From: an uncultured Bacteroidales bacterium
GTDB taxonomy: Bacteria > Bacteroidota > Bacteroidia > Bacteroidales > FEN-979
Direction of reading: 5' to 3'
Assembly: GCA_903903985.1 (NCBI GenBank)
Contig: CAIVAT010000118.1
Span: forward strand, 1-64,000
DNA length: 64,000 bases
Shown here: positions 1 through 64,000 of the stretch, one piece after another
How the letters are laid out: each line of letters starts with the position of its first letter
Numbering within the stretch: position 1 is the first letter of the stretch
The notes under the pieces: generated by a model
Database searches by the model: none
Told to the model about the DNA's origin: nothing
The model's input: only the letters and a program-made list of their open reading frames with translations
Position numbers and translations under genes: made by a program

Positions 1-140
1 AAAAGGGGTTACCAGTCCGCACTCGATCTTTACATGAGAATTTCCCCACAGTTTAATGAACCGCTGATTACGTGGCCCGTACGATCAGTGGTGTGAGAGG
101 CTCTCCCTGCCGGCGATGCCGGTGGGGCAGCCTACTCGAT
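1..140 (+). mobile_element. 3' end of a group II intron (domains V and VI)
   Basis: Positions 58-93 fold as a group II domain V. An outer 9-bp stem pairs ACCGCTGAT with ATCAGTGGT, a two-base CG bulge sits on the 3' side, and an inner stem UACG/CGUA closes a short loop. Next come GTGTGAGAGG, a GC-rich hairpin (about 97-134) that fits domain VI, and the ending CCTACTCGAT, with the candidate branch-point A a few bases from the 3' end. This is the usual tail of bacterial group II introns. The reverse transcriptase gene should lie left of the window. The exact 3' splice junction near 140 is inferred. Confidence 0.72.
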
Positions 141-308
141 TATCCCCGGTGGTTCCGTTTAAAGAGGTTCACAGATGTTTTGTATGGTAATTTCCCGATC
201 AAACATAATAGTGCTGCATGAAATTTGAGATTTTCGGTGATCATAATTTCCAACGATATAAGTAATCATTAATTACTTCCAATTACTGGAAATGAATGTT
301 CCAACCTT

Positions 309-1037
309 TTAATTTAGCTCCATATCAATCCGGGATATTATCTCATTGCATTTGCTGACCCCTGTCTTATGGATGGGAATGATGTTATTCGCAATCAGTC
401 CCCTGCCCGTACTCATAAGTATCCTGAAGTCACTTCTTCCTAAGATGGAGACAGCATTGGTTACCTCCCCGTTTTCCCCAAGGTTCGCGATCCGGGAAAT
501 TAAGGAAGCTATCTGTTGATTGTGCTGGTCATACCTGGCATTAAGCTCCCCGATCCGTTTGATAATGCTCTCATGCAGTTCAATGATATCATTCAATAAC
601 TCCTTGTTCTCAATGATAATGAACCTTCCGCTGCTTTTTAGTGCTTCATATCTTGCGATATGCGGATCGAGATCAGTGCTGGAGAAAAAACAATCTGAAT
701 ATTTGTTAATGCTATCCCGGTTTATGATTTGGCCAGTGCCTGTTTTCAGATAATAGGATATCCCTTGTAAGGTAAACTCGTAAAATTTCTGGCTGCTCGT
801 CATGTTTTCAATGTCGCTTTGCAGATCTTTCTTCAACCCGGTAAAAAACTCTTTCTCCTCTCTCTTTTCATGTCTCTTTTCGTTCCAGTTGTGTACCCAG
901 ATCGAAATACTTACGGCAATGACAATGATCAGAATTTCAATGAGGATCTCACCAAGTTTATATCGTATGCTTTTCCCCGAAGTTCGGATAATCGAAAAGA
1001 CTTTTCTCGAGTGTTTGATGATTTCATTTTCGGCCAT
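309..1037 (-). CDS. DUF6090 family membrane protein
   Basis: This 242-residue protein has the layout of the Bacteroidota DUF6090 family. A basic N-terminus is followed by one membrane helix at about residues 29-47, the family-typical N-W-N-E motif just after it, and then a helical soluble domain. The long tail (about 60-242) is charged and probably coiled. Function is unknown in the family. It is the leftmost minus-strand gene and lies beyond a 15-bp palindrome, so it may or may not belong to the cassette array to its right. A possible promoter sits about 90 bases upstream. Confidence 0.7.
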   Translation of the reverse strand: MAENEIIKHSRKVFSIIRTSGKSIRYKLGEILIEILIIVIAVSISIWVHNWNEKRHEKREEKEFFTGLKKDLQSDIENMTSSQKFYEFTLQGISYYLKTGTGQIINRDSINKYSDCFFSSTDLDPHIARYEALKSSGRFIIIENKELLNDIIELHESIIKRIGELNARYDQHNQQIASLISRIANLGENGEVTNAVSILGRSDFRILMSTGRGLIANNIIPIHKTGVSKCNEIISRIDMELN

Positions 1038-1071
1038 GTTGATGTTTCAATTTTTCATTGGTTACAGTATT

Positions 1072-1144
1072 AGCGCCATATTACGTACAAATTAATTATT
1101 CGAAACGTTTTTCATTTTTGTGCCAAAGTTACAATATGGGCTTA
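1072..1144 (-). repeat. Imperfect palindrome, possible degenerate attC-like site
   Basis: Left arm 1072-1087 reads agcgccatattacgta. Right arm 1129-1144 reads gttacaatatgggctt. They are nearly complementary over about 15 bases with a 41-base spacer. It lies 3' of the frameshifted gene at 1165-1517, where an attC site would be expected, but the AACG/CGTT boxes seen in the better sites are absent. The attC reading is weak. Confidence 0.35.
1124..1131 (-). promoter_or_regulatory. Candidate -7 box for the DUF6090 gene
   Basis: On the minus strand this reads TAACTTTG, matching the Bacteroidota -7 consensus TAnnTTTG. It lies 86 bases upstream of the DUF6090 start. No clear -33 TTTG was found at the usual spacing. 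It overlaps the right side of the palindrome. Confidence 0.4.
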
Positions 1145-1164
1145 GTTGATTTGTATGTGGTATG

Positions 1165-1517
1165 TCATTTGATCTTTTTTCTACTTATTTTTAGAAGGTT
1201 ATATCTAAAAGAGGAATTTGGAAAATTTCCATTCAATATGTCTACATTCTCTCTTAATGATTTCGAATAATATTCTAAGGCCTCATCTGTCTTTCTTTCT
1301 GATAAAATTAAACCAACATTTTGCTTTGATGGATCAAGATTCAGCAAATCGCAACGTTTGAAGAAATTAAAATCACATTCAATCGATTTTTTTATGCCAT
1401 TGATTAATTCAGGATCTAATCTTTTCGGTTTTAAAATTTCAATTGAATAGCTTCCATTAAAGCAAATATTGTTTGAAATAAAAAAAGCAAAATTATAAAA
1501 ATGGGAAAACGTAGCAT
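1165..1517 (-). pseudogene. Frameshifted small exported protein (array gene)
   Basis: An ATG at 1517 opens a typical signal peptide (MLRFPIFIILLFLFQTIFA) but stops soon after. About one base out of frame, a good-looking protein sequence continues (CFNGSYSIEILKPKRLDPE and on) for about 95 residues to the stop at 1165. The tail contains an ALEYYSKSL stretch that resembles a TPR-like helix. The simplest reading is a small secreted protein broken by one indel near 1460-1475, inside a T/A-rich run. The ATG begins about 45 bases from the attC-like site at 1561, as expected for a cassette gene. The product is not recognised. Confidence 0.5.
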
Positions 1518-1560
1518 AATATCAGGTATGAATTATTCTTTCGTAGCGTTTCTCATTTTG

Positions 1561-1662
1561 GTTCCCAACGGTTGGCTGATAAAACCTGTGCAGATATTTT
1601 GGGATCGCCCTGGAAATCCCAGGATAGCCGAGCCTGGGTTTTACCGGCAGGTTATGGGTTGC
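1561..1662 (-). repeat. attC-like site S1
   Basis: Read on the minus strand, the site starts CCCATAACCTGCCGGTAAAA and ends GGTTTTATCAGCCAACCGTT followed by GGGA. The ends pair imperfectly, TAAAACC with GGTTTTA and the outer CCCA-AAC boxes with GTTGGG. It begins 5 bases after the stop codon of the gene at 1667, the usual place of attC in a cassette. Confidence 0.5.
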
Positions 1663-1666
1663 ACAT

Positions 1667-2887
1667 TTACTTCTTCACAAACATTGTTACCTCTGTTGCT
1701 TTATTGCTTATTAGTTTTACTACGTAAACTCCTTTTTCGAGTCCACTGATATCGAGTTCCGTAATATCTTTCTTTAAAGGTTGTTGAGAACGTAATTCAC
1801 CTTGAATATTGTAAATTGAAACTACCGTGTTTTCAACAGGGGAATACTTCATGAATCTTATATTTATCTTATCTGATGAGGGGTTTGGATAAGCTGCTAA
1901 CCTTCTGTTTTCTTTTATATCTTCAATGCTTCCGATTATTTCAGATAATCGACGTTTCCAAATGCCATGATAACCTGTGCCGGCAAATAAAGTATCTCCG
2001 ATAATTGCTAAAGACATTGCATTGATGCAGCCGGTATTCATCCAATTTAATCCATAATCATTGGATTTATACACCCCATTGGCAGTCGCAAGAAAGACTG
2101 TCCCGTTGAAAGCGATAAACTTTTGAGGATAATTGTGCCCTTGATCGTTTAAGCCATTGCCTGCTGTCCAGCTGTTACCATTGTCGGTTGAAACATATAC
2201 GTTTCCTGTTCCCATATCACCGTCCGATGCGGCAAATATTGTATGGTAATCTAAACCAAATTTGCGTATCCGGGTATCGATTAGACCCGTGGCAGGATCT
2301 ATAAGTGTCCAAATCGCTCCGTTATTGTTTGATTTATATACACCGGCAACGGTTTGTGAGACAATACCTGATATAATGGTATCCCCGGTGGCAATAACAG
2401 AAGTAGCCTGAACAGTACCCGCCAAACTGATGTTTTCCCAGGTTGTAGCATTGTCCGTGGAATGAAAGATACCACCGGTTCCGCATACATATAAGTCGGT
2501 ATTATTTTTTATCAAATCGAGTACAGGAAAACTTGATGGTAATCCATTATTTTTAACTATCCAGGTATTCCCTTTGTCGGATGACAAATAGACCCCTTGT
2601 CCCCATGTGCCTGCATACAAATATCCTCCATCTGTAATCAAAGGGGAAGCACCTGTTCCTAAATTTGTATTTTTCACCGACCACGTAACTCCATGGTTTG
2701 TTGAAGTAAAGAGTCCTGGGGTCATATCGTAAACATTCCCGGTGCTTGACACGATCATTGTATCATTGATAACAATCATGGATGATGCGTTTCCGTTTGC
2801 TGAATAACCGCCCAATTGTTGCCATTGAGCATTCCCAAGGCTACAAATGCATGCTAAAATTGCAGTCAAAGTAATTTGTTTGTTCAT
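1667..2887 (-). CDS. T9SS-sorted Asp-box (BNR-like) repeat protein
   Basis: This 406-residue exported protein has a signal peptide (residues 1-20, ending GNAQ). Six beta-propeller-type Asp-box motifs follow, of the form S-x-D-x-G-x-T-W (for example STNHGVTWS, SSDKGNTWI, STDNGNSWT), as in sialidase/VPS10/YCF48 folds. The last 75 or so residues are a type A sorting domain: Y-P-N-P at about residue 331, then V-S-I-Y-N-I-Q-G, ending L-E-K-G-V-Y-V-V-K-L. Such domains send proteins through the type IX system to the cell surface. No catalytic motif is visible. It lies between attC-like sites S1 and S2 and shares its architecture with the gene at 5220. Confidence 0.8.
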   Translation of the reverse strand: MNKQITLTAILACICSLGNAQWQQLGGYSANGNASSMIVINDTMIVSSTGNVYDMTPGLFTSTNHGVTWSVKNTNLGTGASPLITDGGYLYAGTWGQGVYLSSDKGNTWIVKNNGLPSSFPVLDLIKNNTDLYVCGTGGIFHSTDNATTWENISLAGTVQATSVIATGDTIISGIVSQTVAGVYKSNNNGAIWTLIDPATGLIDTRIRKFGLDYHTIFAASDGDMGTGNVYVSTDNGNSWTAGNGLNDQGHNYPQKFIAFNGTVFLATANGVYKSNDYGLNWMNTGCINAMSLAIIGDTLFAGTGYHGIWKRRLSEIIGSIEDIKENRRLAAYPNPSSDKINIRFMKYSPVENTVVSIYNIQGELRSQQPLKKDITELDISGLEKGVYVVKLISNKATEVTMFVKK

Positions 2888-2935
2888 AAATTCTTCCTTA
2901 AAAAGTTAGTACTCAGTTTTCCGTTTATAACCTAA

Positions 2936-3024
2936 AACGTTGCAGATAAGCCATGTGCGGTGATCTCTTGATTGTGTTGACAATCCCGGCAGTATGCGGT
3001 ATGGGCTTAATTGCTGTGCCAATG
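2936..3024 (-). repeat. attC-like site S2 (degenerate)
   Basis: Minus-strand arms GCAATTAAGCCCATACCGCA and CCGCACATGGCTTATCTGC are complementary over most of their length. An AACG follows the second arm. The outer boxes are less regular than in S4 or S6. It lies 33 bases after the stop codon of the lipoprotein gene at 3057. Confidence 0.42.
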
Positions 3025-3056
3025 GATCAGGAAAATTCCGGATGAATTGTTATCAA

Positions 3057-3458
3057 TTATCTTCTCATTCCAATTACATTTTGATATTTTGCAAACGGCA
3101 TAACATATATAAATGTGATTTTATCATTGGTTTCAAATTTCCCGGAAAAGCCTAAACCAAGTCCTGAGGAGGTTGGTTTAGACAGTGTGCCATCTTCTCC
3201 AATGATGGCCTCAGCCCATCCGTTTTGAGTATAATATATCTTAATTTGTTTTGCATCTGTTCCCTTGGTGATCATACCAGCGTAATTAAACGCCGTATCA
3301 TAGTGAACGCTGTCCCCACCCGGATAACCAGTATCTTCATTGATGGAAAAAGTGAAATTACCCGTATATCTATCCCGGTAGTCTATATTTTTTTGACAAC
3401 CAGGTGTAAATACAATGAGGATAAAAATAAATACAATTTTTAAACAGTTTGTTGCCAT
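3057..3458 (-). CDS. Small lipoprotein of unknown function
   Basis: This 133-residue protein starts with a lipoprotein signal peptide: a hydrophobic stretch, then F-T-P-G-C at about residues 17-21, where the Cys would be lipidated. The mature part is short, has G/Y/D-rich beta-strand character (YTGNFTFSINEDTGY) and no recognised domain. Similar lone lipoproteins with a YxGxFxF opening are common in Bacteroidota, but I cannot name a family. It sits between S3 and S2 as a single-gene cassette. Confidence 0.65.
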   Translation of the reverse strand: MATNCLKIVFIFILIVFTPGCQKNIDYRDRYTGNFTFSINEDTGYPGGDSVHYDTAFNYAGMITKGTDAKQIKIYYTQNGWAEAIIGEDGTLSKPTSSGLGLGFSGKFETNDKITFIYVMPFAKYQNVIGMRR

Positions 3459-3476
3459 GTGTTTTTTATTTATATC

Positions 3477-3498
3477 CGCTAACGCCGGTTCGTTGGTG
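3477..3498 (-). repeat. Collapsed attC-like palindrome S3
   Basis: On the minus strand this reads CACCAACGAACCGGCGTTAG. Outer boxes AACG and CGTT face each other across only six bases, as if the middle of an attC site had been lost. It separates the DUF6544 remnant from the lipoprotein gene. The assignment is tentative because the element is so short. Confidence 0.3.
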
Positions 3499-3506
3499 AA
3501 AGTTAA

Positions 3507-3812
3507 TTATTCAAATTCAACTTTCTCAATTACGAAATGGACATAATGCAAAACCCCCTCTGATAAATTCCAATATCCATCATAAATCGTATTAATCTTC
3601 AATCCGTTAAAGTCTTTAACCTCGTTGCTTTTACTTACAAACTTTTCCAGCGTCCCCCGTCCATTTCCTCTATCATAATATCTATCTGCCATGAATTTTT
3701 CCAAAGCCCCGTCTGCCCTAAAAAGCAATTGAGCGTTTGCGCTTAAACCTGCATCATTTATAATACATTCAGCAAAATTAGAATCATCCCAATAAATCCT
3801 TTTTAACCGCCA
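3507..3812 (-). pseudogene. C-terminal remnant of a DUF6544 (DUF6920) family protein
   Basis: An open frame of 101 codons starts right after a TAG and has no plausible start; a TTG at 3728 would give only 73 residues. The translation matches the C-terminal half of the DUF6544 family: W-D-D-S near the start, then a D-R-Y-Y-D-R motif, a D-F-N-G-L-K-I-N-T motif and the closing G-Y-W-N-L-S-E-G segment. Full members are about 250-290 residues, so the first 60% is missing. A possible scrap of the missing part lies out of frame at about 3812-3860. This looks like a truncated cassette gene. Confidence 0.55.
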
Positions 3813-3888
3813 CTATGGATTTCATGCATTATGACTTCATGTTGGGTCTCGTTACCCGTTCAGGGGAAGCATTATTTTTTGGAAGACG

Positions 3889-4995
3889 TTAATATAGATT
3901 TTCTTTTTTAAAGGTAAATTTTTTCCCATCCTGCATTTCAATGGTGTAAATGTCCTCTTTTGTCAATAACTGATACATCATCAGTTCACAATAATCTTTA
4001 TATGATTTGCCATTAATTGATTTTACCTTATCACCTGTTTTCACTCCGCTTTTAATAATTTGCTCCGTATAAACCAATGAGTTTACAATCATCGATTCAT
4101 TTAAAATTTTGAAGGAAATGCCAAATGTTTTTTTCTTTTCAGTATTTGCTTTTTTAAATAGTAATTTGCTTTTTGTCCAACTTAAAAAGATCTGATTACG
4201 TCCCCAAAAATCATTGCCAATTTTGTTCTCACCGACAGAAATTGTGTTAAACATAACATTGTGATTTGTAAAATCTAAATTATCAGGGTGAGTAGCAATT
4301 AAAAAAAATGATTCTTTTGATTGTTGGTCATATGAATTTGCACCACTCACCGATGAAATTTCATCATATGATTTTATTATTTCATTTTTAATTTTCCTGT
4401 AGTTCTTCTTATCAATGCCGCTTTCATTTGCTCCACTATCAAATAAAAAATCAATAATGTTATTTCCAATTTTCAAATTAATTCTTGGCCGGAGTTTATT
4501 TGTATAGAAATCTAACGCTGCAAAATCATTAAATCTGTTGGCAGTAACTGAAGTGTCTGTTTTCACTATGTAAAGTTTATCGAAATCGATCAGCCAATCG
4601 AACTGTTTTATAATATCAATGCCAATAGCTCCTTCAAATCCAGAACAATTAAACAATGGATTGTTTGGAAATGTGTAAATCGATTGATTACTTAAATCAC
4701 TATTGCCAATTTTTAATGAATGAACAACAAACTTTGATTGAATTGTCACTTTATTATTTGAATCTTTCAACCTTTTCTTGGTACAAGTGGTTTTATCCAG
4801 ATCGGCTGCCACATCTTCTCTAATAGTAGTTACTTCTGCCCCAGTATCAAACATGAAATAATGTACTTTGCCATTTATTTGGACAGGTATTTTAATTAAG
4901 CCAACTAAATTTTCAAACCGGATTGTATCATGAGTTTGTGCAAATGTGAAACCGTTAATCAAAACTGCCAATAAAAGAAACAAATAATATTTCAT
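3889..4995 (-). CDS. Retropepsin-like aspartic protease with C-terminal PDZ domain
   Basis: This 368-residue exported protein has a signal peptide (1-20, ending FTFAQ). It carries two clan AA aspartyl protease repeats, the first with M-F-D-T-G-A-E-V-T at about residues 48-56 and the second with L-F-D-S-G-A-N-E-S at about 182-190. The two Asp-Thr/Ser-Gly motifs could form an active site within one chain, as in pepsin-type enzymes. Residues about 290-360 look like a PDZ domain (K-T-G-D-K-V-K-S-I-N-G). A periplasmic or surface protease is likely; the substrate is unknown. A -7 box lies about 80 bases upstream. No clear attC-like site follows its stop. Confidence 0.78.
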   Translation of the reverse strand: MKYYLFLLLAVLINGFTFAQTHDTIRFENLVGLIKIPVQINGKVHYFMFDTGAEVTTIREDVAADLDKTTCTKKRLKDSNNKVTIQSKFVVHSLKIGNSDLSNQSIYTFPNNPLFNCSGFEGAIGIDIIKQFDWLIDFDKLYIVKTDTSVTANRFNDFAALDFYTNKLRPRINLKIGNNIIDFLFDSGANESGIDKKNYRKIKNEIIKSYDEISSVSGANSYDQQSKESFFLIATHPDNLDFTNHNVMFNTISVGENKIGNDFWGRNQIFLSWTKSKLLFKKANTEKKKTFGISFKILNESMIVNSLVYTEQIIKSGVKTGDKVKSINGKSYKDYCELMMYQLLTKEDIYTIEMQDGKKFTFKKENLY

Positions 4996-5077
4996 TTTTG
5001 TAATTATTATAACTCACTGATTCTTTGATGGTATCTGATTTTTCAGTTGAAATATTCTTGTTGGGGTTTGCTTTATC

Positions 5078-5085
5078 CAAAGGTA
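5078..5085 (-). promoter_or_regulatory. Candidate -7 box for the aspartic protease gene
   Basis: The minus strand reads TACCTTTG, a match to TAnnTTTG, 83 bases upstream of the start at 4995 and inside the space between attC-like site S4 and the gene. The cassette may therefore carry its own promoter. No convincing -33 box. Confidence 0.4.
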
Positions 5086-5126
5086 AAAAACTTATTTATC
5101 GAATAGCAGAGGTATTAATCGGTTTG

Positions 5127-5222
5127 GTGCTAACGCACAATTGCAACTGCAACAAATGATAACCTTCACAAAGCCTCTGAATGCAGATTTTCTTGCGGCT
5201 GCAATTTCGTTAGCATGCGTTA
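5127..5222 (-). repeat. attC-like site S4 (one of the two best)
   Basis: Read on the minus strand, the outer boxes are TGCTAACG (5208-5215) and CGTTAGCA (5128-5135), perfectly complementary over 8 bases. The inner boxes are TTGCAGCCGC (5195-5204) and GCAGTTGCAA (5141-5150), pairing at TTGCA/TGCAA. The spacing between outer and inner boxes differs on the two sides, as in true attC sites, which keep unpaired bases there. The middle, about 45 bases, is variable. The stop codon of the upstream gene overlaps its edge. Confidence 0.65.
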
Positions 5223-6566
5223 ATTTTTTATGAACTTAAGCACTTTCACTTCTGTTTCTGATTGCAACTTTATAAAATATACCCCAGCTTCCAGCCTGCT
5301 GACATCAAGCACTGCACTGTTCTGTTTAATGATTTGGCAAGTCATCATTCGTTTCCCTACAAAATTGAATACAGATATATCGGTTTTATCAGAAGTCCCA
5401 TATATATTAAAAACAGTAATCTGATCGTTTGTCGGGTTTGGAAACACTTTAGTTTTTGCGTTATTCACTGAAATGTTACTAGAACCGACTGCAGGACCTC
5501 CCCACTTATAAATTGCAGGTGAATTGGCTTCTGCAGGTTTTCCAAGACCTGCCCAACCATGCGTTTGATCAAAGAAAGTGACAGAATTGTAAAAGTTGAC
5601 TGAATCAATAATTGTCCATGAATTTCCATAATCCAGGGTATACATTGAGCCCGGTTGTGTTACCTGGGTGTCAGCCACTGCAATATAAGTTCCGGCCTGT
5701 CCTGGAACGGAGGTTAAATTTTCAATATAACGGGGAGGAGCAGAAAGATTGTTCCAGGTAAGACCCCCGTCGGAAGTGCCTGCAAGCATTGTCGGTGCTA
5801 TAGTGGGTGCGTTGGTAAAGGATGATCCCACGATGCCATGCAGGGAATCTGTAAACGCTATGGTATGAATGCAGCGGTTAGGGTACAACGAAGAATTGTA
5901 AATACTCCAGGTAATGCCTTTATCTGTTGAAGTGAATACTCTCCCCTTGGATGTTGGAACCCATGCATGGTTCGACTGAATTGCAATATCATTGGTTCCG
6001 CTGCACACATAAAAAAACTCACCAGGCAGCATGGCCGGGGTCGTTCTTGCCTTCCATGTACTCCCGCTGTCATCAGAGGTTGCCACCATCTGTCCCCAGC
6101 CAAATGATAAAAAATTGTTGCTGTCAAATGCTTTGATAAACATACCAATGCTGTTGGCGACTTGTTCCTGTACTTTGTAATTCCAGGAGGAACCCCCGTC
6201 TGTTGTATAAAACAAAAGAAAATTCGAAGAACTGTCCATCCCGGTAAAATAGACAGTGTTTTCGTCAACGACCATTAAATCCATTGGAATGCTACCTGTT
6301 GCAATTGTCACAGTATCAATACTCCAATTATCCCCACCATCACTACTCTTTAAGATACAAACAAGAGTTGTGGGAGAAATTGGGAAGCCAACCATCCACT
6401 GCAAATAATCAGAGGCCAGGGCATAGATGACGGAATTATTGGCCGCCTGCATCTGAACTACGCCATAACCTTCGGGAAGCAAACCAATTGATTTTGGAAC
6501 CCACTGGCTGAAAACGGATCCGTTTAGCAGTATTAAAGCTGCAATCAGAAGTAATGATTTTTTCAT
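5220..6566 (-). CDS. T9SS-sorted Asp-box (BNR-like) repeat protein
   Basis: The protein is 448 residues from the chosen start at 6566. That start gives a clean signal peptide (MKKSLLLIAALILLNGSVFS). An upstream in-frame ATG at 6596 would add 10 polar residues. Six Asp-box motifs follow (SSDGGDNWS, TTDGGSSWN, SDDSGSTWK, STDKGITWS, TSDGGLTWN, TLDYGNSWT), suggesting a beta-propeller. The C-terminus is a T9SS type A sorting domain with V-F-P-N-P-T-N and L-E-A-G-V-Y-F-I-K-L. Its stop touches S4. No enzymatic residues are recognisable; adhesion or polymer binding is possible. Confidence 0.8.
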   Translation of the reverse strand: MKKSLLLIAALILLNGSVFSQWVPKSIGLLPEGYGVVQMQAANNSVIYALASDYLQWMVGFPISPTTLVCILKSSDGGDNWSIDTVTIATGSIPMDLMVVDENTVYFTGMDSSSNFLLFYTTDGGSSWNYKVQEQVANSIGMFIKAFDSNNFLSFGWGQMVATSDDSGSTWKARTTPAMLPGEFFYVCSGTNDIAIQSNHAWVPTSKGRVFTSTDKGITWSIYNSSLYPNRCIHTIAFTDSLHGIVGSSFTNAPTIAPTMLAGTSDGGLTWNNLSAPPRYIENLTSVPGQAGTYIAVADTQVTQPGSMYTLDYGNSWTIIDSVNFYNSVTFFDQTHGWAGLGKPAEANSPAIYKWGGPAVGSSNISVNNAKTKVFPNPTNDQITVFNIYGTSDKTDISVFNFVGKRMMTCQIIKQNSAVLDVSRLEAGVYFIKLQSETEVKVLKFIKN

Positions 6567-6626
6567 AGCTTGCATTTTAGGGTTGTTCATATTCACTTGC
6601 TTTTATTAAATGCATGTAGGCAATTG

Positions 6627-7148
6627 TTAATTTTGTGTTTTACCAATTTCTTTTATCCTGATTAATTCATTAGAAACTGGTTCTTCAACAAAAATTTCGA
6701 CTTTGGGGTGATATTTTCGATTTTTTGGAATAATGACGGTAGAATCGATATCCACCGTGTGATGTTTTATCTTGAGTTTGGTAAACCACCAACGGTTCAG
6801 TTCAATAAAAACTTCATCGTTTAACTCAACGTCAAACTTCTTAAAAAACCTGCTAAACGTGCTTTCACTTGCCATGCCTTTGGTCCAACCAAACATCTCA
6901 CTGACAACTTTATCATGCCGAAGCAGTCCCGCATGGGTCAATCGGCGTGCACCAGGGATAACACTAACCAGAAAGCCCTCGATGATATCCACAGGATCAT
7001 ATCCCCTGTTAGAGCCTGGCTGTGGCAAGGGCAGGGAAGTGATCACATCCTTGAGGCCGCTGTTCTGATAGAAGTTCTTTACGGTTGTCAGACCTCCAAA
7101 TGGTGTGATCGTGCGATCAGTATATCTGATGTCAAAATCTGCATCCAT
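6627..7148 (-). pseudogene. Truncated IS1380-family transposase
   Basis: The first 140 or so residues match IS1380-type DDE transposases: I-R-Y-T-D-R-T-I-T-P-F-G-G near the start, L-P-L-P-Q-P-G-S-N-R-G-Y at about 40-51, D-K-V-V-S-E-M-F-G-W at about 79-88, and D-I-D-S-T-V holding the first catalytic Asp. Intact family members are about 420-450 residues. Here the match stops right after D-I-D-S-T-V, and 34 unrelated residues run to a stop, so the other catalytic residues are gone. It is inactive and interrupts the array between the serine hydrolase and the T9SS gene. Confidence 0.7.
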
Positions 7149-7294
7149 TGGGTGTTAGCTGAAATGAGCCGTGAAATTAAGCAAATCAGGCATTAGACAA
7201 AAATGTTGTATTTTTATTGAATGGATCAGGATTATTCTCAATGTATACTAATTCCCGCTCAATTGGGCATAGGTGTTGGTAGGCGGCGTTTTTT

Positions 7295-8989
7295 TTATTT
7301 CACAATTTGCCTGTCATCAAGTCTTTCACCTGGCAAAGTCATCCCGTCAAATGTTGAAGTTAATGACTCTGCTTTTCCATCTTTGTTTAAAATGAATGAG
7401 ATCCTGCTTGCAACTTCCAATGCAAAATAATCTAATTCACTTGTGGGCAGCAACTCGTATTTAGGCATATTCGGCGTTAATACAAATAATTTGTCATTCT
7501 CTTTTACTATCTCAATTACGTAATTATTTCCAAAATCATACTTGCCGGTTAATTTATCAAAAAAGTCCGGATTTATTTTTACCTGCATTTCATCTTTTAG
7601 TCTGTTTGCTTCAAAAGACACACCATCTTGATATTGAATTAAGCGCTCTGCAATTGATGACGTATCTGATACAAATATAATCCTTGCATTCATGGTCTTG
7701 AAATAAAACTCTTTTGCAGAAATGGGTGTCAATGGACTTGGGGCCTGACCTGTAACTTGTCCAAATAATTGTTTGCCTTTCAATGTTACCAGCATGGCCA
7801 TGCCATGACCATAATTATACCTGCCCACATATTTTTCCAAAATGTCTTCACTTACAGTTGTGTCATTTAATCCAATATTATTTTTCTCCATTTTATCTGA
7901 AAGTATAAATTCAGATATTGCCTGACCATTTGATATTGGATTAATTCCCTGGGGCGTTGGAAGCGAGTTACACAACACGCAAATGGTAAGTTTATTTTCC
8001 GGTTGGCGTTCAAGATAAGAATAGAAACCTGAGGAAACACCGGAATGTTGAATAAATTTGAGCCCCCTGTTCATACTTAAGAACCAACCAAACCCATAGT
8101 CAACCTTGCCACCGTTATTTAATACCGACTGTGTGAAAGCTGTTTTTAATGTGGCATCCGATAGTACTTTTCCATTAAAAACAGCTTCGTTCCATTTAAA
8201 CAGATCCTCTGCAGTGGAATAGATACTCCCAACCCCCAGAGCCCACGACATTTCCTGAAAGTCTGCTTTTTTTACTGCTTCACCATTCATGCTGTATCCC
8301 TGAGCCTCGTATCCCAATACTTTACTTGTTTCGTAAATTCCTGTATTGTTCATTCCCAGGGGTTTAAAGAATGTTTCGTTAAGATATTCACTTAAAGTTT
8401 TACCTGAAAGTTGCGCAACGATATATCCTAAAATAAAATAACCAGAATTATTGTATTGGTAATGTTCTCCCGGATTAAAATCGTATGGAACATTTTCAAT
8501 AATATCAAGTAATGCTTGAGGAGAAATCGGTTTGGTTACATCCAAATCAGGTTGAAAATCATAATCATGGATTCCGGAGGTATGCGTAAGAAGTTGATAA
8601 ATGGTTACTTCGTTGCTTCGTGGAAAATCGGGGATGTACTTTGATAATTTATCCTCTGTCTTTATCATTCCTTCTTCCTGCAGTTTGAGAATTGCAACAG
8701 CAGTAAATTGTTTTGAAATAGAGCCTATTTTAAACTTTGTATCAGGCGTAACCGGAATTTTCTTTTCAATATCGGCATACCCAAATCCTTTTTGGTAAAC
8801 AATATCTCCGTTTTGGGCAACCAATACCGAAGCTCCCGGCATTGTACCCATTTTTAAATTTTTAAATATGTTGGAAATGCAAGTATCTAAGCCGGGTATT
8901 TTATTTTTTCCCTGAGCTTGCAGATTAATACTAACTATAAGGTTAATCAAAATGATTACAGACGAAATAGGTCCAATTTTTTTCCCCAT
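7295..8989 (-). CDS. Serine hydrolase, class C beta-lactamase-like (PBP4*/esterase family)
   Basis: This 564-residue protein has an N-terminal hydrophobic export signal (about 7-26). The catalytic domain shows the three beta-lactamase/penicillin-binding signatures: S-I-S-K at 90-93 (nucleophile Ser90), Y-N-N at 179-181, and H-S-G at 315-317, which replaces K-T-G as in class C-like peptidases and esterases. The last 190 or so residues form an added beta-rich domain often found in these proteins. Likely roles are D-Ala-D-Ala or small-peptide/ester hydrolysis in the periplasm; antibiotic resistance should not be assumed. In the array it lies between S6 and the transposase fragment. Confidence 0.8.
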   Translation of the reverse strand: MGKKIGPISSVIILINLIVSINLQAQGKNKIPGLDTCISNIFKNLKMGTMPGASVLVAQNGDIVYQKGFGYADIEKKIPVTPDTKFKIGSISKQFTAVAILKLQEEGMIKTEDKLSKYIPDFPRSNEVTIYQLLTHTSGIHDYDFQPDLDVTKPISPQALLDIIENVPYDFNPGEHYQYNNSGYFILGYIVAQLSGKTLSEYLNETFFKPLGMNNTGIYETSKVLGYEAQGYSMNGEAVKKADFQEMSWALGVGSIYSTAEDLFKWNEAVFNGKVLSDATLKTAFTQSVLNNGGKVDYGFGWFLSMNRGLKFIQHSGVSSGFYSYLERQPENKLTICVLCNSLPTPQGINPISNGQAISEFILSDKMEKNNIGLNDTTVSEDILEKYVGRYNYGHGMAMLVTLKGKQLFGQVTGQAPSPLTPISAKEFYFKTMNARIIFVSDTSSIAERLIQYQDGVSFEANRLKDEMQVKINPDFFDKLTGKYDFGNNYVIEIVKENDKLFVLTPNMPKYELLPTSELDYFALEVASRISFILNKDGKAESLTSTFDGMTLPGERLDDRQIVK

Positions 8990-9053
8990 AATTACTACCT
9001 ATTTAAATTAACTTTTTCGCATTATCAATTTTTTCTGAAGAATTAACATGATA

Positions 9054-9150
9054 CCGCATAACGCCTGTTTGCAACCACAGAAAAGGGAAACCCATTAAAA
9101 GCCTCACCATTGCATGTTTTTTGGCGGGTGCAAGTTCGTTATGCCCAGTG
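9054..9150 (-). repeat. attC-like site S6 (one of the two best)
   Basis: On the minus strand the outer boxes are GCATAACG (9137-9144) and CGTTATGC (9056-9063), perfectly complementary. The inner boxes contain CTTGCACCCG and GGTTGCAAAC, pairing through TTGCA/TGCAA with unequal spacing to the outer boxes. The total length is about 90 bases with a variable centre. It begins 28 bases after the DUF1801 gene stop. This closely resembles chromosomal integron attC sites, which commonly end in GTTATGC. Confidence 0.65.
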
Positions 9151-9178
9151 CTTTCCTACACAAGAATAAAATTAGAAA

Positions 9179-9571
9179 TCATTTCATATATCCAAGTTTT
9201 TCCCAAGCAATAATGCCCATCTCAAGAAGTATCCTTAGTTCGATTTCGTTAATTTGTTCTTCTTTATTAAAATGGAAACATGTTTTTCCCTTTAAAAATT
9301 TATTCAACGAAGGTGCAACCTCTTTCATTTTTGAATCCATATATATGGGGAAGAAATGCAATGTTACACTGTCCCTTCGCTGGGCTATTTGGGCGAAAAA
9401 CATTCCAGGAACCATTTTTTTATTATATCCATATGGAACTGGCTTGTTGCCAATAATCTCAAATGAACTATTTGGTGAATCAATACTGACTACCATGGGT
9501 GGAGTATATTTTTCCAGGTTCATTTTCAATTTGTCGAAAATTATTTTCCTCGATTCTTCTGTGATGGGCAT
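9179..9571 (-). CDS. DUF1801-like small protein
   Basis: This 130-residue cytoplasmic protein has no signal or membrane segment. The P-V-P-Y-G-Y core and the C-terminal G-K-T-C-F-H-F-N-K followed by helices (INEIELRILLEMG) match the DUF1801/YdhG-like fold, in which a G-K-x-x-I/F-x-F stretch recurs. Relatives include iron-chaperone-like and YjbR-like proteins, but the biochemical role is unknown. DUF1801 proteins are frequent integron cassette cargo, which fits its place between S7 and S6. Confidence 0.6.
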   Translation of the reverse strand: MPITEESRKIIFDKLKMNLEKYTPPMVVSIDSPNSSFEIIGNKPVPYGYNKKMVPGMFFAQIAQRRDSVTLHFFPIYMDSKMKEVAPSLNKFLKGKTCFHFNKEEQINEIELRILLEMGIIAWEKLGYMK

Positions 9572-9631
9572 ATCTGTTTTTTGTTTTTACAGTGAAAAGT
9601 TCATGAACTTTGCAGTATTGTCATCGCATTG

Positions 9632-9781
9632 GGCATAACGCCCCGCTTGCAGTCTCAGTGCGGGCATTAGCAGGTTGATATTCGAATTTCGTCCCATGTT
9701 TAGCAGCTCCCACCACTCTCCTCCCCACAATGCCCCACAATGCCCCGCATTGCTCGGCTGCAGGCTCGTTGGCAGCAGGGC
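9632..9781 (-). repeat. attC-like site S7 (long)
   Basis: The minus strand starts CTGCCAACGAGCCTGCAGCC and ends GACTGCAAGCGGGGCGTTAT followed by GCCC. Outer AACG/CGTT and inner CTGCAG/CTGCAAG boxes pair imperfectly. The site is about 150 bases, longer than the others, because the centre holds a short repeat (atgccccacaatgcccc) and an extra stretch. Similar long variable centres are known in chromosomal attC sites. Confidence 0.5.
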
Positions 9782-9790
9782 TTTATTCAT

Positions 9791-9889
9791 TCATTCACCA
9801 TACCTTCCAATAATTTTGGCAATTTCTTTTTCAATTTCTGATTCAAACGCAATATGTTGTAATATCTTAAAGTTGACTAATATAGTTTC
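9791..9889 (-). pseudogene. Possible 32-codon gene remnant in the array
   Basis: Between S7 and the YdeI-like gene, an open frame of 32 codons follows a TGA and ends at 9791 with K-E-I-A-K-I-I-G-R-Y-G-E. The composition looks like real protein (amphipathic helix), but no start codon fits and no family is recognised. It could be the tail of a cassette gene removed by deletion. Chance is also possible at this length. Confidence 0.25.
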
Positions 9890-9901
9890 TCATCGAATTA
9901 A

Positions 9902-10480
9902 TTAATCATTTAATCCCTTACCATTGAGAATTTGCTGCGTACATTTTTCAACCCTTGATTCCCTGGTTTTGGACTGTTTGGGTGCAGAAAAATAAAGGAT
10001 GTATGCTCTTTGCCGCCCTGGTGTCAAAGCTTCAAAGGCAGTTTTCAAGGAAGGGATTTTATCGAATTTGTTTTGAAACTCTTCAGGAATTATAAATTCT
10101 GTATTCTTTTTAAAATTCACTTCCAAACCAGCTTTTTCAATTTCGATGGCTTCATTTATATAACCTATCAGGATGTGTTTCAACTCAACTATTTCTCCAA
10201 TATTGGTGAACCTTACCTGGCGTGATGCCTGCACATTTTCTGTTTGCTGGATCAGAATACCAAAGGTATCTTTTAATAAGGCCCCCTTGAAAAACAGTAT
10301 TGCACAGTATTCCTTAAATCCATGTATTAAAACTATGTTTCTTTTCTGAAACGTGTAACAAGGAACACCCCACTTAAATTCTTCGGTCAGCTGACAATCA
10401 AGAATGATCATTCTCAATTTCTCAAATTCATCCTGCCACTTTTTGGCTCTGCTTAAATATATATCAACCTTTGGATTCAT
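9902..10480 (-). CDS. YdeI/OmpD-associated, DUF1801-type protein
   Basis: This is a 192-residue protein from the chosen start at 10480 (M-N-P-K-V-D-I-Y-L); an upstream ATG at 10510 would add ten atypical residues. The N-terminal half is a DUF1801 domain (K-W-G-V-P-C-Y-T-F at about 54-62, then I-H-G-F-K-E-Y-C-A-I-L-F-F-K-G). The C-terminal half (about 125-190) is the YdeI/OmpD-associated helical region with F-E-A-L-T-P-G-R-Q-R-A-Y and S-R-V-E-K-C motifs. It is cytoplasmic with unknown biochemistry; relatives are linked to stress or peptide resistance. It is a single-gene cassette bounded by S8 upstream and S7 downstream. Confidence 0.75.
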   Translation of the reverse strand: MNPKVDIYLSRAKKWQDEFEKLRMIILDCQLTEEFKWGVPCYTFQKRNIVLIHGFKEYCAILFFKGALLKDTFGILIQQTENVQASRQVRFTNIGEIVELKHILIGYINEAIEIEKAGLEVNFKKNTEFIIPEEFQNKFDKIPSLKTAFEALTPGRQRAYILYFSAPKQSKTRESRVEKCTQQILNGKGLND

Positions 10481-10540
10481 TCTATTCTTTGTTATTATCT
10501 GATATTCCATTTATAAGAGTTTTGTTGTCTTTTAATGTTA

Positions 10541-10636
10541 CTGCCAACGTATGGCTTGCAACTGCAGCAAAAATAAACATTTGCCAAGCCCTGTTAATGC
10601 TGGTTTTATTGCAGTTGAAAGGTTTTTGGGCACAGT
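10541..10636 (-). repeat. attC-like site S8
   Basis: On the minus strand the site runs from GTGCCCAAAAACC to ACGTTGGCAG. The inner boxes CAACTGCA (plus 10610-10617) and TGCAGTTG (plus 10559-10566) are perfectly complementary over 8 bases. The outer boxes GCCCAAA and CGTTGGC pair less well. It begins 7 bases after the stop codon of the lipoprotein gene at 10643. Confidence 0.55.
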
Positions 10637-10642
10637 GATTTT

Positions 10643-11068
10643 TTATTCATATTGCAGGTTGCCACTATACAATGTAGTATCAAATTCTTCTGAATCTAAA
10701 TAAGCTTTCACTATTGTTTCTGAATGAAATGGTTTTGTAAGATCAGTCCCAAATTGCATTGGTGCAAAACTTATGTTTATGGTATCAGAAAATGCGCCAC
10801 CTGGTTTAATCAGAAGTGGAAAATCTCCTCTTTTTCCGTCGCCATAAGTGAGAACGGTCAATCGTTCAGCATTGGTTTTTCCTCTTATAAAAAGCATCAC
10901 ATGGCCAAAATTCATCCGTGGAGCATGGTGCATTGTGGTAAACCATAAACAACCATATATTTTCAATGATAATCTTTTAGAATTATGATTGCTGACTCGT
11001 GAATTGTTAGTTTCAACGCAACATACCAATGCTACCACCAAAAGTAAGTAAACTACTGATTTTTTCAT
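10643..11068 (-). CDS. Small lipoprotein of unknown function
   Basis: The protein is 141 residues from the chosen start at 11068, where M-K-K-S-V-V-Y-L-L-L opens a signal peptide with a Cys pair (A-L-V-C-C) fit for lipidation. The longer frame from 11128 would translate through the attC-like boundary S9, so it is unlikely. The body contains a G-C-L-W-F-T-T-M-H-H-A-P-R motif and short beta strands; no family is recognised. It is the first cassette gene after the recombinase remnant. Confidence 0.6.
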   Translation of the reverse strand: MKKSVVYLLLVVALVCCVETNNSRVSNHNSKRLSLKIYGCLWFTTMHHAPRMNFGHVMLFIRGKTNAERLTVLTYGDGKRGDFPLLIKPGGAFSDTINISFAPMQFGTDLTKPFHSETIVKAYLDSEEFDTTLYSGNLQYE

Positions 11069-11090
11069 TTCAAAATGGATAATTGCATTG

Positions 11091-11130
11091 TGCCCAACGA
11101 TTAAGTATCCGGTATTGCTGATAGGCAACC
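11091..11130 (-). repeat. Half attC-like or attI-like boundary S9
   Basis: The minus strand carries CGTTGGGC (plus 11092-11099), an exact fit to the integron core box GTTRRRY. It is preceded by GGTTGCC and a small CAGCAATACCGG stem region. No full partner arm was found, so it is either the 3' half of a decayed attC or a recombination site next to the recombinase remnant. Confidence 0.4.
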
Positions 11131-11222
11131 TGTAGTCGTGTTCTGAATATCAACAAGATAGTGCATATATGCACAAAGATACTAAATAACTTTTCCTGAT
11201 TCTGCATGATTATATATTTTTT

Positions 11223-11443
11223 TTAGGGCAGTAAATTATCCGGTGGGATCCTTATCTGATCCTACACCTTCGTGGTAATATGGGCGTAAATCTGCGTGGT
11301 TTTCGGACTGGAATGACCCAGCATTTCCAGGATGTACCGGAAGTTGGTGTTGTGCTCAAACCAGTGATTTCAAAAGTGTGGCGTAATGGTTGAATCGTAA
11401 TCCTGCCCTTCCTGCCTTTACCCTGTGAAATCCTGATCAGCAT
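11223..11443 (-). pseudogene. Ruined tyrosine recombinase (integrase-like) C-terminus
   Basis: Translation gives three recognisable blocks of a Xer/IntI-type recombinase. The strand after box I, M-L-I-R-I-S-Q-G-K-G-R-K-G-R, is joined directly to box II, Q-P-L-R-H-T-F. In a second frame comes the tail E-H-N-T-N-F-R-Y-I-L-E-M-L-G-H-S-S and P-K-T-T-Q-I-Y-A-H, with the catalytic Tyr. A TAG then precedes D-Q-I-R-I-P-P-D-N-L, which matches the normal family ending. At least three lesions are visible: deletion of the stretch between GKGRK and box II, a frameshift after R-H-T-F, and a late stop. It lies at the 5' end of the cassette array, on the same strand as the cassettes. Confidence 0.7.
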
Positions 11444-11656
11444 GCGTTAGGAGTCAATGGCAAATGATTCACGTTTTCCGCAGTGAAATAATTTATAACG
11501 CTTAATCCGTTTCAATTACAAAGGTCATTCACCCCGCTGCCCTTTCTTTTGAAAAATACTTTAAACCGGGTGCAACCTTTTGAACACTTCTGCTGTCAAT
11601 TAAAATAACTGTATCTACAAATCGTCACGTGTCACGTCTTTTAACACATTGATCTC

Positions 11657-12310
11657 ATGGCCCGTACAAAAAACAATTGCATTACATACGGCTCATCCGG
11701 CAAGATGGGCCATGTTGTATTTACCGTCGATGGAAGAATGCGCCCGAAACCCGATATCTCCCGAAGGGTATGGACACAACCTCAGAAGCTGCACCTCGAA
11801 CGGGTGGAAGAGTCAAAGAGGTATGGCCGATGGGCAATCTGCGACCCGGAGTTGAATGAATTTTACGCAAGGAAAGCAGCGGACAAACATGGTTTGGGAG
11901 CCTGGCATATGGCCATCAGCGACTATTTCCATCCGCCGGAGATCATGAGCGCCGACTTCAGGAATGTCAACCGCACAAAAGGAAGGAACATAATCATCTG
12001 TGCAACCGATAATTTTGAAGTTAAAAAGGTGATGGTCTCTTTCATCTCGCCGGCATCAGAAATCCTCGAAAACGGCCATGCTGACCGGGAATCGGGTCAC
12101 TTCGCCTGGAATTATCGGCTGAAGTCTGATATTGGATTTGTTCCGGGTCTTTCTGTGTTCATCAGGGCAATGGATGTTGCGGGGAATATCACCATGGTAA
12201 CCCTTACCTGGCCGTTTGATTGTCAAAATTTGGTCAATTTCGCATTGCCGAATGTGCTGCAATCAGGAAAGAAGAGGCTTAAAAGCCAGCTGAGGATCTG
12301 GAACGGCTGA
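11657..12310 (+). CDS. Conserved Bacteroidota protein of unknown function
   Basis: This 217-residue protein has no signal peptide or membrane helix. The N-terminus (S-S-G-K-M-G-H-V-V-F) and the central R-K-A-A-D-K-H-G-L-G-A-W-H-M-A-I-S-D-Y-F segment recall a family of uncharacterised proteins seen singly in Bacteroidota genomes. The second half has beta character (N-R-T-K-G-R-N-I-I-I-C-A-T-D-N-F) and may be Ig-like. No catalytic residues can be named. It is flanked by spaces of about 200 and 290 bases, so it is probably monocistronic. The first plus-strand gene after the array, it may mark the array's edge. Confidence 0.6.
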   Translation: MARTKNNCITYGSSGKMGHVVFTVDGRMRPKPDISRRVWTQPQKLHLERVEESKRYGRWAICDPELNEFYARKAADKHGLGAWHMAISDYFHPPEIMSADFRNVNRTKGRNIIICATDNFEVKKVMVSFISPASEILENGHADRESGHFAWNYRLKSDIGFVPGLSVFIRAMDVAGNITMVTLTWPFDCQNLVNFALPNVLQSGKKRLKSQLRIWNG

Positions 12311-12577
12311 ATCATGCATTGAGACTTATTATCATCCTGTCCGGAAGATCGGAGAGGGCACGCCAGGGAAAGGTCAGATGAAGGTCAGCGGAAGGTTAGA
12401 GAAAGAAGGGGAAAAATCATTGGGAAAAAATATCTTGTTGATATCAGGCCTGCGGGGAACAGGTATTTTACAAGGGTTCTGATACAGAAACGGACAGCAA
12501 ATATATTGCAAATCAGGCAAAAAAGCAAAATCATTTTTCTGTTTAACCCAGATACCGGTTTTCAGGGATAATTTTAA

Positions 12578-12585
12578 TATTTTTG
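12578..12585 (+). promoter_or_regulatory. Candidate -7 box for acetyl-CoA synthetase
   Basis: TATTTTTG fits TAnnTTTG and ends 14 bases before the ATG at 12600, implying a very short leader. The rest of the 12311-12599 spacer holds no ORF or strong repeat that I can see. Confidence 0.45.
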
Positions 12586-12599
12586 CTAAAACTCAAAGC

Positions 12600-14657
12600 A
12601 TGATCAACCAGGCACTCCTGAATCCCAAAAGCATTGTTGTTGTTGGCGGTTCCAATGATGTTCAGAAACCGGGCGGGGCGGTGCTCCGCAACCTGATCGA
12701 AGGGAATTTCAAAGGCAATCTCTATGTTACCAATCTAAAGGAATCCATGGTCCAGGGAATAAAAAGTTTCCAGGACCCGGCCCAGCTGCCGGAGGTGGAC
12801 CTGGCCATCCTTGCCATTGCTGCTAAATACATTCCTGATACCGTGCAATTGCTGGTGAGCCGGAAAAATACCCGCGGATTTATCATTCTTTCGGCAGGAT
12901 TCAGTGAGGAAAACCATGCAGGGAAGCTCCTTGAGGAGCAGGTGGTGGAAACCATCAGCGCGGCCGGGGGATCTTTGATCGGCCCCAATTGCATCGGGGT
13001 GCTCACGCCTGTTTACCATGGCGTATTCACCAAACCAATTCCCACGCTGGATCCCAAAGGCTGTGACTTTATTTCCGGATCCGGCGCCACCGCGGTCTTC
13101 ATCATGGAGGCCGGTATTCCCAACGGGCTTACTTTTTCACAGGTTTTTTCCGTCGGAAACAGCGCCCAGCTTGGTGTTGAGGAAATCCTGGCGCATCTCG
13201 ATGAAAGTTTCGACCCGGTGACCAGTTCCCGGATCAAATTGCTGTATATTGAAACAATATCAAAACCGCAGATGCTGTTAAAGCATGCCGCTTCGCTTAT
13301 ACGCAAAGGGTGCTGCATCGCTGCAGTGAAGGCTGGATCGTCTGAAGCCGGCAGTCGTGCGGCCTCATCGCATACGGGTGCATTGGCAAGTCCCGACGAA
13401 GCTGTAAGTGCGCTCTTTCGCAAAGCAGGCATTGTGCGTTGCAACGGCCGGGAAGAATTGATCAGCGTGGCTTCCGTATTTACCTTCCCGCAACTGAAAG
13501 GCGACAACCTGGCCATCATCACGCATGCTGGCGGCCCTGCCGTGATGCTCACTGATGCTTTGTCAAATGCCGGAATGCATGTTCCGCATATTGACAACCC
13601 TGCATCGGGTGATCTCCTGGCCCAATTGTATCCCGGTTCTTCCGTTGGCAACCCGATCGACTTCCTTGCTACCGGTACGGCAGAACAACTGGGAACCATC
13701 ATTGATTATACCGACCGGTATTTTAGCGAGGTTGACGGAATGGCAGTGATTTTCGGAACACCCGGACTGACGCCCGTATTCGATGTATATGAGCTGCTGG
13801 ATCGAAAGATGAAATCGTCAGGAAAACCGGTTTACCCCATCCTTCCATCTGTTCTCACGGCACGGGATGAGGTCAGTGACTTTGTTTCAAGGGGGAATGT
13901 ATTTTTCCCTGATGAGGTGGTATTTGGCAATGCGGTGGCGAAAGTATATCATACCCAAAAGCCGGCCCCGGCTGAACCGGAGCTGCCACGGGTTGACCTG
14001 GTGAAGATCCGTACCATTATTGATCAATCGCCCGATGGTTATCTTCCTCCGGAAGCCATCCAGGGACTCATGGATGCATGCGGAATACCAAGGGCGGGCG
14101 AAGCTGTGGTGACAACGGTTGATGATGCTGTGAGGTCAGCCGGAAGACTGGGTTTTCCCGTGGTGATGAAGGTTGTTGGCCCGGTGCATAAATCGGATGT
14201 GGGGGGCGTTGTATTGAATGTAAACAATGAAAACAAGGTAAGTAATGAATTTGAGCGGATGATGGGGATCAAAGACACAACAGCCATTCTTATCCAACCC
14301 ATGCTTTCAGGGATTGAACTTTTCATGGGGGCCAAATTTGAACCTGGTTTTGGGTACATTATCCTTTGCGGGTTGGGAGGTATCTTTATCGAAGTGCTGA
14401 AAGATATTGCTTCGGGATTATCCCCCCTTACGATGGATGAGTCCAGGGCCATGATCCGCAGCCTGAAAAGCTACAGGATTATCCAGGGCGTTCGCGGCCA
14501 GCAGGGAGTCAATGAAGAGATGTTTGCTGATATCATGCTCCGGCTTTCGGCTCTTCTGACCGCCGCACCGGAGATCGTCGAACTCGATTTCAACCCACTG
14601 CTGGGGTCACCTGATAAAGTGGTTGCAGTGGATGCAAGGATCTGTTTGAAAAAGTAG
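12600..14657 (+). CDS. Acetate-CoA ligase (ADP-forming), alpha-beta fusion
   Basis: This 685-residue protein probably makes acetate plus ATP from acetyl-CoA, ADP and phosphate during fermentation, or runs in reverse. Domains in order are a CoA-binding Rossmann domain (V-V-V-G-G-S-N at 13-19), two succinyl-CoA-ligase-like domains with the phosphorylated His258 in S-H-T-G-A-L, then an ATP-grasp domain from about residue 480 (F-P-V-V-M-K-V-V-G and H-K-S-D-V-G-G-V). The length is normal for the fused form; related acyl-CoA substrates are possible. It is transcribed alone and converges on the rhomboid gene. Confidence 0.88.
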   Translation: MINQALLNPKSIVVVGGSNDVQKPGGAVLRNLIEGNFKGNLYVTNLKESMVQGIKSFQDPAQLPEVDLAILAIAAKYIPDTVQLLVSRKNTRGFIILSAGFSEENHAGKLLEEQVVETISAAGGSLIGPNCIGVLTPVYHGVFTKPIPTLDPKGCDFISGSGATAVFIMEAGIPNGLTFSQVFSVGNSAQLGVEEILAHLDESFDPVTSSRIKLLYIETISKPQMLLKHAASLIRKGCCIAAVKAGSSEAGSRAASSHTGALASPDEAVSALFRKAGIVRCNGREELISVASVFTFPQLKGDNLAIITHAGGPAVMLTDALSNAGMHVPHIDNPASGDLLAQLYPGSSVGNPIDFLATGTAEQLGTIIDYTDRYFSEVDGMAVIFGTPGLTPVFDVYELLDRKMKSSGKPVYPILPSVLTARDEVSDFVSRGNVFFPDEVVFGNAVAKVYHTQKPAPAEPELPRVDLVKIRTIIDQSPDGYLPPEAIQGLMDACGIPRAGEAVVTTVDDAVRSAGRLGFPVVMKVVGPVHKSDVGGVVLNVNNENKVSNEFERMMGIKDTTAILIQPMLSGIELFMGAKFEPGFGYIILCGLGGIFIEVLKDIASGLSPLTMDESRAMIRSLKSYRIIQGVRGQQGVNEEMFADIMLRLSALLTAAPEIVELDFNPLLGSPDKVVAVDARICLKK

Positions 14658-14717
14658 CGGACAGGTGGATGGGTGGACGGGTGTTCATCAACCATCCTAC
14701 GTCTTACGTCTCACAGT

Positions 14718-15329
14718 TCACCCCCCGATTTGTTGCAGAAAAATCGCAATCAGTCCGGGTTTCAGGGCAATGGTGAATATTACCCCGAACAAAGCTCCCC
14801 ATAGATGGGCATCATGCCCGATGTTGTCGCGGCCGTTTTTGGCCATGTAATATTCATAGGCAACATAAAGGACCCCGAAAACAGGTGCAGGTATCGGAAC
14901 AGGAATGAGGAAGAGGAAGATCTTCCCGGCAGGAAAGAGGATAATGCTTGAGAAGACAACTGCTGAAACAGCTCCTGATGCCCCGACAGCATTATAGAAC
15001 ACATCATTTTTATGTTTTCCATAGGCGGGGATAATGGAAAGGATCAACCCGCCAAGGTACAGCAGTACGTAGTACAAACCCTCCTTCCCAGGGAAATATG
15101 TTTTAAAATTTAACTCAACGATGATGCCGAAGGAATAGAGGACCAGCATGTTGATGAACAGGTGCACATAACCGGCATGCAGGAATCCATAGGTGAAAAA
15201 CCGGTAAACCTGGTTGCTGTGTTTAACATCGTATGCATTGAACCTGAGCTTTGAAAACAGCTCTTCGCTATTCATGGCAACGATGGAAATGACAGCAGTA
15301 ATAAAGATGATGATGTTGGTGATGTTCAT
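14718..15329 (-). CDS. Rhomboid-family intramembrane serine protease
   Basis: This 203-residue, all-membrane protein has about six helices. The catalytic dyad is visible as G-A-S-G (Ser118) and the His of A-H-L-W-G-A-L-F-G (His175). The family's H-x3-N motif sits at H-L-F-I-N (56-60). The minimal six-helix core has no extra domain, like GlpG without its N-terminal part. It would cut transmembrane proteins within the inner membrane; the substrate is unknown. Upstream lies the inverted AGGGTAACA array. Confidence 0.85.
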   Translation of the reverse strand: MNITNIIIFITAVISIVAMNSEELFSKLRFNAYDVKHSNQVYRFFTYGFLHAGYVHLFINMLVLYSFGIIVELNFKTYFPGKEGLYYVLLYLGGLILSIIPAYGKHKNDVFYNAVGASGAVSAVVFSSIILFPAGKIFLFLIPVPIPAPVFGVLYVAYEYYMAKNGRDNIGHDAHLWGALFGVIFTIALKPGLIAIFLQQIGG

Positions 15330-15370
15330 AACTTGGTTTATTTGGTCTCTGGTCGCAAAGTCAAGAAGTT

Positions 15371-15466
15371 AAAGGGTGACAAAGTAACAGGGTGACAGGG
15401 TGACAAGTATACCAACCTTTTGAAATTGTTACCTTATTACCCTGTTACCCTGTTACTTTGTTACCA
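15371..15466. repeat. Inverted pair of 9-bp repeat arrays
   Basis: The left arm (about 15371-15408) is made of GGGTGACA/AAGTAACA units. The right arm (about 15428-15466) is the reverse complement of almost the same string, differing mainly where the left has GTGAC and the right GTAAC. The 38-base arms could form a long hairpin in the space between two minus-strand genes. See also the direct arrays at 42049 and 46964. Confidence 0.7.
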
Positions 15467-15469
15467 ACA

Positions 15470-16303
15470 TTATTTAGCCTCAATATTTTTTTGATCTTTG
15501 GTAAAATCGGTTTCTGAGCCAAGAACGCTGTGTGGGATAAGGAATACCACCAGCAATACAACAGATGCCAGGATCGGCCATAGCTTATTTTCACGGTTTT
15601 TCTTCATGACTGCGAGGGCGATGACCCAAAAAATAAAAGCCACGATCGACTTGTTGTCGGTGAGATCGTGTCCGAAAGGCCAGCCTGTCCAGTAGGCATC
15701 GAAAGCAAATTTCTGCACGATGGGGCCAAGGATCAGCCCGCCGATTCCAACAGAAATCACGGTGAACCATGCGTAAAGATAGGAGTTCCTGCCATTGAAA
15801 ATGACCAGCAGGCCGGTGAGGGCCGAGAAAAGCATTGCACAAAACATAAAGAAGATGTGCGGCAGCAGGATATACCTTGGAACGTACCCGGTGTAACGCA
15901 GCACTGCAGGATGATCATTCAGCAGAACACGCTGACCGCTTTTGATCAGGGTCACATCATACATCACTTTCCCGGCAGGTGCCTGGTGGGGCAATGTGCC
16001 GATCAGGGTATCCCCATTGCGCCGCATCGGCTGTACCTGCCAGCTGTCGAAACTTTTAAACCGTCGCAGCCTGATTTCACCTTTAATGGATGTATCAGGG
16101 ACCATGACCGTCACCCGGGCATCATCTGAGAGGTCGTATGATCTGATGAGCCGGTATTTGATTGTTTTTCCTCCAATCTCTGCATGCCCGCGGACCGGGT
16201 AGGTGGGACCGGTCATCTTCTGGTAGAAAGCGCTGGCAAGGGTGAAAATGACTGCAACTACCCAGATTATTATTGATTTCAACTGTGCGTTCATGATTAA
16301 CAA
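15470..16303 (-). CDS. Membrane protein of unknown function
   Basis: This 277-residue protein has a first membrane helix at about 8-24 and then a soluble beta-rich periplasmic part (about 30-140) with R-L-R-R-F-K-S-F-D-S-W-Q. Four more membrane helices follow (about 148-172, 178-200, 218-238 and 245-262). The topology suggests an N-terminal periplasmic sensor or ligand domain tied to a four-helix bundle. No family is recognised. The start at 16303 or 16294 cannot be decided by eye. Upstream, 16304-16425 shows no gene. Confidence 0.6.
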   Translation of the reverse strand: MLIMNAQLKSIIIWVVAVIFTLASAFYQKMTGPTYPVRGHAEIGGKTIKYRLIRSYDLSDDARVTVMVPDTSIKGEIRLRRFKSFDSWQVQPMRRNGDTLIGTLPHQAPAGKVMYDVTLIKSGQRVLLNDHPAVLRYTGYVPRYILLPHIFFMFCAMLFSALTGLLVIFNGRNSYLYAWFTVISVGIGGLILGPIVQKFAFDAYWTGWPFGHDLTDNKSIVAFIFWVIALAVMKKNRENKLWPILASVVLLVVFLIPHSVLGSETDFTKDQKNIEAK

Positions 16304-16425
16304 TTTCTAGAATGATTCATTATTTTGAGCCAAAAGAGTGTTCCCCGGTAGCTGGTAAAAAAAGAGTTTACACAGATTTCGTGGATATACTTCGCAGATT
16401 TCCGCAGAACAGCCGGCAAAGATAA

Positions 16426-19338
16426 CTATTTGATCTGATATCTTTGCAGCAGATCATATACAGCCTGGTGAATGTTTGTGCGGATGTTCATCTCCGATAA
16501 TTTCTGATTAGCCGCCGAGGGATAAACACGGTTGGAGAGGAAAATATAAACAAGGCCTTTGGCCGGATCGGCCCAGATGTATGTCCCCGTAAACCCGGAA
16601 TGACCGAAACTTTCCTGGGAAACTCCTTTGCATGTCGGACCGTCAATCACCGGATTCAATGGAGGTTTGTCAAATCCCAGGGCCCGGCGGTTGCCTTTGC
16701 CGGGACTTTGAACCCGGGTAAATTCCCTGATGGTTTCCGGCGAGAGGTATTGCTTTCCGCCATAGGCACCGTCCTGTAACAACATTTGCAGGATCACTGC
16801 CAGGTCGTAAGCGTCGCTGAATAACCCGGCATGCCCCGAAATGCCTCCGAGCATCGCGGCCCCCGGGTCGTGTACATCTCCCCAAACCAGCTGTTTCCTG
16901 AACTCGTAATCATATTCAGTGGGAATAAGCCGAGACAGGGCGAACCTTTCGCGGGGATTGAACCCCATGGTAGACAGTCCCAGCGGTTTGTAGAAATTGG
17001 AGTCAAGATACCTGCCAAACGACTGGTTACTGATGTGCTCCACGATCAGTCGCAGCAAATAATAGCCAAGGTCACTGTATTTGTAATCGCGGGAAGCCCG
17101 CAGGGGCGAATCGGCAATACGCCTGTAAATTGAATCGGAATAACCGGTACGGATATATAAATTTTGAGCTACCCTGGTTGGAAATTCACTTGATTGCCGG
17201 GGTTGATACAGGCTGGGATCAGGTTGTCCGTTAACGATGGTGGATTTATAAAATGGGATCCAGTCCTGAAGTCCGGCCTGGTGCGCCATCACATCACGGA
17301 TGGAAAGGGTTGATTTGTTGGTTCCCCTCAGAAATGGCAGGTATTTCCCGAGGCTGTCACCGGGTTTTAACCAGCCTTCGTCAAACAACTTCATGATTGC
17401 CAGCGTTGTGGCGGCAACTTTTGTAACAGATGCAAGGTCATAGATGTGATTGACAGTAACTTTCGCCGTATCTTCATACCGGGGTTGACCGAATGCTTTT
17501 TCATAGAAGATCTTTCCGTTTTTTGCCAGTAGGATCTGGCATCCGGGGTAGGCGTGTGTGTAGATCCCATTTAATGCCAGGGAGTCAATCACATCCAGTG
17601 ATTTCCGCGGGATCCCGATCTCTTCAGGCTGTATGGACTCCAGCCTGGTTTTATCGGTCTCCTCACCGGTGCCAACGTTGAAAATTGCAGCAGTGACAGG
17701 CAGTTTCCCTTTGATGCCCATGCCTCCAAAAATAGCTTCTGCAGCGGCAAATTCTGTCGTCGGGTTATCCTGGTATGCTACCATGATGGCCTCTGACCTG
17801 GAGAAATTTGAAATCTTTTGCAGGGAATAGGGTGTGCCGAAGAGGGTGAGGATGGTGCGGTTGACACGGTTGATGGTGTCAATAAGCCGGATCATGTCGT
17901 GTGTGAGCCCAAATGTGTCGGATGCGTTGCTGTTGATGCCGTGAATGCCGAGAATGACGATATCAAAAGCGGTGACCTGTTTGAAGATGCTGTCGGCGAA
18001 TGCCTTAGGGAATTTACGCGGAACATGGAACATCCCCATGGACTTGTAACGGTTTAAGGTTGACTGAAAGATGTTTGGCAAGGTGTCGCCGATGGAGAGC
18101 ACGGCAATTTTACGATGGTCCAGTCCGGTTAATGGGATCAGCTGCAACTCATTTTTTACAAGCGTGATGGATTCGTTTACCATTTTCTGGCGCAAAGTTT
18201 CAGCCTTCACGGGGTTGAGGTCGGCAACAAGGTTTTCAAGGCTGATCAGCGGTTTGCGGTTCAACCCCATTTCCAGTTTCAGCAACAGCATCCGTTTGCA
18301 CCTGGTTTCCAGTAATTCTTCCGACAACCATCCGCTGTCGATGGCAGTTTTAATGCCACGGATGGCAATATCCACATGCTGAGGCAGCAACAGGATATCA
18401 TTCCCGGCCTGCAAAGCCTTTACCTCAATTTCACCGGGCTTCGAAAAACCGGTCACCCCCTTCATGTCCAGGGCATCCGTGAAGACATACCCCCTGAAGC
18501 CGAGTTGCTCTTTAAGGAGGCCGTTGATCACCTTTTTTGAAAGGGTAGCCGGGGTGTTTACGGATGAATCCAGGCAAGGAATATAAAGATGTGCAACCAT
18601 CACTCCCCTGACTCCTTCACGGATGAGCGCATTGAATGGATACAACTCAACAGAATCGATGCGTTGTCGTTTATGGTTGATGACCGGCAGGGTAAGGTGT
18701 GAATCGGAATCGGTATCTCCGTGGCCGGGGAAATGTTTGGCCGTAGCCAGGATCCCTTCTTTTTGCAACCCCTTCATATACAGGATACTCTTTTGTGCAA
18801 CCCGATCGCGGTTTTCACCAAACGACCTGAAATTGATGACCGGGTTCGCGGGATTGTTATTGATGTCGGCAACGGGGGCGAAATTGACATGAATGCCCAT
18901 TCTGCGACAACTTCGACCGATTAACCGACCCATCTCATAGATCAGCGAGTCATCACTGATTGCTCCCAGCGCCATCTGCCGCGGAAATGAAAATCCGCTG
19001 TCGAGCCGCATTCCCAGTCCCCATTCGGCATCAATGGTGATCAGCAAGGGTGTTGGTATTCCGGCCTGCAGCCGGTTGGTCAGGAGGGCCTGTTTAACCG
19101 GTGATCCTTTGAAGAAACAGACACCACCGATGTTGTTGTTTTTAACGACCCGGAGAAGGCTGTCGTTATATACGGAATCTTTCCATGAATAGGCCCTGAT
19201 GATCAGCAACTGGGCGATGCGTTGTTCAGTGGAGAGCGAAGCATAGACAGAGTCCACCCAATTGTTTTCCACCCCCTGGCTTCTGCCCGGAGTGGCTGAC
19301 AGAATAACAAATACCGGTAAAAGAAATATATATTTCAT
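16426..19338 (-). CDS. GH3 beta-N-acetylglucosaminidase fused to a serine beta-lactamase-like domain
   Basis: The protein is 970 residues from the start at 19338, which gives the signal peptide (1-21); an ATG 48 bases upstream would bury it. The N-terminal GH3 (NagZ-like) domain has the His/Asp dyad in K-H-F-P-G-H-G-D-T-D (201-210) and the nucleophile Asp288 in F-T-D-A-L-D. Residues about 370-570 are the GH3 C-terminal-type domain. Residues about 590-970 form a class C-like beta-lactamase domain: S-V-T-K (637-640), Y-S-D (754-756), H-S-G (913-915). It could remove GlcNAc and also cleave peptide or ester bonds in recycled or foreign peptidoglycan. The fusion recurs in Bacteroidota. Confidence 0.85.
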   Translation of the reverse strand: MKYIFLLPVFVILSATPGRSQGVENNWVDSVYASLSTEQRIAQLLIIRAYSWKDSVYNDSLLRVVKNNNIGGVCFFKGSPVKQALLTNRLQAGIPTPLLITIDAEWGLGMRLDSGFSFPRQMALGAISDDSLIYEMGRLIGRSCRRMGIHVNFAPVADINNNPANPVINFRSFGENRDRVAQKSILYMKGLQKEGILATAKHFPGHGDTDSDSHLTLPVINHKRQRIDSVELYPFNALIREGVRGVMVAHLYIPCLDSSVNTPATLSKKVINGLLKEQLGFRGYVFTDALDMKGVTGFSKPGEIEVKALQAGNDILLLPQHVDIAIRGIKTAIDSGWLSEELLETRCKRMLLLKLEMGLNRKPLISLENLVADLNPVKAETLRQKMVNESITLVKNELQLIPLTGLDHRKIAVLSIGDTLPNIFQSTLNRYKSMGMFHVPRKFPKAFADSIFKQVTAFDIVILGIHGINSNASDTFGLTHDMIRLIDTINRVNRTILTLFGTPYSLQKISNFSRSEAIMVAYQDNPTTEFAAAEAIFGGMGIKGKLPVTAAIFNVGTGEETDKTRLESIQPEEIGIPRKSLDVIDSLALNGIYTHAYPGCQILLAKNGKIFYEKAFGQPRYEDTAKVTVNHIYDLASVTKVAATTLAIMKLFDEGWLKPGDSLGKYLPFLRGTNKSTLSIRDVMAHQAGLQDWIPFYKSTIVNGQPDPSLYQPRQSSEFPTRVAQNLYIRTGYSDSIYRRIADSPLRASRDYKYSDLGYYLLRLIVEHISNQSFGRYLDSNFYKPLGLSTMGFNPRERFALSRLIPTEYDYEFRKQLVWGDVHDPGAAMLGGISGHAGLFSDAYDLAVILQMLLQDGAYGGKQYLSPETIREFTRVQSPGKGNRRALGFDKPPLNPVIDGPTCKGVSQESFGHSGFTGTYIWADPAKGLVYIFLSNRVYPSAANQKLSEMNIRTNIHQAVYDLLQRYQIK

Positions 19339-19440
19339 CGCCGCACAAAAGTCATAACTTTCAATCTCAATTTCACACAACAGCAATCAAATCTTTTCTT
19401 TTTTTATCAACATGCACCCGACCTGCTGTTCTTATTATAA

Positions 19441-19448
19441 TATCTTTG
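19441..19448 (+). promoter_or_regulatory. Candidate -7 box for the transketolase operon
   Basis: TATCTTTG matches TAnnTTTG and lies 79 bases upstream of the ATG at 19528. No -33 TTTG at the usual distance. The leader contains a TCACGCG-type repeat (about 19482-19500). Confidence 0.45.
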
Positions 19449-19527
19449 CTTTGGTTTCGTTTTCACAAGAACAAATTCACTGTCACGCGTCACGTGTCAT
19501 GTTTTTCATAAATCTTCAACTACAGCA

Positions 19528-20373
19528 ATGCTTTCAATTCAGGAACTAGAAAAAATTGCATCCCAGGTCAGGCGCGACATTATCCGCATGGTCCATGGGG
19601 CATCTTCAGGCCATCCCGGTGGCCCGCTTGGGAGTACCGACTTTTTGGTTGCCCTCTATTTCAAGATCATGAAGCCCGATCATGAGCATTTTACGCTGGA
19701 TGGCCGGGGAGAAGATCTGTTCTTCCTTTCAAACGGTCACCTGTCGGCCGGATGGTACAGCGTTTTAGCCCGGTATGGATATTTCGCGATCAGCGAACTG
19801 GGAACTTTCAGGAAACTGGGGTCACGGTTACAGGGACACCCGGCTACCGCCGAAGGTTTGCCCGGTATCCGGATGAGTTCGGGTTCGCTGGGACAGGGAT
19901 TGTCGGTTTCTATCGGAGCGGCACTGGCCAAAAAGCTTAACCAGGATGAACACCTGGTCTATTGTCTCATGGGCGATGGTGAACTCCAGGAGGGGCAGAA
20001 CTGGGAGGCTTTGATGTATGCCGCAGGGAAATCCGTTGACAACCTTATCGCCGTGGTCGACTACAACGGTGTACAGATTGACGGCCCCAATGATAAAGTT
20101 TTACCCCTGGGCAACCTTCATGCAAAATTTGAAGCCTTTGGCTGGAATGTACTGACGGTGTATGGCAATGACATGACTGAAGTTGTTGCCACCCTTAAAA
20201 AAGCGCAGTGGTATACAGGCCAGGGGAAACCGGTGATGATCCTCATGACCACCCACATGGGTTTTGGTGTCGACTTTATGACTGACAACCATGAATGGCA
20301 TGGAACTTTCCCCAATGATGAACAGACAAAAAATGCTTTAGGGCAATTGCATGAGACGCTGGGAGACTATTAG
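19528..20373 (+). CDS. Transketolase, N-terminal (thiamine-binding) subunit
   Basis: This 281-residue protein is the first half of a split transketolase. It carries the thiamine diphosphate fold: H-P-G-G-P-L-G-S near residue 30, L-S-N-G-H at about 69-73, and G-D-G-E-L-Q-E-G-Q-N-W-E-A (about 149-161), which binds Mg and the diphosphate. It pairs with the gene at 21768 to move two-carbon units in the pentose phosphate pathway. The end of the gene overlaps the start of the VWA gene by 23 bases. Confidence 0.88.
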   Translation: MLSIQELEKIASQVRRDIIRMVHGASSGHPGGPLGSTDFLVALYFKIMKPDHEHFTLDGRGEDLFFLSNGHLSAGWYSVLARYGYFAISELGTFRKLGSRLQGHPATAEGLPGIRMSSGSLGQGLSVSIGAALAKKLNQDEHLVYCLMGDGELQEGQNWEALMYAAGKSVDNLIAVVDYNGVQIDGPNDKVLPLGNLHAKFEAFGWNVLTVYGNDMTEVVATLKKAQWYTGQGKPVMILMTTHMGFGVDFMTDNHEWHGTFPNDEQTKNALGQLHETLGDY

Positions 20374-21766
20374 GAAAAATCGAAAATTGAAAATCAGCCT
20401 GGTGCTTTTTTGTTTGTCGGTTTCTCTTTGTGTTTTTTCGCAGGGAACCAGGGACCAGGGCAAGCCCAAGCCAACTACCCGGATCCTGTTCGTATTCGAT
20501 GCATCTCAAAGCATGTATGGGCGGTGGCAGAGTGATACAAAATTCGATATTGCGGTCAAACTTTTTTCAAACATCCTGGATAGTCTTCGCACACAAACCA
20601 ACCTGGAACTGGCTTTACGCATGTATGGCAACCAGAAGCAATTTCCGCCGCAGGATTGCAACGACACGCGGCTGGAAGTGCCATTTGGCAAGGACAACAT
20701 CACCCGTATAAAACACGTGCTTAAAACCACCATCCCAAAGGGAACCACGCCGATTGCGTATGCTCTTTCACAGGCCCCAAAGGATTTTCCTCCCTGTGAC
20801 AACTGCCGCAATGTGGTGATCCTGATTACCGATGGATTGGAAGAGTGCGGGGGTGACCCCTGCGCCGTTTCCCTTGATCTGCAGAAAAAGGGGATCATGT
20901 TAAAACCGTTCATTGTGGGGATCGGGAAAAATTTCAGGGAACAGTTTGAGTGTGTAGGCACCTATTTTGATGCTTCCAATGAAAAAGAATTTCGCAATGC
21001 CCTCAATGTGATCATTTCAAGAACGCTGAATCCGACAAGCATCCAGGTGAACCTGCTGGATGCATACGGTAAACCAACCGAAACCAATGTGAACATGACT
21101 TTTTATGACATTCTTTCGGGAATGGCCAAATATAATTTCATACACTCATTCAATGCAAAAGGTTTGCCGGACACTCTTGACATCGACCCGCTCCTCAGCT
21201 ACAACATCGTTGTGCATACCATTCCACCGGTTCACATGGATTCGGTGAAGCTGACTCCCGGGAAACACAACATTGTAGGCATCGATGCACCCCAGGGATA
21301 TCTGATGTTCAAAGCCAGCAGTAACAGTTCCCTGAAGTACCTTCCCTGCATCATCAGGAAGAAAGGGGAGTTGGAAACCATCAACGTGCAACAATTTGAT
21401 CAGACAGAAAAATACCTGACAGGGTCCTATGATGTTGAAATTCTGTGTCTTCCAAGGATCAGTGTCAAAGATGTGAAGATCAGGCAAAGCCACACAACCA
21501 CTGTAGAAATACCGCTGCCAGGCATCGCAGTGATCCAAAAATCGACCAATGGCTATGGAAGCCTTTACCTGGAGGATAAAAACAACCTTTTGTGGTTATA
21601 TAATCTGCGTGACAACCAGCCTCAGCAAGAAACACTTTACCTCCAGCCGGGTTCTTACCGGGTGGTCTTCCGTTCAAAATATTCCAATCAATCATCCTAT
21701 ACAACTGAAAAAACATTCAAAGTTGAACCAGGCCAGACAATCAATATAAAATTATACCCGAACTGA
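20351..21766 (+). CDS. Exported von Willebrand factor A domain protein
   Basis: This 471-residue protein has a signal peptide (about 11-31, ending C-V-F-S-Q). A VWA domain (about 44-230) carries the metal-binding D-A-S-Q-S (50-54), the G-T-T-P segment and I-T-D-G-L-E-E-C-G-G-D. The C-terminal half is beta-rich with repeats of carboxypeptidase-regulatory or PEGA-like character (V-E-I-P-L-P-G, L-Q-P-G-S-Y-R-V-V-F, V-E-P-G-Q-T-I-N-I-K-L). The start lies within the transketolase gene and the stop is one base before the next transketolase half, so it is co-transcribed with both. No metabolic link is evident. Just after the signal peptide, the DNA holds a gggaaccagggaccaggg repeat. Confidence 0.75.
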   Translation: MRRWETIRKNRKLKISLVLFCLSVSLCVFSQGTRDQGKPKPTTRILFVFDASQSMYGRWQSDTKFDIAVKLFSNILDSLRTQTNLELALRMYGNQKQFPPQDCNDTRLEVPFGKDNITRIKHVLKTTIPKGTTPIAYALSQAPKDFPPCDNCRNVVILITDGLEECGGDPCAVSLDLQKKGIMLKPFIVGIGKNFREQFECVGTYFDASNEKEFRNALNVIISRTLNPTSIQVNLLDAYGKPTETNVNMTFYDILSGMAKYNFIHSFNAKGLPDTLDIDPLLSYNIVVHTIPPVHMDSVKLTPGKHNIVGIDAPQGYLMFKASSNSSLKYLPCIIRKKGELETINVQQFDQTEKYLTGSYDVEILCLPRISVKDVKIRQSHTTTVEIPLPGIAVIQKSTNGYGSLYLEDKNNLLWLYNLRDNQPQQETLYLQPGSYRVVFRSKYSNQSSYTTEKTFKVEPGQTINIKLYPN

Positions 21767-21767
21767 C

Positions 21768-22721
21768 ATGAAAGAATTTATCAATCAAGGCTCTAAAGAT
21801 ACCCGTTCCGGATTTGGGGAAGCGTTGCATGAACTTGGCAGTAAGAATCACGAAGTAGTTGCATTATGCGCCGATCTGATCGGCTCGTTGAAGATGGATG
21901 CATTTGCCCGCGATTTCCCGGACCGTTTTTTCCAGGTAGGGATCGCAGAAGCCAACATGATCGGCATTGCCGCAGGATTGACCATTGGCGGTAAAATTCC
22001 ATTTACAGGAACCTTTGCCAATTTTTCGACCGGGAGGGTGTACGATCAGATCCGGCAGTCGATAGCCTATTCAAATAAAAACGTGAAAATCTGTGCCTCC
22101 CATGCAGGAATCACCCTTGGTGAAGACGGGGCAACACATCAGAATCTCGAGGACATCGGCATGATGAAGATGCTTCCGAACATGACGGTGATCAATCCCT
22201 GCGATTTTAACCAGACCAAAGCAGCCACCCTCGCGATAGCAGACCATTCCGGGCCTGTTTACCTGAGATTCGGGCGCCCCAAATGGCCTAATTTCATGCC
22301 TGCAGGACAACCATTTGTCATCGGTAAAGCATTGCTCCTGAACGAAGGGTCCGATGTTTCGATTTTTGCCACCGGGCATATGGTATGGAATGCGCTGCAG
22401 GCTTGTAAAATCCTGGAAGACCAGGGCATCCGTGCGGAGGTCATCAACATTCACACGATCAAGCCCCTCGATGAGGAGGCGATTCTCACCTCTGTCATCA
22501 AAACCGGTTGTGTGGTTTCGGCTGAAGAACACATGCGCAATGGCGGACTTGGCGACAGCATTGCTCAATTGCTGGCCCTGAAACATCCTGCCCCTCTTGA
22601 AATGGTTGCTGTGAACGATGTTTTTGGAGAAAGCGGAAAACCCGAAGAATTATTGAAAAAATTCGGCCTTGATGTGCCGGATATCGTGGCAGCCGCTTTG
22701 AAGGCAATCGCCAGAAAATAA
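21768..22721 (+). CDS. Transketolase, C-terminal subunit
   Basis: This 317-residue second half of the split transketolase contains the pyrimidine-binding domain (E-A-N-M-I-G-I-A-A-G at about 65-74; S-H-A-G-I-T-L-G-E-D-G-A-T-H-Q at about 111-125) and the C-terminal transketolase domain (A-T-G-H-M-V-W, H-T-I-K-P-L-D). It starts one base after the VWA stop, so translation is probably coupled. It partners the protein encoded at 19528. It ends 17 bases from the convergent kup gene. Confidence 0.88.
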   Translation: MKEFINQGSKDTRSGFGEALHELGSKNHEVVALCADLIGSLKMDAFARDFPDRFFQVGIAEANMIGIAAGLTIGGKIPFTGTFANFSTGRVYDQIRQSIAYSNKNVKICASHAGITLGEDGATHQNLEDIGMMKMLPNMTVINPCDFNQTKAATLAIADHSGPVYLRFGRPKWPNFMPAGQPFVIGKALLLNEGSDVSIFATGHMVWNALQACKILEDQGIRAEVINIHTIKPLDEEAILTSVIKTGCVVSAEEHMRNGGLGDSIAQLLALKHPAPLEMVAVNDVFGESGKPEELLKKFGLDVPDIVAAALKAIARK

Positions 22722-22738
22722 GTCAGCCGGTTGCCGGA

Positions 22739-24706
22739 TCAACCCATGCGCTTTGTCTGGTCGTTGCGCGATAGCAGGATCGGAATTTCCCTGTCAACAT
22801 ATAGCGGAACAGTTTCAACGGTCACATTGCTGGTATCCAGTCCCAATGCCCTGACTTCTGTAATGCCAAAACGCTTGAAAATGGCATACAGGTCCATGAT
22901 AAACTGTTCGCGGGGTGGAAAATCAAAGTCGTAATTCTGGATCCGGTCGATGACCACAAACCTGAAGTCGGCGCTGACATAGTGCTTCCTGAGGGATTCA
23001 TAGCGGCTCAGGATATCGATCTCCTGGTTATGGCTTAATTCCTCAAGCACCTGCCGGAAAAACAGGTTCACCCTGGGCTGGACCTTAAACCCGATCTTGA
23101 AATCCACCTTGATCAGGGTCCCGGGAATGATGTGTGTGATTTTATATTCCAGCACATGCGGTTCGTCAAGGATGTCGACATGCAGCATCCAGTAGAGGTC
23201 GGCCCGTTTGGGATGCTTGTTCAGGATCGAATAGATGATCTTTGATTCAACATCGGTAACCTTGTTGGCCTTGGTCAGGAAAACCAGGTTGGTTGCATAC
23301 TTGGCCACCGATTCGTCCTTACTGAGGTCCTTGATAACATCCACGTAATTTTCAATCCGAAGAAATTCGATAAAACTGTTCTTGATTCGTCGGCCGCTGA
23401 ACCAAACATACATGATCATGAACAGGAAACCGCCAAGAAGGAGTGTGAACCAACCTCCGTGCATGAACTTGTTCAGGTTTGCAACCAGGAAGGAGCCCTC
23501 GATGGACAGGTAGACCATCAGGAACACAATGATCACGTAGATCGGTATCTTTTTGTAATAGAGGTATATACTCAGGAGGCTTGTCGTCATCAGCATGGTG
23601 ATGGTGATGGAAAGACCATAGGCAGCTTCCATGTTGGACGACCGCTGAAAAAACAAAACAACAAAAAGGCATGAAAAATAGAGCATCCAGTTGATACTGG
23701 AAATATACATCTGTCCTTTGATGTTGGTCGGGTAATTGATCTTGATCTTCGGCCAGAAATTAAGGGAAATGGCTTCACTGATCAGGGTGTAGGAGCCGCT
23801 GATGAGCGCCTGGCTGGCGATGATGGCTGCTGCCGTGGATATGAGTACCCCGATGAGCAGAAACCAGTGCGGCATAATGGCAAAGAAGGGGTTTGTCCAG
23901 TCATAGATGCTGTCGGAGTTCAGGATGATCCAGGAGCCTTGCCCGAAATAATTGAGCAGCAGGGTGATTTTAACATAAACCCAGGTGATGCGTATGTTCT
24001 TCAACCCGCAATGTCCCAGGTCGGAATAGAGTGCCTCAGCCCCTGTGGTACATAGAAATACCGCTCCCATCAGGAGGAATCCCTGGGGATACTTGGTAAG
24101 GAAAACGTAAGCGTAATGCGGGTCGATGGCTTTGAGGATCATCGGGCTCTTGATAATTTGTGAGAACCCGAGAACTCCCAGCATGGCAAACCAGATGAAC
24201 ATGATGGGGCCGAAGGATTCTCCGACGGCCTTGGTCCCGAATTTCTGCACGAAGAACAGTGCGGTAATGATCACGATGACGATCGGCAGCACAGGGACAC
24301 GCGGGTTCACGATGGATAACCCTTCTACCGCTGAAACTATGGTAATTGAGGGGGTAATTACGCCATCGGCCAGCAGGGTGCTTCCTCCGATGATCGCAAA
24401 CAGATAGGCCCATTTGGCCCTTTTCCGGATCAGGGCAAACAGAGAGAAAATGCCGCCTTCACCATTGTTATCGGCACGCAGGGTAATGATGATATATTTA
24501 ACGGTGGTCTGAAGTGTCAGGGTCCAGAAAATGCAGGACAACCCACCCATGATGAAAGGTGCGGTAATTGAACTTGCCCCGCCAACAATGGCTTTCATGA
24601 CATACAGCGGCGAGGTTCCGATATCACCATAGATGATCCCGAGGGTGATCAGTAACCCTGCTGCTGAAATGGCCTGGCCGTGAGATTTATGTGCTGGGTT
24701 CCGCAT
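22739..24706 (-). CDS. kup: Kup-type potassium uptake permease
   Basis: This 655-residue protein matches Kup/HAK potassium transporters in length and layout. The N-terminal signature is G-I-I-Y-G-D-I-G-T-S-P-L-Y at about 23-35. About twelve membrane helices reach to about residue 430, and a cytoplasmic tail of about 200 residues follows. It is a proton-coupled K+ importer in the inner membrane. It starts a run of four transporter genes on this strand, but it has its own promoter box at 24742-24749. Confidence 0.9.
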   Translation of the reverse strand: MRNPAHKSHGQAISAAGLLITLGIIYGDIGTSPLYVMKAIVGGASSITAPFIMGGLSCIFWTLTLQTTVKYIIITLRADNNGEGGIFSLFALIRKRAKWAYLFAIIGGSTLLADGVITPSITIVSAVEGLSIVNPRVPVLPIVIVIITALFFVQKFGTKAVGESFGPIMFIWFAMLGVLGFSQIIKSPMILKAIDPHYAYVFLTKYPQGFLLMGAVFLCTTGAEALYSDLGHCGLKNIRITWVYVKITLLLNYFGQGSWIILNSDSIYDWTNPFFAIMPHWFLLIGVLISTAAAIIASQALISGSYTLISEAISLNFWPKIKINYPTNIKGQMYISSINWMLYFSCLFVVLFFQRSSNMEAAYGLSITITMLMTTSLLSIYLYYKKIPIYVIIVFLMVYLSIEGSFLVANLNKFMHGGWFTLLLGGFLFMIMYVWFSGRRIKNSFIEFLRIENYVDVIKDLSKDESVAKYATNLVFLTKANKVTDVESKIIYSILNKHPKRADLYWMLHVDILDEPHVLEYKITHIIPGTLIKVDFKIGFKVQPRVNLFFRQVLEELSHNQEIDILSRYESLRKHYVSADFRFVVIDRIQNYDFDFPPREQFIMDLYAIFKRFGITEVRALGLDTSNVTVETVPLYVDREIPILLSRNDQTKRMG

Positions 24707-24741
24707 AGGGGTAACGCATTAACCTGTGATGAAACAGGATG

Positions 24742-24749
24742 CAAAGGTA
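24742..24749 (-). promoter_or_regulatory. Candidate -7 box for kup
   Basis: The minus strand reads TACCTTTG, 35 bases upstream of the kup ATG at 24706. It fits TAnnTTTG. The -33 region would lie inside the end of the DedA gene. Confidence 0.5.
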
Positions 24750-24764
24750 AACAATTCATGAAGA

Positions 24765-25463
24765 TCAGGCTGCCTTCTTCCCCAGGTTCTTCTTTATCAA
24801 TGCGATCACCATCGGCAGCAATGAAATAAAGATAATGCCAAGAATGACAATCGTGAAATTATTCCTCACAACAGGGATGTTCCCGAAAAAAAATCCGGCA
24901 AGGCTGAAAGATACGACCCAAAGAATGTTGCCTACAATGCTGAAAGAGATGAAGCGAAAATAGCTCATGGTGCCGACCCCGGCTACAAAGGGGGCGAAAG
25001 TCCGTATGATGGGCATGAAACGGGCGATGATAAGGGTTTTTCCGCCATGCTTTTCGTAAAAGGCGTGGGTTTTATCCAGGTATTCCCGCCGGATCAGCCG
25101 GTAATTTTTTTCATAAACAGTTTTTCCGAGCAACCTCCCGACAACATAATTGGTGTTATCGCCTCCGAAGGCGGCACAGATTAAGAGTGGAATAAGGATG
25201 AAAATGGAAAGCGGGTGCAAAGGCATTGCGGCCATGGCTCCAGCGGGATCGGCTCCGGCAGGAATGCTTCCGGCGGCCACCATCCCGGCGGCAAACAGGA
25301 GAGAATCACCTGGCAGAAAAGGTGTCACCACAAGCCCGGTTTCCATGAAAATGATGATAAAAAGGATGAGGTAAGTCCAGGTATGGTAATCATGGACCCA
25401 TTTAAAAAGATGGATATCGATGTGAAGGATGATATCGAGGAAATTTTTAAGGAGGTCAAGCAT
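24765..25463 (-). CDS. DedA-family membrane protein
   Basis: This 232-residue protein has the DedA/VTT hallmarks: F-L-P-G-D-S-L-L-F-A-A-G at about 49-60 and R-F-M-P-I-I-R-T-F-A-P-F-V-A-G at about 146-160, with several membrane helices including two re-entrant ones. DedA proteins flip or recycle lipid carriers such as undecaprenyl phosphate and affect membrane potential. It lies 11 bases downstream of the PiT gene, so the two are probably co-transcribed. An A-G-S-I-P-A-G-A-D-P-A-G-A-M loop (about 66-80) is an unusual Ala/Gly-rich insert. Confidence 0.85.
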   Translation of the reverse strand: MLDLLKNFLDIILHIDIHLFKWVHDYHTWTYLILFIIIFMETGLVVTPFLPGDSLLFAAGMVAAGSIPAGADPAGAMAAMPLHPLSIFILIPLLICAAFGGDNTNYVVGRLLGKTVYEKNYRLIRREYLDKTHAFYEKHGGKTLIIARFMPIIRTFAPFVAGVGTMSYFRFISFSIVGNILWVVSFSLAGFFFGNIPVVRNNFTIVILGIIFISLLPMVIALIKKNLGKKAA

Positions 25464-25474
25464 ATTCGGATTTA

Positions 25475-26890
25475 TTATTTAAAGATCATCCGGAGGATGT
25501 AAAAGAGCAAACCCGACATAACCACAGTAACAGGAAGGGTGATCAGCCAGGCGATCATGATATTTTTTATAGTGCCCATCCGCAGGTTTTGTCTACCGCC
25601 ACCTGCAACCATTGAACCTGCAATGCCTGATGATAAAACATGTGTGGTACTTACCGGGAGACCTAACATGGTGGAGACCGTAATGGTACTGGCGGCTACG
25701 ATTTCGGCACTTGCACCCTGGGCATAAGTGAGATGCGTCTTGCCTATTTTCTCTCCAATAGTCACCACTATTCTTTTCCAACCGATCATGGTGCCAAAGC
25801 CAAGTGACAGAGAAACCAGCAGGATCACCCATCGGGGAGAGTATTCGGTATTTGACTTGAATTTCTTGAGGTTGGAGGTCATGACTGCGAGAACGGCAGG
25901 CTTGATGCGGGATCTTGATGATTCAGCAAGGTTCTTGACAACACCTTCTGATTTTTTTGCTACGGATAAAATAGCTTTTCTGATCTTGAAATTGACCGAC
26001 TTATCCAGTTTGTCAAAGGAACTGACACCAGTCAGCTCAGCCTTGATCATCTCAAGGTCCTGGATGATTGTATGGTAATTTTTCCTGTTCGCGAGATTTA
26101 AATATGTCGTATCTATCTTACTGATCGTCCATTCTATCTTCCTGGTTTCCAATAATAGGTCTTCAGCCTTTTTGCTGCGATCAAGTGCAAAAAAAGTTGG
26201 GGCAAAACCTATGAGAATCAGCATAATGAGTCCAACTCCTTTTTGACCATCGTTTGAACCATGGGCGTAGCTCACACTTGTACAAGTTAAGATGAGGATA
26301 CCACGAATCCAGGTTGGGGGAGCTTTTTTGGCAGGCGGTTCCTTGAAGATTATCTTATTCGTTACAACCTTACGCAGGATAAACATCAGAAGCATGGCGA
26401 AGCCAAAGCCAAAAACAGGGGAGATGAGTAAGGATAATCCCACATCCATGACTTTTTGCCAGTTCAGGGCAACGGCATGGCTTCCTGGTAACAGCATGAA
26501 TGCAAGACCGACGCCAAAAATAGCGCCAAGGAGGGTATGAGAACTGCTGCAAGGGATCCCTAAATACCATGTTGCCAGATTCCATATAATCGCGGTGGCG
26601 ATCAATGCTGCTATCATCGCAATGTTATGAAGCAGATTCTGATCGATGATCATCTCCATGGGCAACAGGTTTACAATTCCCATGGCCACCGCAATTCCGC
26701 CAACATTCACCCCGATAAAATTCCACAGACCCGACCAGACAACTGCTGTTGTCGGTTTGAGCGAATGGGTGTAAATTACCGTTGCAACCGCATTTGCAGT
26801 ATCATGAAACCCATTGATGAACTCAAAAGCGGCAGCAGATAACAGGCAAATTAAAAGAAGGATCGTGAATGTAGTATCGAGACCAAACAT
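25475..26890 (-). CDS. pit: PiT-family inorganic phosphate transporter
   Basis: This 471-residue protein carries the two PiT signatures: G-F-H-D-T-A-N-A-V-A near residue 27 and G-L-P-V-S-T-T-H-V-L-S-S-G near residue 418. S-Y-A-H-G-S-N-D-G-Q-K-G-V-G lies between (about 209-222). A soluble cytoplasmic loop of about 110 residues (about 236-345) splits the helices, as in other PiT members. It probably takes up metal-phosphate with protons. It is upstream of the DedA gene on the same strand. Confidence 0.9.
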   Translation of the reverse strand: MFGLDTTFTILLLICLLSAAAFEFINGFHDTANAVATVIYTHSLKPTTAVVWSGLWNFIGVNVGGIAVAMGIVNLLPMEMIIDQNLLHNIAMIAALIATAIIWNLATWYLGIPCSSSHTLLGAIFGVGLAFMLLPGSHAVALNWQKVMDVGLSLLISPVFGFGFAMLLMFILRKVVTNKIIFKEPPAKKAPPTWIRGILILTCTSVSYAHGSNDGQKGVGLIMLILIGFAPTFFALDRSKKAEDLLLETRKIEWTISKIDTTYLNLANRKNYHTIIQDLEMIKAELTGVSSFDKLDKSVNFKIRKAILSVAKKSEGVVKNLAESSRSRIKPAVLAVMTSNLKKFKSNTEYSPRWVILLVSLSLGFGTMIGWKRIVVTIGEKIGKTHLTYAQGASAEIVAASTITVSTMLGLPVSTTHVLSSGIAGSMVAGGGRQNLRMGTIKNIMIAWLITLPVTVVMSGLLFYILRMIFK

Positions 26891-26983
26891 ATTATAATCA
26901 TTTGTTGGCGCCGTGTCCGGATACGCAGGAACGGAGGCGGAAAATTAGCAAGAAAATCCCGACTAGCAAGAGATTGTTAAAAA

Positions 26984-28237
26984 TTATGTAAAACTATTGG
27001 GGTTTTTAACATTCCTGCTGTCAATCTGCCTGAACCCTTCCTTGAGCAAAAATGGGGTGAGAATGGTTGTCAGCAGCGCCATAAGCACGAGGATTGAAAA
27101 CATGGAGACATCAATGAACCCTTTGGCAAGGGCGATGTTGGCGATGACCAGTTCCATGATTCCCCTGGCATTCAGGCCAAGCCCGAGCGTAAGCGACTTG
27201 GAGTTGCTGAACCCTGCCATTTTTCCTCCGAGGAAGCCACCAAAGATCTTGCTGAAGAAGGACGAAAAAAGGACCACCGTGAGCAGCAGGCCATTATCCA
27301 GGGCACAGAAATTGAATGAGATCCCCATCGTGGCAAAAAAAATGGGAGCAAGAAATCCCATGGTTATCCCTGAAATACTGCGTTGTACCTTTTCGAAATC
27401 CCGGTTGGCAAACATGCTCCGGGGGAGAAGGATGGCACCGAAAAAGGCACCAACAACAAAATGGAGCCCAAGAAGCTCTGAAATACTTGAAAAGATCAGG
27501 ACAAACAGGATGACAAGGGCGAAAATCGACTCTTTCCCACGCAGGTACCGAAGGAATTTGTTAATCCTGGGATTGATGACATTGACCTTCCGTTTGGCAA
27601 GTTTGAAAAAGTAATAGGCCACCACCAGGATGGATGTGAAAATGCCCACTTTCAAGGCAGTGAACAGGATGGAGAAAGTGAGATCCCTGATATTTTTCGT
27701 TTCATCATTGAAATCGAGGATGATCCCCAGGATCAGCAGGGCGACAATATCATTGAATATCGCGGCGGAGATGATCCGTTGCCCGACGTCGGTTTTTAGC
27801 TTCCCCAGATCCATCAGAATGCGGATGCTTACCGGCAAGGCCGTGATGGCAATGCAAAGGCCGAGAAAAATCGTAAAGGTGTTGGAAAAATGGAAAATCA
27901 GCCCGATGGCGATGCCGCTGGCCATGGGTATGATAAACCCGAGCAACGCGATCCATATGTTTTTCCCCCGGATGGAATTCCTGATCTCTTCCACCTCGAT
28001 CTCCATGCCCGCCAGTACGATGAGCATAAACACGCCCAGCTCGGCGATGACTTTAATTTCTCCCGGACTGGAAATGATATTCAGCAGCGAAGGGCCAAGG
28101 ATGACACCCGCAATGACTTCGCCGATCATGGATGGCTGTTTGAACCGCTCGGCAAGTTCTCCGAGCAGTTTGGCGGAAAGCAACAATATCAGGAGGTTGA
28201 CAATGAATGGAAGCTGGTAGTGGACAAGATGGAACAT
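26984..28237 (-). CDS. Kef/NhaS-type cation:proton antiporter (CPA2)
   Basis: This 417-residue membrane protein has a Na_H_Exchanger domain through its length. The opening L-G-E-L-A-E-R-F-K-Q-P-S-M-I-G-E-V and I-L-G-P-S-L-L are typical of Kef-type antiporters, and L-G-L-N-A-R-G-I-M-E-L-V near residue 345 is the second signature. There is no C-terminal RCK/TrkA domain, so it is not regulated as KefB/C are. It could exchange Na+ or K+ for H+. It has its own -7 box upstream. Confidence 0.85.
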   Translation of the reverse strand: MFHLVHYQLPFIVNLLILLLSAKLLGELAERFKQPSMIGEVIAGVILGPSLLNIISSPGEIKVIAELGVFMLIVLAGMEIEVEEIRNSIRGKNIWIALLGFIIPMASGIAIGLIFHFSNTFTIFLGLCIAITALPVSIRILMDLGKLKTDVGQRIISAAIFNDIVALLILGIILDFNDETKNIRDLTFSILFTALKVGIFTSILVVAYYFFKLAKRKVNVINPRINKFLRYLRGKESIFALVILFVLIFSSISELLGLHFVVGAFFGAILLPRSMFANRDFEKVQRSISGITMGFLAPIFFATMGISFNFCALDNGLLLTVVLFSSFFSKIFGGFLGGKMAGFSNSKSLTLGLGLNARGIMELVIANIALAKGFIDVSMFSILVLMALLTTILTPFLLKEGFRQIDSRNVKNPNSFT

Positions 28238-28264
28238 GCAGGCCGGAATTCCGCGATTATACTA

Positions 28265-28272
28265 CAAATGTA
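28265..28272 (-). promoter_or_regulatory. Candidate -7 box for the antiporter gene
   Basis: The minus strand reads TACATTTG, 28 bases upstream of the ATG at 28237. It fits TAnnTTTG; no -33 element is clear. It shares the intergenic region with the divergent pnuC. Confidence 0.45.
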
Positions 28273-28338
28273 CTTCGTTTTACGACACCATTGAAAAAAG
28301 GTTGCAACCCATCGTGTTTCCGGTTACCCCATAAACAT

Positions 28339-28346
28339 TACCTTTG
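28339..28346 (+). promoter_or_regulatory. Candidate -7 box immediately before pnuC
   Basis: TACCTTTG fits TAnnTTTG and ends only 4 bases before the pnuC ATG at 28351. Transcription would then start at or next to the ATG, giving a leaderless mRNA. Confidence 0.45.
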
Positions 28347-28350
28347 TGCG

Positions 28351-28947
28351 ATGGATTTGACTTCCCTTATACAAATCGGGCCCTTCCAGACAAGCTACCT
28401 GGAGTTGATTGCGGTTGCCTTCGGATTGACCTGCGTGTGGTTTATGAAGAAAGAGAGTGTGTTGGCATTCCCGATCGGAATAGTGAATGTACTGATATAT
28501 GTTTATATTTTCTTTTATGCAAAACTTTACGCCAACGCCGGAATTAACGGTTTTTTCTTCATCATGAGTTTGTACGGATGGTACAACTGGACCCGGAAGG
28601 ACAGCAATGAAGACACGATCAGGATTACCCGCTGTTCCAGGAAAGAGGTGATGCTGAATGGCATTGCTGCCGTGGTTTTTTTCGTGATCATACGGGTTTT
28701 GCTGGTTCAATATACCACCAGCCGGATCCCTTCCTGGGATGCGGCGACCACCGCAGTTTACATCATTGCCCAATGGCTGCTCTCGCGAAAAAAAATCGAG
28801 AACTGGATCCTGTGGATCAGTGCGGATTCGGTCATGATCGGCCTTTGTGCCTGGGAAGGCCTCTATTTCAGTAGTTTTCAGTACCTCGTATTCACCATCA
28901 TTGCGGTATTGGGGTTCAGGGAATGGAGAACAAAACTGGCCGGATGA
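28351..28947 (+). CDS. pnuC: PnuC-type nicotinamide riboside transporter
   Basis: This is a 198-residue membrane protein from the ATG at 28351; the frame stays open further left, but those residues are not PnuC-like. It has about seven helices, and the family pattern Y-L-E-L-I-A-V-A-F-G near the start, F-F-I-M-S-L-Y-G-W-Y-N-W at about 69-80 and W-I-L-W-I-S-A-D near 149. PnuC passively imports nicotinamide riboside, which is then trapped by phosphorylation. The next gene encodes a NadR-type kinase overlapping it by four bases (ATGA), which supports nicotinamide riboside rather than thiamine as substrate. Confidence 0.87.
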   Translation: MDLTSLIQIGPFQTSYLELIAVAFGLTCVWFMKKESVLAFPIGIVNVLIYVYIFFYAKLYANAGINGFFFIMSLYGWYNWTRKDSNEDTIRITRCSRKEVMLNGIAAVVFFVIIRVLLVQYTTSRIPSWDAATTAVYIIAQWLLSRKKIENWILWISADSVMIGLCAWEGLYFSSFQYLVFTIIAVLGFREWRTKLAG

Positions 28948-29459
28948 TCAGGAAAATAGCCATCACCGGTCCTGAATCAACAGGCAAATCGATGCTTGCC
29001 GAACAGCTTGCAGCAACCTATCAAACCCGGTGGGTCCCGGAATATGCCCGGGAATACCTCGATCAGTTGGGCAGGCCTTATGAAGAAAATGACATCCTCC
29101 TGATTGCAAAAGGCCAGATATCAGCTGAGGAATCACAAAGCAGACATCCAGGTAATTTCCTTTTCTGCGATACCGAACTGCTGGTGACGAAAATCTGGAG
29201 CGAGGTGAAGTATGGCCGGTGCGATCCATGGATCCTGAAAACCATCGATGAACATCCTTATGACCTTTACCTCCTTTGCGATATTGACCTGCCCTGGGAG
29301 TTTGATCCGTTGCGTGAACATCCGGATCAGCGGCAGTTTCTCTTTGATTTGTATCACAATGAAATGAAAAATCGGAAATACCCGTTTGCAGTTGTACACG
29401 GAACAGGGAAAGCCAGGCTGGAACATGCAATGCAAATTATTGATCACTTTCCTTTCTGA
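28944..29459 (+). CDS. NadR-like ribosylnicotinamide kinase
   Basis: This is a 171-residue cytoplasmic P-loop protein from the ATG overlapping the pnuC stop; an earlier ATG at 28923 would add seven residues. The Walker A is G-P-E-S-T-G-K-S at about 8-15. P-E-Y-A-R-E-Y-L and the P-W-E-F-D-P-L-R motif are typical of the kinase domain of NadR. It lacks the NMN adenylyltransferase and DNA-binding domains of full NadR. It would phosphorylate nicotinamide riboside to NMN right after PnuC uptake, giving a two-gene NAD salvage operon. Confidence 0.85.
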   Translation: MIRKIAITGPESTGKSMLAEQLAATYQTRWVPEYAREYLDQLGRPYEENDILLIAKGQISAEESQSRHPGNFLFCDTELLVTKIWSEVKYGRCDPWILKTIDEHPYDLYLLCDIDLPWEFDPLREHPDQRQFLFDLYHNEMKNRKYPFAVVHGTGKARLEHAMQIIDHFPF

Positions 29460-29512
29460 TCTCACGGAGATTGTTGATATTTGGAGCGTAAACCATTTTA
29501 GAAGTTATCATC

Positions 29513-30706
29513 GTGGACAGAAAAATCCGGGTTCTTTTTTTACCAAAGTGGTACCCCAACCGCTACGACCCGATGCCCGGCCTATTCATCCAGCGGCAGG
29601 CAGAGGCCATCACTCCTTTTTGTGATGTGGCATTGATCTATGTTCATCCCGACCCTCATTGCCCAAACAAGATTGAAGTTGAATTCAGCGAGGAAAATGA
29701 GGTGAGGGTTTTGCGTGTTTATTACAGGGTGAGTGGTTCGCAATCATCTATTATCGGGAAAGCCTTGAATCTATGGCATTTTTATAAGGCCCATCAGAAA
29801 GCATTTCACAGCATCCGCAAATTTTCACCCGAGGTGGTCCATGCACATATCCTCACCCGCATGGGGTTTATCGGGTGGAAGATAAGCCATCGCCGCCATA
29901 TTCCCCTGGTCATTTCTGAACACTGGTCCCGGTATTTTCCGGAGAACAATACCTACCACGGATGGTTCAGGAAGCTGGTTTCCGCTTTCGTGGTGAAGAG
30001 GGCAGCAGCAGTGGTTGCCGTTTCGGACCCGCTTCGCCAGGCCATGCAGCAATGTGGTTTGAACAACCCGGATTTCAGGGTGATCCCCAATGTGGTGGAC
30101 ATGGCCTGCACGACCGCACCATCATCCGGTGAAAAAACAGGCATGAAAACGTTGGTGCATATCTCCTGTTTTGAAGACAGATCAAAAAATATTTCAGGAT
30201 TTTTACGTTCCATAAAGGAACTGTCCATTTTACGGCAGGATTTTATCTGTTTGATGGTAGGAGCAGGGCCTGACTGGGATGACATGAAAGAATATGCAGG
30301 ATACCTCGGGGTGCTTGATTCATTTGTACGGTTCACGGGTGTCAAAACAGGCGGGGAGTTGACTGGAATTTTGGCGGAAGCCGATTTCTCGGTGCTTTCA
30401 AGCAGGTATGAGACCTTTGGCACCGTGGTGATGGAAAGCCTGGCATGCGGGGTTCCGGTGGTTGCCACGGAGGTTGGCATAGCCCCCGGGGTGATCAATG
30501 ATTCGAATGGATTGGTTGTTCGCCCGGGTGATGAAAAAGCCATGACCGATGCAATGTGCCAGATGCTCGACTTGTGCAGGGAATATGATAAAACCATGAT
30601 CAGGGATGGAATATCTGATAAATATGCTAAAGAAACGGTTGGGAAACAACTTGTTTCATTATACAAGGAACTGATTCCAATCACCCCAAATTCGCGACGA
30701 CGTTAG
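29513..30706 (+). CDS. Glycosyltransferase family 4 protein
   Basis: This 397-residue cytoplasmic protein has the GT-B fold of GT4. An N-terminal acceptor domain (L-F-L-P-K-W-Y-P-N-R-Y near the start) is followed by a C-terminal donor domain with L-S-S-R-Y-E-T-F-G-T-V-V-M-E and L-A-C-G-V-P-V-V-A-T-E-V-G at about 300-330, the retaining E-x7-E type motif. It probably adds a sugar to a surface glycan or lipid-linked intermediate. It is followed by a formyltransferase-like protein and a flippase in the same direction, with gaps under 10 bases. Confidence 0.85.
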   Translation: MDRKIRVLFLPKWYPNRYDPMPGLFIQRQAEAITPFCDVALIYVHPDPHCPNKIEVEFSEENEVRVLRVYYRVSGSQSSIIGKALNLWHFYKAHQKAFHSIRKFSPEVVHAHILTRMGFIGWKISHRRHIPLVISEHWSRYFPENNTYHGWFRKLVSAFVVKRAAAVVAVSDPLRQAMQQCGLNNPDFRVIPNVVDMACTTAPSSGEKTGMKTLVHISCFEDRSKNISGFLRSIKELSILRQDFICLMVGAGPDWDDMKEYAGYLGVLDSFVRFTGVKTGGELTGILAEADFSVLSSRYETFGTVVMESLACGVPVVATEVGIAPGVINDSNGLVVRPGDEKAMTDAMCQMLDLCREYDKTMIRDGISDKYAKETVGKQLVSLYKELIPITPNSRRR

Positions 30707-30711
30707 AATAT

Positions 30712-32481
30712 ATGATTGAACCTGAAGTATTTGCGCCTTTGCGTCTTCGCGGTAAATCGCCTTTTTTGCGATTTGGGATCATGTGCAACGGAAAGGATTT
30801 CCAGCGTTGGCAGGCTGATGCGATCATTGACCTGATCAACCACGGGCATCAGCCGGTTCTGCTGATCATTGATGGCAGGCCGGTGGAAAAGGCAAAGTGG
30901 CTCAGGCGCATGATGAACAAAAAACGGGGTACCTTTCTCTTTACCGTTCTTGAAAACCGGATTTTCAGTCCTGAGGCAAAAAGGCAGGTCGGTTTGCACA
31001 AGGAACTCGAAAACCTTTCAACAATAAAGTGCATCATTGAAAAGAAGGGGTTTTCCGAATATTTCATGGAAAATGATCTTGGCACTATCCGTAAATTTGA
31101 GTTGGATTTTATCCTCCGGTTTGGATTTAATATCATTAGGGGTGACATTTTAAGTGCTGCCCGTTTTGGTGTGTGGTCATTTCATCATGATGATGAGATG
31201 GTTTACCGGGGCGGACCTCCCGGATTCTGGGAAATATTCAGGGGTGACCCGGTGAGCGGGGCGATTCTGCAACGTATTACCAATAAGCTGGATGGAGGAC
31301 TCGTCCTGAAAAAGGGATATCTGAAAACAATCATGCATTCATACAGGGAGAGCCTCAACCTCCTTTTAACAGTTTCCTCTGCATGGCCTGCCATGGTTGC
31401 AGATGAAATTGCCGGCAATCTTTCTGACACAAATCAAATGGCTCTCCTGTTCAACACACCCGCCAGCCGCACTGCCGCCCCTGTTTACATGATTCCGGGG
31501 AACATGCAGATGTTGCAATTTCTTTTTTTACTGCTGCAAAACAGGGTTAAATTCTACTACCGTGAGTTTCTGGCGGCAGAGATATGGAATGTTGGCGTGA
31601 TCATGAAACCAATCCACGAAGTCGCTTTGGATCGTGAAGGAATCAGGGATTCGGATATCACCTGGATGCCACCCGCATCCCATTCGGCTTACCTTGCCGA
31701 TCCTGCCGGTTTCATGGAGCAGGGCACACTGCACATCCTTGCGGAGCATTACCGTTATTTCACCCAAAAGGCATCCATTGACGAGATCCGCTGGGCAACC
31801 GACCCCGTCAGGGTTACAGACCCCGTCAGGGTTACCGACCCCGTCAGGGTGATCGATAGCGAAAACCACCTTTCGTATCCATATATCATTGAATATCATG
31901 GCGATGTGTTTTGCCTGCCTGAATCTCATGCGTCCTCAGGCATCACCCTCTATCGCCGGGACCCTACAACCGCGAAGTTTTGCAAAGATCATACCCTGGT
32001 CGATCACGTGAAAGCCATCGATCCTACCTTATTCTGCTATAAAGGTTACTGGTGGTTGTTTTTTACAGTCCGGAAATATTCGAACACACATCTATTCCTT
32101 TATTTTTCCACGGAATTGAACGGCGCGTATCAGCCTCACCGGCTCAATCCCGTAAAAACCGACATCCGTTCGGCCCGGCCTGCCGGTACCCCGTTCATCC
32201 ATGAAAATATTTTGTACCGTCCGGCACAGGATTGTGCGGTGACCTATGGAGGAAAGATTGCGATCAACAAGGTATTGCGTCTTACCCCCGATGATTTTGC
32301 AGAAGAAACCGTTCATTACATTGAACCGGTTTCGGGCAGCCGCTATAACAGGGGGCTGCATACCATTTCAGGGGTTGGGAACTATACCCTGATCGATGGG
32401 AAAAGATACCGGCTCAACCACCTTTACTTTCTCCGGCAGTTCGTGAAAAAAACAAGAAGGAAGGGAATGGGAGATGTTTAA
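30712..32481 (+). CDS. Formyltransferase-like protein fused to a GINT1-like propeller domain
   Basis: This 589-residue protein has an N-terminal formyl-transferase-like Rossmann domain (about 20-240): L-R-F-G-I-M-C-N-G, then F-G-V-W-S-F-H-H-D-D-E and Y-R-G-G-P-P-G-F-W-E, where the H-H-D replaces the H-x-S-L-L-P of classic enzymes. Residues about 290-580 resemble the glucosamine inositolphosphorylceramide transferase N-terminal domain (Y-P-Y-I-I-E-Y-H-G-D-V-F-C-L-P-E). It is likely involved in modifying a sugar of a surface glycan. The first 20 residues are coded by a dispersed repeat and the true start is unsure. Three copies of T-D-P-V-R-V sit at about 364-381. Confidence 0.72.
   Translation: MIEPEVFAPLRLRGKSPFLRFGIMCNGKDFQRWQADAIIDLINHGHQPVLLIIDGRPVEKAKWLRRMMNKKRGTFLFTVLENRIFSPEAKRQVGLHKELENLSTIKCIIEKKGFSEYFMENDLGTIRKFELDFILRFGFNIIRGDILSAARFGVWSFHHDDEMVYRGGPPGFWEIFRGDPVSGAILQRITNKLDGGLVLKKGYLKTIMHSYRESLNLLLTVSSAWPAMVADEIAGNLSDTNQMALLFNTPASRTAAPVYMIPGNMQMLQFLFLLLQNRVKFYYREFLAAEIWNVGVIMKPIHEVALDREGIRDSDITWMPPASHSAYLADPAGFMEQGTLHILAEHYRYFTQKASIDEIRWATDPVRVTDPVRVTDPVRVIDSENHLSYPYIIEYHGDVFCLPESHASSGITLYRRDPTTAKFCKDHTLVDHVKAIDPTLFCYKGYWWLFFTVRKYSNTHLFLYFSTELNGAYQPHRLNPVKTDIRSARPAGTPFIHENILYRPAQDCAVTYGGKIAINKVLRLTPDDFAEETVHYIEPVSGSRYNRGLHTISGVGNYTLIDGKRYRLNHLYFLRQFVKKTRRKGMGDV
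30729..30756. repeat. Short dispersed-type repeat at the start of a gene
   Basis: The string tttgcgcctttgcgtcttcg is of the kind scattered between genes in many Bacteroidota, made of tttgcg units. Here it is translated as the first residues of the formyltransferase-like protein (F-A-P-L-R-L-R-G). It may have displaced or moved the original start. Confidence 0.5.
31801..31854. repeat. Three 18-bp tandem repeats inside a coding region
   Basis: The unit GACCCCGTCAGGGTTACM occurs three times in frame, coding T-D-P-V-R-V each time. ACCC and GGGT in each unit are complementary, so each copy can form a small hairpin. It lies at the junction between the two domains of the host protein. Confidence 0.85.
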
Positions 32482-33766
32482 GAAAATCATGGGAACCATC
32501 GGAGTCAGGGCATTCACAGCTGTACTGGCATTCATTACCTGGATCCTGAATGCAAATTACCTTGACCCCGAAAAGATCGGCACCATCAGCCTGATTATCT
32601 TTTCCGTGGCCATTATCCAGCTGTTTACAAACTTTGTCGCCGGGGCCGCACTGATCTATTTGACCCCCAGGACCGGCATTTACCGGTTGTTCATCCCGGC
32701 TTATGCATGGTCAATGCTGGTTACGGTTTTCATCGCGTTTTTTTTGCAATTGCTTGGCCGGATCTTTCCTGTCATGGAGATCATTCCGGCAGGATATTTC
32801 CCGCAGGTTTTATTCCTTGCCCTGGTCATGTCGTTTACGTCAGCCAATTACATGCTGCTGCTTGGCCTTGAGCGTGTTCAACACTACAATCTTATCAGCC
32901 TGATCCAGGCTGCAGTGCTTTTTCTGATCCTTCTCCTGATGCTCTTTGGCGTCAGGTTGCATGATGTCATGGCTTATTACTGGGCTATATTCCTCTCCTA
33001 TTGCCTGGCAATGTTGCTGGGGCTCATCATGCTGTACCCGTCATTTAAAAAAGTTCCGCTCACCGGCATGAAGGAATTGGTAAAGGAAATCCTGCGTTTT
33101 GGCACCTATGTTCAGTTTGCCAATATTTTCCAGATGATGAATTACCGGCTGAGTCTGAAGTTTGTGGATTATTATGCCGGAAGGGGGGCGGTGGGCATTC
33201 TGTCGCTCGGAATGCAGCTTGCAGAGGGGTTGTGGCTGATCAGCCGGAGTATTGCCACGGTGCAGTATTCCAGGCTTTCCAATGAAATGAATTATGATTA
33301 CAGTGTAAGGCTCACGCTGACATTTGCAAAAATCACCTGGATTGTTACCGGTTTTGCCATGTTGTTGCTGGTAGCAATACCCAAATTTGTTTTTGTATCA
33401 ATATTCACGGCCCGCTTTGGCGAGATCAGGCTGGTGATCGCCTCGCTTGCGGTTGGCATTGTAGCCCTAAGTGTTTCGATGATCTTCAGCGGCTTTTTTT
33501 CCAGTATCAACAGACCTTACCATAACACCATCAGTTCTGCGGTTGGACTGGTATTTACAATTGGCCTGGGATTGCTGCTCATTCCCAGGTACGGGATCAT
33601 CGGTGCCGGGATATCCGCTTCCGTTTCTTATTCCTTCCTCACCCTGTATCAATTTATTATTTTTTCGCGGATGACGAAACTCAGCGCACGCGATTTTTTG
33701 CTGACCGGCGCGGAGATCAGATTGCTGTTTGGGGAAATTAGAAAAATAGCAGCACGTAAGACGTAG
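32474..33766 (+). CDS. Polysaccharide flippase, Wzx-like (MATE/MOP superfamily)
   Basis: This 430-residue membrane protein has about twelve helices and a charged N-terminus, and overlaps the previous gene by 8 bases. Its pattern fits the polysaccharide biosynthesis flippases: paired helices of about 20 residues, F-G-T-Y-V-Q-F-A-N-I-F-Q-M-M-N-Y-R at about 209-225 and a P-R-Y-G-I-I-G-A-G-I near 372. It would flip a lipid-linked oligosaccharide outward. With the GT4 and formyltransferase-like genes it makes a three-gene glycan locus, too small to build a whole polysaccharide alone. Confidence 0.8.
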   Translation: MFKKIMGTIGVRAFTAVLAFITWILNANYLDPEKIGTISLIIFSVAIIQLFTNFVAGAALIYLTPRTGIYRLFIPAYAWSMLVTVFIAFFLQLLGRIFPVMEIIPAGYFPQVLFLALVMSFTSANYMLLLGLERVQHYNLISLIQAAVLFLILLLMLFGVRLHDVMAYYWAIFLSYCLAMLLGLIMLYPSFKKVPLTGMKELVKEILRFGTYVQFANIFQMMNYRLSLKFVDYYAGRGAVGILSLGMQLAEGLWLISRSIATVQYSRLSNEMNYDYSVRLTLTFAKITWIVTGFAMLLLVAIPKFVFVSIFTARFGEIRLVIASLAVGIVALSVSMIFSGFFSSINRPYHNTISSAVGLVFTIGLGLLLIPRYGIIGAGISASVSYSFLTLYQFIIFSRMTKLSARDFLLTGAEIRLLFGEIRKIAARKT

Positions 33767-33772
33767 GATGTA

Positions 33773-34552
33773 TCATTCCCCTTTAAATTCAGGTTTCCGC
33801 TTTTCATAAAACGCTTTGATCCCTTCTGTATAATCGTAGCTTCTTCCCGCGATGCCGCGAAGCATGTCGATGTGTTCAAAGGTCTGCGGGGTCATTGGCA
33901 GCGCATTCCCCAGGATATTCAGCTGCTCTTTGATGACCTGGATGCTGAGCGGAGAATTGGCGATGATTTTGTTGGCAAGCCTGGTGGTGAAATTTTCCAG
34001 GTCTCCGGCATCCACCAGGTGGTTGATGATTCCAAGGGCCCAGGCTTTTTGTGCACTGATTGGCTCGGCAGTGAAAAACATCTCTTTAACGATATGTGAG
34101 CCAATGATGTCAAGAAACTGCAATATTCCTGAGGTATTATAAGGTACCCCGATTTTTGCCGGGGTGATGGCCAGGCAGGTATCCTTGGTCCCAATGACGA
34201 TATCGCAAACGAACGCGATGTTGCAGGCGCCTCCCCATATGCTGCCTTCGGCCATGGCGATCACAGGCACCGGGACTGCCTGGATGGCACGGATTACCTT
34301 CTGCAAAGGGTTGTCATACGCCAGCGGATCACTGCCATCGCGGGGAAGCTCATCGATGAAAAACCCTGACGACCATACCTTCATCCCGCTGTTTGCCCGG
34401 ATGATGATCACCCTGGCTTTTTCATCCCTCAGGGATTTTAGCGCGTGAAGCAGTTCTGTGAGCAAATCAATGCTCAGGGCGTTTCTTTTTGCATCGTGGT
34501 TCAGGGTGATCCACCCGATGTGTTCCTTCAGTTCCTGTATTACCAGTGCCAT
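33773..34552 (-). CDS. scpB: Methylmalonyl-CoA decarboxylase (crotonase family)
   Basis: This 259-residue crotonase-fold protein is close to E. coli ScpB/YgfG along its whole length: N-A-L-S early, S-G-M-K-V-W-S-S-G-F-F-I-D-E-L-P, D-P-L-A-Y-D-N-P-L, E-G-S-I-W-G-G-A, and I-G-V-P-Y-N-T-S-G-I. The oxyanion-hole glycines are kept. It converts methylmalonyl-CoA to propionyl-CoA, which fits succinate or propionate metabolism. It converges on the flippase gene 6 bases away. Confidence 0.82.
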   Translation of the reverse strand: MALVIQELKEHIGWITLNHDAKRNALSIDLLTELLHALKSLRDEKARVIIIRANSGMKVWSSGFFIDELPRDGSDPLAYDNPLQKVIRAIQAVPVPVIAMAEGSIWGGACNIAFVCDIVIGTKDTCLAITPAKIGVPYNTSGILQFLDIIGSHIVKEMFFTAEPISAQKAWALGIINHLVDAGDLENFTTRLANKIIANSPLSIQVIKEQLNILGNALPMTPQTFEHIDMLRGIAGRSYDYTEGIKAFYEKRKPEFKGE

Positions 34553-34665
34553 ATGCTTAAATTATTAACTTTTAACTGCATACAAAGTAACACATTTTCC
34601 TTGAGTTGTGCATAACTTATTTGAAATTGTCATGAGATTTGTGCAGTGATGACAGGCCTTTCCTT

Positions 34666-34673
34666 TATCTTTG
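34666..34673 (+). promoter_or_regulatory. Candidate -7 box for parE
   Basis: TATCTTTG fits TAnnTTTG and lies 46 bases before the ATG at 34720. A TTTG at 34638-34641 could be the -33 box, with 24 bases between, slightly wide. It also serves as the divergent spacer from scpB. Confidence 0.5.
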
Positions 34674-34719
34674 CCGCTGAATACAGAACAAGGTCGAAGG
34701 ATAATACAGCATAGACAGA

Positions 34720-36576
34720 ATGAGCAACGAGGAAACCTATACCGAAGACAGCATCCGGTCGCTGGAGTGGAGTGAGCACATCCGCCTTCGTCCGGGGATG
34801 TATATCGGGAAACTTGGCGACGGTTCTTCTCCGGATGATGGTATTTATGTGATGATCAAAGAGATTCTTGACAACTCCATCGATGAGTTCGTCATGGGTT
34901 TTGGCAAGACCATTGAAGTGACCATCAAGGAACAGCTGGTTTGTGTGCGCGATTATGGCCGCGGCATCCCGTTGGGGAAAGTGGTTGACTGTGTTTCAAA
35001 GATAAACACCGGGGCCAAATATGATTCCAAGGTTTTTAAAAAGGCAGTAGGGTTGAACGGGGTTGGGTCCAAAGCGGTAAATGCCCTGTCATCCTATTTC
35101 AAGGTGCAGGCGATCCGCGAAGGCAGAACCCATATCGTGGAATTCCACCAGGGCGATGTGGCGCTGGATGATCCTGAAAAACCTGCGGAACTGAGGTCAG
35201 GCACCATTGTTACCTTTATGCCGGATGAGGAAATCTTTGGCAAATACCATTATATTCCCGAATATGTGCAGAAGATGTTGTGGAATTATGTGTTCCTCAA
35301 CAACGGCCTTACCATCATTTTCAACGGGGAGCGGTTTCATGCACAAAACGGATTGCTCGACCTGCTCAACAGTTACATCGACACCACGGTCATTTATCCT
35401 GTCATCCATTTGCGCGACGGGGATTTTGAATGTGCCTTCACCCATTGCGAAATGTACGGCGAGGAATACTATTCCTTTGTCAACGGCCAGCACACCACCC
35501 AGGGTGGCACCCACCAGGCCTCCTTCCGTGAAGCGTTGGTGAAGACGATCCGCGATTTTTATAAAAAGGATTTCGATACCAATGATATCAAAGCATCCCT
35601 GATCGCTGCGCTGAGCATCAAGGTACAGGATCCTGTTTTTGAATCACAGACAAAAACAAAACTCGGCTCCATCCACGTTGAACCTGACGGCATAACCATC
35701 AGGAATTACATCATGGATATTGTCAAAAAACAGCTTGACAATTTCCTGCATATGAATCCCGATACGGCAGAAGCGCTGCTGCGTAAGATCATGCAAAGTG
35801 AAAAGGAACGCAAGGAGTGGGCCAACATCAAAAAAATCGCCAAGGAAAGTGTAAAAAAAGTCAGCCTTCACAACAAAAAATTGCGCGACTGCAGGATTCA
35901 CTACAACAACCATGATGACCGCCGGTATGAGTCATCCATTTTCATCACCGAAGGCGACTCGGCAAGCGGCTCCATCACCAAAGCCCGTGATGTGAATACC
36001 CAGGCCGTATTCAGCCTGAAGGGCAAGCCACTGAATTGCTTTGGATTAAGCAAACGGGTGGTATATGAAAATGAAGAATTCAACCTGCTCCAGGCCGCCC
36101 TGAACGTGGAGGAAGGATTGGAGAACCTTCGTTATAACTACGTGGTGGTTGCCACCGATGCCGATGTGGATGGCATGCATATCCGGTTGCTGCTGCTCAC
36201 TTTTTTCCTGCAGTTCTATCCCGACCTCGTTCGCAACGGGCATTTGTACATCCTTCAAACCCCGCTATTCCGGGTTCGCAACAAACAAAAAACCATCTAT
36301 TGCTATTCGGAAGACGAAAAGCGCGCGGCCATGGATAAACTCGGGGCAAACCCTGAAATAACACGTTTCAAAGGGCTCGGAGAAATTTCACCCGATGAGT
36401 TCAAGTATTTTATTGCCAAAGATATTCGCCTCGACCCGGTCATCCTTACCAAAGATTCGGCGGTGCTGGATGTACTGACCTTTTACATGGGGAAAAACAC
36501 TCCGGAAAGGCAGAACTTCATCATCGACAATTTGAGGGTGGAAGCCGATATCCTGGAAGAGGCGTTGGTTCACTGA
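34720..36576 (+). CDS. parE: DNA topoisomerase IV subunit B
   Basis: This 618-residue type IIA topoisomerase B subunit has a GHKL ATPase domain (L-R-P-G-M-Y-I-G early, L-D-N-S-I-D-E, G-R-G-I-P-L-G), a transducer domain, then the TOPRIM domain with E-G-D-S-A-S-G-S at about 407-414 and T-D-A-D-V-D-G. The length fits ParE-type subunits without the extra GyrB insert. With ParC it decatenates chromosomes. The partner parC is not downstream, where only a dead gene is found, so it must lie elsewhere. An own promoter is visible. Confidence 0.87.
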
Positions 36577-36597
36577 CCAATATTCAAATCCTTTTTT

Positions 36598-36643
36598 ACT
36601 GAATCTAAGCAGGTTTGCAAATGCCAACCTGCTTAGATTCAGT
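36598..36643. repeat. Perfect 18-bp inverted repeat after parE
   Basis: Arms actgaatctaagcaggtt (36598-36615) and aacctgcttagattcagt (36626-36643) are perfectly complementary around a 10-base loop. The hairpin lies 22 bases after the parE stop. No T-run follows on either strand, so it is not a standard intrinsic terminator, though it could still end or stabilise the parE transcript. Confidence 0.85.
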
Positions 36644-36711
36644 GATGCTGAGCGTTTGAGTTTGCAAATTCAACCAGGCGAAGTATAATTGGAAGGCCGG
36701 ATGCAAATGGA

Positions 36712-37172
36712 TCAAAGCAACCCTGCGTTTTTCAGTATCTCAGAAAGTTTTGGCTGGGTTTTAGCGAAATCCACCAGAACGGCAACGATCCGCTGATCCT
36801 CCTTTTTCAATGGGGCCAAAGAGAGTTTGCGGTCTCAGAAAGCAAAACCGAAGATGCTTACCATCATGGTGGAAAAATACCGATGATGGCCCACAGAAAA
36901 TTGAAAAGCTGGTCGAACCGGGCATTGATTTCCGATCGGAAACCTGTATATTGTTTACCGTCAGCTTCAAATTGTTTATTAACCGCTTCAAATTGTTTGT
37001 TAACTGCTTCAAACCTGATCGCCATTTCCGTTTGCAGGGCTTCTGCCTTCTGTTCAGTGCGAATGAGCCGGTCACGGTCATCCAGGGTAAACGGAATCTC
37101 TTTTGCCGCCGCAAAGGCAATCGCTGGCATGAACGCTACTAAAAACAGGATAATTTTTTGAATTGTTTTCAT
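36712..37172 (-). pseudogene. Broken gene for a small exported coiled-coil membrane protein
   Basis: An ATG at 37172 opens a signal peptide (M-K-T-I-Q-K-I-I-L-F-L, ending A-F-A-A-A). A coiled region follows with repeats of R-F-E-A-V-N-K-Q-F-E-A-V-N-K-Q-F, then a membrane helix starts (F-N-F-L-W-A-I-I-G-I-F). There the frame ends. Another frame continues it: M-M-V-S-I-F-G-F-A-F, a TGA where the family has Trp, then D-R-K-L-S-L-A-P and a tail ending L-S-E-I-L-K-N-A-G-L-L at 36712. One frameshift and one stop therefore inactivate it. The intact form would be about 150 residues, of unknown function. Confidence 0.7.
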
Positions 37173-37313
37173 TTTGTTCCGGATTAAAGTTTGACTGCTT
37201 AATCCGGTTTCGGAAACAAAAGTAATGCAGAAAACGCGAGAAGTCAGCAACTTTTTTTCCTGGCATTATTGTTTATTTGCCCGGCTCCATCCACTTCGTG
37301 ATTTTCACTGTTT

Positions 37314-37898
37314 TTAACCTTTGTCATTCCGTTTCATCGGCCAAATCGCGGAGGAGTACTTCAAATTGGTTTCCCGCCGTTTGATGAGGTCTCTCAACTC
37401 AAAAAGCATGTCCTGGTTCACCTGCTGGGCCATCGGGATCACCCATTTCTTGGTATCGGCCATCATGTTTTTAATATAGTCCTTGTCAAAAATGTCGGGA
37501 TGCAGGTCGGTGAGGTTGCTGATGCGGTCGGCACACTTTAATATTTTGGCTGAATCGGACCCCTCCAGGAGGATCCGTTTCAGGAACTCCTCTTTGGTTT
37601 CCGGTTTATGTCTGGTGACTTCAAGGACGAGTTCCAGCACTTTCTGCCCGTCTTTATCAATTGCCCTGATCTCATCATAGGAAGTGCATTTCACATCTTC
37701 GATTAAATCATGTATCACGGCGGCTTTCAGCAATATGGCATCCATGTAATGATAATCAATCAGAATCGCAAGTGTGGCGAAGGCATGCCGGAACTGGTTT
37801 CCGCCAACATACCGTTTTACGCCGCGCAAAGCGGTGGCTTTCTGGAGATAAGGGGCAATGACCATTCCGGCAAGAATGTCTTTTTCAAAATTTTCCAT
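37314..37898 (-). CDS. HD-domain phosphohydrolase, RelA/SpoT hydrolase-like
   Basis: This 194-residue cytoplasmic protein matches the HD hydrolase domain of RelA/SpoT and Mesh1: H-A-F-A-T-L-A near residue 38, A-A-V-I-H-D-L-I-E-D at about 59-68 (the metal-binding His-Asp) and K-C-A-D-R-I-S-N-L near 121. No synthetase or TGS/ACT domain is present. It could degrade (p)ppGpp or hydrolyse another nucleotide. It overlaps nnr by 14 bases and is the last gene of the operon. Confidence 0.75.
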   Translation of the reverse strand: MENFEKDILAGMVIAPYLQKATALRGVKRYVGGNQFRHAFATLAILIDYHYMDAILLKAAVIHDLIEDVKCTSYDEIRAIDKDGQKVLELVLEVTRHKPETKEEFLKRILLEGSDSAKILKCADRISNLTDLHPDIFDKDYIKNMMADTKKWVIPMAQQVNQDMLFELRDLIKRRETNLKYSSAIWPMKRNDKG

Positions 37899-39417
37899 AA
37901 AGTGATTGAAATGATTTTCCCAGGTTAGTAATGATATCGCTTGCTATCAATGCTTCAAAGCCTTGTTCTTTCAATGCATGATCACCAGCCAGGCCATGGA
38001 TGTAAACACCCAGGAGGCACGATTCAAGTGATGTGTATCCCTGTGCCATGAGTCCGGCAATGATCCCTGTGAGAACATCCCCGCTTCCACCGGTTGCCAT
38101 GCCCGGATTTCCGGTTGTGTTGAAGTAACACCGGCCATCAGGCGTTGTCACTGCCGTGTGGGCTCCTTTCAATACCACAAAGCATTGATGCCTGAATGAG
38201 AAATCGCGTTGAATCCGGTTTCTGTCAAAATTGTTGCTGCTTGTTCCCGCAAGCCGCTCAAATTCCTTCGGGTGAGGCGTGAAGACCGACCCTTTGGGTA
38301 AAAAGCCCAGCCATGTTTTGTTTTCTCCAAGGATATTGATGGCATCAGCATCAAAAAGAATGGGGATCCTGGCATGTTGGATCATTATTTTCAAGGCATT
38401 GGCGGTTCGCAGTGAAGTACCAATCCCCGGACCGATGGCAATGGAGGAATAGTTTGATAAATCGTCAGGTGCCGCCGAATAATGATCCTCATCCGGATCG
38501 ATTGAGAGCATTGCCTCCGGCGCGGCAGTTTGCAGGATGGTCATCCCCGATTTTGGAATCCGCATGGTGACCAGCCCCGGACCAGAGCGCAGACAGGCCC
38601 TGGCCGACAACACGGCTGCACCCATTTTCCCGGCAGAGCCGGCAATGATCAATGCGTGGCCGAATGTTCCTTTGTGCGAATATTTATTGCGTTTTTTCAG
38701 GATCATGGCTGCGTCAGCCTCTTCCAGCATGAAATTCTGAACGGAGGCCGAGTCGATGAAATCCTGGCTTAGGCCAATATCGAGCATTTGCCAGTTTCCG
38801 ATAAAAGCGTCGTTCTCCGGAAAGAAAAAGGCCAGTTTTGGCGGAGCAAAAGTGAGGGTATGGTCTGCGTGGATCACCAGGTGCGCGAGCGTTGTCTGGG
38901 TCGTGGTATCGCAAAACAGTCCCGAAGGCACATCAATGGCCACCACCCTGGCGCTGCTGGTGTTGATATGATGTATGACCGACGACACCAAACCATCCGC
39001 AGGCCGCATCAGCCCGTTTCCCAAAACAGCATCAATGACGACATCTGTTTCAGCAATGACCGGAAGATCCTTTGAATCCTTCATCAGCCTGCATTCCTGC
39101 ATTCCTACATCCGTGCATTCGTGCATTCGCTGAAAATTGATGCTGCATGCGGGCGACATCTTTTCAGGGGGCGAAAGGTAAAATACCGCTGTCGGGAATC
39201 CCGCTTTGTGCATCATGCGCGCGATGGCAAACCCATCGCCGCCATTGTTCCCGGAGCCGCAGAAAACCTTGATTTGCTGATCGGCGGAAAGATGGTCTTT
39301 CAGCCATTCAAAACAAGCCTTTGCAGCACGTTCCATCAGGTCGATGTCGGCAATCGGCTCATTGATAATGGTATAGGCGTCTGCTTCCCGGATCAGCGGA
39401 ACAGGTAATATTTTCAT
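37885..39417 (-). CDS. nnr: Bifunctional NAD(P)H-hydrate epimerase / ADP-dependent dehydratase
   Basis: This 510-residue repair enzyme returns hydrated NADH and NADPH to the active form. The N-terminal YjeF_N epimerase domain has C-G-S-G-N-N-G-G-D-G at about 54-63. The C-terminal kinase-like dehydratase domain (from about 225) has the G-P-G-I-G-T motif and the closing A-T-G-G-S-G-D-V-L-T-G-I. The epimerase domain contains a short insertion, M-H-E-C-T-D-V-G-M-Q-E-C-R, coded by a tandem TGCATTC repeat (39089-39129). It is 32 bases from DUF2279 and overlaps the HD gene. Confidence 0.88.
   Translation of the reverse strand: MKILPVPLIREADAYTIINEPIADIDLMERAAKACFEWLKDHLSADQQIKVFCGSGNNGGDGFAIARMMHKAGFPTAVFYLSPPEKMSPACSINFQRMHECTDVGMQECRLMKDSKDLPVIAETDVVIDAVLGNGLMRPADGLVSSVIHHINTSSARVVAIDVPSGLFCDTTTQTTLAHLVIHADHTLTFAPPKLAFFFPENDAFIGNWQMLDIGLSQDFIDSASVQNFMLEEADAAMILKKRNKYSHKGTFGHALIIAGSAGKMGAAVLSARACLRSGPGLVTMRIPKSGMTILQTAAPEAMLSIDPDEDHYSAAPDDLSNYSSIAIGPGIGTSLRTANALKIMIQHARIPILFDADAINILGENKTWLGFLPKGSVFTPHPKEFERLAGTSSNNFDRNRIQRDFSFRHQCFVVLKGAHTAVTTPDGRCYFNTTGNPGMATGGSGDVLTGIIAGLMAQGYTSLESCLLGVYIHGLAGDHALKEQGFEALIASDIITNLGKSFQSLYGKF
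39089..39129. repeat. TGCATTC tandem repeat within nnr
   Basis: Five units of a TGCATTCC/TACATCCG/TGCATTCG type, 8-9 bases each, lie in tandem within the epimerase domain. They keep the frame and code His/Glu/Cys-rich residues (M-H-E-C, M-Q-E-C). The surrounding protein reads normally, so this looks like a repeat that expanded inside the gene. Confidence 0.7.
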
Positions 39418-39449
39418 GCTGAATAAAAAAGTAAAGATACACGATTATT

Positions 39450-40397
39450 TTAATAATAAAATGCGTATGCCTTAAATTGACCAAGTGTATTGTATTCCAG
39501 TGTTGGCGAAGGGATCTTGATAAAACTCAGTACATTGAAGATCACTTTCAATACTTTTGATTTCACAGGGATACGGGTAAGGTCAACATCCAAGGAGAGG
39601 AAAAACTGTCGATACCTTGTAAATTCAGTTGCCGGGTGGCTGCCTTGTCCGGCCGGGTTGCTGAACCCGCCGGTCATGCCTTCAGCGCCATACCCGACGG
39701 CAATGTTCAGCCATTTCGGAAATTTCGACCGCCCTGGAAGGAAGGAAGAGATGTTCCCTGAAATCCAGTAGGAGTGCCCGTTATAATCTTTCACCATCTG
39801 CTGGATCAGGTTATCGCCCAGTAAATCAGGCCTGTACTGAGCAAATTGTGTTTGATGGAATGAGTATTTCAACGAGAACCGCTGTTCATGCCATCCCAAC
39901 TGCTGACCGATGAAGATCATGCTGCCCAGGGTGTTCGCAGTCAAGTCACCAAGGGAAAAGCCCCATTCCGACGAAAATCCGTCGAGGATTTCGATGTTCA
40001 TCATATAGGCAAACCCAAGCAGCCCCCCAAACCATGCCGCTTTTTTCTCTTTTACGCCCGACCATCGGTAGGTGAAATAACCGATCCTGCTGATGTAGTA
40101 AGAGGTGACCCCATGGCCGCATTTATCCGTTTGCATCCATTCATTGTCGTCGTTGAACAGGTGGAATGACGATTGGGGGTAATCATGGTACCATGCAAAA
40201 TACAATCCCGTGAGTGACGCTACGTACAAGGTACCCTGGGCAGCGAGAACGCCTGTCAGCCGTGCCTTGTGGATCGTATCGGATTCCCGGTTCAATGAAT
40301 CCGGCGATTGGGCATTCAGCAGTGGCCGGCATGCAAGGCATAGCAGCATCAGGGTACAGCCAAGCCGGATCCGCCGGATTTTTCCTGCGGCATTCAC
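39450..40397 (-). CDS. DUF2279 family lipoprotein or membrane protein
   Basis: This 315-residue protein has an N-terminal signal (about 12-29, L-G-C-T-L-M-L-L-C-L-A-C) with possible lipidation Cys. The body matches DUF2279: Y-Y-I-S-R-I-G-Y near 101, F-G-G-L-L-G-F-A-Y at about 124-132, E-I-L-D-G-F-S-S-E-W-G-F-S-L-G-D and L-G-W-H-E-Q-R-F-S-L-K-Y-S. It is a periplasmic or outer-membrane-associated protein without known activity. Its start overlaps the mltG stop by four bases, tying it to cell-wall genes. Confidence 0.75.
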   Translation of the reverse strand: MNAAGKIRRIRLGCTLMLLCLACRPLLNAQSPDSLNRESDTIHKARLTGVLAAQGTLYVASLTGLYFAWYHDYPQSSFHLFNDDNEWMQTDKCGHGVTSYYISRIGYFTYRWSGVKEKKAAWFGGLLGFAYMMNIEILDGFSSEWGFSLGDLTANTLGSMIFIGQQLGWHEQRFSLKYSFHQTQFAQYRPDLLGDNLIQQMVKDYNGHSYWISGNISSFLPGRSKFPKWLNIAVGYGAEGMTGGFSNPAGQGSHPATEFTRYRQFFLSLDVDLTRIPVKSKVLKVIFNVLSFIKIPSPTLEYNTLGQFKAYAFYY

Positions 40398-41473
40398 CGG
40401 ATATTCATTTTGTTCAGCGCCTGCTGATACCTTTTTGCATTTCGGTTATGTTCTTCAAGGGTCGTTGCGAAATTGTGGTAACCCGACAAATCCTCCTTTG
40501 CGCAGAAATAGTAGAAGGAATGGTTTGCTGCATGCAGTACCGCGTCGACCGAGGCAACAGACGGCAGGCAGATCGGACCAGGTGGCAGCCCTGCATGGAG
40601 ATAAGTGTTGTAGGGGGAAATAATTTCGGTATGTGCCTTAAGGACCCGTTTGATGCGATAATCGTTCCAGGCAAAAATTACTGTCGGGTCGGCCTGAAGC
40701 GGGATCTGTTTCTTCAGCCGGTTCAGGTATACCCCAGCGATGGAAGGTTTCTCCTGGTTTTTATTGCTCTCTTTTTCCACGATCGAAGCCAGGGTGACCA
40801 CTTCTTCAACCGTCAGGCGCAAAGAATCGGCGAGGTGTTTCCGATAGGGATCCCAGAAATGGTTGTATTCATCCTGCATCCTTTTAAAGAGCTGGTCTCC
40901 CGAGGTATTCCAGAAAAAATCATAAGTGTCGGGAATAAAAAGAACCAGGAGCGTGGAAGGGGAGAGATGAAACCGGGCAAGGTAGGCAGCATCATGAAAT
41001 AGTTTACAAAGCTGCACCGAATCAACCTCCAGTTGCCTGCCGATTTTACCTGCAAGATCTTCACTTGTCCTCAGGTTTTGAATGACAATGCGAACCGGTT
41101 CCTGTTTTCCTGAACGTAGGAGGTTGACAAGTGCATTGTTTCGCATTCCGTTGATAAGCCGGTACCTTCCGGGCTTGACAAGGCGGTTGTAATGCTTGCG
41201 CATCGACAGCCATTCGAATGAACCGGGATCGGTAAGATATTCTTTTTTTACCAGAGAATCTTTAACTGCCCGGAATGTTGAGCCTGTTTTGATATAGAAG
41301 TAAGTGGTCTTTTTTCCATGGAGACTGATCACCGGTTTGGTGATCCTTAAGTAAAACCAGGCTATTGCAATCATAACAAGAATAGCAGCAACTCCGGAAC
41401 CTATCAAGGTAATCTGAATTCCGGAAAGACGGCGTTTGGGTTGTTGGTTGGTTTGGAAAGCCTCGTTAGCCAT
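40394..41473 (-). CDS. mltG: Endolytic peptidoglycan transglycosylase MltG
   Basis: This 359-residue inner-membrane protein has one membrane helix (about 24-46) and a periplasmic YceG domain. The catalytic Glu is in L-A-S-I-V-E-K-E-S-N near 239, with the F-I-P-D-T-Y-D-F-F-W and Y-N-T-Y-L-H-A-G-L-P-P-G-P-I motifs of the family. It cuts nascent glycan strands and may set their length. It overlaps GNAT upstream by 8 bases and DUF2279 downstream by 4. Confidence 0.9.
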   Translation of the reverse strand: MANEAFQTNQQPKRRLSGIQITLIGSGVAAILVMIAIAWFYLRITKPVISLHGKKTTYFYIKTGSTFRAVKDSLVKKEYLTDPGSFEWLSMRKHYNRLVKPGRYRLINGMRNNALVNLLRSGKQEPVRIVIQNLRTSEDLAGKIGRQLEVDSVQLCKLFHDAAYLARFHLSPSTLLVLFIPDTYDFFWNTSGDQLFKRMQDEYNHFWDPYRKHLADSLRLTVEEVVTLASIVEKESNKNQEKPSIAGVYLNRLKKQIPLQADPTVIFAWNDYRIKRVLKAHTEIISPYNTYLHAGLPPGPICLPSVASVDAVLHAANHSFYYFCAKEDLSGYHNFATTLEEHNRNAKRYQQALNKMNIR

Positions 41474-42011
41474 GATGGTTGATCAGTTGAAACATCGCTT
41501 CCGCCTTCCATTGCTGTCCATCAAAGATCCAATCCTTTTTTATCCCGCATTTCACAAAACCAAGTTTTTCAAATAAATGCAGGCTGGAGGTATTATCAGG
41601 AGAAATATTGCAATACAGCTGGTGGAGTTGAAGTGTGCCAAATGCATACCGGATAAAAATTTCCATGGCTTCAAAGGCATACCCCTTTTGGCGGTATGGC
41701 TCCAGAATCAATATCCCAATGCCTGCCCGGTGATGATATGGATCAAAATCGAACAGATCGATCGTTCCCGCCGGCATTTCTCCAGATCCCATCTCTACCA
41801 GGTCGACCATCAGGCGCAATTGCCTTGATGCAAAAATGTCGTTTTGGGTATTCAACACAAGTTCTTCCATCTGAAACCGTGAAAAAGGGGACAGCGTATT
41901 GCTTACATTCCAAACAGACGGGTCATTTTCCCAGGTGTACAACAAGTCAACATCGCCGGGTTCAAGTGCACGCAACTTGACATGGATGCCGGTAAGAGTG
42001 GTGTTTAGCAT
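41466..42011 (-). CDS. GNAT-family N-acetyltransferase
   Basis: The protein is 181 residues from the ATG at 42011 (M-L-N-T-T-L-T-G-I-H-V-K-L-R-A-L-E); another ATG at 42032 would add seven residues. It is close to the SpeG/RimJ-like branch: L-E-P-G-D-V-D-L-L-Y-T-W-E-N, the acetyl-CoA loop Q-K-G-Y-A-F-E-A-M-E and the C-terminal L-H-L-F-E-K-L-G-F. The substrate is unknown (an amine or protein N-terminus). It is the first gene of the mltG operon, about 150 bases from dapF. Confidence 0.8.
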   Translation of the reverse strand: MLNTTLTGIHVKLRALEPGDVDLLYTWENDPSVWNVSNTLSPFSRFQMEELVLNTQNDIFASRQLRLMVDLVEMGSGEMPAGTIDLFDFDPYHHRAGIGILILEPYRQKGYAFEAMEIFIRYAFGTLQLHQLYCNISPDNTSSLHLFEKLGFVKCGIKKDWIFDGQQWKAEAMFQLINHHG

Positions 42012-42048
42012 GGGGTATGAATTATAAGTCACAGATTTTTAGAGTCGT

Positions 42049-42113
42049 AGGGTAACAGGGTAACAGGGTAACAGGGTAACAAGGTAACAGGGTAACAGGG
42101 TAACAGGGTAACA
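42049..42113. repeat. AGGGTAACA tandem repeat array (about 7 units)
   Basis: A direct array of a 9-bp unit, nearly perfect (one copy AAGGTAACA), lies between dapF and the GNAT gene. The same unit builds arrays at 46964 and, in inverted form, at 15371. Confidence 0.9.
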
Positions 42114-42162
42114 TGAGCCATACCTGCATTGTTTGTATTGTCTTCATTGTCCGCCATGCTGG

Positions 42163-42948
42163 TTATACCTGGATCTCTCCATTGTAAACGAACTTTGCCG
42201 GTCCTTCAAGCCATATTTGCTCGAATGACATTCCCGTTTGCAAGAAGCTTACCTGCAGCGACCCGCCCGGCGTTTTAATCTGATAAACACCTTTACTGTT
42301 TCCGATTTTAAATGCTGTTGCGATGGCAGCGGCTGTAACTCCTGTGCCGCAGGAAAGGGTTTCATTTTCAACACCGCGTTCATAGGTTCTTACAAACAAA
42401 AACTCGTCCTGTAATTCTGCAAAATCAACGTTGGTGCCTCCGGGCAAAAACCGGGCGTCATTGCGCAGCACCTTGCCCATATTGAATACATCAGCGGAGG
42501 CGGCATCTTTTACAAATTTCACAAAATGGGGTGATCCGGTATCTATAAACAGCCCGTCTTCATATATTTTTCCGATCCGGGTATCTTTCATTCTGATCCT
42601 GTAGGTCACATCCAACGGGTTTTCAACAGCTTGCGCTTCATGCATTCCATCCACCGCCCAAAAGCGGGCCGCAACATCGACCATGCCAAGGGATTTTGCA
42701 TAGGCGGTCATGCACCTTCCGCCATTTCCGCACATGGTACTCTCATTCCCATCAGCATTGTAATACGTCATTGCAAAGTCGAACCCGCTCTTCTCCGAAA
42801 GCAGCATCAATCCATCGGCTCCGATTCCGAAATGCCGGTTGCAAAGGAAGGATACCTGGGCTGTTGTTGGTTTCCAGTGGTTCAGCCGGTTGTCAGCAAT
42901 GATAAAATCATTGCCCGTTCCATGGTATTTTGAAAAAGAAAGTTTCAT
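42163..42948 (-). CDS. dapF: Diaminopimelate epimerase
   Basis: The protein is 261 residues from the ATG at 42948 (M-K-L-S-F-S-K-Y-H-G-T-G-N-D-F), the usual DapF start; the frame opens further up but adds non-family residues. Both catalytic Cys sites are present: M-C-G-N-G-G-R-C near 70 and L-S-C-G-T-G-V-T-A near 203. It interconverts LL- and meso-diaminopimelate for lysine and peptidoglycan synthesis. A -7 box lies about 32 bases upstream. Confidence 0.9.
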   Translation of the reverse strand: MKLSFSKYHGTGNDFIIADNRLNHWKPTTAQVSFLCNRHFGIGADGLMLLSEKSGFDFAMTYYNADGNESTMCGNGGRCMTAYAKSLGMVDVAARFWAVDGMHEAQAVENPLDVTYRIRMKDTRIGKIYEDGLFIDTGSPHFVKFVKDAASADVFNMGKVLRNDARFLPGGTNVDFAELQDEFLFVRTYERGVENETLSCGTGVTAAAIATAFKIGNSKGVYQIKTPGGSLQVSFLQTGMSFEQIWLEGPAKFVYNGEIQV

Positions 42949-42979
42949 ACGTTCTTGCGTTTGCAAAGCTAACGAAAAG

Positions 42980-42987
42980 CAAAGATA
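42980..42987 (-). promoter_or_regulatory. Candidate -7 box for dapF
   Basis: The minus strand reads TATCTTTG, 32 bases before the ATG at 42948, a good match to TAnnTTTG. It supports the shorter dapF start, because the longer one at 42999 lies upstream of the box. Confidence 0.5.
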
Positions 42988-43062
42988 AATCATCTGCATT
43001 CACGATGACCCGATCAAATCGGTTTTGCTGTCGCGTGCATCCGAAGGTTTAGGATATTTTAT

Positions 43063-43070
43063 TACTTTTG
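43063..43070 (+). promoter_or_regulatory. Candidate -7 box for the outer-membrane barrel gene
   Basis: TACTTTTG fits TAnnTTTG and ends 7 bases before the ATG at 43078, so the leader would be nearly absent. No -33 box at normal spacing. Confidence 0.4.
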
Positions 43071-43077
43071 ACAGCCT

Positions 43078-44388
43078 ATGGTGCAACTTGTTTACAGGTT
43101 TATTTTCCTTTTTATGGCCTTTGAATTTGTAGTTCCCTGCATTGGACAGGGAACAGCAACGAAGGCGATTCCTGATTCGCTCAGCACCATTGCGGTGTGT
43201 CCGCAGCAAGACATCTTCGATATCCTTACAAAGGAGAAGTTGCATGCCCCCGAAATCCCATCCCGGAAAGTGAGGGCCATCATCCTGCCTTTGATCGCAT
43301 ATTCCCCGGCAACCGGTGTTCAGCTCGGTGCAGGAGCCTCTTTATCCTGGACAATGGGACGTAACCAACTCACCAACCTTTCAGCAGGTTCGGTGCAGTT
43401 GCTGTGGACGACCGAACGCCAGCTGATCTCGTATATCAGGACCAATATGTTCTTCAATGAAAACAAGTGGTTCCTTCAAACAGACTGGCGGTGGTATCTT
43501 TTCCGTTTGCCGACTTTCGGTTTGGGTACAGGCCCGGAAGACAACATTCCGGTGATCCCGGAAGATCCTGATAACCATGGCAATCCAATGATCTATGCAG
43601 GAGGTAAATATCCCATGAGGTACAATTGGATAAGAATTCATAACGTGTTGTTCCTGGAGGTTTCCAACCATTTTTATGCCGGCATGGGGTATCACCTTGA
43701 TCATTACTATGATATCATTGACGAAAAATTGAACCTTGATTCAACCAGTCTCATCATCACGCCACATTATTCCTATTGTACGTTGCATGGATTCAACCCC
43801 TCAACCTATACTACTTCAGGAATCAGCCTCAATTTTGCTTTTGATTCCCGCGATAACATCATCAATGCATACAAGGGTATTTATTTCACTGCCAGTTACC
43901 TGTATAATTTTACTTTTCTGGGCAGCAATGCCAACGGGTCACGCATCTGGACTGAATTCCGGACCTATGTCGGGCTTTCAAAAAGCGTTCCCCGTCACCT
44001 GCTGGCATTCAGGGTATTTGGCAGTTTCAATGTAACCGGGGAGTTGCCCTACCTAAACCTGATGTCGAACGGGTTTGATCCGGTAAATTCTTCGGGCCGG
44101 GGATATACACAGGGGCGATGGCGGGGCGAAGAGTTTGTGTATGGTGAAATTGAATACCGGTTCCCGATTTCCCCGTGCTCAAAGATTGTTGGCGGGGTTC
44201 TTTTTACCAATGTGACAACTGCGTCGAACCGTGATATGCACGTGCCGCTTTTCGGATATTTTAAACCCGGGTGCGGCTTTGGTCTGCGTATCATGGTTGG
44301 CAAAAACGACCGGACCAATATTCTGATAGATTTTGGGCTTGGACAGTTATCGCAGGGATTGTATTTGCAGGCACAGGAGGTATACTAA
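43078..44388 (+). CDS. BamA/TamA-like outer-membrane beta-barrel protein
   Basis: This 436-residue protein has a signal peptide (1-24, ending C-I-G-Q). Alternating hydrophobic beta-strands with aromatic ends follow (F-A-F-D-S-R-D-N-I-I-N-A-Y-K-G-I-Y-F near 255, then G-E-I-E-Y-R-F-P). The D-S-R-D-N and G-x-Y-F patterns are those of Omp85-type barrels. The usual POTRA domains are absent, so it is probably the 16-strand barrel alone. Role unknown. It ends about 70 bases before the prolyl-tRNA editing gene. Confidence 0.7.
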   Translation: MVQLVYRFIFLFMAFEFVVPCIGQGTATKAIPDSLSTIAVCPQQDIFDILTKEKLHAPEIPSRKVRAIILPLIAYSPATGVQLGAGASLSWTMGRNQLTNLSAGSVQLLWTTERQLISYIRTNMFFNENKWFLQTDWRWYLFRLPTFGLGTGPEDNIPVIPEDPDNHGNPMIYAGGKYPMRYNWIRIHNVLFLEVSNHFYAGMGYHLDHYYDIIDEKLNLDSTSLIITPHYSYCTLHGFNPSTYTTSGISLNFAFDSRDNIINAYKGIYFTASYLYNFTFLGSNANGSRIWTEFRTYVGLSKSVPRHLLAFRVFGSFNVTGELPYLNLMSNGFDPVNSSGRGYTQGRWRGEEFVYGEIEYRFPISPCSKIVGGVLFTNVTTASNRDMHVPLFGYFKPGCGFGLRIMVGKNDRTNILIDFGLGQLSQGLYLQAQEVY

Positions 44389-44459
44389 GATACGAATACA
44401 GGAATGCAGGCCATACGGACAATACGGACCAAGCAGGAAGCTTGAAAAAAATATATTCC

Positions 44460-44951
44460 ATGAACGGGGACCCGAAATTATATAAAATCCTGGATGAACT
44501 TCATATCCCCTTTGATTATTATGAACATCCGCCTGTTCCGACCATTGAACTGGCAAGGGTTTACTGGAAAGACATTGAGGCTACCCATTGCAAAAACCTT
44601 TTCTTCAGAAATCATAAAGGAGACCGTCATTATCTTGTCATTATTGAACACACCCGCGACCTTGCCATCCGCGACCTTGAACAGCGGTTAAAGCAGGGCA
44701 AACTTAGTTTCGCCTCCGACGAACGCATGAAAAGGTACCTGGGATTATCCCCGGGCTCGGTATCCCCTTTCGGATTAATCAATGATGCAGGCAAACATGT
44801 TCACCTTTTTCTCGATCAGAATCTGCGTAATTCACATAAAATCAGCTTTCACCCCTGTGTCAATATCGCGTCACTGGTGATTTCTTTCCCCGATTTTGAA
44901 AAATTCCTTAATTTTACCGGAAATACCTATGAGTACCTTGAATTGTATTAA
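44460..44951 (+). CDS. Prolyl-tRNA editing (ProX/YbaK-type) deacylase
   Basis: This is a 163-residue cytoplasmic protein from the ATG at 44460; the open frame starts earlier, inside the barrel gene, but is not part of the family. It has the YbaK/ProXp-ala pattern: L-x-I-P-F-D-Y-Y-E-H-P-P-V-P-T near 15, then K-N-L-F-F-R-N-H-K-G and L-S-F-A-S-D-E-R, and G-S-V-S-P-F-G-L-I-N-D near 98. It hydrolyses mischarged tRNA(Pro), usually with Ala. Single-domain and stand-alone. Confidence 0.82.
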   Translation: MNGDPKLYKILDELHIPFDYYEHPPVPTIELARVYWKDIEATHCKNLFFRNHKGDRHYLVIIEHTRDLAIRDLEQRLKQGKLSFASDERMKRYLGLSPGSVSPFGLINDAGKHVHLFLDQNLRNSHKISFHPCVNIASLVISFPDFEKFLNFTGNTYEYLELY

Positions 44952-44998
44952 TTGTTTTAGATGGTTCCACCATGATCATATTCATTCAACGCTGCCTT

Positions 44999-45039
44999 GT
45001 CACGCATCCGGTGTCACGCGTCACGCGTCACGCGCCACC
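44999..45039. repeat. TCACGCG tandem repeat cluster
   Basis: The run cacgcatccggtgtcacgcg, then tcacgcgtcacgcgccacc, has units of about 7-8 bases (GTCACGCG). Related single copies are at about 11624, 19482 and 33755. It lies between the prolyl-tRNA editing gene and the LiaF-like gene. Confidence 0.65.
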
Positions 45040-45077
45040 CTTTCATCGGGATTTTACCCCCTTCTGTCGATTTAACG

Positions 45078-45108
45078 TTTGACACCCTAACATTCCAGCC
45101 TATTTTTG
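45078..45108 (+). promoter_or_regulatory. Promoter of the LiaF-like/LytS operon
   Basis: TTTG at 45078-45081 and TATTTTTG at 45101-45108 are separated by 19 bases, an exact fit to the Bacteroidota -33/-7 promoter. The ATG follows 38 bases downstream. It is the best promoter in the window. Confidence 0.75.
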
Positions 45109-45146
45109 CTGCATCAAATCATTAATTCATTTTAAAACGCAAAGCC

Positions 45147-45881
45147 ATGGAACCAAACGAGAATAAGTACGACAATGGCCATCAAATGAAAAAATATATT
45201 CTTGGTGTCATCATCATAGGAGCAGGGTTTCTCCTGCTTTTATCCAATTTTGATTACCTTCCCTATTATTTGCGACATATCCTGTTTTCATGGCAAATGC
45301 TGCTGATCGGCATCGGTATTGTAAGTTTGTTCAGCAGTGAAAGCCGGACTCCCGGGACCATCCTCATACTGATCGGAGGAATTTTCATCCTGCCCCGTAT
45401 TTTCGATTTAAACTTTAATGTGATGCATCTTTTATGGCCTGTCATACTCATCGCCGTCGGAGTGCTTATTCTTACAAAACGGATGCCACGCCGCCCATGG
45501 CAATCACGTGGTCATCAGCTGAATAACCAAGATATCGGTGACGGGTATATCCATGAGGAAAATATCTTCAGCGGTGGAAAACAACGCGTGATGCACCAGG
45601 TTTTTCGTGGCGGACATATCAATTGCGTTTTCGGCGGATCCGAAGTAGATCTTACCCAGACAACCCTGGCGGAAGGGGTCAGCGAACTGGAAGTCAACAC
45701 GATTTTTGGAGGCGTAACCCTCATCGTCCCGGCCGATTGGCGGATTCAACTCAAAATGACCTCCATCATGGGTGGATTTACCGATAAACGGTCGTATATC
45801 AAAGAAAGCACCGACCCTACAAAAATGCTTATCATCAAAGGAAGCACCATCTTCGGAGGTGGTGAACTTAAAAGTTACTGA
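45147..45881 (+). CDS. LiaF-like membrane protein
   Basis: This 244-residue protein has about four membrane helices in the first 110 residues (L-G-V-I-I-I-G-A-G-F, F-S-W-Q-M-L-L-I-G-I-G, L-L-W-P-V-I-L-I-A-V-G-V). The C-terminal part has the beta-helix type pattern of LiaF/DUF2154: H-I-N-C-V-F-G-G-S-E-V-D-L, V-N-T-I-F-G-G-V-T-L-I-V-P and I-K-G-S-T-I-F-G-G. LiaF-like proteins restrain a neighbouring kinase when the envelope is intact. The kinase starts 16 bases after its stop. Confidence 0.78.
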   Translation: MEPNENKYDNGHQMKKYILGVIIIGAGFLLLLSNFDYLPYYLRHILFSWQMLLIGIGIVSLFSSESRTPGTILILIGGIFILPRIFDLNFNVMHLLWPVILIAVGVLILTKRMPRRPWQSRGHQLNNQDIGDGYIHEENIFSGGKQRVMHQVFRGGHINCVFGGSEVDLTQTTLAEGVSELEVNTIFGGVTLIVPADWRIQLKMTSIMGGFTDKRSYIKESTDPTKMLIIKGSTIFGGGELKSY

Positions 45882-45897
45882 ACCTAAACTGAGGAGT

Positions 45898-46956
45898 ATG
45901 CAACACCCGGTTTTTCTCGATAAAAGATCCGTTTCCGTTTATTTTGGTTTGTGGGCTCTCATCATGGGGGTCCACTTTTCCATTTTTTACTTTATCTATT
46001 TTTTCCCGGTTGAGGTGTCGCTGGCCGATAGCCTTGTGTTCAATTCCCTCTTTTGTGCCATTGGCATTTCCATGTGGTACATTGTGCGGTACAGTGTTCC
46101 CGACAAGAAAAATATCTGGAATGTTGTTTTCAATCACCTGTCGTTTTTAACGCTGGCCCTTGTTGTGTGGAATGGAATTTCCTATACGGTCCTGAGCACG
46201 GTTTTCAGTACCAACAAAGTCTATATGGACTTACTGGTTGTATCCATTCCCAATAAGATCATCAGCGGAATTATCTTCTACGTTGTAATCATGCTCGTAT
46301 ATTATCTTTTTATCTACTATAACAATCTTCAGGAAAAGGTCAAAGTTGAATCAAGGCTGCGCATGGTGCTGAAAGAGACTGAACTCAACATGCTCAAATC
46401 GCAGATCAATCCGCATTTTCTTTTCAACAGTCTCAATTCCATCAGTTCACTCACGATAACCAACCCCGAAAAGGCAAGGGAGATGGTCATCAAATTATCT
46501 GATTTCCTGAGATATTCCGTTTCAAATAATGCGTCCAGCTTTACCACCCTCGATGTTGAAATGGCAAATATCCGGCGTTACCTCGAAATTGAAAAAGTGC
46601 GTTTCGGTGAAAAACTGTTATTTTCTTTCAACCTGGAGGGTTCATGCCGGTCGCACCAGATCCCGGTGATGTTGCTGCAACCCTTGTTTGAAAATGCCAT
46701 CAAACACGGGGTGTATGAGAGTATCGAACAAGTCAGCATCGAGATGTACTGTGAGTACAAAGAAGGTTACCTCGAAATTCGCATTGTGAACGATTTCGAT
46801 CCGCATGCCCATCCGCGTAAAGGCACAGGTATCGGACTTAACAATATCCGGGAGCGGTTAAGACTGCTCTACAAAAACGATAAACTTCTGCGCACGGTAG
46901 TTGAAGGAACAAGATTTTCCGTATATTTGAGTTTGCCAAATACGGAGAACAGGTGA
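45898..46956 (+). CDS. LytS-type sensor histidine kinase
   Basis: The protein is 352 residues from the ATG at 45898, just after an AGGAG-like stretch; the longer frame upstream reads in the LiaF-like gene. About four membrane helices (20-190) precede the His_kinase domain: Q-I-N-P-H-F-L-F-N-S-L-N-S-I, whose His is phosphorylated. The catalytic HATPase domain has the P-L-F-E-N-A-I-K-H-G and G-T-G-I-G-L-N-N motifs. It partners the LytTR regulator after a spacer holding the AGGGTAACA array. Confidence 0.85.
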   Translation: MQHPVFLDKRSVSVYFGLWALIMGVHFSIFYFIYFFPVEVSLADSLVFNSLFCAIGISMWYIVRYSVPDKKNIWNVVFNHLSFLTLALVVWNGISYTVLSTVFSTNKVYMDLLVVSIPNKIISGIIFYVVIMLVYYLFIYYNNLQEKVKVESRLRMVLKETELNMLKSQINPHFLFNSLNSISSLTITNPEKAREMVIKLSDFLRYSVSNNASSFTTLDVEMANIRRYLEIEKVRFGEKLLFSFNLEGSCRSHQIPVMLLQPLFENAIKHGVYESIEQVSIEMYCEYKEGYLEIRIVNDFDPHAHPRKGTGIGLNNIRERLRLLYKNDKLLRTVVEGTRFSVYLSLPNTENR

Positions 46957-46963
46957 GGCGTGA

Positions 46964-47050
46964 GGGGGTAACAGGGTAACAGGGTGACAGGGTAACAGGG
47001 TGACAGGGTAACAGGGTAACAGGGTGACAGGGTAACAGGGTAACAAGGTA
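46964..47050. repeat. AGGGTAACA/AGGGTGACA tandem array between kinase and regulator genes
   Basis: About nine 9-bp units, alternating GGGTAACA and GGGTGACA, fill most of the 157-base spacer between the sensor kinase and the response regulator. It starts 8 bases after the kinase stop. Confidence 0.9.
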
Positions 47051-47113
47051 GTTATTTCATATGTTTATTTCGCTTTTTCATCATTTCGCTAGTTCATCAT
47101 TTATTTTTGAATT

Positions 47114-47863
47114 ATGTCATTGCGTACAATCCTGATTGACGACGAGCAGCCCGCACGGGATATCGTCAGGCATTATTTAAAGGATTTTCCTGAGATCGAG
47201 ATCCTTGGCGAATTCGCTGATGGCTTCAGTGGATTGAAAGCCATTCAGGAACTCAAACCTGACCTGGTGTTCCTCGATGTTCAGATGCCCAAACTTACCG
47301 GGCTTGAACTGCTCGACCTCCTCGACCAGCCTCCGCTGATCATTTTCAGTACCGCCTACGATCAATATGCCATCAAGGCTTTTGAGATGAATGCCATCGA
47401 TTACCTGTTGAAACCCTATTCAAAAGAACGGTTCACCCAGGCAATCCAGAAAGCGCTTTCGCAGGCAGGCAGCGGGCCAAAGGCATCCGTGCCGGTTCAA
47501 AATCTTGTAAAGACGCTGGAGGAGAATCCGGAATTTCTTCAGCGGATTGCCGTGAAATCACGTCATAAAGTCAGCGTGGTGCCCATTGATGATATCATAT
47601 ATCTTGAAGCAGAAGGTGACTACGTGATGCTGCATACAAAAGATGCCAGGCACCTGAAGGAGAAAACAATGAAGTACTTTGAAACCCATCTTGACCCGGC
47701 ACTGTTTATTCGCATTCATCGTTCGTACATCGTCAATGCCAGGTTTATCGACAGGATCGAATATTACGACAAGGAAAATTATGCCGTGCTTACGAAGAAT
47801 GGCGCCAAACTGCGGGCAAGCACATCGGGGTATAAAATCCTGAAGCAGGCACTGAATATGTAG
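47114..47863 (+). CDS. LytTR response regulator
   Basis: This 249-residue transcription factor has a receiver domain with the acid pair D-D-E at 10-12, the phosphorylated Asp in L-V-F-L-D-V-Q-M-P near 55, and K in L-L-K-P-Y. The C-terminal LytTR DNA-binding domain (about 140-245) has I-I-Y-L-E-A-E-G-D-Y-V and F-I-R-I-H-R-S-Y-I-V-N. It responds to the upstream kinase and probably controls envelope genes. The targets are not visible here. Confidence 0.87.
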   Translation: MSLRTILIDDEQPARDIVRHYLKDFPEIEILGEFADGFSGLKAIQELKPDLVFLDVQMPKLTGLELLDLLDQPPLIIFSTAYDQYAIKAFEMNAIDYLLKPYSKERFTQAIQKALSQAGSGPKASVPVQNLVKTLEENPEFLQRIAVKSRHKVSVVPIDDIIYLEAEGDYVMLHTKDARHLKEKTMKYFETHLDPALFIRIHRSYIVNARFIDRIEYYDKENYAVLTKNGAKLRASTSGYKILKQALNM

Positions 47864-47952
47864 CAAGGAGATAAATCAGCCCGAACGCACGATGAATCAA
47901 AATGATTAATTTGAAAATTTCAAAAGTTAAACAACCTTATAATTTTTAAATT

Positions 47953-48471
47953 TTGGAAACTTTTTACCCATACCTTAAAATTGTTGGCAGTTCAATCGTG
48001 GTATATCTTTTCATCATTCTGGCCATACGCCTCTTTGGTAAAAAGGAATTATCACAACTTTCAGTTTTTGACCTGGTCTTTATCCTTCTCATCAGCAATG
48101 CCGTGCAGAATGCCATGGTTTTGGGAGACAATACCCTGTATGGCGGACTGGCTGCAGCGTTGTCGCTGTTTTTCCTGAATTATATTCTGAAACGCCTTCA
48201 ACTCAGGTTTCCAAAATTCGGCAAACTTGTTCAAGGCGATGCCATTATGCTTGTTTACCAGGGAAAGATTATTCCATCACATCTGCGGATGGCCGGGATC
48301 TCAGAGGAGGAGGTGATGCAGGCTATTCGTGAGCACGGGGTTGCATCCGTCGGCGAAGTAGATCTGGCGGTGTTTGAGGTTGACGGGAATATCAGTGTTC
48401 TTTCGCATGATTTTGCGAAAAAATCACATCGCCGGCGGAAAGCCCACAAAGTGCTCACACAGCAGAATTAG
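47953..48471 (+). CDS. DUF421 (YetF-like) membrane protein
   Basis: This 172-residue protein has three N-terminal membrane helices and a cytoplasmic YetF domain, with the family signature L-S-Q-L-S-V-F-D-L-V at about 35-44 and the E-V-D-L-A-V-F-E-V-D-G near 146. The first usable codon is TTG at 47953; no ATG gives a full first helix, so the start is TTG. YetF proteins are linked to spore or membrane functions elsewhere; here unknown. It converges on the MscS gene with a 15-base gap. Confidence 0.75.
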   Translation: METFYPYLKIVGSSIVVYLFIILAIRLFGKKELSQLSVFDLVFILLISNAVQNAMVLGDNTLYGGLAAALSLFFLNYILKRLQLRFPKFGKLVQGDAIMLVYQGKIIPSHLRMAGISEEEVMQAIREHGVASVGEVDLAVFEVDGNISVLSHDFAKKSHRRRKAHKVLTQQN

Positions 48472-48486
48472 AAAACGATTTACGAT

Positions 48487-50145
48487 TTATTTGTCCACCC
48501 TGAATCCCGGCACTTCGTAATCTTTCGGCCGGTACTCTTCCGGAATAGCAATCGTGTTTCCATCACGGATCGATTTGTAATGAGGTGACATGATCTCTAC
48601 CCCGGCCTTGTTGAATGAATCCTGGATATTCTGATGAAGGTCAGAGAAGATCACAGCCATTTCATTGGGCGACCGGGTGTAGGCATTGATCTGGTAGCTG
48701 ATATAAAAATCATTCAGGGCTGTCTGCAACACAAAAGGGATTGGTTTTTTCAGGATGAGGGGGGTGTTGAGCGCGGCATCAATCAGCAACTGGTGCACCT
48801 GCCGCCATGGCGCATCATACCCGATCGTGACCGTGGTATGCATGATCAAACCCATCTCCGGGGCACAGGTACTGTAATTGATCACCTCCGAATTCATGAT
48901 CTTGGTATTCGGAACGGTGATCTCTTCATTTTTAATGGTCTTGATTTTAGTGACCAGCATTGATTTTTCGATGATATCGCCGGTGACCTCGCCAATTTTC
49001 ACCCGGTCGCCCAGTTTAAAGGCACGGGTATAGGTAATGGTCAGCCCTGCAATGAAATTTGACAGGGCACTGGCCGATGTCAGGGAAAACATCAGCCCAA
49101 AGAAAACCGATACTCCCTGGAAAACCTGTGAGCCGGATCCGGGCAAATAGGGCCATATCGCAACAATCGTGAAAAGGATGATCAAAACCCTGAAGATGTT
49201 GAATGTAGGCAGCGCCCAATCTGCATAAAATCCAGGGATCTTCAGCGTTCCTTTCTCAACTTCCGATTTAAGGAACTTAAACAGACGGATGATCAACCGT
49301 GTAACGAACAAGATCACCACAATGGTCACCAGGTTTGGCAGGTATCCCCAGAAACTCAACAGGATGTTTTTTAACGGGTTTATAACTGCATTCAGGATGA
49401 TGATGCTGATCTCTTTTGTCCACGGAAGCAAATAGAAGATTGTAAGAAGTGTGACAACTACGAACAACAGGTAAATGATCCATCGCACTATTTTTAACAC
49501 AATGAGCAGAGCTGCCAGTTGCCGGTCGCGGTTGAAGAACTCGAACTCCTTCAGGTGCAGCAGTTTCATGATACGATCCTGCCAGTCCGCCATTTTCCTG
49601 GATAATATCCGGAATAGTCTATTGATCAAGGTTATCAGAAGAATAAAAAGTACCAGGATCCCGAAAGAGAATCCTCCGTTTTTAACTATTTCTTCAATGT
49701 TTGTCAATTTGCGGTGCAGATGGATCGCCGCGATGATCTTCACCTCCCGCTGCCTGGTAACAGCTTCCCTGGTTGAACCTTCGGCTTTTGCATCCTCGTC
49801 GAAAACGGAGGTGATGATTGATTCTTTATACATAACGGCATTGGCGAGCTCGCTTCTGAACACCCGTACTGAATCGCTATGATAAAAAGGACTTTCTGCA
49901 ATCAATTTGATTTGCTGCTCGTTCAGCCGGGCTCTCTGGGCAGGGCTGAATGGCCCGACACCTGCATATATCTTATATATCGGTGTTCCGAACGGTGCTA
50001 CCTCTCCACTGATATCCTGTACGGGCAACGAATCCAGTAACGGTAAACTTTTCCTGAGTACCATGTCATTCGCCGCATAGGATGTAACCCAGTTGCCCAG
50101 CAATGATATGCAAAGCATAAAATATATCAGGCTCTTTTGTTTCAT
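48487..50145 (-). CDS. MscS-family mechanosensitive channel
   Basis: This 552-residue membrane protein has an N-terminal signal (about 1-24) and a periplasmic segment (about 25-155). Several membrane helices lead to the pore region F-S-L-T-S-A-S-A-L-S-N-F-I-A-G near 360, followed by the beta domain L-G-D-R-V-K-I-G-E-V-T-G-D-I and V-P-N-T-K-I-M-N-S-E-V. It opens under membrane tension to release osmolytes. Longer than E. coli MscS but typical of YnaI/YbdG-like versions with a periplasmic extension. Confidence 0.87.
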   Translation of the reverse strand: MKQKSLIYFMLCISLLGNWVTSYAANDMVLRKSLPLLDSLPVQDISGEVAPFGTPIYKIYAGVGPFSPAQRARLNEQQIKLIAESPFYHSDSVRVFRSELANAVMYKESIITSVFDEDAKAEGSTREAVTRQREVKIIAAIHLHRKLTNIEEIVKNGGFSFGILVLFILLITLINRLFRILSRKMADWQDRIMKLLHLKEFEFFNRDRQLAALLIVLKIVRWIIYLLFVVVTLLTIFYLLPWTKEISIIILNAVINPLKNILLSFWGYLPNLVTIVVILFVTRLIIRLFKFLKSEVEKGTLKIPGFYADWALPTFNIFRVLIILFTIVAIWPYLPGSGSQVFQGVSVFFGLMFSLTSASALSNFIAGLTITYTRAFKLGDRVKIGEVTGDIIEKSMLVTKIKTIKNEEITVPNTKIMNSEVINYSTCAPEMGLIMHTTVTIGYDAPWRQVHQLLIDAALNTPLILKKPIPFVLQTALNDFYISYQINAYTRSPNEMAVIFSDLHQNIQDSFNKAGVEIMSPHYKSIRDGNTIAIPEEYRPKDYEVPGFRVDK

Positions 50146-50199
50146 GGTAACATTATCTTCAAAATGGAAGCCAGCATAAAGAATATAATCAACTTGTGC

Positions 50200-50787
50200 C
50201 TAAAGTTTAATGGCACAGGTTGCCTGGACGGAATACATCCAGTCAGCCAGGCTGCCGAAATGAAACATTTTAACTTCACCTCCCACCAGCCAGTGTTTGC
50301 TCAGCGGGTAAACATAAGCGCCTGAAAGTTCAAAATTGGAAAGAGAAGTCGTTTTGGTGACGATTTTCATATTGTTTCCGCTCGACTTATTGGTGAGGAT
50401 GGCGAGCCCCAGACCTGCTCCGAGATATACATTGTCGACGATCCGCATTCTTGCTAAAAGCAGCAGGGGCAATACGGTACGGCTGACTTCGACCGTTGTG
50501 TTGTCAGTTAACTGGCCCTTGACTTTGAAGAGTTGATAGTACCCTGACTCCAACCCCAGGCTCAGCCGGTATTCCGGTTCCCAGTAGAATTTGAATGAAA
50601 CCCCTGCAAAATTCTTCTGAATATCCTTGTCGCCATTTTCAAGGTTATCGATGTAATGGGTCCAGCCCGCACCGATGGTGAGTGTATAATGGTTCAGGTG
50701 AACCTTGACACTGTCTTTTTGCTGTGAAAACACTGCCAGGGTAAGACAGGTCAGTACCAGTGTGACTATTATTTTTTTTCTGCCCAT
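50200..50787 (-). CDS. Outer-membrane beta-barrel protein, unknown role
   Basis: The protein is 195 residues from the ATG at 50787 (M-G-R-K-K-I-I-V-T-L-V-L, signal ending A-V-F-S-Q); an ATG at 50826 would extend into the GDPD gene end. Even beta-strands with glycine-rich turns (G-V-S-F-K-F-Y-W-E-P-E-Y-R-L-S-L-G-L) fit an eight-stranded OmpA/OmpX-type barrel. No peptidoglycan-binding domain. It follows the GDPD gene by 4 bases. Confidence 0.65.
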   Translation of the reverse strand: MGRKKIIVTLVLTCLTLAVFSQQKDSVKVHLNHYTLTIGAGWTHYIDNLENGDKDIQKNFAGVSFKFYWEPEYRLSLGLESGYYQLFKVKGQLTDNTTVEVSRTVLPLLLLARMRIVDNVYLGAGLGLAILTNKSSGNNMKIVTKTTSLSNFELSGAYVYPLSKHWLVGGEVKMFHFGSLADWMYSVQATCAIKL

Positions 50788-50791
50788 ATTG

Positions 50792-52033
50792 CTATTCCTG
50801 AATATAATGATAATATGCTTCCACATATGGAAAGTTCGTCAGTAATCCGTCAAAGTGCCCGTTCTCAATGTAATTCTGGATCCAGTTTGGCGAATCAATG
50901 GTCCAGCATACCGCCAGTCTTCCATCGTTGTGCATTTCCTGAACCAGGTCATTTTGTGTTCCCAGGGTCCACCGGGGGGCCCACACTTTTGCGTTAACTG
51001 CCCTGGCATCATCAACGGTAAGTTCGCAGAGGGAGGGAACATGCTGATAATCGGGATAGGCCTTTAATGCGTTCAACACATCCGTGGTCGGAATTCCCAG
51101 AACGATCATGATATCGCGGCCTTTCTCCGCAGCATGCTGCAATGCACGCTGCTGGATCGGGATGACCGTAGGCACGGCTTCAGCGCTTTTCATGTCCATG
51201 TAAACAAACCGCAGTTCCGTGCTGTCAATGGCAAAGGTCAGTAATTCCTCAAGGGTCGGTATTTTCTCCCCATGAATAAGTGTGACGAAAGTTGACAATT
51301 GTTTCCAGGTATATGCACTGACATCTCCGGCAAGCGGACCTTTCTGCGTAAGCCGGGTGTTGATGTCGGGATCATGATAAATGAACACAACCCCGTCACT
51401 GGAAATTCGGGGATCACATTCAATGCCGGTCGTGCCAAGCTGTTCTGTAAATCGGACCATGGCGATGCTGTTTTCAGAAACCGGCAGCCTGTCTGAATTG
51501 CGTCCGCCGCAGCGATGGGAGAGAATATAATAGTTGCTGTTTTTTACATGATCCGAAAAAGGCCGCAGGTATTCCAGGGTTAAAACCTGGTCGGGCAAAC
51601 CGTTGTTTTTCCCGTAGGCGCCGCGGATGATGATCTTTTGCGCCCCGTTGCGTGTGACAATGGTGGTGCCTCCTTCAGATTTCGAAATATACATGTTGCA
51701 CAGCCCGGTTGCATCGCTGTAGCCATCGCGCCAGTAACCCTGCACAAATACCACTGAATCAAGATGCCCGGCCTGCATGATGAAATGCAAGCCATTGTTG
51801 CAGGTCAACAACAACCCGCTGTGGTTCCATTTCAGAATGATGTATTCGCCAAACTTTTCTGAGCCGGAAGTCACGCTGTATACGCCTTCCATCAGCAGCT
51901 TTGATTCTTTCTGCAGCACGTCCGTCTCTTTAATAAAAGAGGAGCCTGGTGAAGGAATGGGGACAGTCGTATCCTTGGAACATCCAAAGATAAAAACGAT
52001 AAGCCCCGTGAGGTATAAAATTTTGATTTTCAT
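50792..52033 (-). CDS. Glycerophosphodiester phosphodiesterase lipoprotein
   Basis: This 413-residue protein has a lipobox (I-F-G-C at about 15-18). After an N-terminal beta-rich part (about 45-160), a GDPD TIM-barrel domain runs from about 165: H-R-C-G-G-R-N-S, then G-I-E-C-D-P-R-I-S-S-D-G-V and F-I-Y-H-D-P-D, holding the metal-binding Glu/Asp and His residues, and C-W-T-I-D near the end. It would release glycerol phosphate from membrane or wall diesters in the periplasm. It overlaps the preceding barrel gene by 4 bases (ATGA). Confidence 0.82.
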   Translation of the reverse strand: MKIKILYLTGLIVFIFGCSKDTTVPIPSPGSSFIKETDVLQKESKLLMEGVYSVTSGSEKFGEYIILKWNHSGLLLTCNNGLHFIMQAGHLDSVVFVQGYWRDGYSDATGLCNMYISKSEGGTTIVTRNGAQKIIIRGAYGKNNGLPDQVLTLEYLRPFSDHVKNSNYYILSHRCGGRNSDRLPVSENSIAMVRFTEQLGTTGIECDPRISSDGVVFIYHDPDINTRLTQKGPLAGDVSAYTWKQLSTFVTLIHGEKIPTLEELLTFAIDSTELRFVYMDMKSAEAVPTVIPIQQRALQHAAEKGRDIMIVLGIPTTDVLNALKAYPDYQHVPSLCELTVDDARAVNAKVWAPRWTLGTQNDLVQEMHNDGRLAVCWTIDSPNWIQNYIENGHFDGLLTNFPYVEAYYHYIQE

Positions 52034-52755
52034 AATATCCAGCTAAAAGAAAGTTCAGGAATATGATAATACCGGTTGAAGGTTGTATAGATCATCCACG
52101 TAGGCCAGTAAAACTTTTCATAATTATCTTTGATCCCAATCGCAAAGACTTTGTTTTTATGGATGCGTTGTTCGATATAAAAGCCGACCGTGCAGCCATT
52201 GAGGAAGTTTTTCGAATTGTTCACTTCATTTTCTCCTGATTTTGACACTGCTTTCGTAACCACCACCAATTCTCCTTTTACGGTAAAGGACATCCTCTTC
52301 AGCTTATAACCAACGGAAAGATTCGGGTAATGAATCCAGGCCTGCAGGCTGTTATCAAATCCGCCCTGCTTTAATTGTCCATAGATGAATGCAACATCCC
52401 ATCCAACCTTTACCCCCAGGTTTTTATACAAATAACTGAATCTCGGACCAAGGGTTAATTGATTTGAAACAATGAGTGTAGTCAGTTCGCTTTCAAGTGA
52501 AAATTTCCAGGGAAGGCCGAAAATCATGTGGATATTGACCAGCGGCGCCTGGTATGAATTTTCGAGCAGGTCCTTGGGAGGCCTGACCATGGCGAGTCCG
52601 GCTGAAATTTTAAACCCCCATTGCGGATAAGGATGCGGGAATTGCATGGTATGCGCAGTGATATCAAAAGTGTCTGCTGGTGCGGACTCCTGTGCAGATA
52701 ACAGCAGCGTACCGGAGAAAAAGATTAAGAAAAAGAAAGTAAATCGTAGATTCAT
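52030..52755 (-). CDS. Outer-membrane protein of unknown function
   Basis: This 241-residue protein has a signal peptide (1-21, ending L-L-S-A-Q). The mature sequence alternates hydrophobic and polar residues, G-F-K-I-S-A-G-L-A-M-V and L-G-P-R-F-S-Y-L-Y-K-N-L-G-V-K-V-G-W-D, ending in aromatic L-S-F-S-W-I-L, the usual sign of an outer-membrane barrel. No named family. It forms an operon of three with the GDPD and the second barrel. Confidence 0.6.
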   Translation of the reverse strand: MNLRFTFFFLIFFSGTLLLSAQESAPADTFDITAHTMQFPHPYPQWGFKISAGLAMVRPPKDLLENSYQAPLVNIHMIFGLPWKFSLESELTTLIVSNQLTLGPRFSYLYKNLGVKVGWDVAFIYGQLKQGGFDNSLQAWIHYPNLSVGYKLKRMSFTVKGELVVVTKAVSKSGENEVNNSKNFLNGCTVGFYIEQRIHKNKVFAIGIKDNYEKFYWPTWMIYTTFNRYYHIPELSFSWIL

Positions 52756-52903
52756 TTCCTGAGGATAAGGTGAAAATTGAAACCTGCTTGGTTTTTACGA
52801 AGAAGCAAAGATAATAGAAAATCAAAGCATAAATCAAACTGGATATGAAAACCGGGTACCTGTGAATGAGTATTTTTTCACCACGCGGCACTGAAACAAA
52901 AAG

Positions 52904-52935
52904 TTGGCAAATAAGTCATAATTATTTTATCTTTG
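52904..52935 (+). promoter_or_regulatory. Promoter of the tricorn-like protease gene
   Basis: TTGG at 52904-52907 and TATCTTTG at 52928-52935, 20 bases apart, fit the -33/-7 pattern. The chosen ATG at 52988 lies about 52 bases downstream. The spacer 52756-52903 holds no other feature that I can see. Confidence 0.6.
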
Positions 52936-52987
52936 ACCCACAAGAATTATAATTCAATCAATTGTGAATTCATTTTCAATATTTGCC

Positions 52988-55900
52988 ATGAGAAAACTGC
53001 TTGTTATTCATTTGCTCTTTTTCCTCTCTTTCCCTGTCTTTTGCCAGGAGAACCCGCTATGGATGCGTTATCCCAGTATTTCACCTGACGGAAAAACCAT
53101 CCTGTTCTGTTACAAAGGCGATATATGGTCTGTTCCGGCCACCGGCGGCACGGCTGTCCCGGTTACCCTGACAGAATCCTATGAATACCTCCCGGTTTGG
53201 AGTCATGATGGTAAAAGCATTGCCTTCGCATCCGATCGCAATGGCAATTTCGATGTTTTCGTAATGGCGGCTGAAGGAGGAGAGGCACGAAGATTGACGT
53301 TCAGTTCAAACCGGGAGATCCCCAGCTGTTTTACCGCCAACAACAAGGATGTGATCTTCTCAGCCTATCGCCAGGATGTCGTCACCAATGCCCAGTTCCC
53401 TATTTCGTTGATGAGTGAACTATACTCCGTTCCGGTTTCCGGTGGCAAAGTTTCCATGCTCCTGCCGACCCCCGCCCTGGCAGTTTGCCCCACCAGTACA
53501 GGCGATAAAATCCTATACGAAGATATAAAAGGTTATGAAAATGAATGGAGGAAGCATCACACTTCGGCCATTGCCCGTGATATCTGGCTTTACGACTTTA
53601 ATACAAAGAAATATACCCGGCTCACCCAATTCAATGGGGAGGACCGGAACCCGGTTTTTGATGCCAGCAACGATAACTTTTATTACCTGAGTGAACAAAG
53701 CGGTTCTTTCAATGTTTATAAAAGCGCTGTCTCCGATCCTTCAAAATCGACGGCAGTTACACATTTCACCAAACATCCCGTCAGGTTCCTGAGCCGCTCA
53801 ACGAACAATACCCTCTGCTTTGCCTACGATGGGGAGATCTATACGCTTCAGCCGGGAGGCGAACCTTTGAAGGTATCCGTTAAGGTTATGGCCGATGGGC
53901 GTTCAGCCCAGGAAAAGATCGTTCCTGTAAATGAAGGATTTACCGAAATGCGGCTTTCAGCCAAAGGAAAGGAGTATGCCTATGTCTTCCGCGGTGAGGT
54001 CTTCGTCAGCAGCATCGACGGAGGTTATACAAAGCGGATCACAAACACTCCATACCAGGAGCGGAATGTAAGTTTCAGCCCCGATGGCCGGTCATTGATC
54101 TATGCCGCTGAGGTTAACAACAGCTGGAATGTTTATACTGCATCCATTGTCAGGAAGGAGGAACCATACTTTTACGCCTCCACGATATTGAAGACCGAAC
54201 CGGTGGTCGCTACTGCAGCGGAGGAGTTTCAACCCGAATATTCTCCCGATGGCAAAGAGGTCGCCTACCTCGAAAACAGGGTGATCCTGAAGGTGATCAA
54301 CCTGGCTACCAAACAAATCAGGACCATCATGCCGGCCAGTGTCAACTATTCCTATGCTGATGGTGACCAATATTATCAATGGTCGCCTGACGGCAAATGG
54401 TTCCTGGTGAATTACGCTTTCCCAGACAGGATTTTCAGTCCCGAAGTTGGACTGGTTTCATCTGATGGGAAAGGCGAAATTGCAAACCTGACACTCAGTG
54501 GTTACGATGATTATGCCCCTAAATGGTCAATGGGCGGGAAAATGATGATCTGGGGCTGCGACCGGAACAGTGACCGCGAACAGGGAGGAAATCTCAGCAG
54601 TGCCGATGTGTATGCCATGTTTTTTACCAAAGCGGCTTTCGACCGGTTCAAGCTGTCGAAAGAAGAGCTTGCGCTGGTAAAAGATCAGGAGGAAAAAGCG
54701 GAGAAAGAGAAGAAAAAGAAGGAGGAGAAGGGTAAATCGGCGGATGATAAAAAAGATAAAAATGATTCCACGGCAAAAGAGAATAAGGATTCGACCAAAG
54801 TGGTCATTGACTGGGAGAATCTGACCGAGCGTAAGAGCAAACTCACGGTCCATACTTCAGCGATAAGGGATTGGCTGCTCTCGAAAGACGGGGAAAAGCT
54901 TTTTTACCTGACCAGCTTTGAAAAGGATAATGATCTTTGGGTAACCGAACTCCGTACAAAGGAGACGAAGCTCCTTGCCAAACTCGGACTGAAGCGATCG
55001 GGAATGGAATTATCATCCGATGGGAAATTTATCCTGGTTTTTGCCGATGGGAAACCGATGAAAGTTGAAGTGGAGGGAGGGAAGACAGAACCGTTGAAAA
55101 CGAGTGGCGAAATGCTCCTGAAACCGGCGGAAGAACGCAGTTACATCTTTGACCATTCCTGGCGGCAGTTCAAGGAAAAATTCTATGTGGCCGATATGCA
55201 GGGGGTGGATTGGGATTACTATTATACAGCCTATAAAAAGTTCCTGCCCTATATCAATAACAATTACGATTTTGCAGAAATGCTCAGTGAAATGCTCGGG
55301 GAGATGAATGCTTCGCATACCGGCTGCGGTTATCGTGCCAACCGGACGAATGTGGATCAGACTGCCGACCTCGGGCTGTTTTATGATTATGAATATCCCG
55401 GTCCTGGTCTGAAAATCGCGGAGGTGATTGAAGACGGACCCTTTTACCGGGCTGATTCCAGGGTAAAGGCAGGCTGCATCATTGAGAAGATTGACGGGGA
55501 GGCCATCTCAGACTCCCTTGACTTCTATGCCATGCTGAACCGCAAAACCGGGAAGCTCACGCTGCTTTCACTATACAATCCTGCTACAGGTGATCGTTGG
55601 GAAGAGAGCCAGAAACCCATCAGCATCGGTGACGCAAACGAACTGCTGTACAAGCGTTGGGTGAAGAACAGGCGCAACGAAACGGAACGACTTTCGGATG
55701 GCAAGATTGGCTATATTCATGTCCGTTCCATGGATGATGCTAGCATGCGGACCGTTTTTGAGGAGGCGCTCGGGCGCAATTTCGAGAAAAAAGCACTGAT
55801 CATCGACACCCGTTTCAATGGTGGTGGAAATATCCATGAACAGCTGTCGGATTTTCTGAGCGGGAAGAAATACATCGATATTGTTCCCCATGGACAATAT

Positions 55901-56245
55901 ATCGGGTCGGAGCCTTACGACAAATGGGTAAAGCCTTCGATTGTCCTGATGGGGGAGAGCAACTATTCAGATGCTCACCTGTTCCCGGTGGCCTACAGGC
56001 TGAAAAATACTGGTAAAACCATCGGGATGCCGGTTCCTGGTACAGGGACATTTGTTTGGTGGGAAGCCCAGATTGACCCTACACTGGTATTTGGCATTCC
56101 AATGGGGGGATGGCGAACGGCGGATGGCAAATTCTGCGAAAACAACCAGATGGAACCCGATATCAGGGTTCCCAATGATCCGGGAATACTGTCATCAGGC
56201 CGCGATCAGCAGATAGAAGAAGCAGTTAAGGAACTGATGAAATAA
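52988..56245 (+). CDS. Tricorn-like S41 protease
   Basis: The protein is 1085 residues from the ATG at 52988 (M-R-K-L-L-V-I-H-L-L-F-F), which gives a signal peptide ending P-V-F-C-Q. PD40/WD40-like beta-propeller repeats (D-G-K-T-I-L-F, S-H-D-G-K-S-I-A-F-A-S-D-R) span about 25-510. A Lys/Glu-rich linker (about 575-610) follows, then the C-terminal part with a PDZ domain and the S41 domain. The catalytic Ser-His pair is in M-N-A-S-H-T-G-C-G-Y, the nucleophile Ser in G-E-S-N-Y-S-D-A-H and the Glu in M-E-P-D-I-R-V. It resembles archaeal tricorn; here it is exported and may trim peptides. Confidence 0.87.
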   Translation: MRKLLVIHLLFFLSFPVFCQENPLWMRYPSISPDGKTILFCYKGDIWSVPATGGTAVPVTLTESYEYLPVWSHDGKSIAFASDRNGNFDVFVMAAEGGEARRLTFSSNREIPSCFTANNKDVIFSAYRQDVVTNAQFPISLMSELYSVPVSGGKVSMLLPTPALAVCPTSTGDKILYEDIKGYENEWRKHHTSAIARDIWLYDFNTKKYTRLTQFNGEDRNPVFDASNDNFYYLSEQSGSFNVYKSAVSDPSKSTAVTHFTKHPVRFLSRSTNNTLCFAYDGEIYTLQPGGEPLKVSVKVMADGRSAQEKIVPVNEGFTEMRLSAKGKEYAYVFRGEVFVSSIDGGYTKRITNTPYQERNVSFSPDGRSLIYAAEVNNSWNVYTASIVRKEEPYFYASTILKTEPVVATAAEEFQPEYSPDGKEVAYLENRVILKVINLATKQIRTIMPASVNYSYADGDQYYQWSPDGKWFLVNYAFPDRIFSPEVGLVSSDGKGEIANLTLSGYDDYAPKWSMGGKMMIWGCDRNSDREQGGNLSSADVYAMFFTKAAFDRFKLSKEELALVKDQEEKAEKEKKKKEEKGKSADDKKDKNDSTAKENKDSTKVVIDWENLTERKSKLTVHTSAIRDWLLSKDGEKLFYLTSFEKDNDLWVTELRTKETKLLAKLGLKRSGMELSSDGKFILVFADGKPMKVEVEGGKTEPLKTSGEMLLKPAEERSYIFDHSWRQFKEKFYVADMQGVDWDYYYTAYKKFLPYINNNYDFAEMLSEMLGEMNASHTGCGYRANRTNVDQTADLGLFYDYEYPGPGLKIAEVIEDGPFYRADSRVKAGCIIEKIDGEAISDSLDFYAMLNRKTGKLTLLSLYNPATGDRWEESQKPISIGDANELLYKRWVKNRRNETERLSDGKIGYIHVRSMDDASMRTVFEEALGRNFEKKALIIDTRFNGGGNIHEQLSDFLSGKKYIDIVPHGQYIGSEPYDKWVKPSIVLMGESNYSDAHLFPVAYRLKNTGKTIGMPVPGTGTFVWWEAQIDPTLVFGIPMGGWRTADGKFCENNQMEPDIRVPNDPGILSSGRDQQIEEAVKELMK

Positions 56246-56262
56246 TCGTAAATCAGGATATA

Positions 56263-56727
56263 TTATGGTTTTTCAACGAAAGGAATATTCTGAAGCAGCT
56301 GCATCCTGATGGCAGTCAGAATATAATTTTCGATCTGGTAAAACTGGGTAGCTACAAGACCGTCTGAAATAAGCTTCACTTTTCCATAATAGACTGCAAT
56401 GAGGTTGTCCGTTTTCTTCTGGAGGGCGATCACCTTTGTCGTCCATGCATCAGCCTGTACGGGCGTCATGGTCAAATACTGATCGGCGTACTGGGATAAC
56501 AAAGCAATACGCTGTTTCCCGAGTTCTTTGCGCTGTGTTTCGTATTGATCATACAGTTTCCAGAAAGCATCTTTTTGAGCAGCCGATGGTTTGACAAAAT
56601 CGGCCACAACTGTTTTTTTATCGTGTCCGAAAGCAGCCTGCAACAGGTCAACTTCTTCTTTGTTTGATTGCGCCCAGCTACCTAAAGCCATGACCAGCGC
56701 TGAAAAGATTAAAATGAACTTTTTCAT
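56263..56727 (-). CDS. Small exported helical protein of unknown function
   Basis: This 154-residue protein has a signal peptide (1-19, A-L-G-S-W-A-Q). The mature part is highly helical with charged heptads (F-W-K-L-Y-D-Q-Y-E-T-Q-R-K-E-L-G-K-Q and V-I-A-L-Q-K-K-T-D-N-L), similar in style to Spy/CpxP-type periplasmic helpers, but the L-T-x-x-Q signature is only loosely present. I cannot name a family. It converges on the protease gene. Confidence 0.55.
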   Translation of the reverse strand: MKKFILIFSALVMALGSWAQSNKEEVDLLQAAFGHDKKTVVADFVKPSAAQKDAFWKLYDQYETQRKELGKQRIALLSQYADQYLTMTPVQADAWTTKVIALQKKTDNLIAVYYGKVKLISDGLVATQFYQIENYILTAIRMQLLQNIPFVEKP

Positions 56728-56921
56728 GATCGGGATAATTGTTTAAGATTTATGTAAATGATTTTTACAAAAATAAGAGAATTGTTGAACTTATTTTGCA
56801 TTTTTCACTTTTCATTTTTCATTGCTATTGGTTGAATCGGTTATGGAATATTTTAATTGTCGAAAACGGATGGTTCTATCTTAAACAGGTTTGTAATAGA
56901 TTTGCAATTATTTTAACCATT

Positions 56922-58073
56922 ATGCGTCCGGCCATTCTGTTCCTCATGCTCCTTTTGTATTTCGTTCCTCAGGCGATGAGTCAGAACCCGATAATATCGC
57001 ACGACAGCATCGTGTTTGTGGAGAAAACGCTGCATAAGGTAGGCAGGAATGTTAATTTCACGATTGTGCCGGGCCCCGTAATCGGAACTACTCAAAAACT
57101 TGGTTTTGCCTTACTGCCAATGATTGTTTACAGCCTGAACAAAAAGGATACCCTTTCCCCGCCTTCGTCGACCGCTGTGCTTTTTTATTTTGATTTCTAC
57201 GGCAGCTGGGCCTTTGCGATCAAACAGAGTTTGTATTGGAATCAGAATAAATGGCGGGCATTTTTCACCCTGGGTGTTGGAGACCTGAAGCTGAAGTATT
57301 TTGGCATCGGCCGGGATACGGTCATCGTCAGCAACAATGATACAAACTATGTCTGGACAAGGGAAAGAGACCTTGATGTTTCGGCGACATGTTTTAGGAA
57401 AATATTCAAAGGGCTCTATGGCGGACTGGAGTTGCGTTATTCCGTTTCAAATTATCAGGGAACGGACTCAGCAAGCCAGGCAGAACTCGCGAAAGCAGCT
57501 CTTCCTTTTGAGAAAGTATCACAAACCGTACTCATTCCTACTTTTGTCTGGGATAACCGCGACAATATTTTCTGGTCTACCAAAGGTTATTACGCAAGCA
57601 TCAACTTCCAGCTTTCCAATAAATTTTTATTTAGCTCCAGGGATTACTCCATCCTGTCAGGATGGGTTAACGGATATTACAGTCTGCTCAGGCATAGCAG
57701 GAAACTTACCCTGGCATGGCATTTTTTTACCCAGGCCGGATGGGGGGAATTCCAGTACCGCACCTATGCCAATTATGGTCGAGGCGACAATGTAACCGGT
57801 TATACCGGCGGAAAGTATGTAAACTTCTGTGAAACCACCGTTCAGACAGAGCTGAGATATGATCTGCGGAATTTTATCGCTTTCGGAGGATATGCCGGCA
57901 CGGGGAAAGTTTTTACCTCTTTCGATGTATTCGGACCATCGGCATGGCTGCATTTCGGGGGAATCCGGCTTTACCTCAACATCATTCCTTCCCGGAACAT
58001 CAGGGTCCGCCTCGATGCTGCAATGGCACGTAAAGATTATGGGTTTTATATCGGGATAGGGCAGGGGTTTTGA
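56922..58073 (+). CDS. BamA/TamA-like outer-membrane beta-barrel protein
   Basis: The protein is 383 residues from the ATG at 56922, where M-R-P-A-I-L-F-L-M-L-L-L opens a signal peptide ending A-M-S-Q. The frame is open further up, but those residues (I/F/N-rich) do not look like protein. Barrel strands with the Omp85-type V-W-D-N-R-D-N-I-F-W-S-T-K-G-Y-Y-A-S near 208 match the gene at 43078. No POTRA domains. The 56728-56921 leader holds no gene that I can see. Confidence 0.7.
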   Translation: MRPAILFLMLLLYFVPQAMSQNPIISHDSIVFVEKTLHKVGRNVNFTIVPGPVIGTTQKLGFALLPMIVYSLNKKDTLSPPSSTAVLFYFDFYGSWAFAIKQSLYWNQNKWRAFFTLGVGDLKLKYFGIGRDTVIVSNNDTNYVWTRERDLDVSATCFRKIFKGLYGGLELRYSVSNYQGTDSASQAELAKAALPFEKVSQTVLIPTFVWDNRDNIFWSTKGYYASINFQLSNKFLFSSRDYSILSGWVNGYYSLLRHSRKLTLAWHFFTQAGWGEFQYRTYANYGRGDNVTGYTGGKYVNFCETTVQTELRYDLRNFIAFGGYAGTGKVFTSFDVFGPSAWLHFGGIRLYLNIIPSRNIRVRLDAAMARKDYGFYIGIGQGF

Positions 58074-58133
58074 GAATTTGCGATTTACGCATATCCTTTT
58101 AGTTAAGGTTTTGAGAAGGAGTGGTGTTTTGTA

Positions 58134-58895
58134 CTAAAAATGAAACCCGATCTGGACCAGGTAACGGAATCCGATGCTGAATAAATCAAGTTTCCCGCTT
58201 GATTTAAACGATTTATTGACCACGAAATCCCCGATCATCGGATACCGCTCTTTCAGCTTGTTGTACAATTCTTCATGGGCCTCTTTGATTTTTTCGAGGC
58301 TGACTTCGCCGGAAATATTCACGCCACCCCCGTAATAACTCATCGCAGGCCCGATGAGGACAAAATCAAGGGTGAACCGTTTCCAGAAGACAAACTGGTA
58401 GCCCAGTTCAACACCAAGGTTGAAGATATAAAAGTTGCCGTTAATCGCACCGGCGCTGTCGGCGGATGTATGAAGCACATTGATGTTGTTTTTAAAATGA
58501 TACCCGTAATAACTGGCATAGGGTGCAATATAAATCCCGTCGGGGATGGGCCGGGCGTTTCGTTTTCCCAGGTAGAAACGGTATTCGAGGGTAGCGCTGA
58601 CACCATACTTTTCACGACCGGTGATGGCCAGCAAACTTCCGATGGTATCATTAAACAGCCTTGGAAACTCCAGGTAACCCAGGGTAAGCGCGATCGATTG
58701 CTTCGGGTTCAGGACCCTTTCATAACTGAACGTCACATTTTTTACACTCCACAACAGCATGGGAGTGGGGTTGAACTTGATGACATTCCTGTGAAATGGC
58801 TTTTTATACTGCGTGACTGTATCCCCCGTTTCGGCTATCGTCAGGAGTGGCAGGACCAATAAAAAAGACAGGGCAATCCAGGATTTAACTTTCAT
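58134..58895 (-). CDS. Outer-membrane protein of unknown function
   Basis: This 253-residue protein has a signal peptide (1-21, L-L-T-I-A-E-T). It has a DUF3575-like feel: N-V-I-K-F-N-P-T-P-M-L-L-W near 35, strands with aromatic ends, G-V-E-L-G-Y-Q-F-V-F-W near 158 and a closing G-F-R-Y-L-V-Q-I-G-F-H-F. Such proteins are outer-membrane barrels of unknown role. It overlaps the DUF6515 gene by four bases and is probably co-transcribed with it. Confidence 0.6.
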   Translation of the reverse strand: MKVKSWIALSFLLVLPLLTIAETGDTVTQYKKPFHRNVIKFNPTPMLLWSVKNVTFSYERVLNPKQSIALTLGYLEFPRLFNDTIGSLLAITGREKYGVSATLEYRFYLGKRNARPIPDGIYIAPYASYYGYHFKNNINVLHTSADSAGAINGNFYIFNLGVELGYQFVFWKRFTLDFVLIGPAMSYYGGGVNISGEVSLEKIKEAHEELYNKLKERYPMIGDFVVNKSFKSSGKLDLFSIGFRYLVQIGFHF

Positions 58896-59803
58896 TTGTC
58901 GTCTTTTACTTCGACCACTTCGTAAAAATCTTTACCATCCTTTACGATGGGTTGATAATAGGTTTCCCCCACTTTCACATAGGTTATCTCTCCCACCTTG
59001 ACCTCTTTCCCTCCTGCAGGAAGGTTTTCCACCACACAACCCGCTGTTGGTGGCACCACCACATATCCCTCCGGTTTTTTTTCGTAATAGGTCCCCCCGT
59101 AATAATAGTTGTTGGTTGTTTCGTTGACGACCACAGTTTGTGAACCGGGTGGCAATGTGGTAATGGTTGCCCCGACCGGAGCCGGCACCACGGTATAACT
59201 GCTGCCAGTGGATACATAATATACGCCCTGGTCATAATGATATTGCTGGTTCGCTACCGTCACAATAACGGCTGTGGCGGCAATGGCTACGACAACAGCA
59301 CCCCATGGATTAAAGGCGGGTCCGTAATAATAAGGTGTATACGGATGATAATGGTAAGGATGGTATGCATAATAACGATGGCCACCATAGGCATAGGGTG
59401 GTCTGGGATAGGGTCTCGGATTGGCTACAACAACGGTGCTTTTGTTGACATTGACATTGACATTCTTGCTGTTATTGATGTTCACATTGTTGTTGTTATT
59501 GACGTTCACGTTATTCCTGTTGCCGGTGGAAACGTTATTCTTGTTTCCGGTGGAGACATTGTTTTTATTCCCGGTGGAAACGTTTTTGGTATTGCCGGTC
59601 GGTTGCCGTGTGGTTGCCTTTTTATCGGCGGCAGGTTTCTGAAGATCCCTGCTTTGCGATTTATCCTGTGTGGAAGCGGGTTTTGAGACATTGGAACGAT
59701 CCTTGCCACCCCGCTGTGCTTCACAGGTGATTGGTAATAAAATAGCCAACAGGCAAATAACCAGTCCTGTTTGAATGATCCTGGAAATGATTTTAATTTT
59801 CAT
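58892..59803 (-). CDS. DUF6515 family protein with Asn-rich repeat region
   Basis: The protein is 303 residues from the second ATG at 59803 (M-K-I-K-I-I-S-R-I-I-Q); a start at 59812 would add three. It has a signal peptide, then a basic region and a low-complexity stretch of N-N-V-S-T-G-N-K and N-V-N-V-N units (about 72-122). A Tyr/Pro-rich segment (H-P-Y-H-Y-H-P-Y-T-P-Y-Y-Y-G) and a membrane-like helix (A-V-V-V-A-I-A-A-T-A-V-I-V-T-V-A) come next. The last 90 or so residues are DUF6515 repeats (Y-Y-Y-G-G-T-Y-Y, Y-V-K-V-G-E-T-Y-Y). Probably a surface or periplasmic protein; function unknown. Confidence 0.72.
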   Translation of the reverse strand: MKIKIISRIIQTGLVICLLAILLPITCEAQRGGKDRSNVSKPASTQDKSQSRDLQKPAADKKATTRQPTGNTKNVSTGNKNNVSTGNKNNVSTGNRNNVNVNNNNNVNINNSKNVNVNVNKSTVVVANPRPYPRPPYAYGGHRYYAYHPYHYHPYTPYYYGPAFNPWGAVVVAIAATAVIVTVANQQYHYDQGVYYVSTGSSYTVVPAPVGATITTLPPGSQTVVVNETTNNYYYGGTYYEKKPEGYVVVPPTAGCVVENLPAGGKEVKVGEITYVKVGETYYQPIVKDGKDFYEVVEVKDDK

Positions 59804-59833
59804 AATTCTCAATATTTTTGATAATTAACAGAT

Positions 59834-62137
59834 TTATTTGCCCTTGAATTCATTGTAAATGTCCTGAACTGCTTTTTCTCCCGGAAAACAACTTTTTAAC
59901 TTTTCAAGATATGGTGTTGCTTTTACCGGGTTATTCTGATTCATATAAAATGCAAAGATAGTGTAGAGCAGGTCATAATTGCAAGGATCAATCTGCAGAC
60001 CTTTCACCAGGGTTGCCTCGCACTTGTCATTTTGGCTGGTAATCTGGTATAGGACTCCAAGGTTGTACCAGAACCTGGGATTGGCACCAGCCATTTTTAC
60101 GGCGGTTTCAAGCAATGCAATTGCTTCCGGATATTTTTTTTGCTCTCCATAAAGTAAGGCTAGATAATAGAAGCCATCCGCTACCCCGGGATGGTTTTTA
60201 ACCAGGTCACGGAGCAGGATTTCAGCTTCCTGCATCTTGCCTTGCTGGTAATAGATCAGTGCCAGGTTTTCTTTGGCAGGATAAAAAAGATTATCAATTG
60301 CCATGGCCTCCCGGTAGTTTTCCTCAGCCCTGGCAGGATCATGAAGTTTCGAATAATAATTTCCGAGATTATATCTTCCCGACGGAAAATCGGCAACATA
60401 TTCCTGTGATTTTTTATATTCATCAAGGGCTTTCCGGAATGCCGCGTACTGGATTTCATTGAATGATTTTTTTCCGAAAGTTGCAAGTCTGTTGGCTGCC
60501 TCCATGCGGACCGATTTGATGGGATCATTCAGAAGTGGTGACAGGATGCTGAAAAGCGCAGCGGAATCTCCTGCCATATACTTTTCCACCGCAGTGTGCC
60601 TCAGCAACGGATCGGGATCGTTCAGGGCTTTGCGTACTGATTCCTGGGCCCTCAGGCCAGGATAGGCAGAAAGATACCCGATGGCTGTTGCCCGGATGAT
60701 CTCCGGGTAAAGATTGCTGTTGATGATCTTCAACAGGCCTGAATCGGCGCCGGCTTTACCAGCACCGGCATCGGCGAGGATGGTGGCATAATGGGCCTTT
60801 TTCTGCTCCCCGTACCACTTGTTCACATTCAGAAGCGCCCATTGATCGGTTTTGTCATCGTGGCAATTGATACAGGCATTGGGCGTTCCAAGCTTTATCG
60901 AAAGATCGGGTCGTGGAATGCGCATGCTGTGGTCAAAGCGTTTGTCAACCCCCATGTAAAACCTCCCGGGCATGTGGCAGTCACGGCAAAGATTTCCATC
61001 ACCCGGGCCAAGTTTCTGACCCCGCTTATTGACGAAAGTGGTTCCCGATTCGCCCTTCGCTTTGTGCAGGTGGTGGCTGAAAGTGTCATATTCATCGGCA
61101 CGGTGACATTGGGTACATAATGCGTTGCCTTCAAACTTTCGTTTCAGGCTGTGCGGATCATGGCAATCGCCGCAACGTACATCTTTCATGTACATCTTGC
61201 TTTGCGTGAAGGATCCATATTCATAATCTTCATCAAGAAACTGGCCGTCGATGTTATAGTTGGGACGTGTGGGCAATTGCGGAATGGCATAACTGAGGAA
61301 CTCGGGATGGGTATGGTCATACGGACCGTTTGAACTCCGCCGGGCATGGCATGGGGCGCATGATTCAACATACTGGCGTGAAGTGATCCTGCTGGTTTTT
61401 ACAAGCAGTCCGGTATTGTTATCCTGTGGCCGGGCAAGATCGGGCAGCCTTGCCCACGCGATATGGGCGGAACCGGGTCCGTGGCAGGCTTCGCAATTCA
61501 CATTGATGTCGTACCAGGTGGTATGGTAAGATTTCGTGCTGAGATCGAAATTTTTCTGAAGATTTGTCGAATGGCATTCAGCACACATGCTGTTCCAGTT
61601 CTGGGCCTGGTTGGTCCAGTAAAGCCAGTTGCCGGGATCAAGATCTGCGGGTGTGTATACCATGGCCGCCATGTGGAACCACCTTTTCTCAAGTGTGTTC
61701 CATGCAATGGGCAGGCATTGGAACTTCCCGTTCGCAAAGGGGACCAGGTATTGTTGCAACGGACGCACCCCAAACGTGTAGGAAACCCTGAACTCCTTCA
61801 TCACTCCTCCGGGACCTTCCGTAAAAACGAAGAATTTTCCATCCCGCTTATAAAATCTTGAGGTTTTACCATTGAAAGTAAATGCTGCATTATTGAAATT
61901 GCCCTTTACGGAAGTGTCCGAGGCAATCGCCATGGCACTGTCATGATCTGACCCTTTCCACAAACGGTATTCCTTCTGATGACATTCGATACAGGCCTTG
62001 CCCCCTGCAAACACAACTGCGGCCGGTTCACCGTCACCCGCATTTCGGTTCATCAGAAGTGAAAGCGGAAAGCTAAGCACAACCACCACCGTGGCAACCA
62101 GGCCGGTCATTTTCCAGGATCTGTGGTTCATGGTCAT
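59834..62137 (-). CDS. Octaheme cytochrome c with HEAT-like and TPR domains
   Basis: This 767-residue exported protein has an N-terminal membrane anchor or signal (about 11-29). Eight C-x-x-C-H heme sites occur in about the first 430 residues: C-I-E-C-H, C-A-E-C-H, C-E-A-C-H, C-A-P-C-H, C-G-D-C-H, C-T-Q-C-H, C-R-D-C-H and C-I-N-C-H. A HEAT-like section follows (about 500-570), then four or so TPRs to the end. It would carry electrons in the periplasm, with the TPRs as a docking surface. Its start overlaps the Rieske stop by 4 bases, so it probably works with the Rieske/cytochrome b pair. Confidence 0.87.
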   Translation of the reverse strand: MTMNHRSWKMTGLVATVVVVLSFPLSLLMNRNAGDGEPAAVVFAGGKACIECHQKEYRLWKGSDHDSAMAIASDTSVKGNFNNAAFTFNGKTSRFYKRDGKFFVFTEGPGGVMKEFRVSYTFGVRPLQQYLVPFANGKFQCLPIAWNTLEKRWFHMAAMVYTPADLDPGNWLYWTNQAQNWNSMCAECHSTNLQKNFDLSTKSYHTTWYDINVNCEACHGPGSAHIAWARLPDLARPQDNNTGLLVKTSRITSRQYVESCAPCHARRSSNGPYDHTHPEFLSYAIPQLPTRPNYNIDGQFLDEDYEYGSFTQSKMYMKDVRCGDCHDPHSLKRKFEGNALCTQCHRADEYDTFSHHLHKAKGESGTTFVNKRGQKLGPGDGNLCRDCHMPGRFYMGVDKRFDHSMRIPRPDLSIKLGTPNACINCHDDKTDQWALLNVNKWYGEQKKAHYATILADAGAGKAGADSGLLKIINSNLYPEIIRATAIGYLSAYPGLRAQESVRKALNDPDPLLRHTAVEKYMAGDSAALFSILSPLLNDPIKSVRMEAANRLATFGKKSFNEIQYAAFRKALDEYKKSQEYVADFPSGRYNLGNYYSKLHDPARAEENYREAMAIDNLFYPAKENLALIYYQQGKMQEAEILLRDLVKNHPGVADGFYYLALLYGEQKKYPEAIALLETAVKMAGANPRFWYNLGVLYQITSQNDKCEATLVKGLQIDPCNYDLLYTIFAFYMNQNNPVKATPYLEKLKSCFPGEKAVQDIYNEFKGK

Positions 62138-62667
62138 TGCACGTAGGTTAACTGGTCCTTCCTGAATGTTTTCCGCTCTTTCAGGGTACTGATATCCACT
62201 TTTACAATACCGTTTTCAATGATAACGGGATAGTAGTCAAGTGCCCGGGCGGCGGGCGGGTTAAGCACTTCCCCGCTGATGTCAAAGGCGGAGGAGTGAC
62301 ATGGGCAAATGAAACGTTTTTTGCTTTCCTCCCATGAAATTGAGCAGCCCAGATGGGTGCACCGGAGGGAAATGGCAATAAAACCGCCATCCAGTTGCCG
62401 TGCCAGGTAAAACCTTCCACCCATGAAGGCGTTTACGCTATTCATGCCGAATGAATCGACGGGGCCAGCCTCAAGCAGTTGTTTAGGAGTTTGAAGCTTT
62501 TTGCTTTTCCCGGAGAAAAAATAGGTCGTTATCATCCCTGCAGTCTCCAGGGCCGCAAGGATTCCAAGAGCCTTCCAGACCATACCGAAGAAATCACGGC
62601 GGGTGATGCCATTGGCAGGAACTTGTCCGGATTCTTCCGGTAAATGGCGAGGAGGTTTTTTCTGCAT
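62134..62667 (-). CDS. Rieske [2Fe-2S] protein of a quinol oxidising complex
   Basis: This 177-residue protein starts with a twin-arginine type signal (T-R-R-D-F-F-G at about 23-29) and one membrane helix. The cluster-binding motifs are C-T-H-L-G-C near 110 and C-P-C-H-S-S near 125, with the two Cys and two His ligands in place. It accepts an electron from quinol in the cytochrome b next to it and passes it to a c-type heme, here probably the octaheme protein. It lies 71 bases downstream of the cytochrome b gene. Confidence 0.88.
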   Translation of the reverse strand: MQKKPPRHLPEESGQVPANGITRRDFFGMVWKALGILAALETAGMITTYFFSGKSKKLQTPKQLLEAGPVDSFGMNSVNAFMGGRFYLARQLDGGFIAISLRCTHLGCSISWEESKKRFICPCHSSAFDISGEVLNPPAARALDYYPVIIENGIVKVDISTLKERKTFRKDQLTYVQ

Positions 62668-62738
62668 GCTGTGTTCTATTCATTTTGGTCCCCGCCCCAA
62701 CCTCTTCCAACCTAGATGGAGGGACCTGGGTGAGCAAT

Positions 62739-64000
62739 TTACATCAACCAGGGCAAAGTTAGTTCCATATCCTTCCCCCTGAAAAATATTCCTGTAATGG
62801 TCAATACGATAAATGCCACCATGATAAATACAAAAACCACCTGGACCAGTTCGGCAGCAGACAGGCTGAACCTTTTCAAATAAAACCGGTAATAGCCAGC
62901 CATAAAAAGGAGCAGCATTGACAACGGAATGATCCCGTTGCTGATCATGGCCGGGATTCCTGGCAACAGGATTTCGAAGTTCACAATAGTTGCATTGAAC
63001 AGGATTCCTGCAACTGTTACAACTCCGGAAAAAATGGCAGTGGCTTTTGAAGACTGTTTTCCCAGGGCTGAGATGAACCAATGACCGTTCGGGGTATCCT
63101 TGAAATTCAGGAACGGTATCCAGGCTAGAAAAACGATCACGCCAAGCGGTATAATAAATGCTGCAAAAAACGGGTGAAAATGCATCAGCAATTCCTGTAC
63201 GCCGGCGAAGTACCATGGCGCTTTGGTCGGGTTCATGCTGTATGCAGGGTTCGCTTTATCAAGCAATGGCGCATTGAATAATGCAGCGAAGAGGAATACC
63301 AGGGCAAGCAGTACCAGTGCAACGATGAATTCCTTGAAAACCAGGTTGGGCATCACCGGAATCATTTCAGGTTTTTCTGCCGGTTCAGGCAGCATGATCC
63401 CGCCAACTTTGCGTACACGCCAGAAATGATACAGGACCAGTGCAATCAATAAAAAGGGCAGGACCGCAGTGTGAAAAGTAAAGAAGTTTTGCAGTGTGCC
63501 TGCATTCAGTTCCCTGCCGCCGATGAGGGCCTGCCGCAGACTTTCCCCGAATACGGGCAGGTAACCGATTATATTGGTGCTTACGGTAATGGCCCAGTAA
63601 GCAAGCTGATCCCAGGGAAGAAGATATCCGGTGAAATTAGCAAATACGATCAGGAGGAGGATAAACAACCCGAACAACCAGTTCACCAGCCGGGCATTGC
63701 GGTATGCTCCGGTAAAGAAAACGCGCAAAAAATGAAGAAAGGCGATGAGCAGGAGGAAAACCCCGCTCCAGTAATGGATGTTACGGACAAACTGCCCGAA
63801 AAGCACTTGTTCCTTCAGAAAGACAATGGAGTTGTATGCCTCCGCAGGGGATGAAATGTAATAAAACCGCAGCAAAATGCCCGTAATGATCTGTAGAACG
63901 ATGAGCAGGGCTGCCATTCCTCCCAGCCCGAAAGTTCTGTCGAACCGGAGCGCCTGTTCGCTGATTTTTAAAGGATGAAGGTGAAGGAAAATCGAACGCA
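62739..64000 (-). CDS. Cytochrome b of a bc-type complex (5' end outside the window)
   Basis: About 420 residues are visible, open to the window edge; an internal ATG at 63917 is not the start because family sequence (L-H-P-L-K-I-S-E-Q-A-L-R-F-D-R) continues above it. Both heme-binding His pairs are present: H-Y-W-S-G-V-F and F-L-H-F-L-R, then F-H-T-A-V-L-P and L-Y-H-F-W-R. The C-terminal half is fused, with a P-T-K-A-P-W-Y-F site where most enzymes have P-E-W-Y. It oxidises menaquinol in the inner membrane and starts the operon with Rieske and the octaheme protein. Confidence 0.88.
   Translation of the reverse strand, partial: RSIFLHLHPLKISEQALRFDRTFGLGGMAALLIVLQIITGILLRFYYISSPAEAYNSIVFLKEQVLFGQFVRNIHYWSGVFLLLIAFLHFLRVFFTGAYRNARLVNWLFGLFILLLIVFANFTGYLLPWDQLAYWAITVSTNIIGYLPVFGESLRQALIGGRELNAGTLQNFFTFHTAVLPFLLIALVLYHFWRVRKVGGIMLPEPAEKPEMIPVMPNLVFKEFIVALVLLALVFLFAALFNAPLLDKANPAYSMNPTKAPWYFAGVQELLMHFHPFFAAFIIPLGVIVFLAWIPFLNFKDTPNGHWFISALGKQSSKATAIFSGVVTVAGILFNATIVNFEILLPGIPAMISNGIIPLSMLLLFMAGYYRFYLKRFSLSAAELVQVVFVFIMVAFIVLTITGIFFRGKDMELTLPWLM

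Follow-up and report, generated by a model that had tools for sequence, protein, structure and literature searches.

Near the start of a contig from an uncultured Bacteroidales bacterium, genes lying on one strand, several of them followed by palindromes, adjoin the debris of a tyrosine recombinase, an arrangement that raises the question of whether an integron once assembled them and, if so, with what kind of integrase. We analysed the window, that is, the whole 64,000-nucleotide stretch containing this locus, together with genomes of relatives, and conclude with a probability of about 0.8 that it holds an eroded integron-type cassette array, whose builder was likely an integrase without the I2 helix, with HARP-like domains at the N terminus predicted to serve in its place.

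The array and its recombinase relic

The recognised array genes, from 309 to 11128, all lie on the minus strand, as a sequence-only reading had claimed for 1165 to 11068; the genes that flank them, at 11657 and 12600, are on the plus strand. Window position 1 is also the contig start, so the far end of the array falls outside the sequence. The genes and gene fragments are:

10643..11128, minus strand: cassette 1 gene, 161 aa from the longest start (a downstream ATG is more probable), without a Pfam family
9902..10510, minus strand: cassette 2 gene, DUF1801 plus OmdA/YdeI-like
9179..9571, minus strand: cassette 3 gene, 130 aa, without a Pfam family
7295..8989, minus strand: cassette 4 gene, a beta-lactamase-family serine hydrolase with DUF3471
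6627..7148, minus strand: transposase fragment inside the array (DDE_Tnp_1_4, N-terminal part)
5220..6596, minus strand: gene with BNR-like repeats and a Por secretion tail
3889..4995, minus strand: aspartyl-protease-like gene whose start follows GTTAGCACC; its own attC is eroded
3507..3728, minus strand: gene fragment, DUF6920/DUF6544 C-terminal part
3057..3458, minus strand: gene of 133 aa, without a Pfam family
1667..2887, minus strand: second gene with BNR-like repeats and a Por secretion tail

Rfam gave no match at gathering score against the whole 64-kb window. Visual inspection had suggested the end of a group II intron in 1-1500, for which an Rfam search of that segment gave no support. 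Two further features mark the 5' end of the array:

11232..11458, minus strand: recombinase relic in two frames with three stops
11087..11098, minus strand: G^TT junction at the attI position and first cassette (GTTGGGCACAAT), complementary to the first attC R'' flank

The relic, which matches the ruined tyrosine recombinase already noticed at this end, comprises a C-terminal piece (11232-11390, two in-frame stops) and a box-I piece (11393-11458, in the other frame, one stop); the stretch between the pieces is lost, as is the IntI-specific region. In tblastn it aligned with a recombinase at the same locus in a relative (L041 of G002) at 60% over 53 aa (E 1.8e-16) and 68% over 22 aa, as compared with E values of 3e-7 for a XerD-like protein (L002) and 0.37 for a canonical IntI (L015). 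The junction lies 134 nt beyond the last matched residue of the relic, and its 9-mer pairs with the first attC R'' flank at 8/9 positions exactly, or at 9/9 if position 8 may carry the A/G mismatch that is regular there.

Sites at the gene ends

Two covariance models, R1 and R2, were trained on relatives alone, with zero window sequence. In the 64 kb, R1 returned three matches up to an E of 10 (10545-10628, 5131-5212 and 9059-9141). R2 recovered a single site, 9636-9771, together with the mirror image of that site on the opposite strand. All four sites lie on the gene strand and at gene 3' ends:

10545..10628, minus strand: attC 1, 84-nt class, R'' core mutated (R1, 41.8 bits, E 1.2e-10)
9636..9771, minus strand: attC 2, 127-nt class (R2, 83.6 bits, E 3.1e-19)
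9059..9141, minus strand: attC 3, 84-nt class (R1, 35.1 bits, E 1.6e-8)
5131..5212, minus strand: attC of the 5220-6596 gene, 84-nt class (R1, 39.0 bits, E 9.1e-10)
3459..3506, minus strand: possible attC scar on sequence grounds, its CAACG and CGTTAGC core boxes almost touching and the middle gone; missed by R1 and R2

The earlier claim of palindromes at gene 3' ends thus stands for these four sites, and is not confirmed for those that it had labelled S0, S1, S2, S3 and S9 (coordinates not given), which neither model recovered. With the same models the cassette 4 gene (7295..8989) has no recognisable attC of its own. Further array gene ends look eroded.

A signature of integrons, in which the first bases of a cassette complement its own R'' flank, is clear in two window cassettes; in cassette 3, the start CGTTATGCCCAATGC at 9640 is complementary to the attC 3 R'' flank GCACTGGGCATAACG. 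A third perfect 9-mer in the window (9308 to 8050) falls at no site and is regarded as chance. A pattern taken from two window sites had two matches in the 5.2-Mb genome, both being those sites, and its reversed form had none.

Recurrence, covariation and mobility in relatives

In a survey with R1 and R2 at E 0.001 and stricter filters, these site families were found in 31 of 37 genomes of the same family, the window's own included (28 with R2, 26 with R1), and in none of 24 genomes from other families. The models derive from reviewed sites alone; a regex site list held false sites. Two-sided changes are seen in 17/24 stem pairs of the long class and 14/16 of the short class, a level of covariation reached in 0/500 shuffles, and the sites recur in arrays elsewhere. 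The proposal of a relic of a cassette-collecting system is accordingly upheld for the window by covarying, recurrent sites and by variable gene order (below), but was too modest, given how common the sites are in the family.

Hairpins at gene 3' ends might also be transcription terminators, REP elements or other immobile elements, a reading that we consider barely credible. The sites have conserved YAAC/GTTR ends, and model scores are far higher on one strand than on its complement; moreover, tandem cassette copies, 99.4% identical across 670 nt, separate with their edges at GTT. In the main, the terminator reading is refuted because cassette starts complement their own site flank, which is unexpected for a terminator: the own R'' flank was matched at at least 6 of 8 bases in 35/50 adjacent site pairs, versus 2.4% of non-own pairs, with the signature sum reached by 0/20,000 permutations, and a second sample gave 7/18 versus 4/306.

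The cassettes also differ between species. In two relatives (G003 and G015), different cassettes lie next to the same acetyl-CoA-ligase gene, with flank gene identities of 83% and 79%, and none of ten window array proteins was matched there at 1e-5; six same-genus genomes have no integron at the window's locus. Gene order, a fixed state of which would have spoken against a cassette array, is thus variable among relatives in a comparison of species rather than strains, and cassette gain or loss is seen in these replacements and absences between species and in the tandem copy. Homologues of cassette 2 occur in 11/61 genomes, and among the 11 homologue loci (the window's own copy, L213, excluded) a model site lay in the fetched flanks of L214 only, while a generic detector found no site in nine of the 11; this near-absence of sites says little on mobility.

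The recombinase beside the arrays

In relatives, the arrays sit behind a tyrosine recombinase on the same strand that is not a canonical IntI. Palindromes numbered 54 in 201 kb downstream of it, 13 in 300 kb upstream and 16 in 541 kb of shuffled sequence (37/80 loci used, with L063 counted though on the same contig as L037), a contrast between downstream and upstream that narrows at lower thresholds (72 and 36 at 20; 106 and 68 at 18). The second sample, in which a motif filter found a HARP-recombinase frame in 10/20 fetched loci and the other 10 went uncounted, gave 28 in 121 kb downstream, 3 in shuffled sequence and 1 in 9 kb upstream. These counts come from a local detector, adopted in place of a strict stem detector that missed nearly all sites (5 downstream and 0 upstream in 40 loci); an earlier detector was also rejected, as shuffled and real match counts were similar in several loci.

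Junctions resembling attI were sought at 59 loci, of which 30 have a detectable first site and 12 match its R'' flank fully (position-8 A/G allowed). The full matches lie 34-625 nt behind the recombinase stop at L037, L038, L039, L050, L053, L055, L059, L062, L083 and L086, and further off at L051 (986 nt) and L065 (1112 nt); L031 matches at 7/9 at 244 nt, and the remaining loci are weaker. The promoter-like motif TAnnTTYG occurs 15-90 nt past the stop in 18/58 loci, versus a shuffled mean of 3.4 and 2-5 of 50-54 in intervals further down.

Several measures agree with the suggestion of a distinct recombinase lineage. The relatives' recombinases are short of about 41 residues in the IntI-specific region; their linker is mostly 58-59 aa, versus 100 in IntI1 and in the IntI of G003; and the alignment with the integrase of PDB 2a3v breaks into two segments, 43 residues having no counterpart. 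Five of them scored 201-232 bits in two stretches on TIGR02249, against a cut-off of 265, and in a tree three IntIs form a clade of their own.

These enzymes are Xer-related (NF040815, 'XerA'), and Xer-borne gene modules exist, so that host XerC/XerD moving gene modules at dif-like sites deserves mention. The host XerC-/XerD-like genes are, however, separate genes that branch elsewhere in the tree, subject to a caution about long branches, and the sites are 84-127-nt hairpins clustered behind a dedicated recombinase, whereas dif sites are short; we give this reading very little weight.

One to three N-terminal HARP-like domains were found in 47/59 recombinases examined (L080 and L110 dropped for internal stops; L063 counted despite sharing a contig with L037). 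The HARP reading was made by eye first and the Pfam test followed. A profile of the units matched the HARP domain of SMARCAL1 (PDB 4o66) at E 1.3e-5, the next match being at 0.13, and 12/21 units matched Pfam HARP (PF07443) at E<=1, the best at 9.5e-5. The scores shown, 11.5-21.2 bits, stay below the PF07443 gathering cut-off of 25, hence the name 'HARP-like', and full-length recombinases had no match to Pfam HARP at E 0.001. A model of the unit is a compact strand-helix-strand-strand-helix with a modest fold match to 4o66.

Could the I2-less recombinase be a mere neighbour, with canonical IntI working the sites in trans? Canonical IntI is present in the order, as two of 61 relatives (G003 and G043) encode one that scores above the family cut-off; the sites resemble normal attC; and the cited portion of PMC9668308 has IntI1 using 8/9 archaeal attC of varied kinds. 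Yet only one of the 31 site-bearing genomes (G003) has IntI over the cut-off, in draft assemblies from which genes may be missing; one of the two canonical genes is broken; and neither has an array or site nearby in a narrow pattern scan and by R1/R2. The I2-less recombinase, on the other hand, stands repeatedly upstream of an array on the same strand with the first-cassette junction behind it, and action of IntI in trans appears improbable.

It is likewise unlikely that the I2-less recombinase is part of an independent mobile element with a preference for inserting beside arrays. Such a preference has a precedent in IS91-like elements with another tyrosine recombinase, which lie 84-109 bp from attC in four loci; L054, L056, L204, L205 and L206 (plus strand), considered as classical-orientation integrases, look like IS91-like parts and were set aside. 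The HARP-type recombinases, however, are oriented toward the array; past their stop lie an attI-like junction and, in some cases, the promoter-like motif; they share one chromosomal locus in G000, G001, G002, G003 and G015; and in an unsystematic look at loci with listed frames no adjoining transposase gene was noticed.

Proposed mechanism

We return to an I2-less integrase as the likely builder of the array. Where the system is intact, in relatives within the phylum, cassettes are probably captured by an enzyme of this kind, without the part regarded as indispensable for capture in known integrons. In relatives the attI-like junction is situated past the stop of the recombinase gene, and transcription of that gene would run toward it. 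A circular cassette of one gene and one attC-like site would be captured at this junction by exchange at G^TT, as suggested by cassette boundaries and one tandem duplication with edges at GTT. The site is predicted to be used as a folded single strand, in view of its covarying hairpin, asymmetric spacers and self-complementary cassette ends. Where canonical IntI uses I2, the hairpin may be held by the HARP-like module, a putative structure-specific DNA-binding domain that may stand in for I2. Cassette genes may be read from a promoter just past the recombinase, a step suggested by motif enrichment. In the window's genome, the recombinase broke, exchange likely ceased, and the sites would then have decayed.

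Similar arrangements were found again in other Bacteroidota. A broader and tentative proposal, to which we give somewhat less than even odds, is a phylum-wide second solution to cassette capture, in which an integrase that never gained I2 grips folded single-stranded attC by means of HARP-type, fork-binding domains, one to three per protein; the key step in integron evolution would then have been made twice.

Comparison with known systems

The cited portion of PMC9024848 lists a complete integron in Salinibacter ruber M1 of the Bacteroidetes/Chlorobi group, found by integrase profiles and so presumably with a canonical IntI, and quotes an earlier study as having only In0 (integrases without cassettes) in Bacteroidetes; I2-less integrases may explain why profile-based tools yield few Bacteroidota integrons. 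The attC models in the cited portion of PMC8352920 cover 11 taxa, none of them Bacteroidota, and the present arrays point to a large unread pool of cassette genes.

Judged by its sequence features, the system would work like an integron with an I2-less integrase. Shared with integrons are cassettes that mostly hold one gene and all point the same way, attC-like hairpins with YAAC...GTTR cores, cassette starts complementing their own R'' flank, an attI-like junction beside the recombinase and GTT boundaries. The recombinase differs in lacking the IntI-specific region with the I2 helix, in scoring under the IntI cut-off and, in most cases, in bearing HARP-like N-terminal domains; a further difference is the A/G mismatch that recurs at position 8, beyond the core. 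Archaeal XerA (5hxy, 4a8e) also lacks the extra region and is not known to have cassette arrays, whereas VchIntIA bound to attC (PDB 2a3v) has that region. A recombinase read toward attI, in cassette direction, is shared with the Treponema integrons, whose intI is filed as IntI in the cited portion of PMC3607928. In SMARCAL1 the HARP domain adjoins an SNF2 motor; the HARP-like domain here is part of a tyrosine recombinase. According to the cited portion of PMC7790495, the I2 helix was the innovation that enabled integrases to recombine single-stranded attC, and a large set of arrays with I2-less recombinases would make its role testable, as either dispensable or replaced by another module.

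The array remnant in the window and the same locus in relatives

The presence of an array and its cassettes is near certain. Contig C118, of which the window covers positions 1-64000, belongs to a 5.2-Mb draft genome. All recognised genes from 309 to 11128 in the window lie on the minus strand, and the flanking genes at 11657 and 12600 both lie on the plus strand. Between them lies the remnant of a recombinase:

11232-11458, tyrosine recombinase relic, two pieces in different frames with three stops

Among ten query proteins, the relic is closest to the same-locus recombinase of the related genome G002 (60% over 53 aa, E 1.8e-16); in the same comparison, it matched the host XerD-like protein at 3e-7 and canonical IntI at 0.37. 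A transposase fragment wedged between array genes at 6627-7148 is likely a step in array decay. The GC-rich contig end at 1-160 resembles the 3' end of a group II intron, for which Rfam gave no support. The window's own genome also carries a second integron remnant (L011, 11902-13381, contig C119), in which the C-terminal 70 aa of a similar recombinase are followed by a gene and then an attC (E 2.5e-17 with the covariance model R2 described below), all on one strand.

In G001, G002, G003 and G015, the acetyl-CoA-ligase gene (12600-14657 in the window) is adjoined, in the same geometry, by a recombinase of this family, which is open in G002 and G003 and carries a stop in G001 and G015. No recombinase was found at the locus in the stretches fetched from G004, G005, G006, G008, G009 and G011, where a membrane-protein gene takes its place; in this comparison the G007 contig ends within the gene, G010 gave no match, and other same-genus genomes were left out. 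Ten window array proteins gave no tblastn matches at 1e-5 to the arrays of G003 and G015, whose flank genes are 83% and 79% identical to the window's, respectively. Distant matches elsewhere were to a G001 flank gene and to Por-tail/BNR genes of a G026 array.

Sites and covariation

Covariance models for attC-like sites were built solely from relatives' sites, R1 from 11 of ~84 nt and R2 from 12 of ~127 nt. With a cut-off of E 10, R1 gave three matches in the window; R2 gave one site and that site's mirror. All lie inside the array, and the gene strand carries all four sites. At E 0.001 with stricter filters, R2 was positive in 28 of 61 genomes, R1 in 26 and either model in 31, all of them within the window's family (37 genomes); neither model found sites in the 24 genomes of other families. 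Site-like palindromes of different sequence, invisible to both models, do exist in other families (e.g. L047 and L048 of G060). Both-sided changes occurred in 17/24 and 14/16 stem pairs (67 and 39 distinct aligned sites), and neither 500 shuffles nor any slid version approached the observed pair counts, the alignments being fitted to the models and hence favouring structure, a bias that the slid controls offset only partly.

The cassette signature

In integrons, the bases right after the exchange point G^TT at a cassette start are the other half of that cassette's own site, and they are therefore expected to be complementary to the bases immediately preceding the R'' core of that site. Own-site complementarity of at least six of eight bases was found in 35 of 50 adjacent site pairs (21 arrays) vs 2.4% of non-own pairings, and none of 20,000 permutations reached the observed sum. 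In a second sample, drawn from loci of recombinases with N-terminal HARP-like domains (HARP-type), 7/18 pairs matched vs 4/306. The eighth base shows a regular, conserved mismatch: the cassette start has A where the R'' reverse complement has G, as in all seven matching second-sample pairs.

With this mismatch allowed, two window pairs are perfect, namely junction 11098 with site 10628 and junction 9639 with site 9141. The window holds three perfect 9-mers, vs 0.14 expected in Markov sequence and none in a reversed control; the third is at no site, and 8/9 matches show no excess in the window (7, vs 8 in the reversed control). Judged by eye, the cassette in the middle (10545 to 9771) is a partial fit.

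The position-8 mismatch (A against G, i.e. A.C) lies one base beyond seven paired bases at the outer box, and recurs at window junctions 11098 and 9639 and at junctions in L031, L033, L059, L065, L262 and other loci. It is perhaps a recognition mark.

Intact arrays in relatives and other Bacteroidota

In G030 (L031), an attI-like junction comes after the recombinase, and gene-plus-site units on the same strand come next, with twelve sites by R1 and R2 together; G019 (L033) is arranged alike, with seven R2 sites. Across 37 of 80 named loci fetched, the downstream side of the recombinase (201 kb) had 54 stem-forming YAAC...GTTR palindromes, vs 13 on the upstream side (300 kb) and 16 in shuffled sequence (541 kb). 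At least two downstream sites were present in Arundinibacter roseus, Flavobacterium aciduliphilum, Algibacter onchidii, a Cyclobacterium MAG and a Cytophagales MAG, among others.

In the second sample, at least two palindromes lay behind 7 of 10 HARP-type recombinases (28 in 121 kb downstream, vs 3 in shuffled sequence and 1 in 9 kb upstream), including five each in the single-contig genomes G119, G286 and G258 and three in G171. None lay behind the recombinase at L256, L260 and L270, and no convincing cassette signature was found for the palindromes of L255, L269 and L272.

One cassette in G286 (L262) is duplicated in tandem, with 99.4% identity over 670 nt. Identity begins at CGTT on the left, and on the right the first difference falls directly after GTT; the next ten bases still agree because the following cassette starts alike. 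Downstream of the L067 recombinase, one array holds two copies, 95% identical, of a ~410-nt unit with two palindromes per copy, perhaps a gene-less cassette pair.

The recombinase

Five array recombinases tested against the IntI family fell below the cut-off, in two stretches (201-232 bits vs 265), and one of the five passed NF040815 (NCBI; 'site-specific tyrosine recombinase/integron integrase'). Where motifs were measurable, the linker from the GKGxKDR box to HxLRH is mostly 58-59 aa in array recombinases (others 55-65), vs 100 aa in IntI1 and the G003 IntI, and alignment of an array recombinase to PDB 2a3v skips 43 residues. The G003 IntI clears the IntI cut-off in one stretch. In a quick tree, the three IntIs group as a single clade with support 100, outside a second clade (support 82; 31 Bacteroidota rows) to which most array recombinases belong; the site-bearing loci L048, L095, L068 and L077 fall outside the latter.

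Canonical IntI-like genes occur at L014 (G043) and L015 (G003), and no array was seen beside either. The G043 copy has HTFRY in place of HxLRH, and its C-terminus is missing.

Mobile elements near arrays

IS91-like elements lie 84-109 bp from the attC R'' side in four loci:

L056, 2224-3141
L204, 2035-2949
L205, 3189-4103
L206, 2759-3607

They encode a tyrosine recombinase of ~300 aa, accompanied in L056 and L205 by a transposase that is presumably of the Zn-finger type, and they may target attC. Genes named by eye as group-II-intron-type reverse transcriptases (L204, 204-1070; L206, 9826-10992) are located within or close to arrays on the strand opposite the cassettes, as are known attC-targeting introns.

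Comparison with canonical integrons

No description of cassette arrays served by a HARP-bearing recombinase without I2, the helix in the IntI-specific additional region, was found in searches of the open-access PMC literature, a scope outside which subscription papers and preprints fall, and this is not proof of novelty. The published view (PMC7790495) holds I2 to be the innovation enabling attC use. An I2-less integrase is the likely engine of the arrays described here, and that its HARP-like unit substitutes for I2 is a testable proposal.
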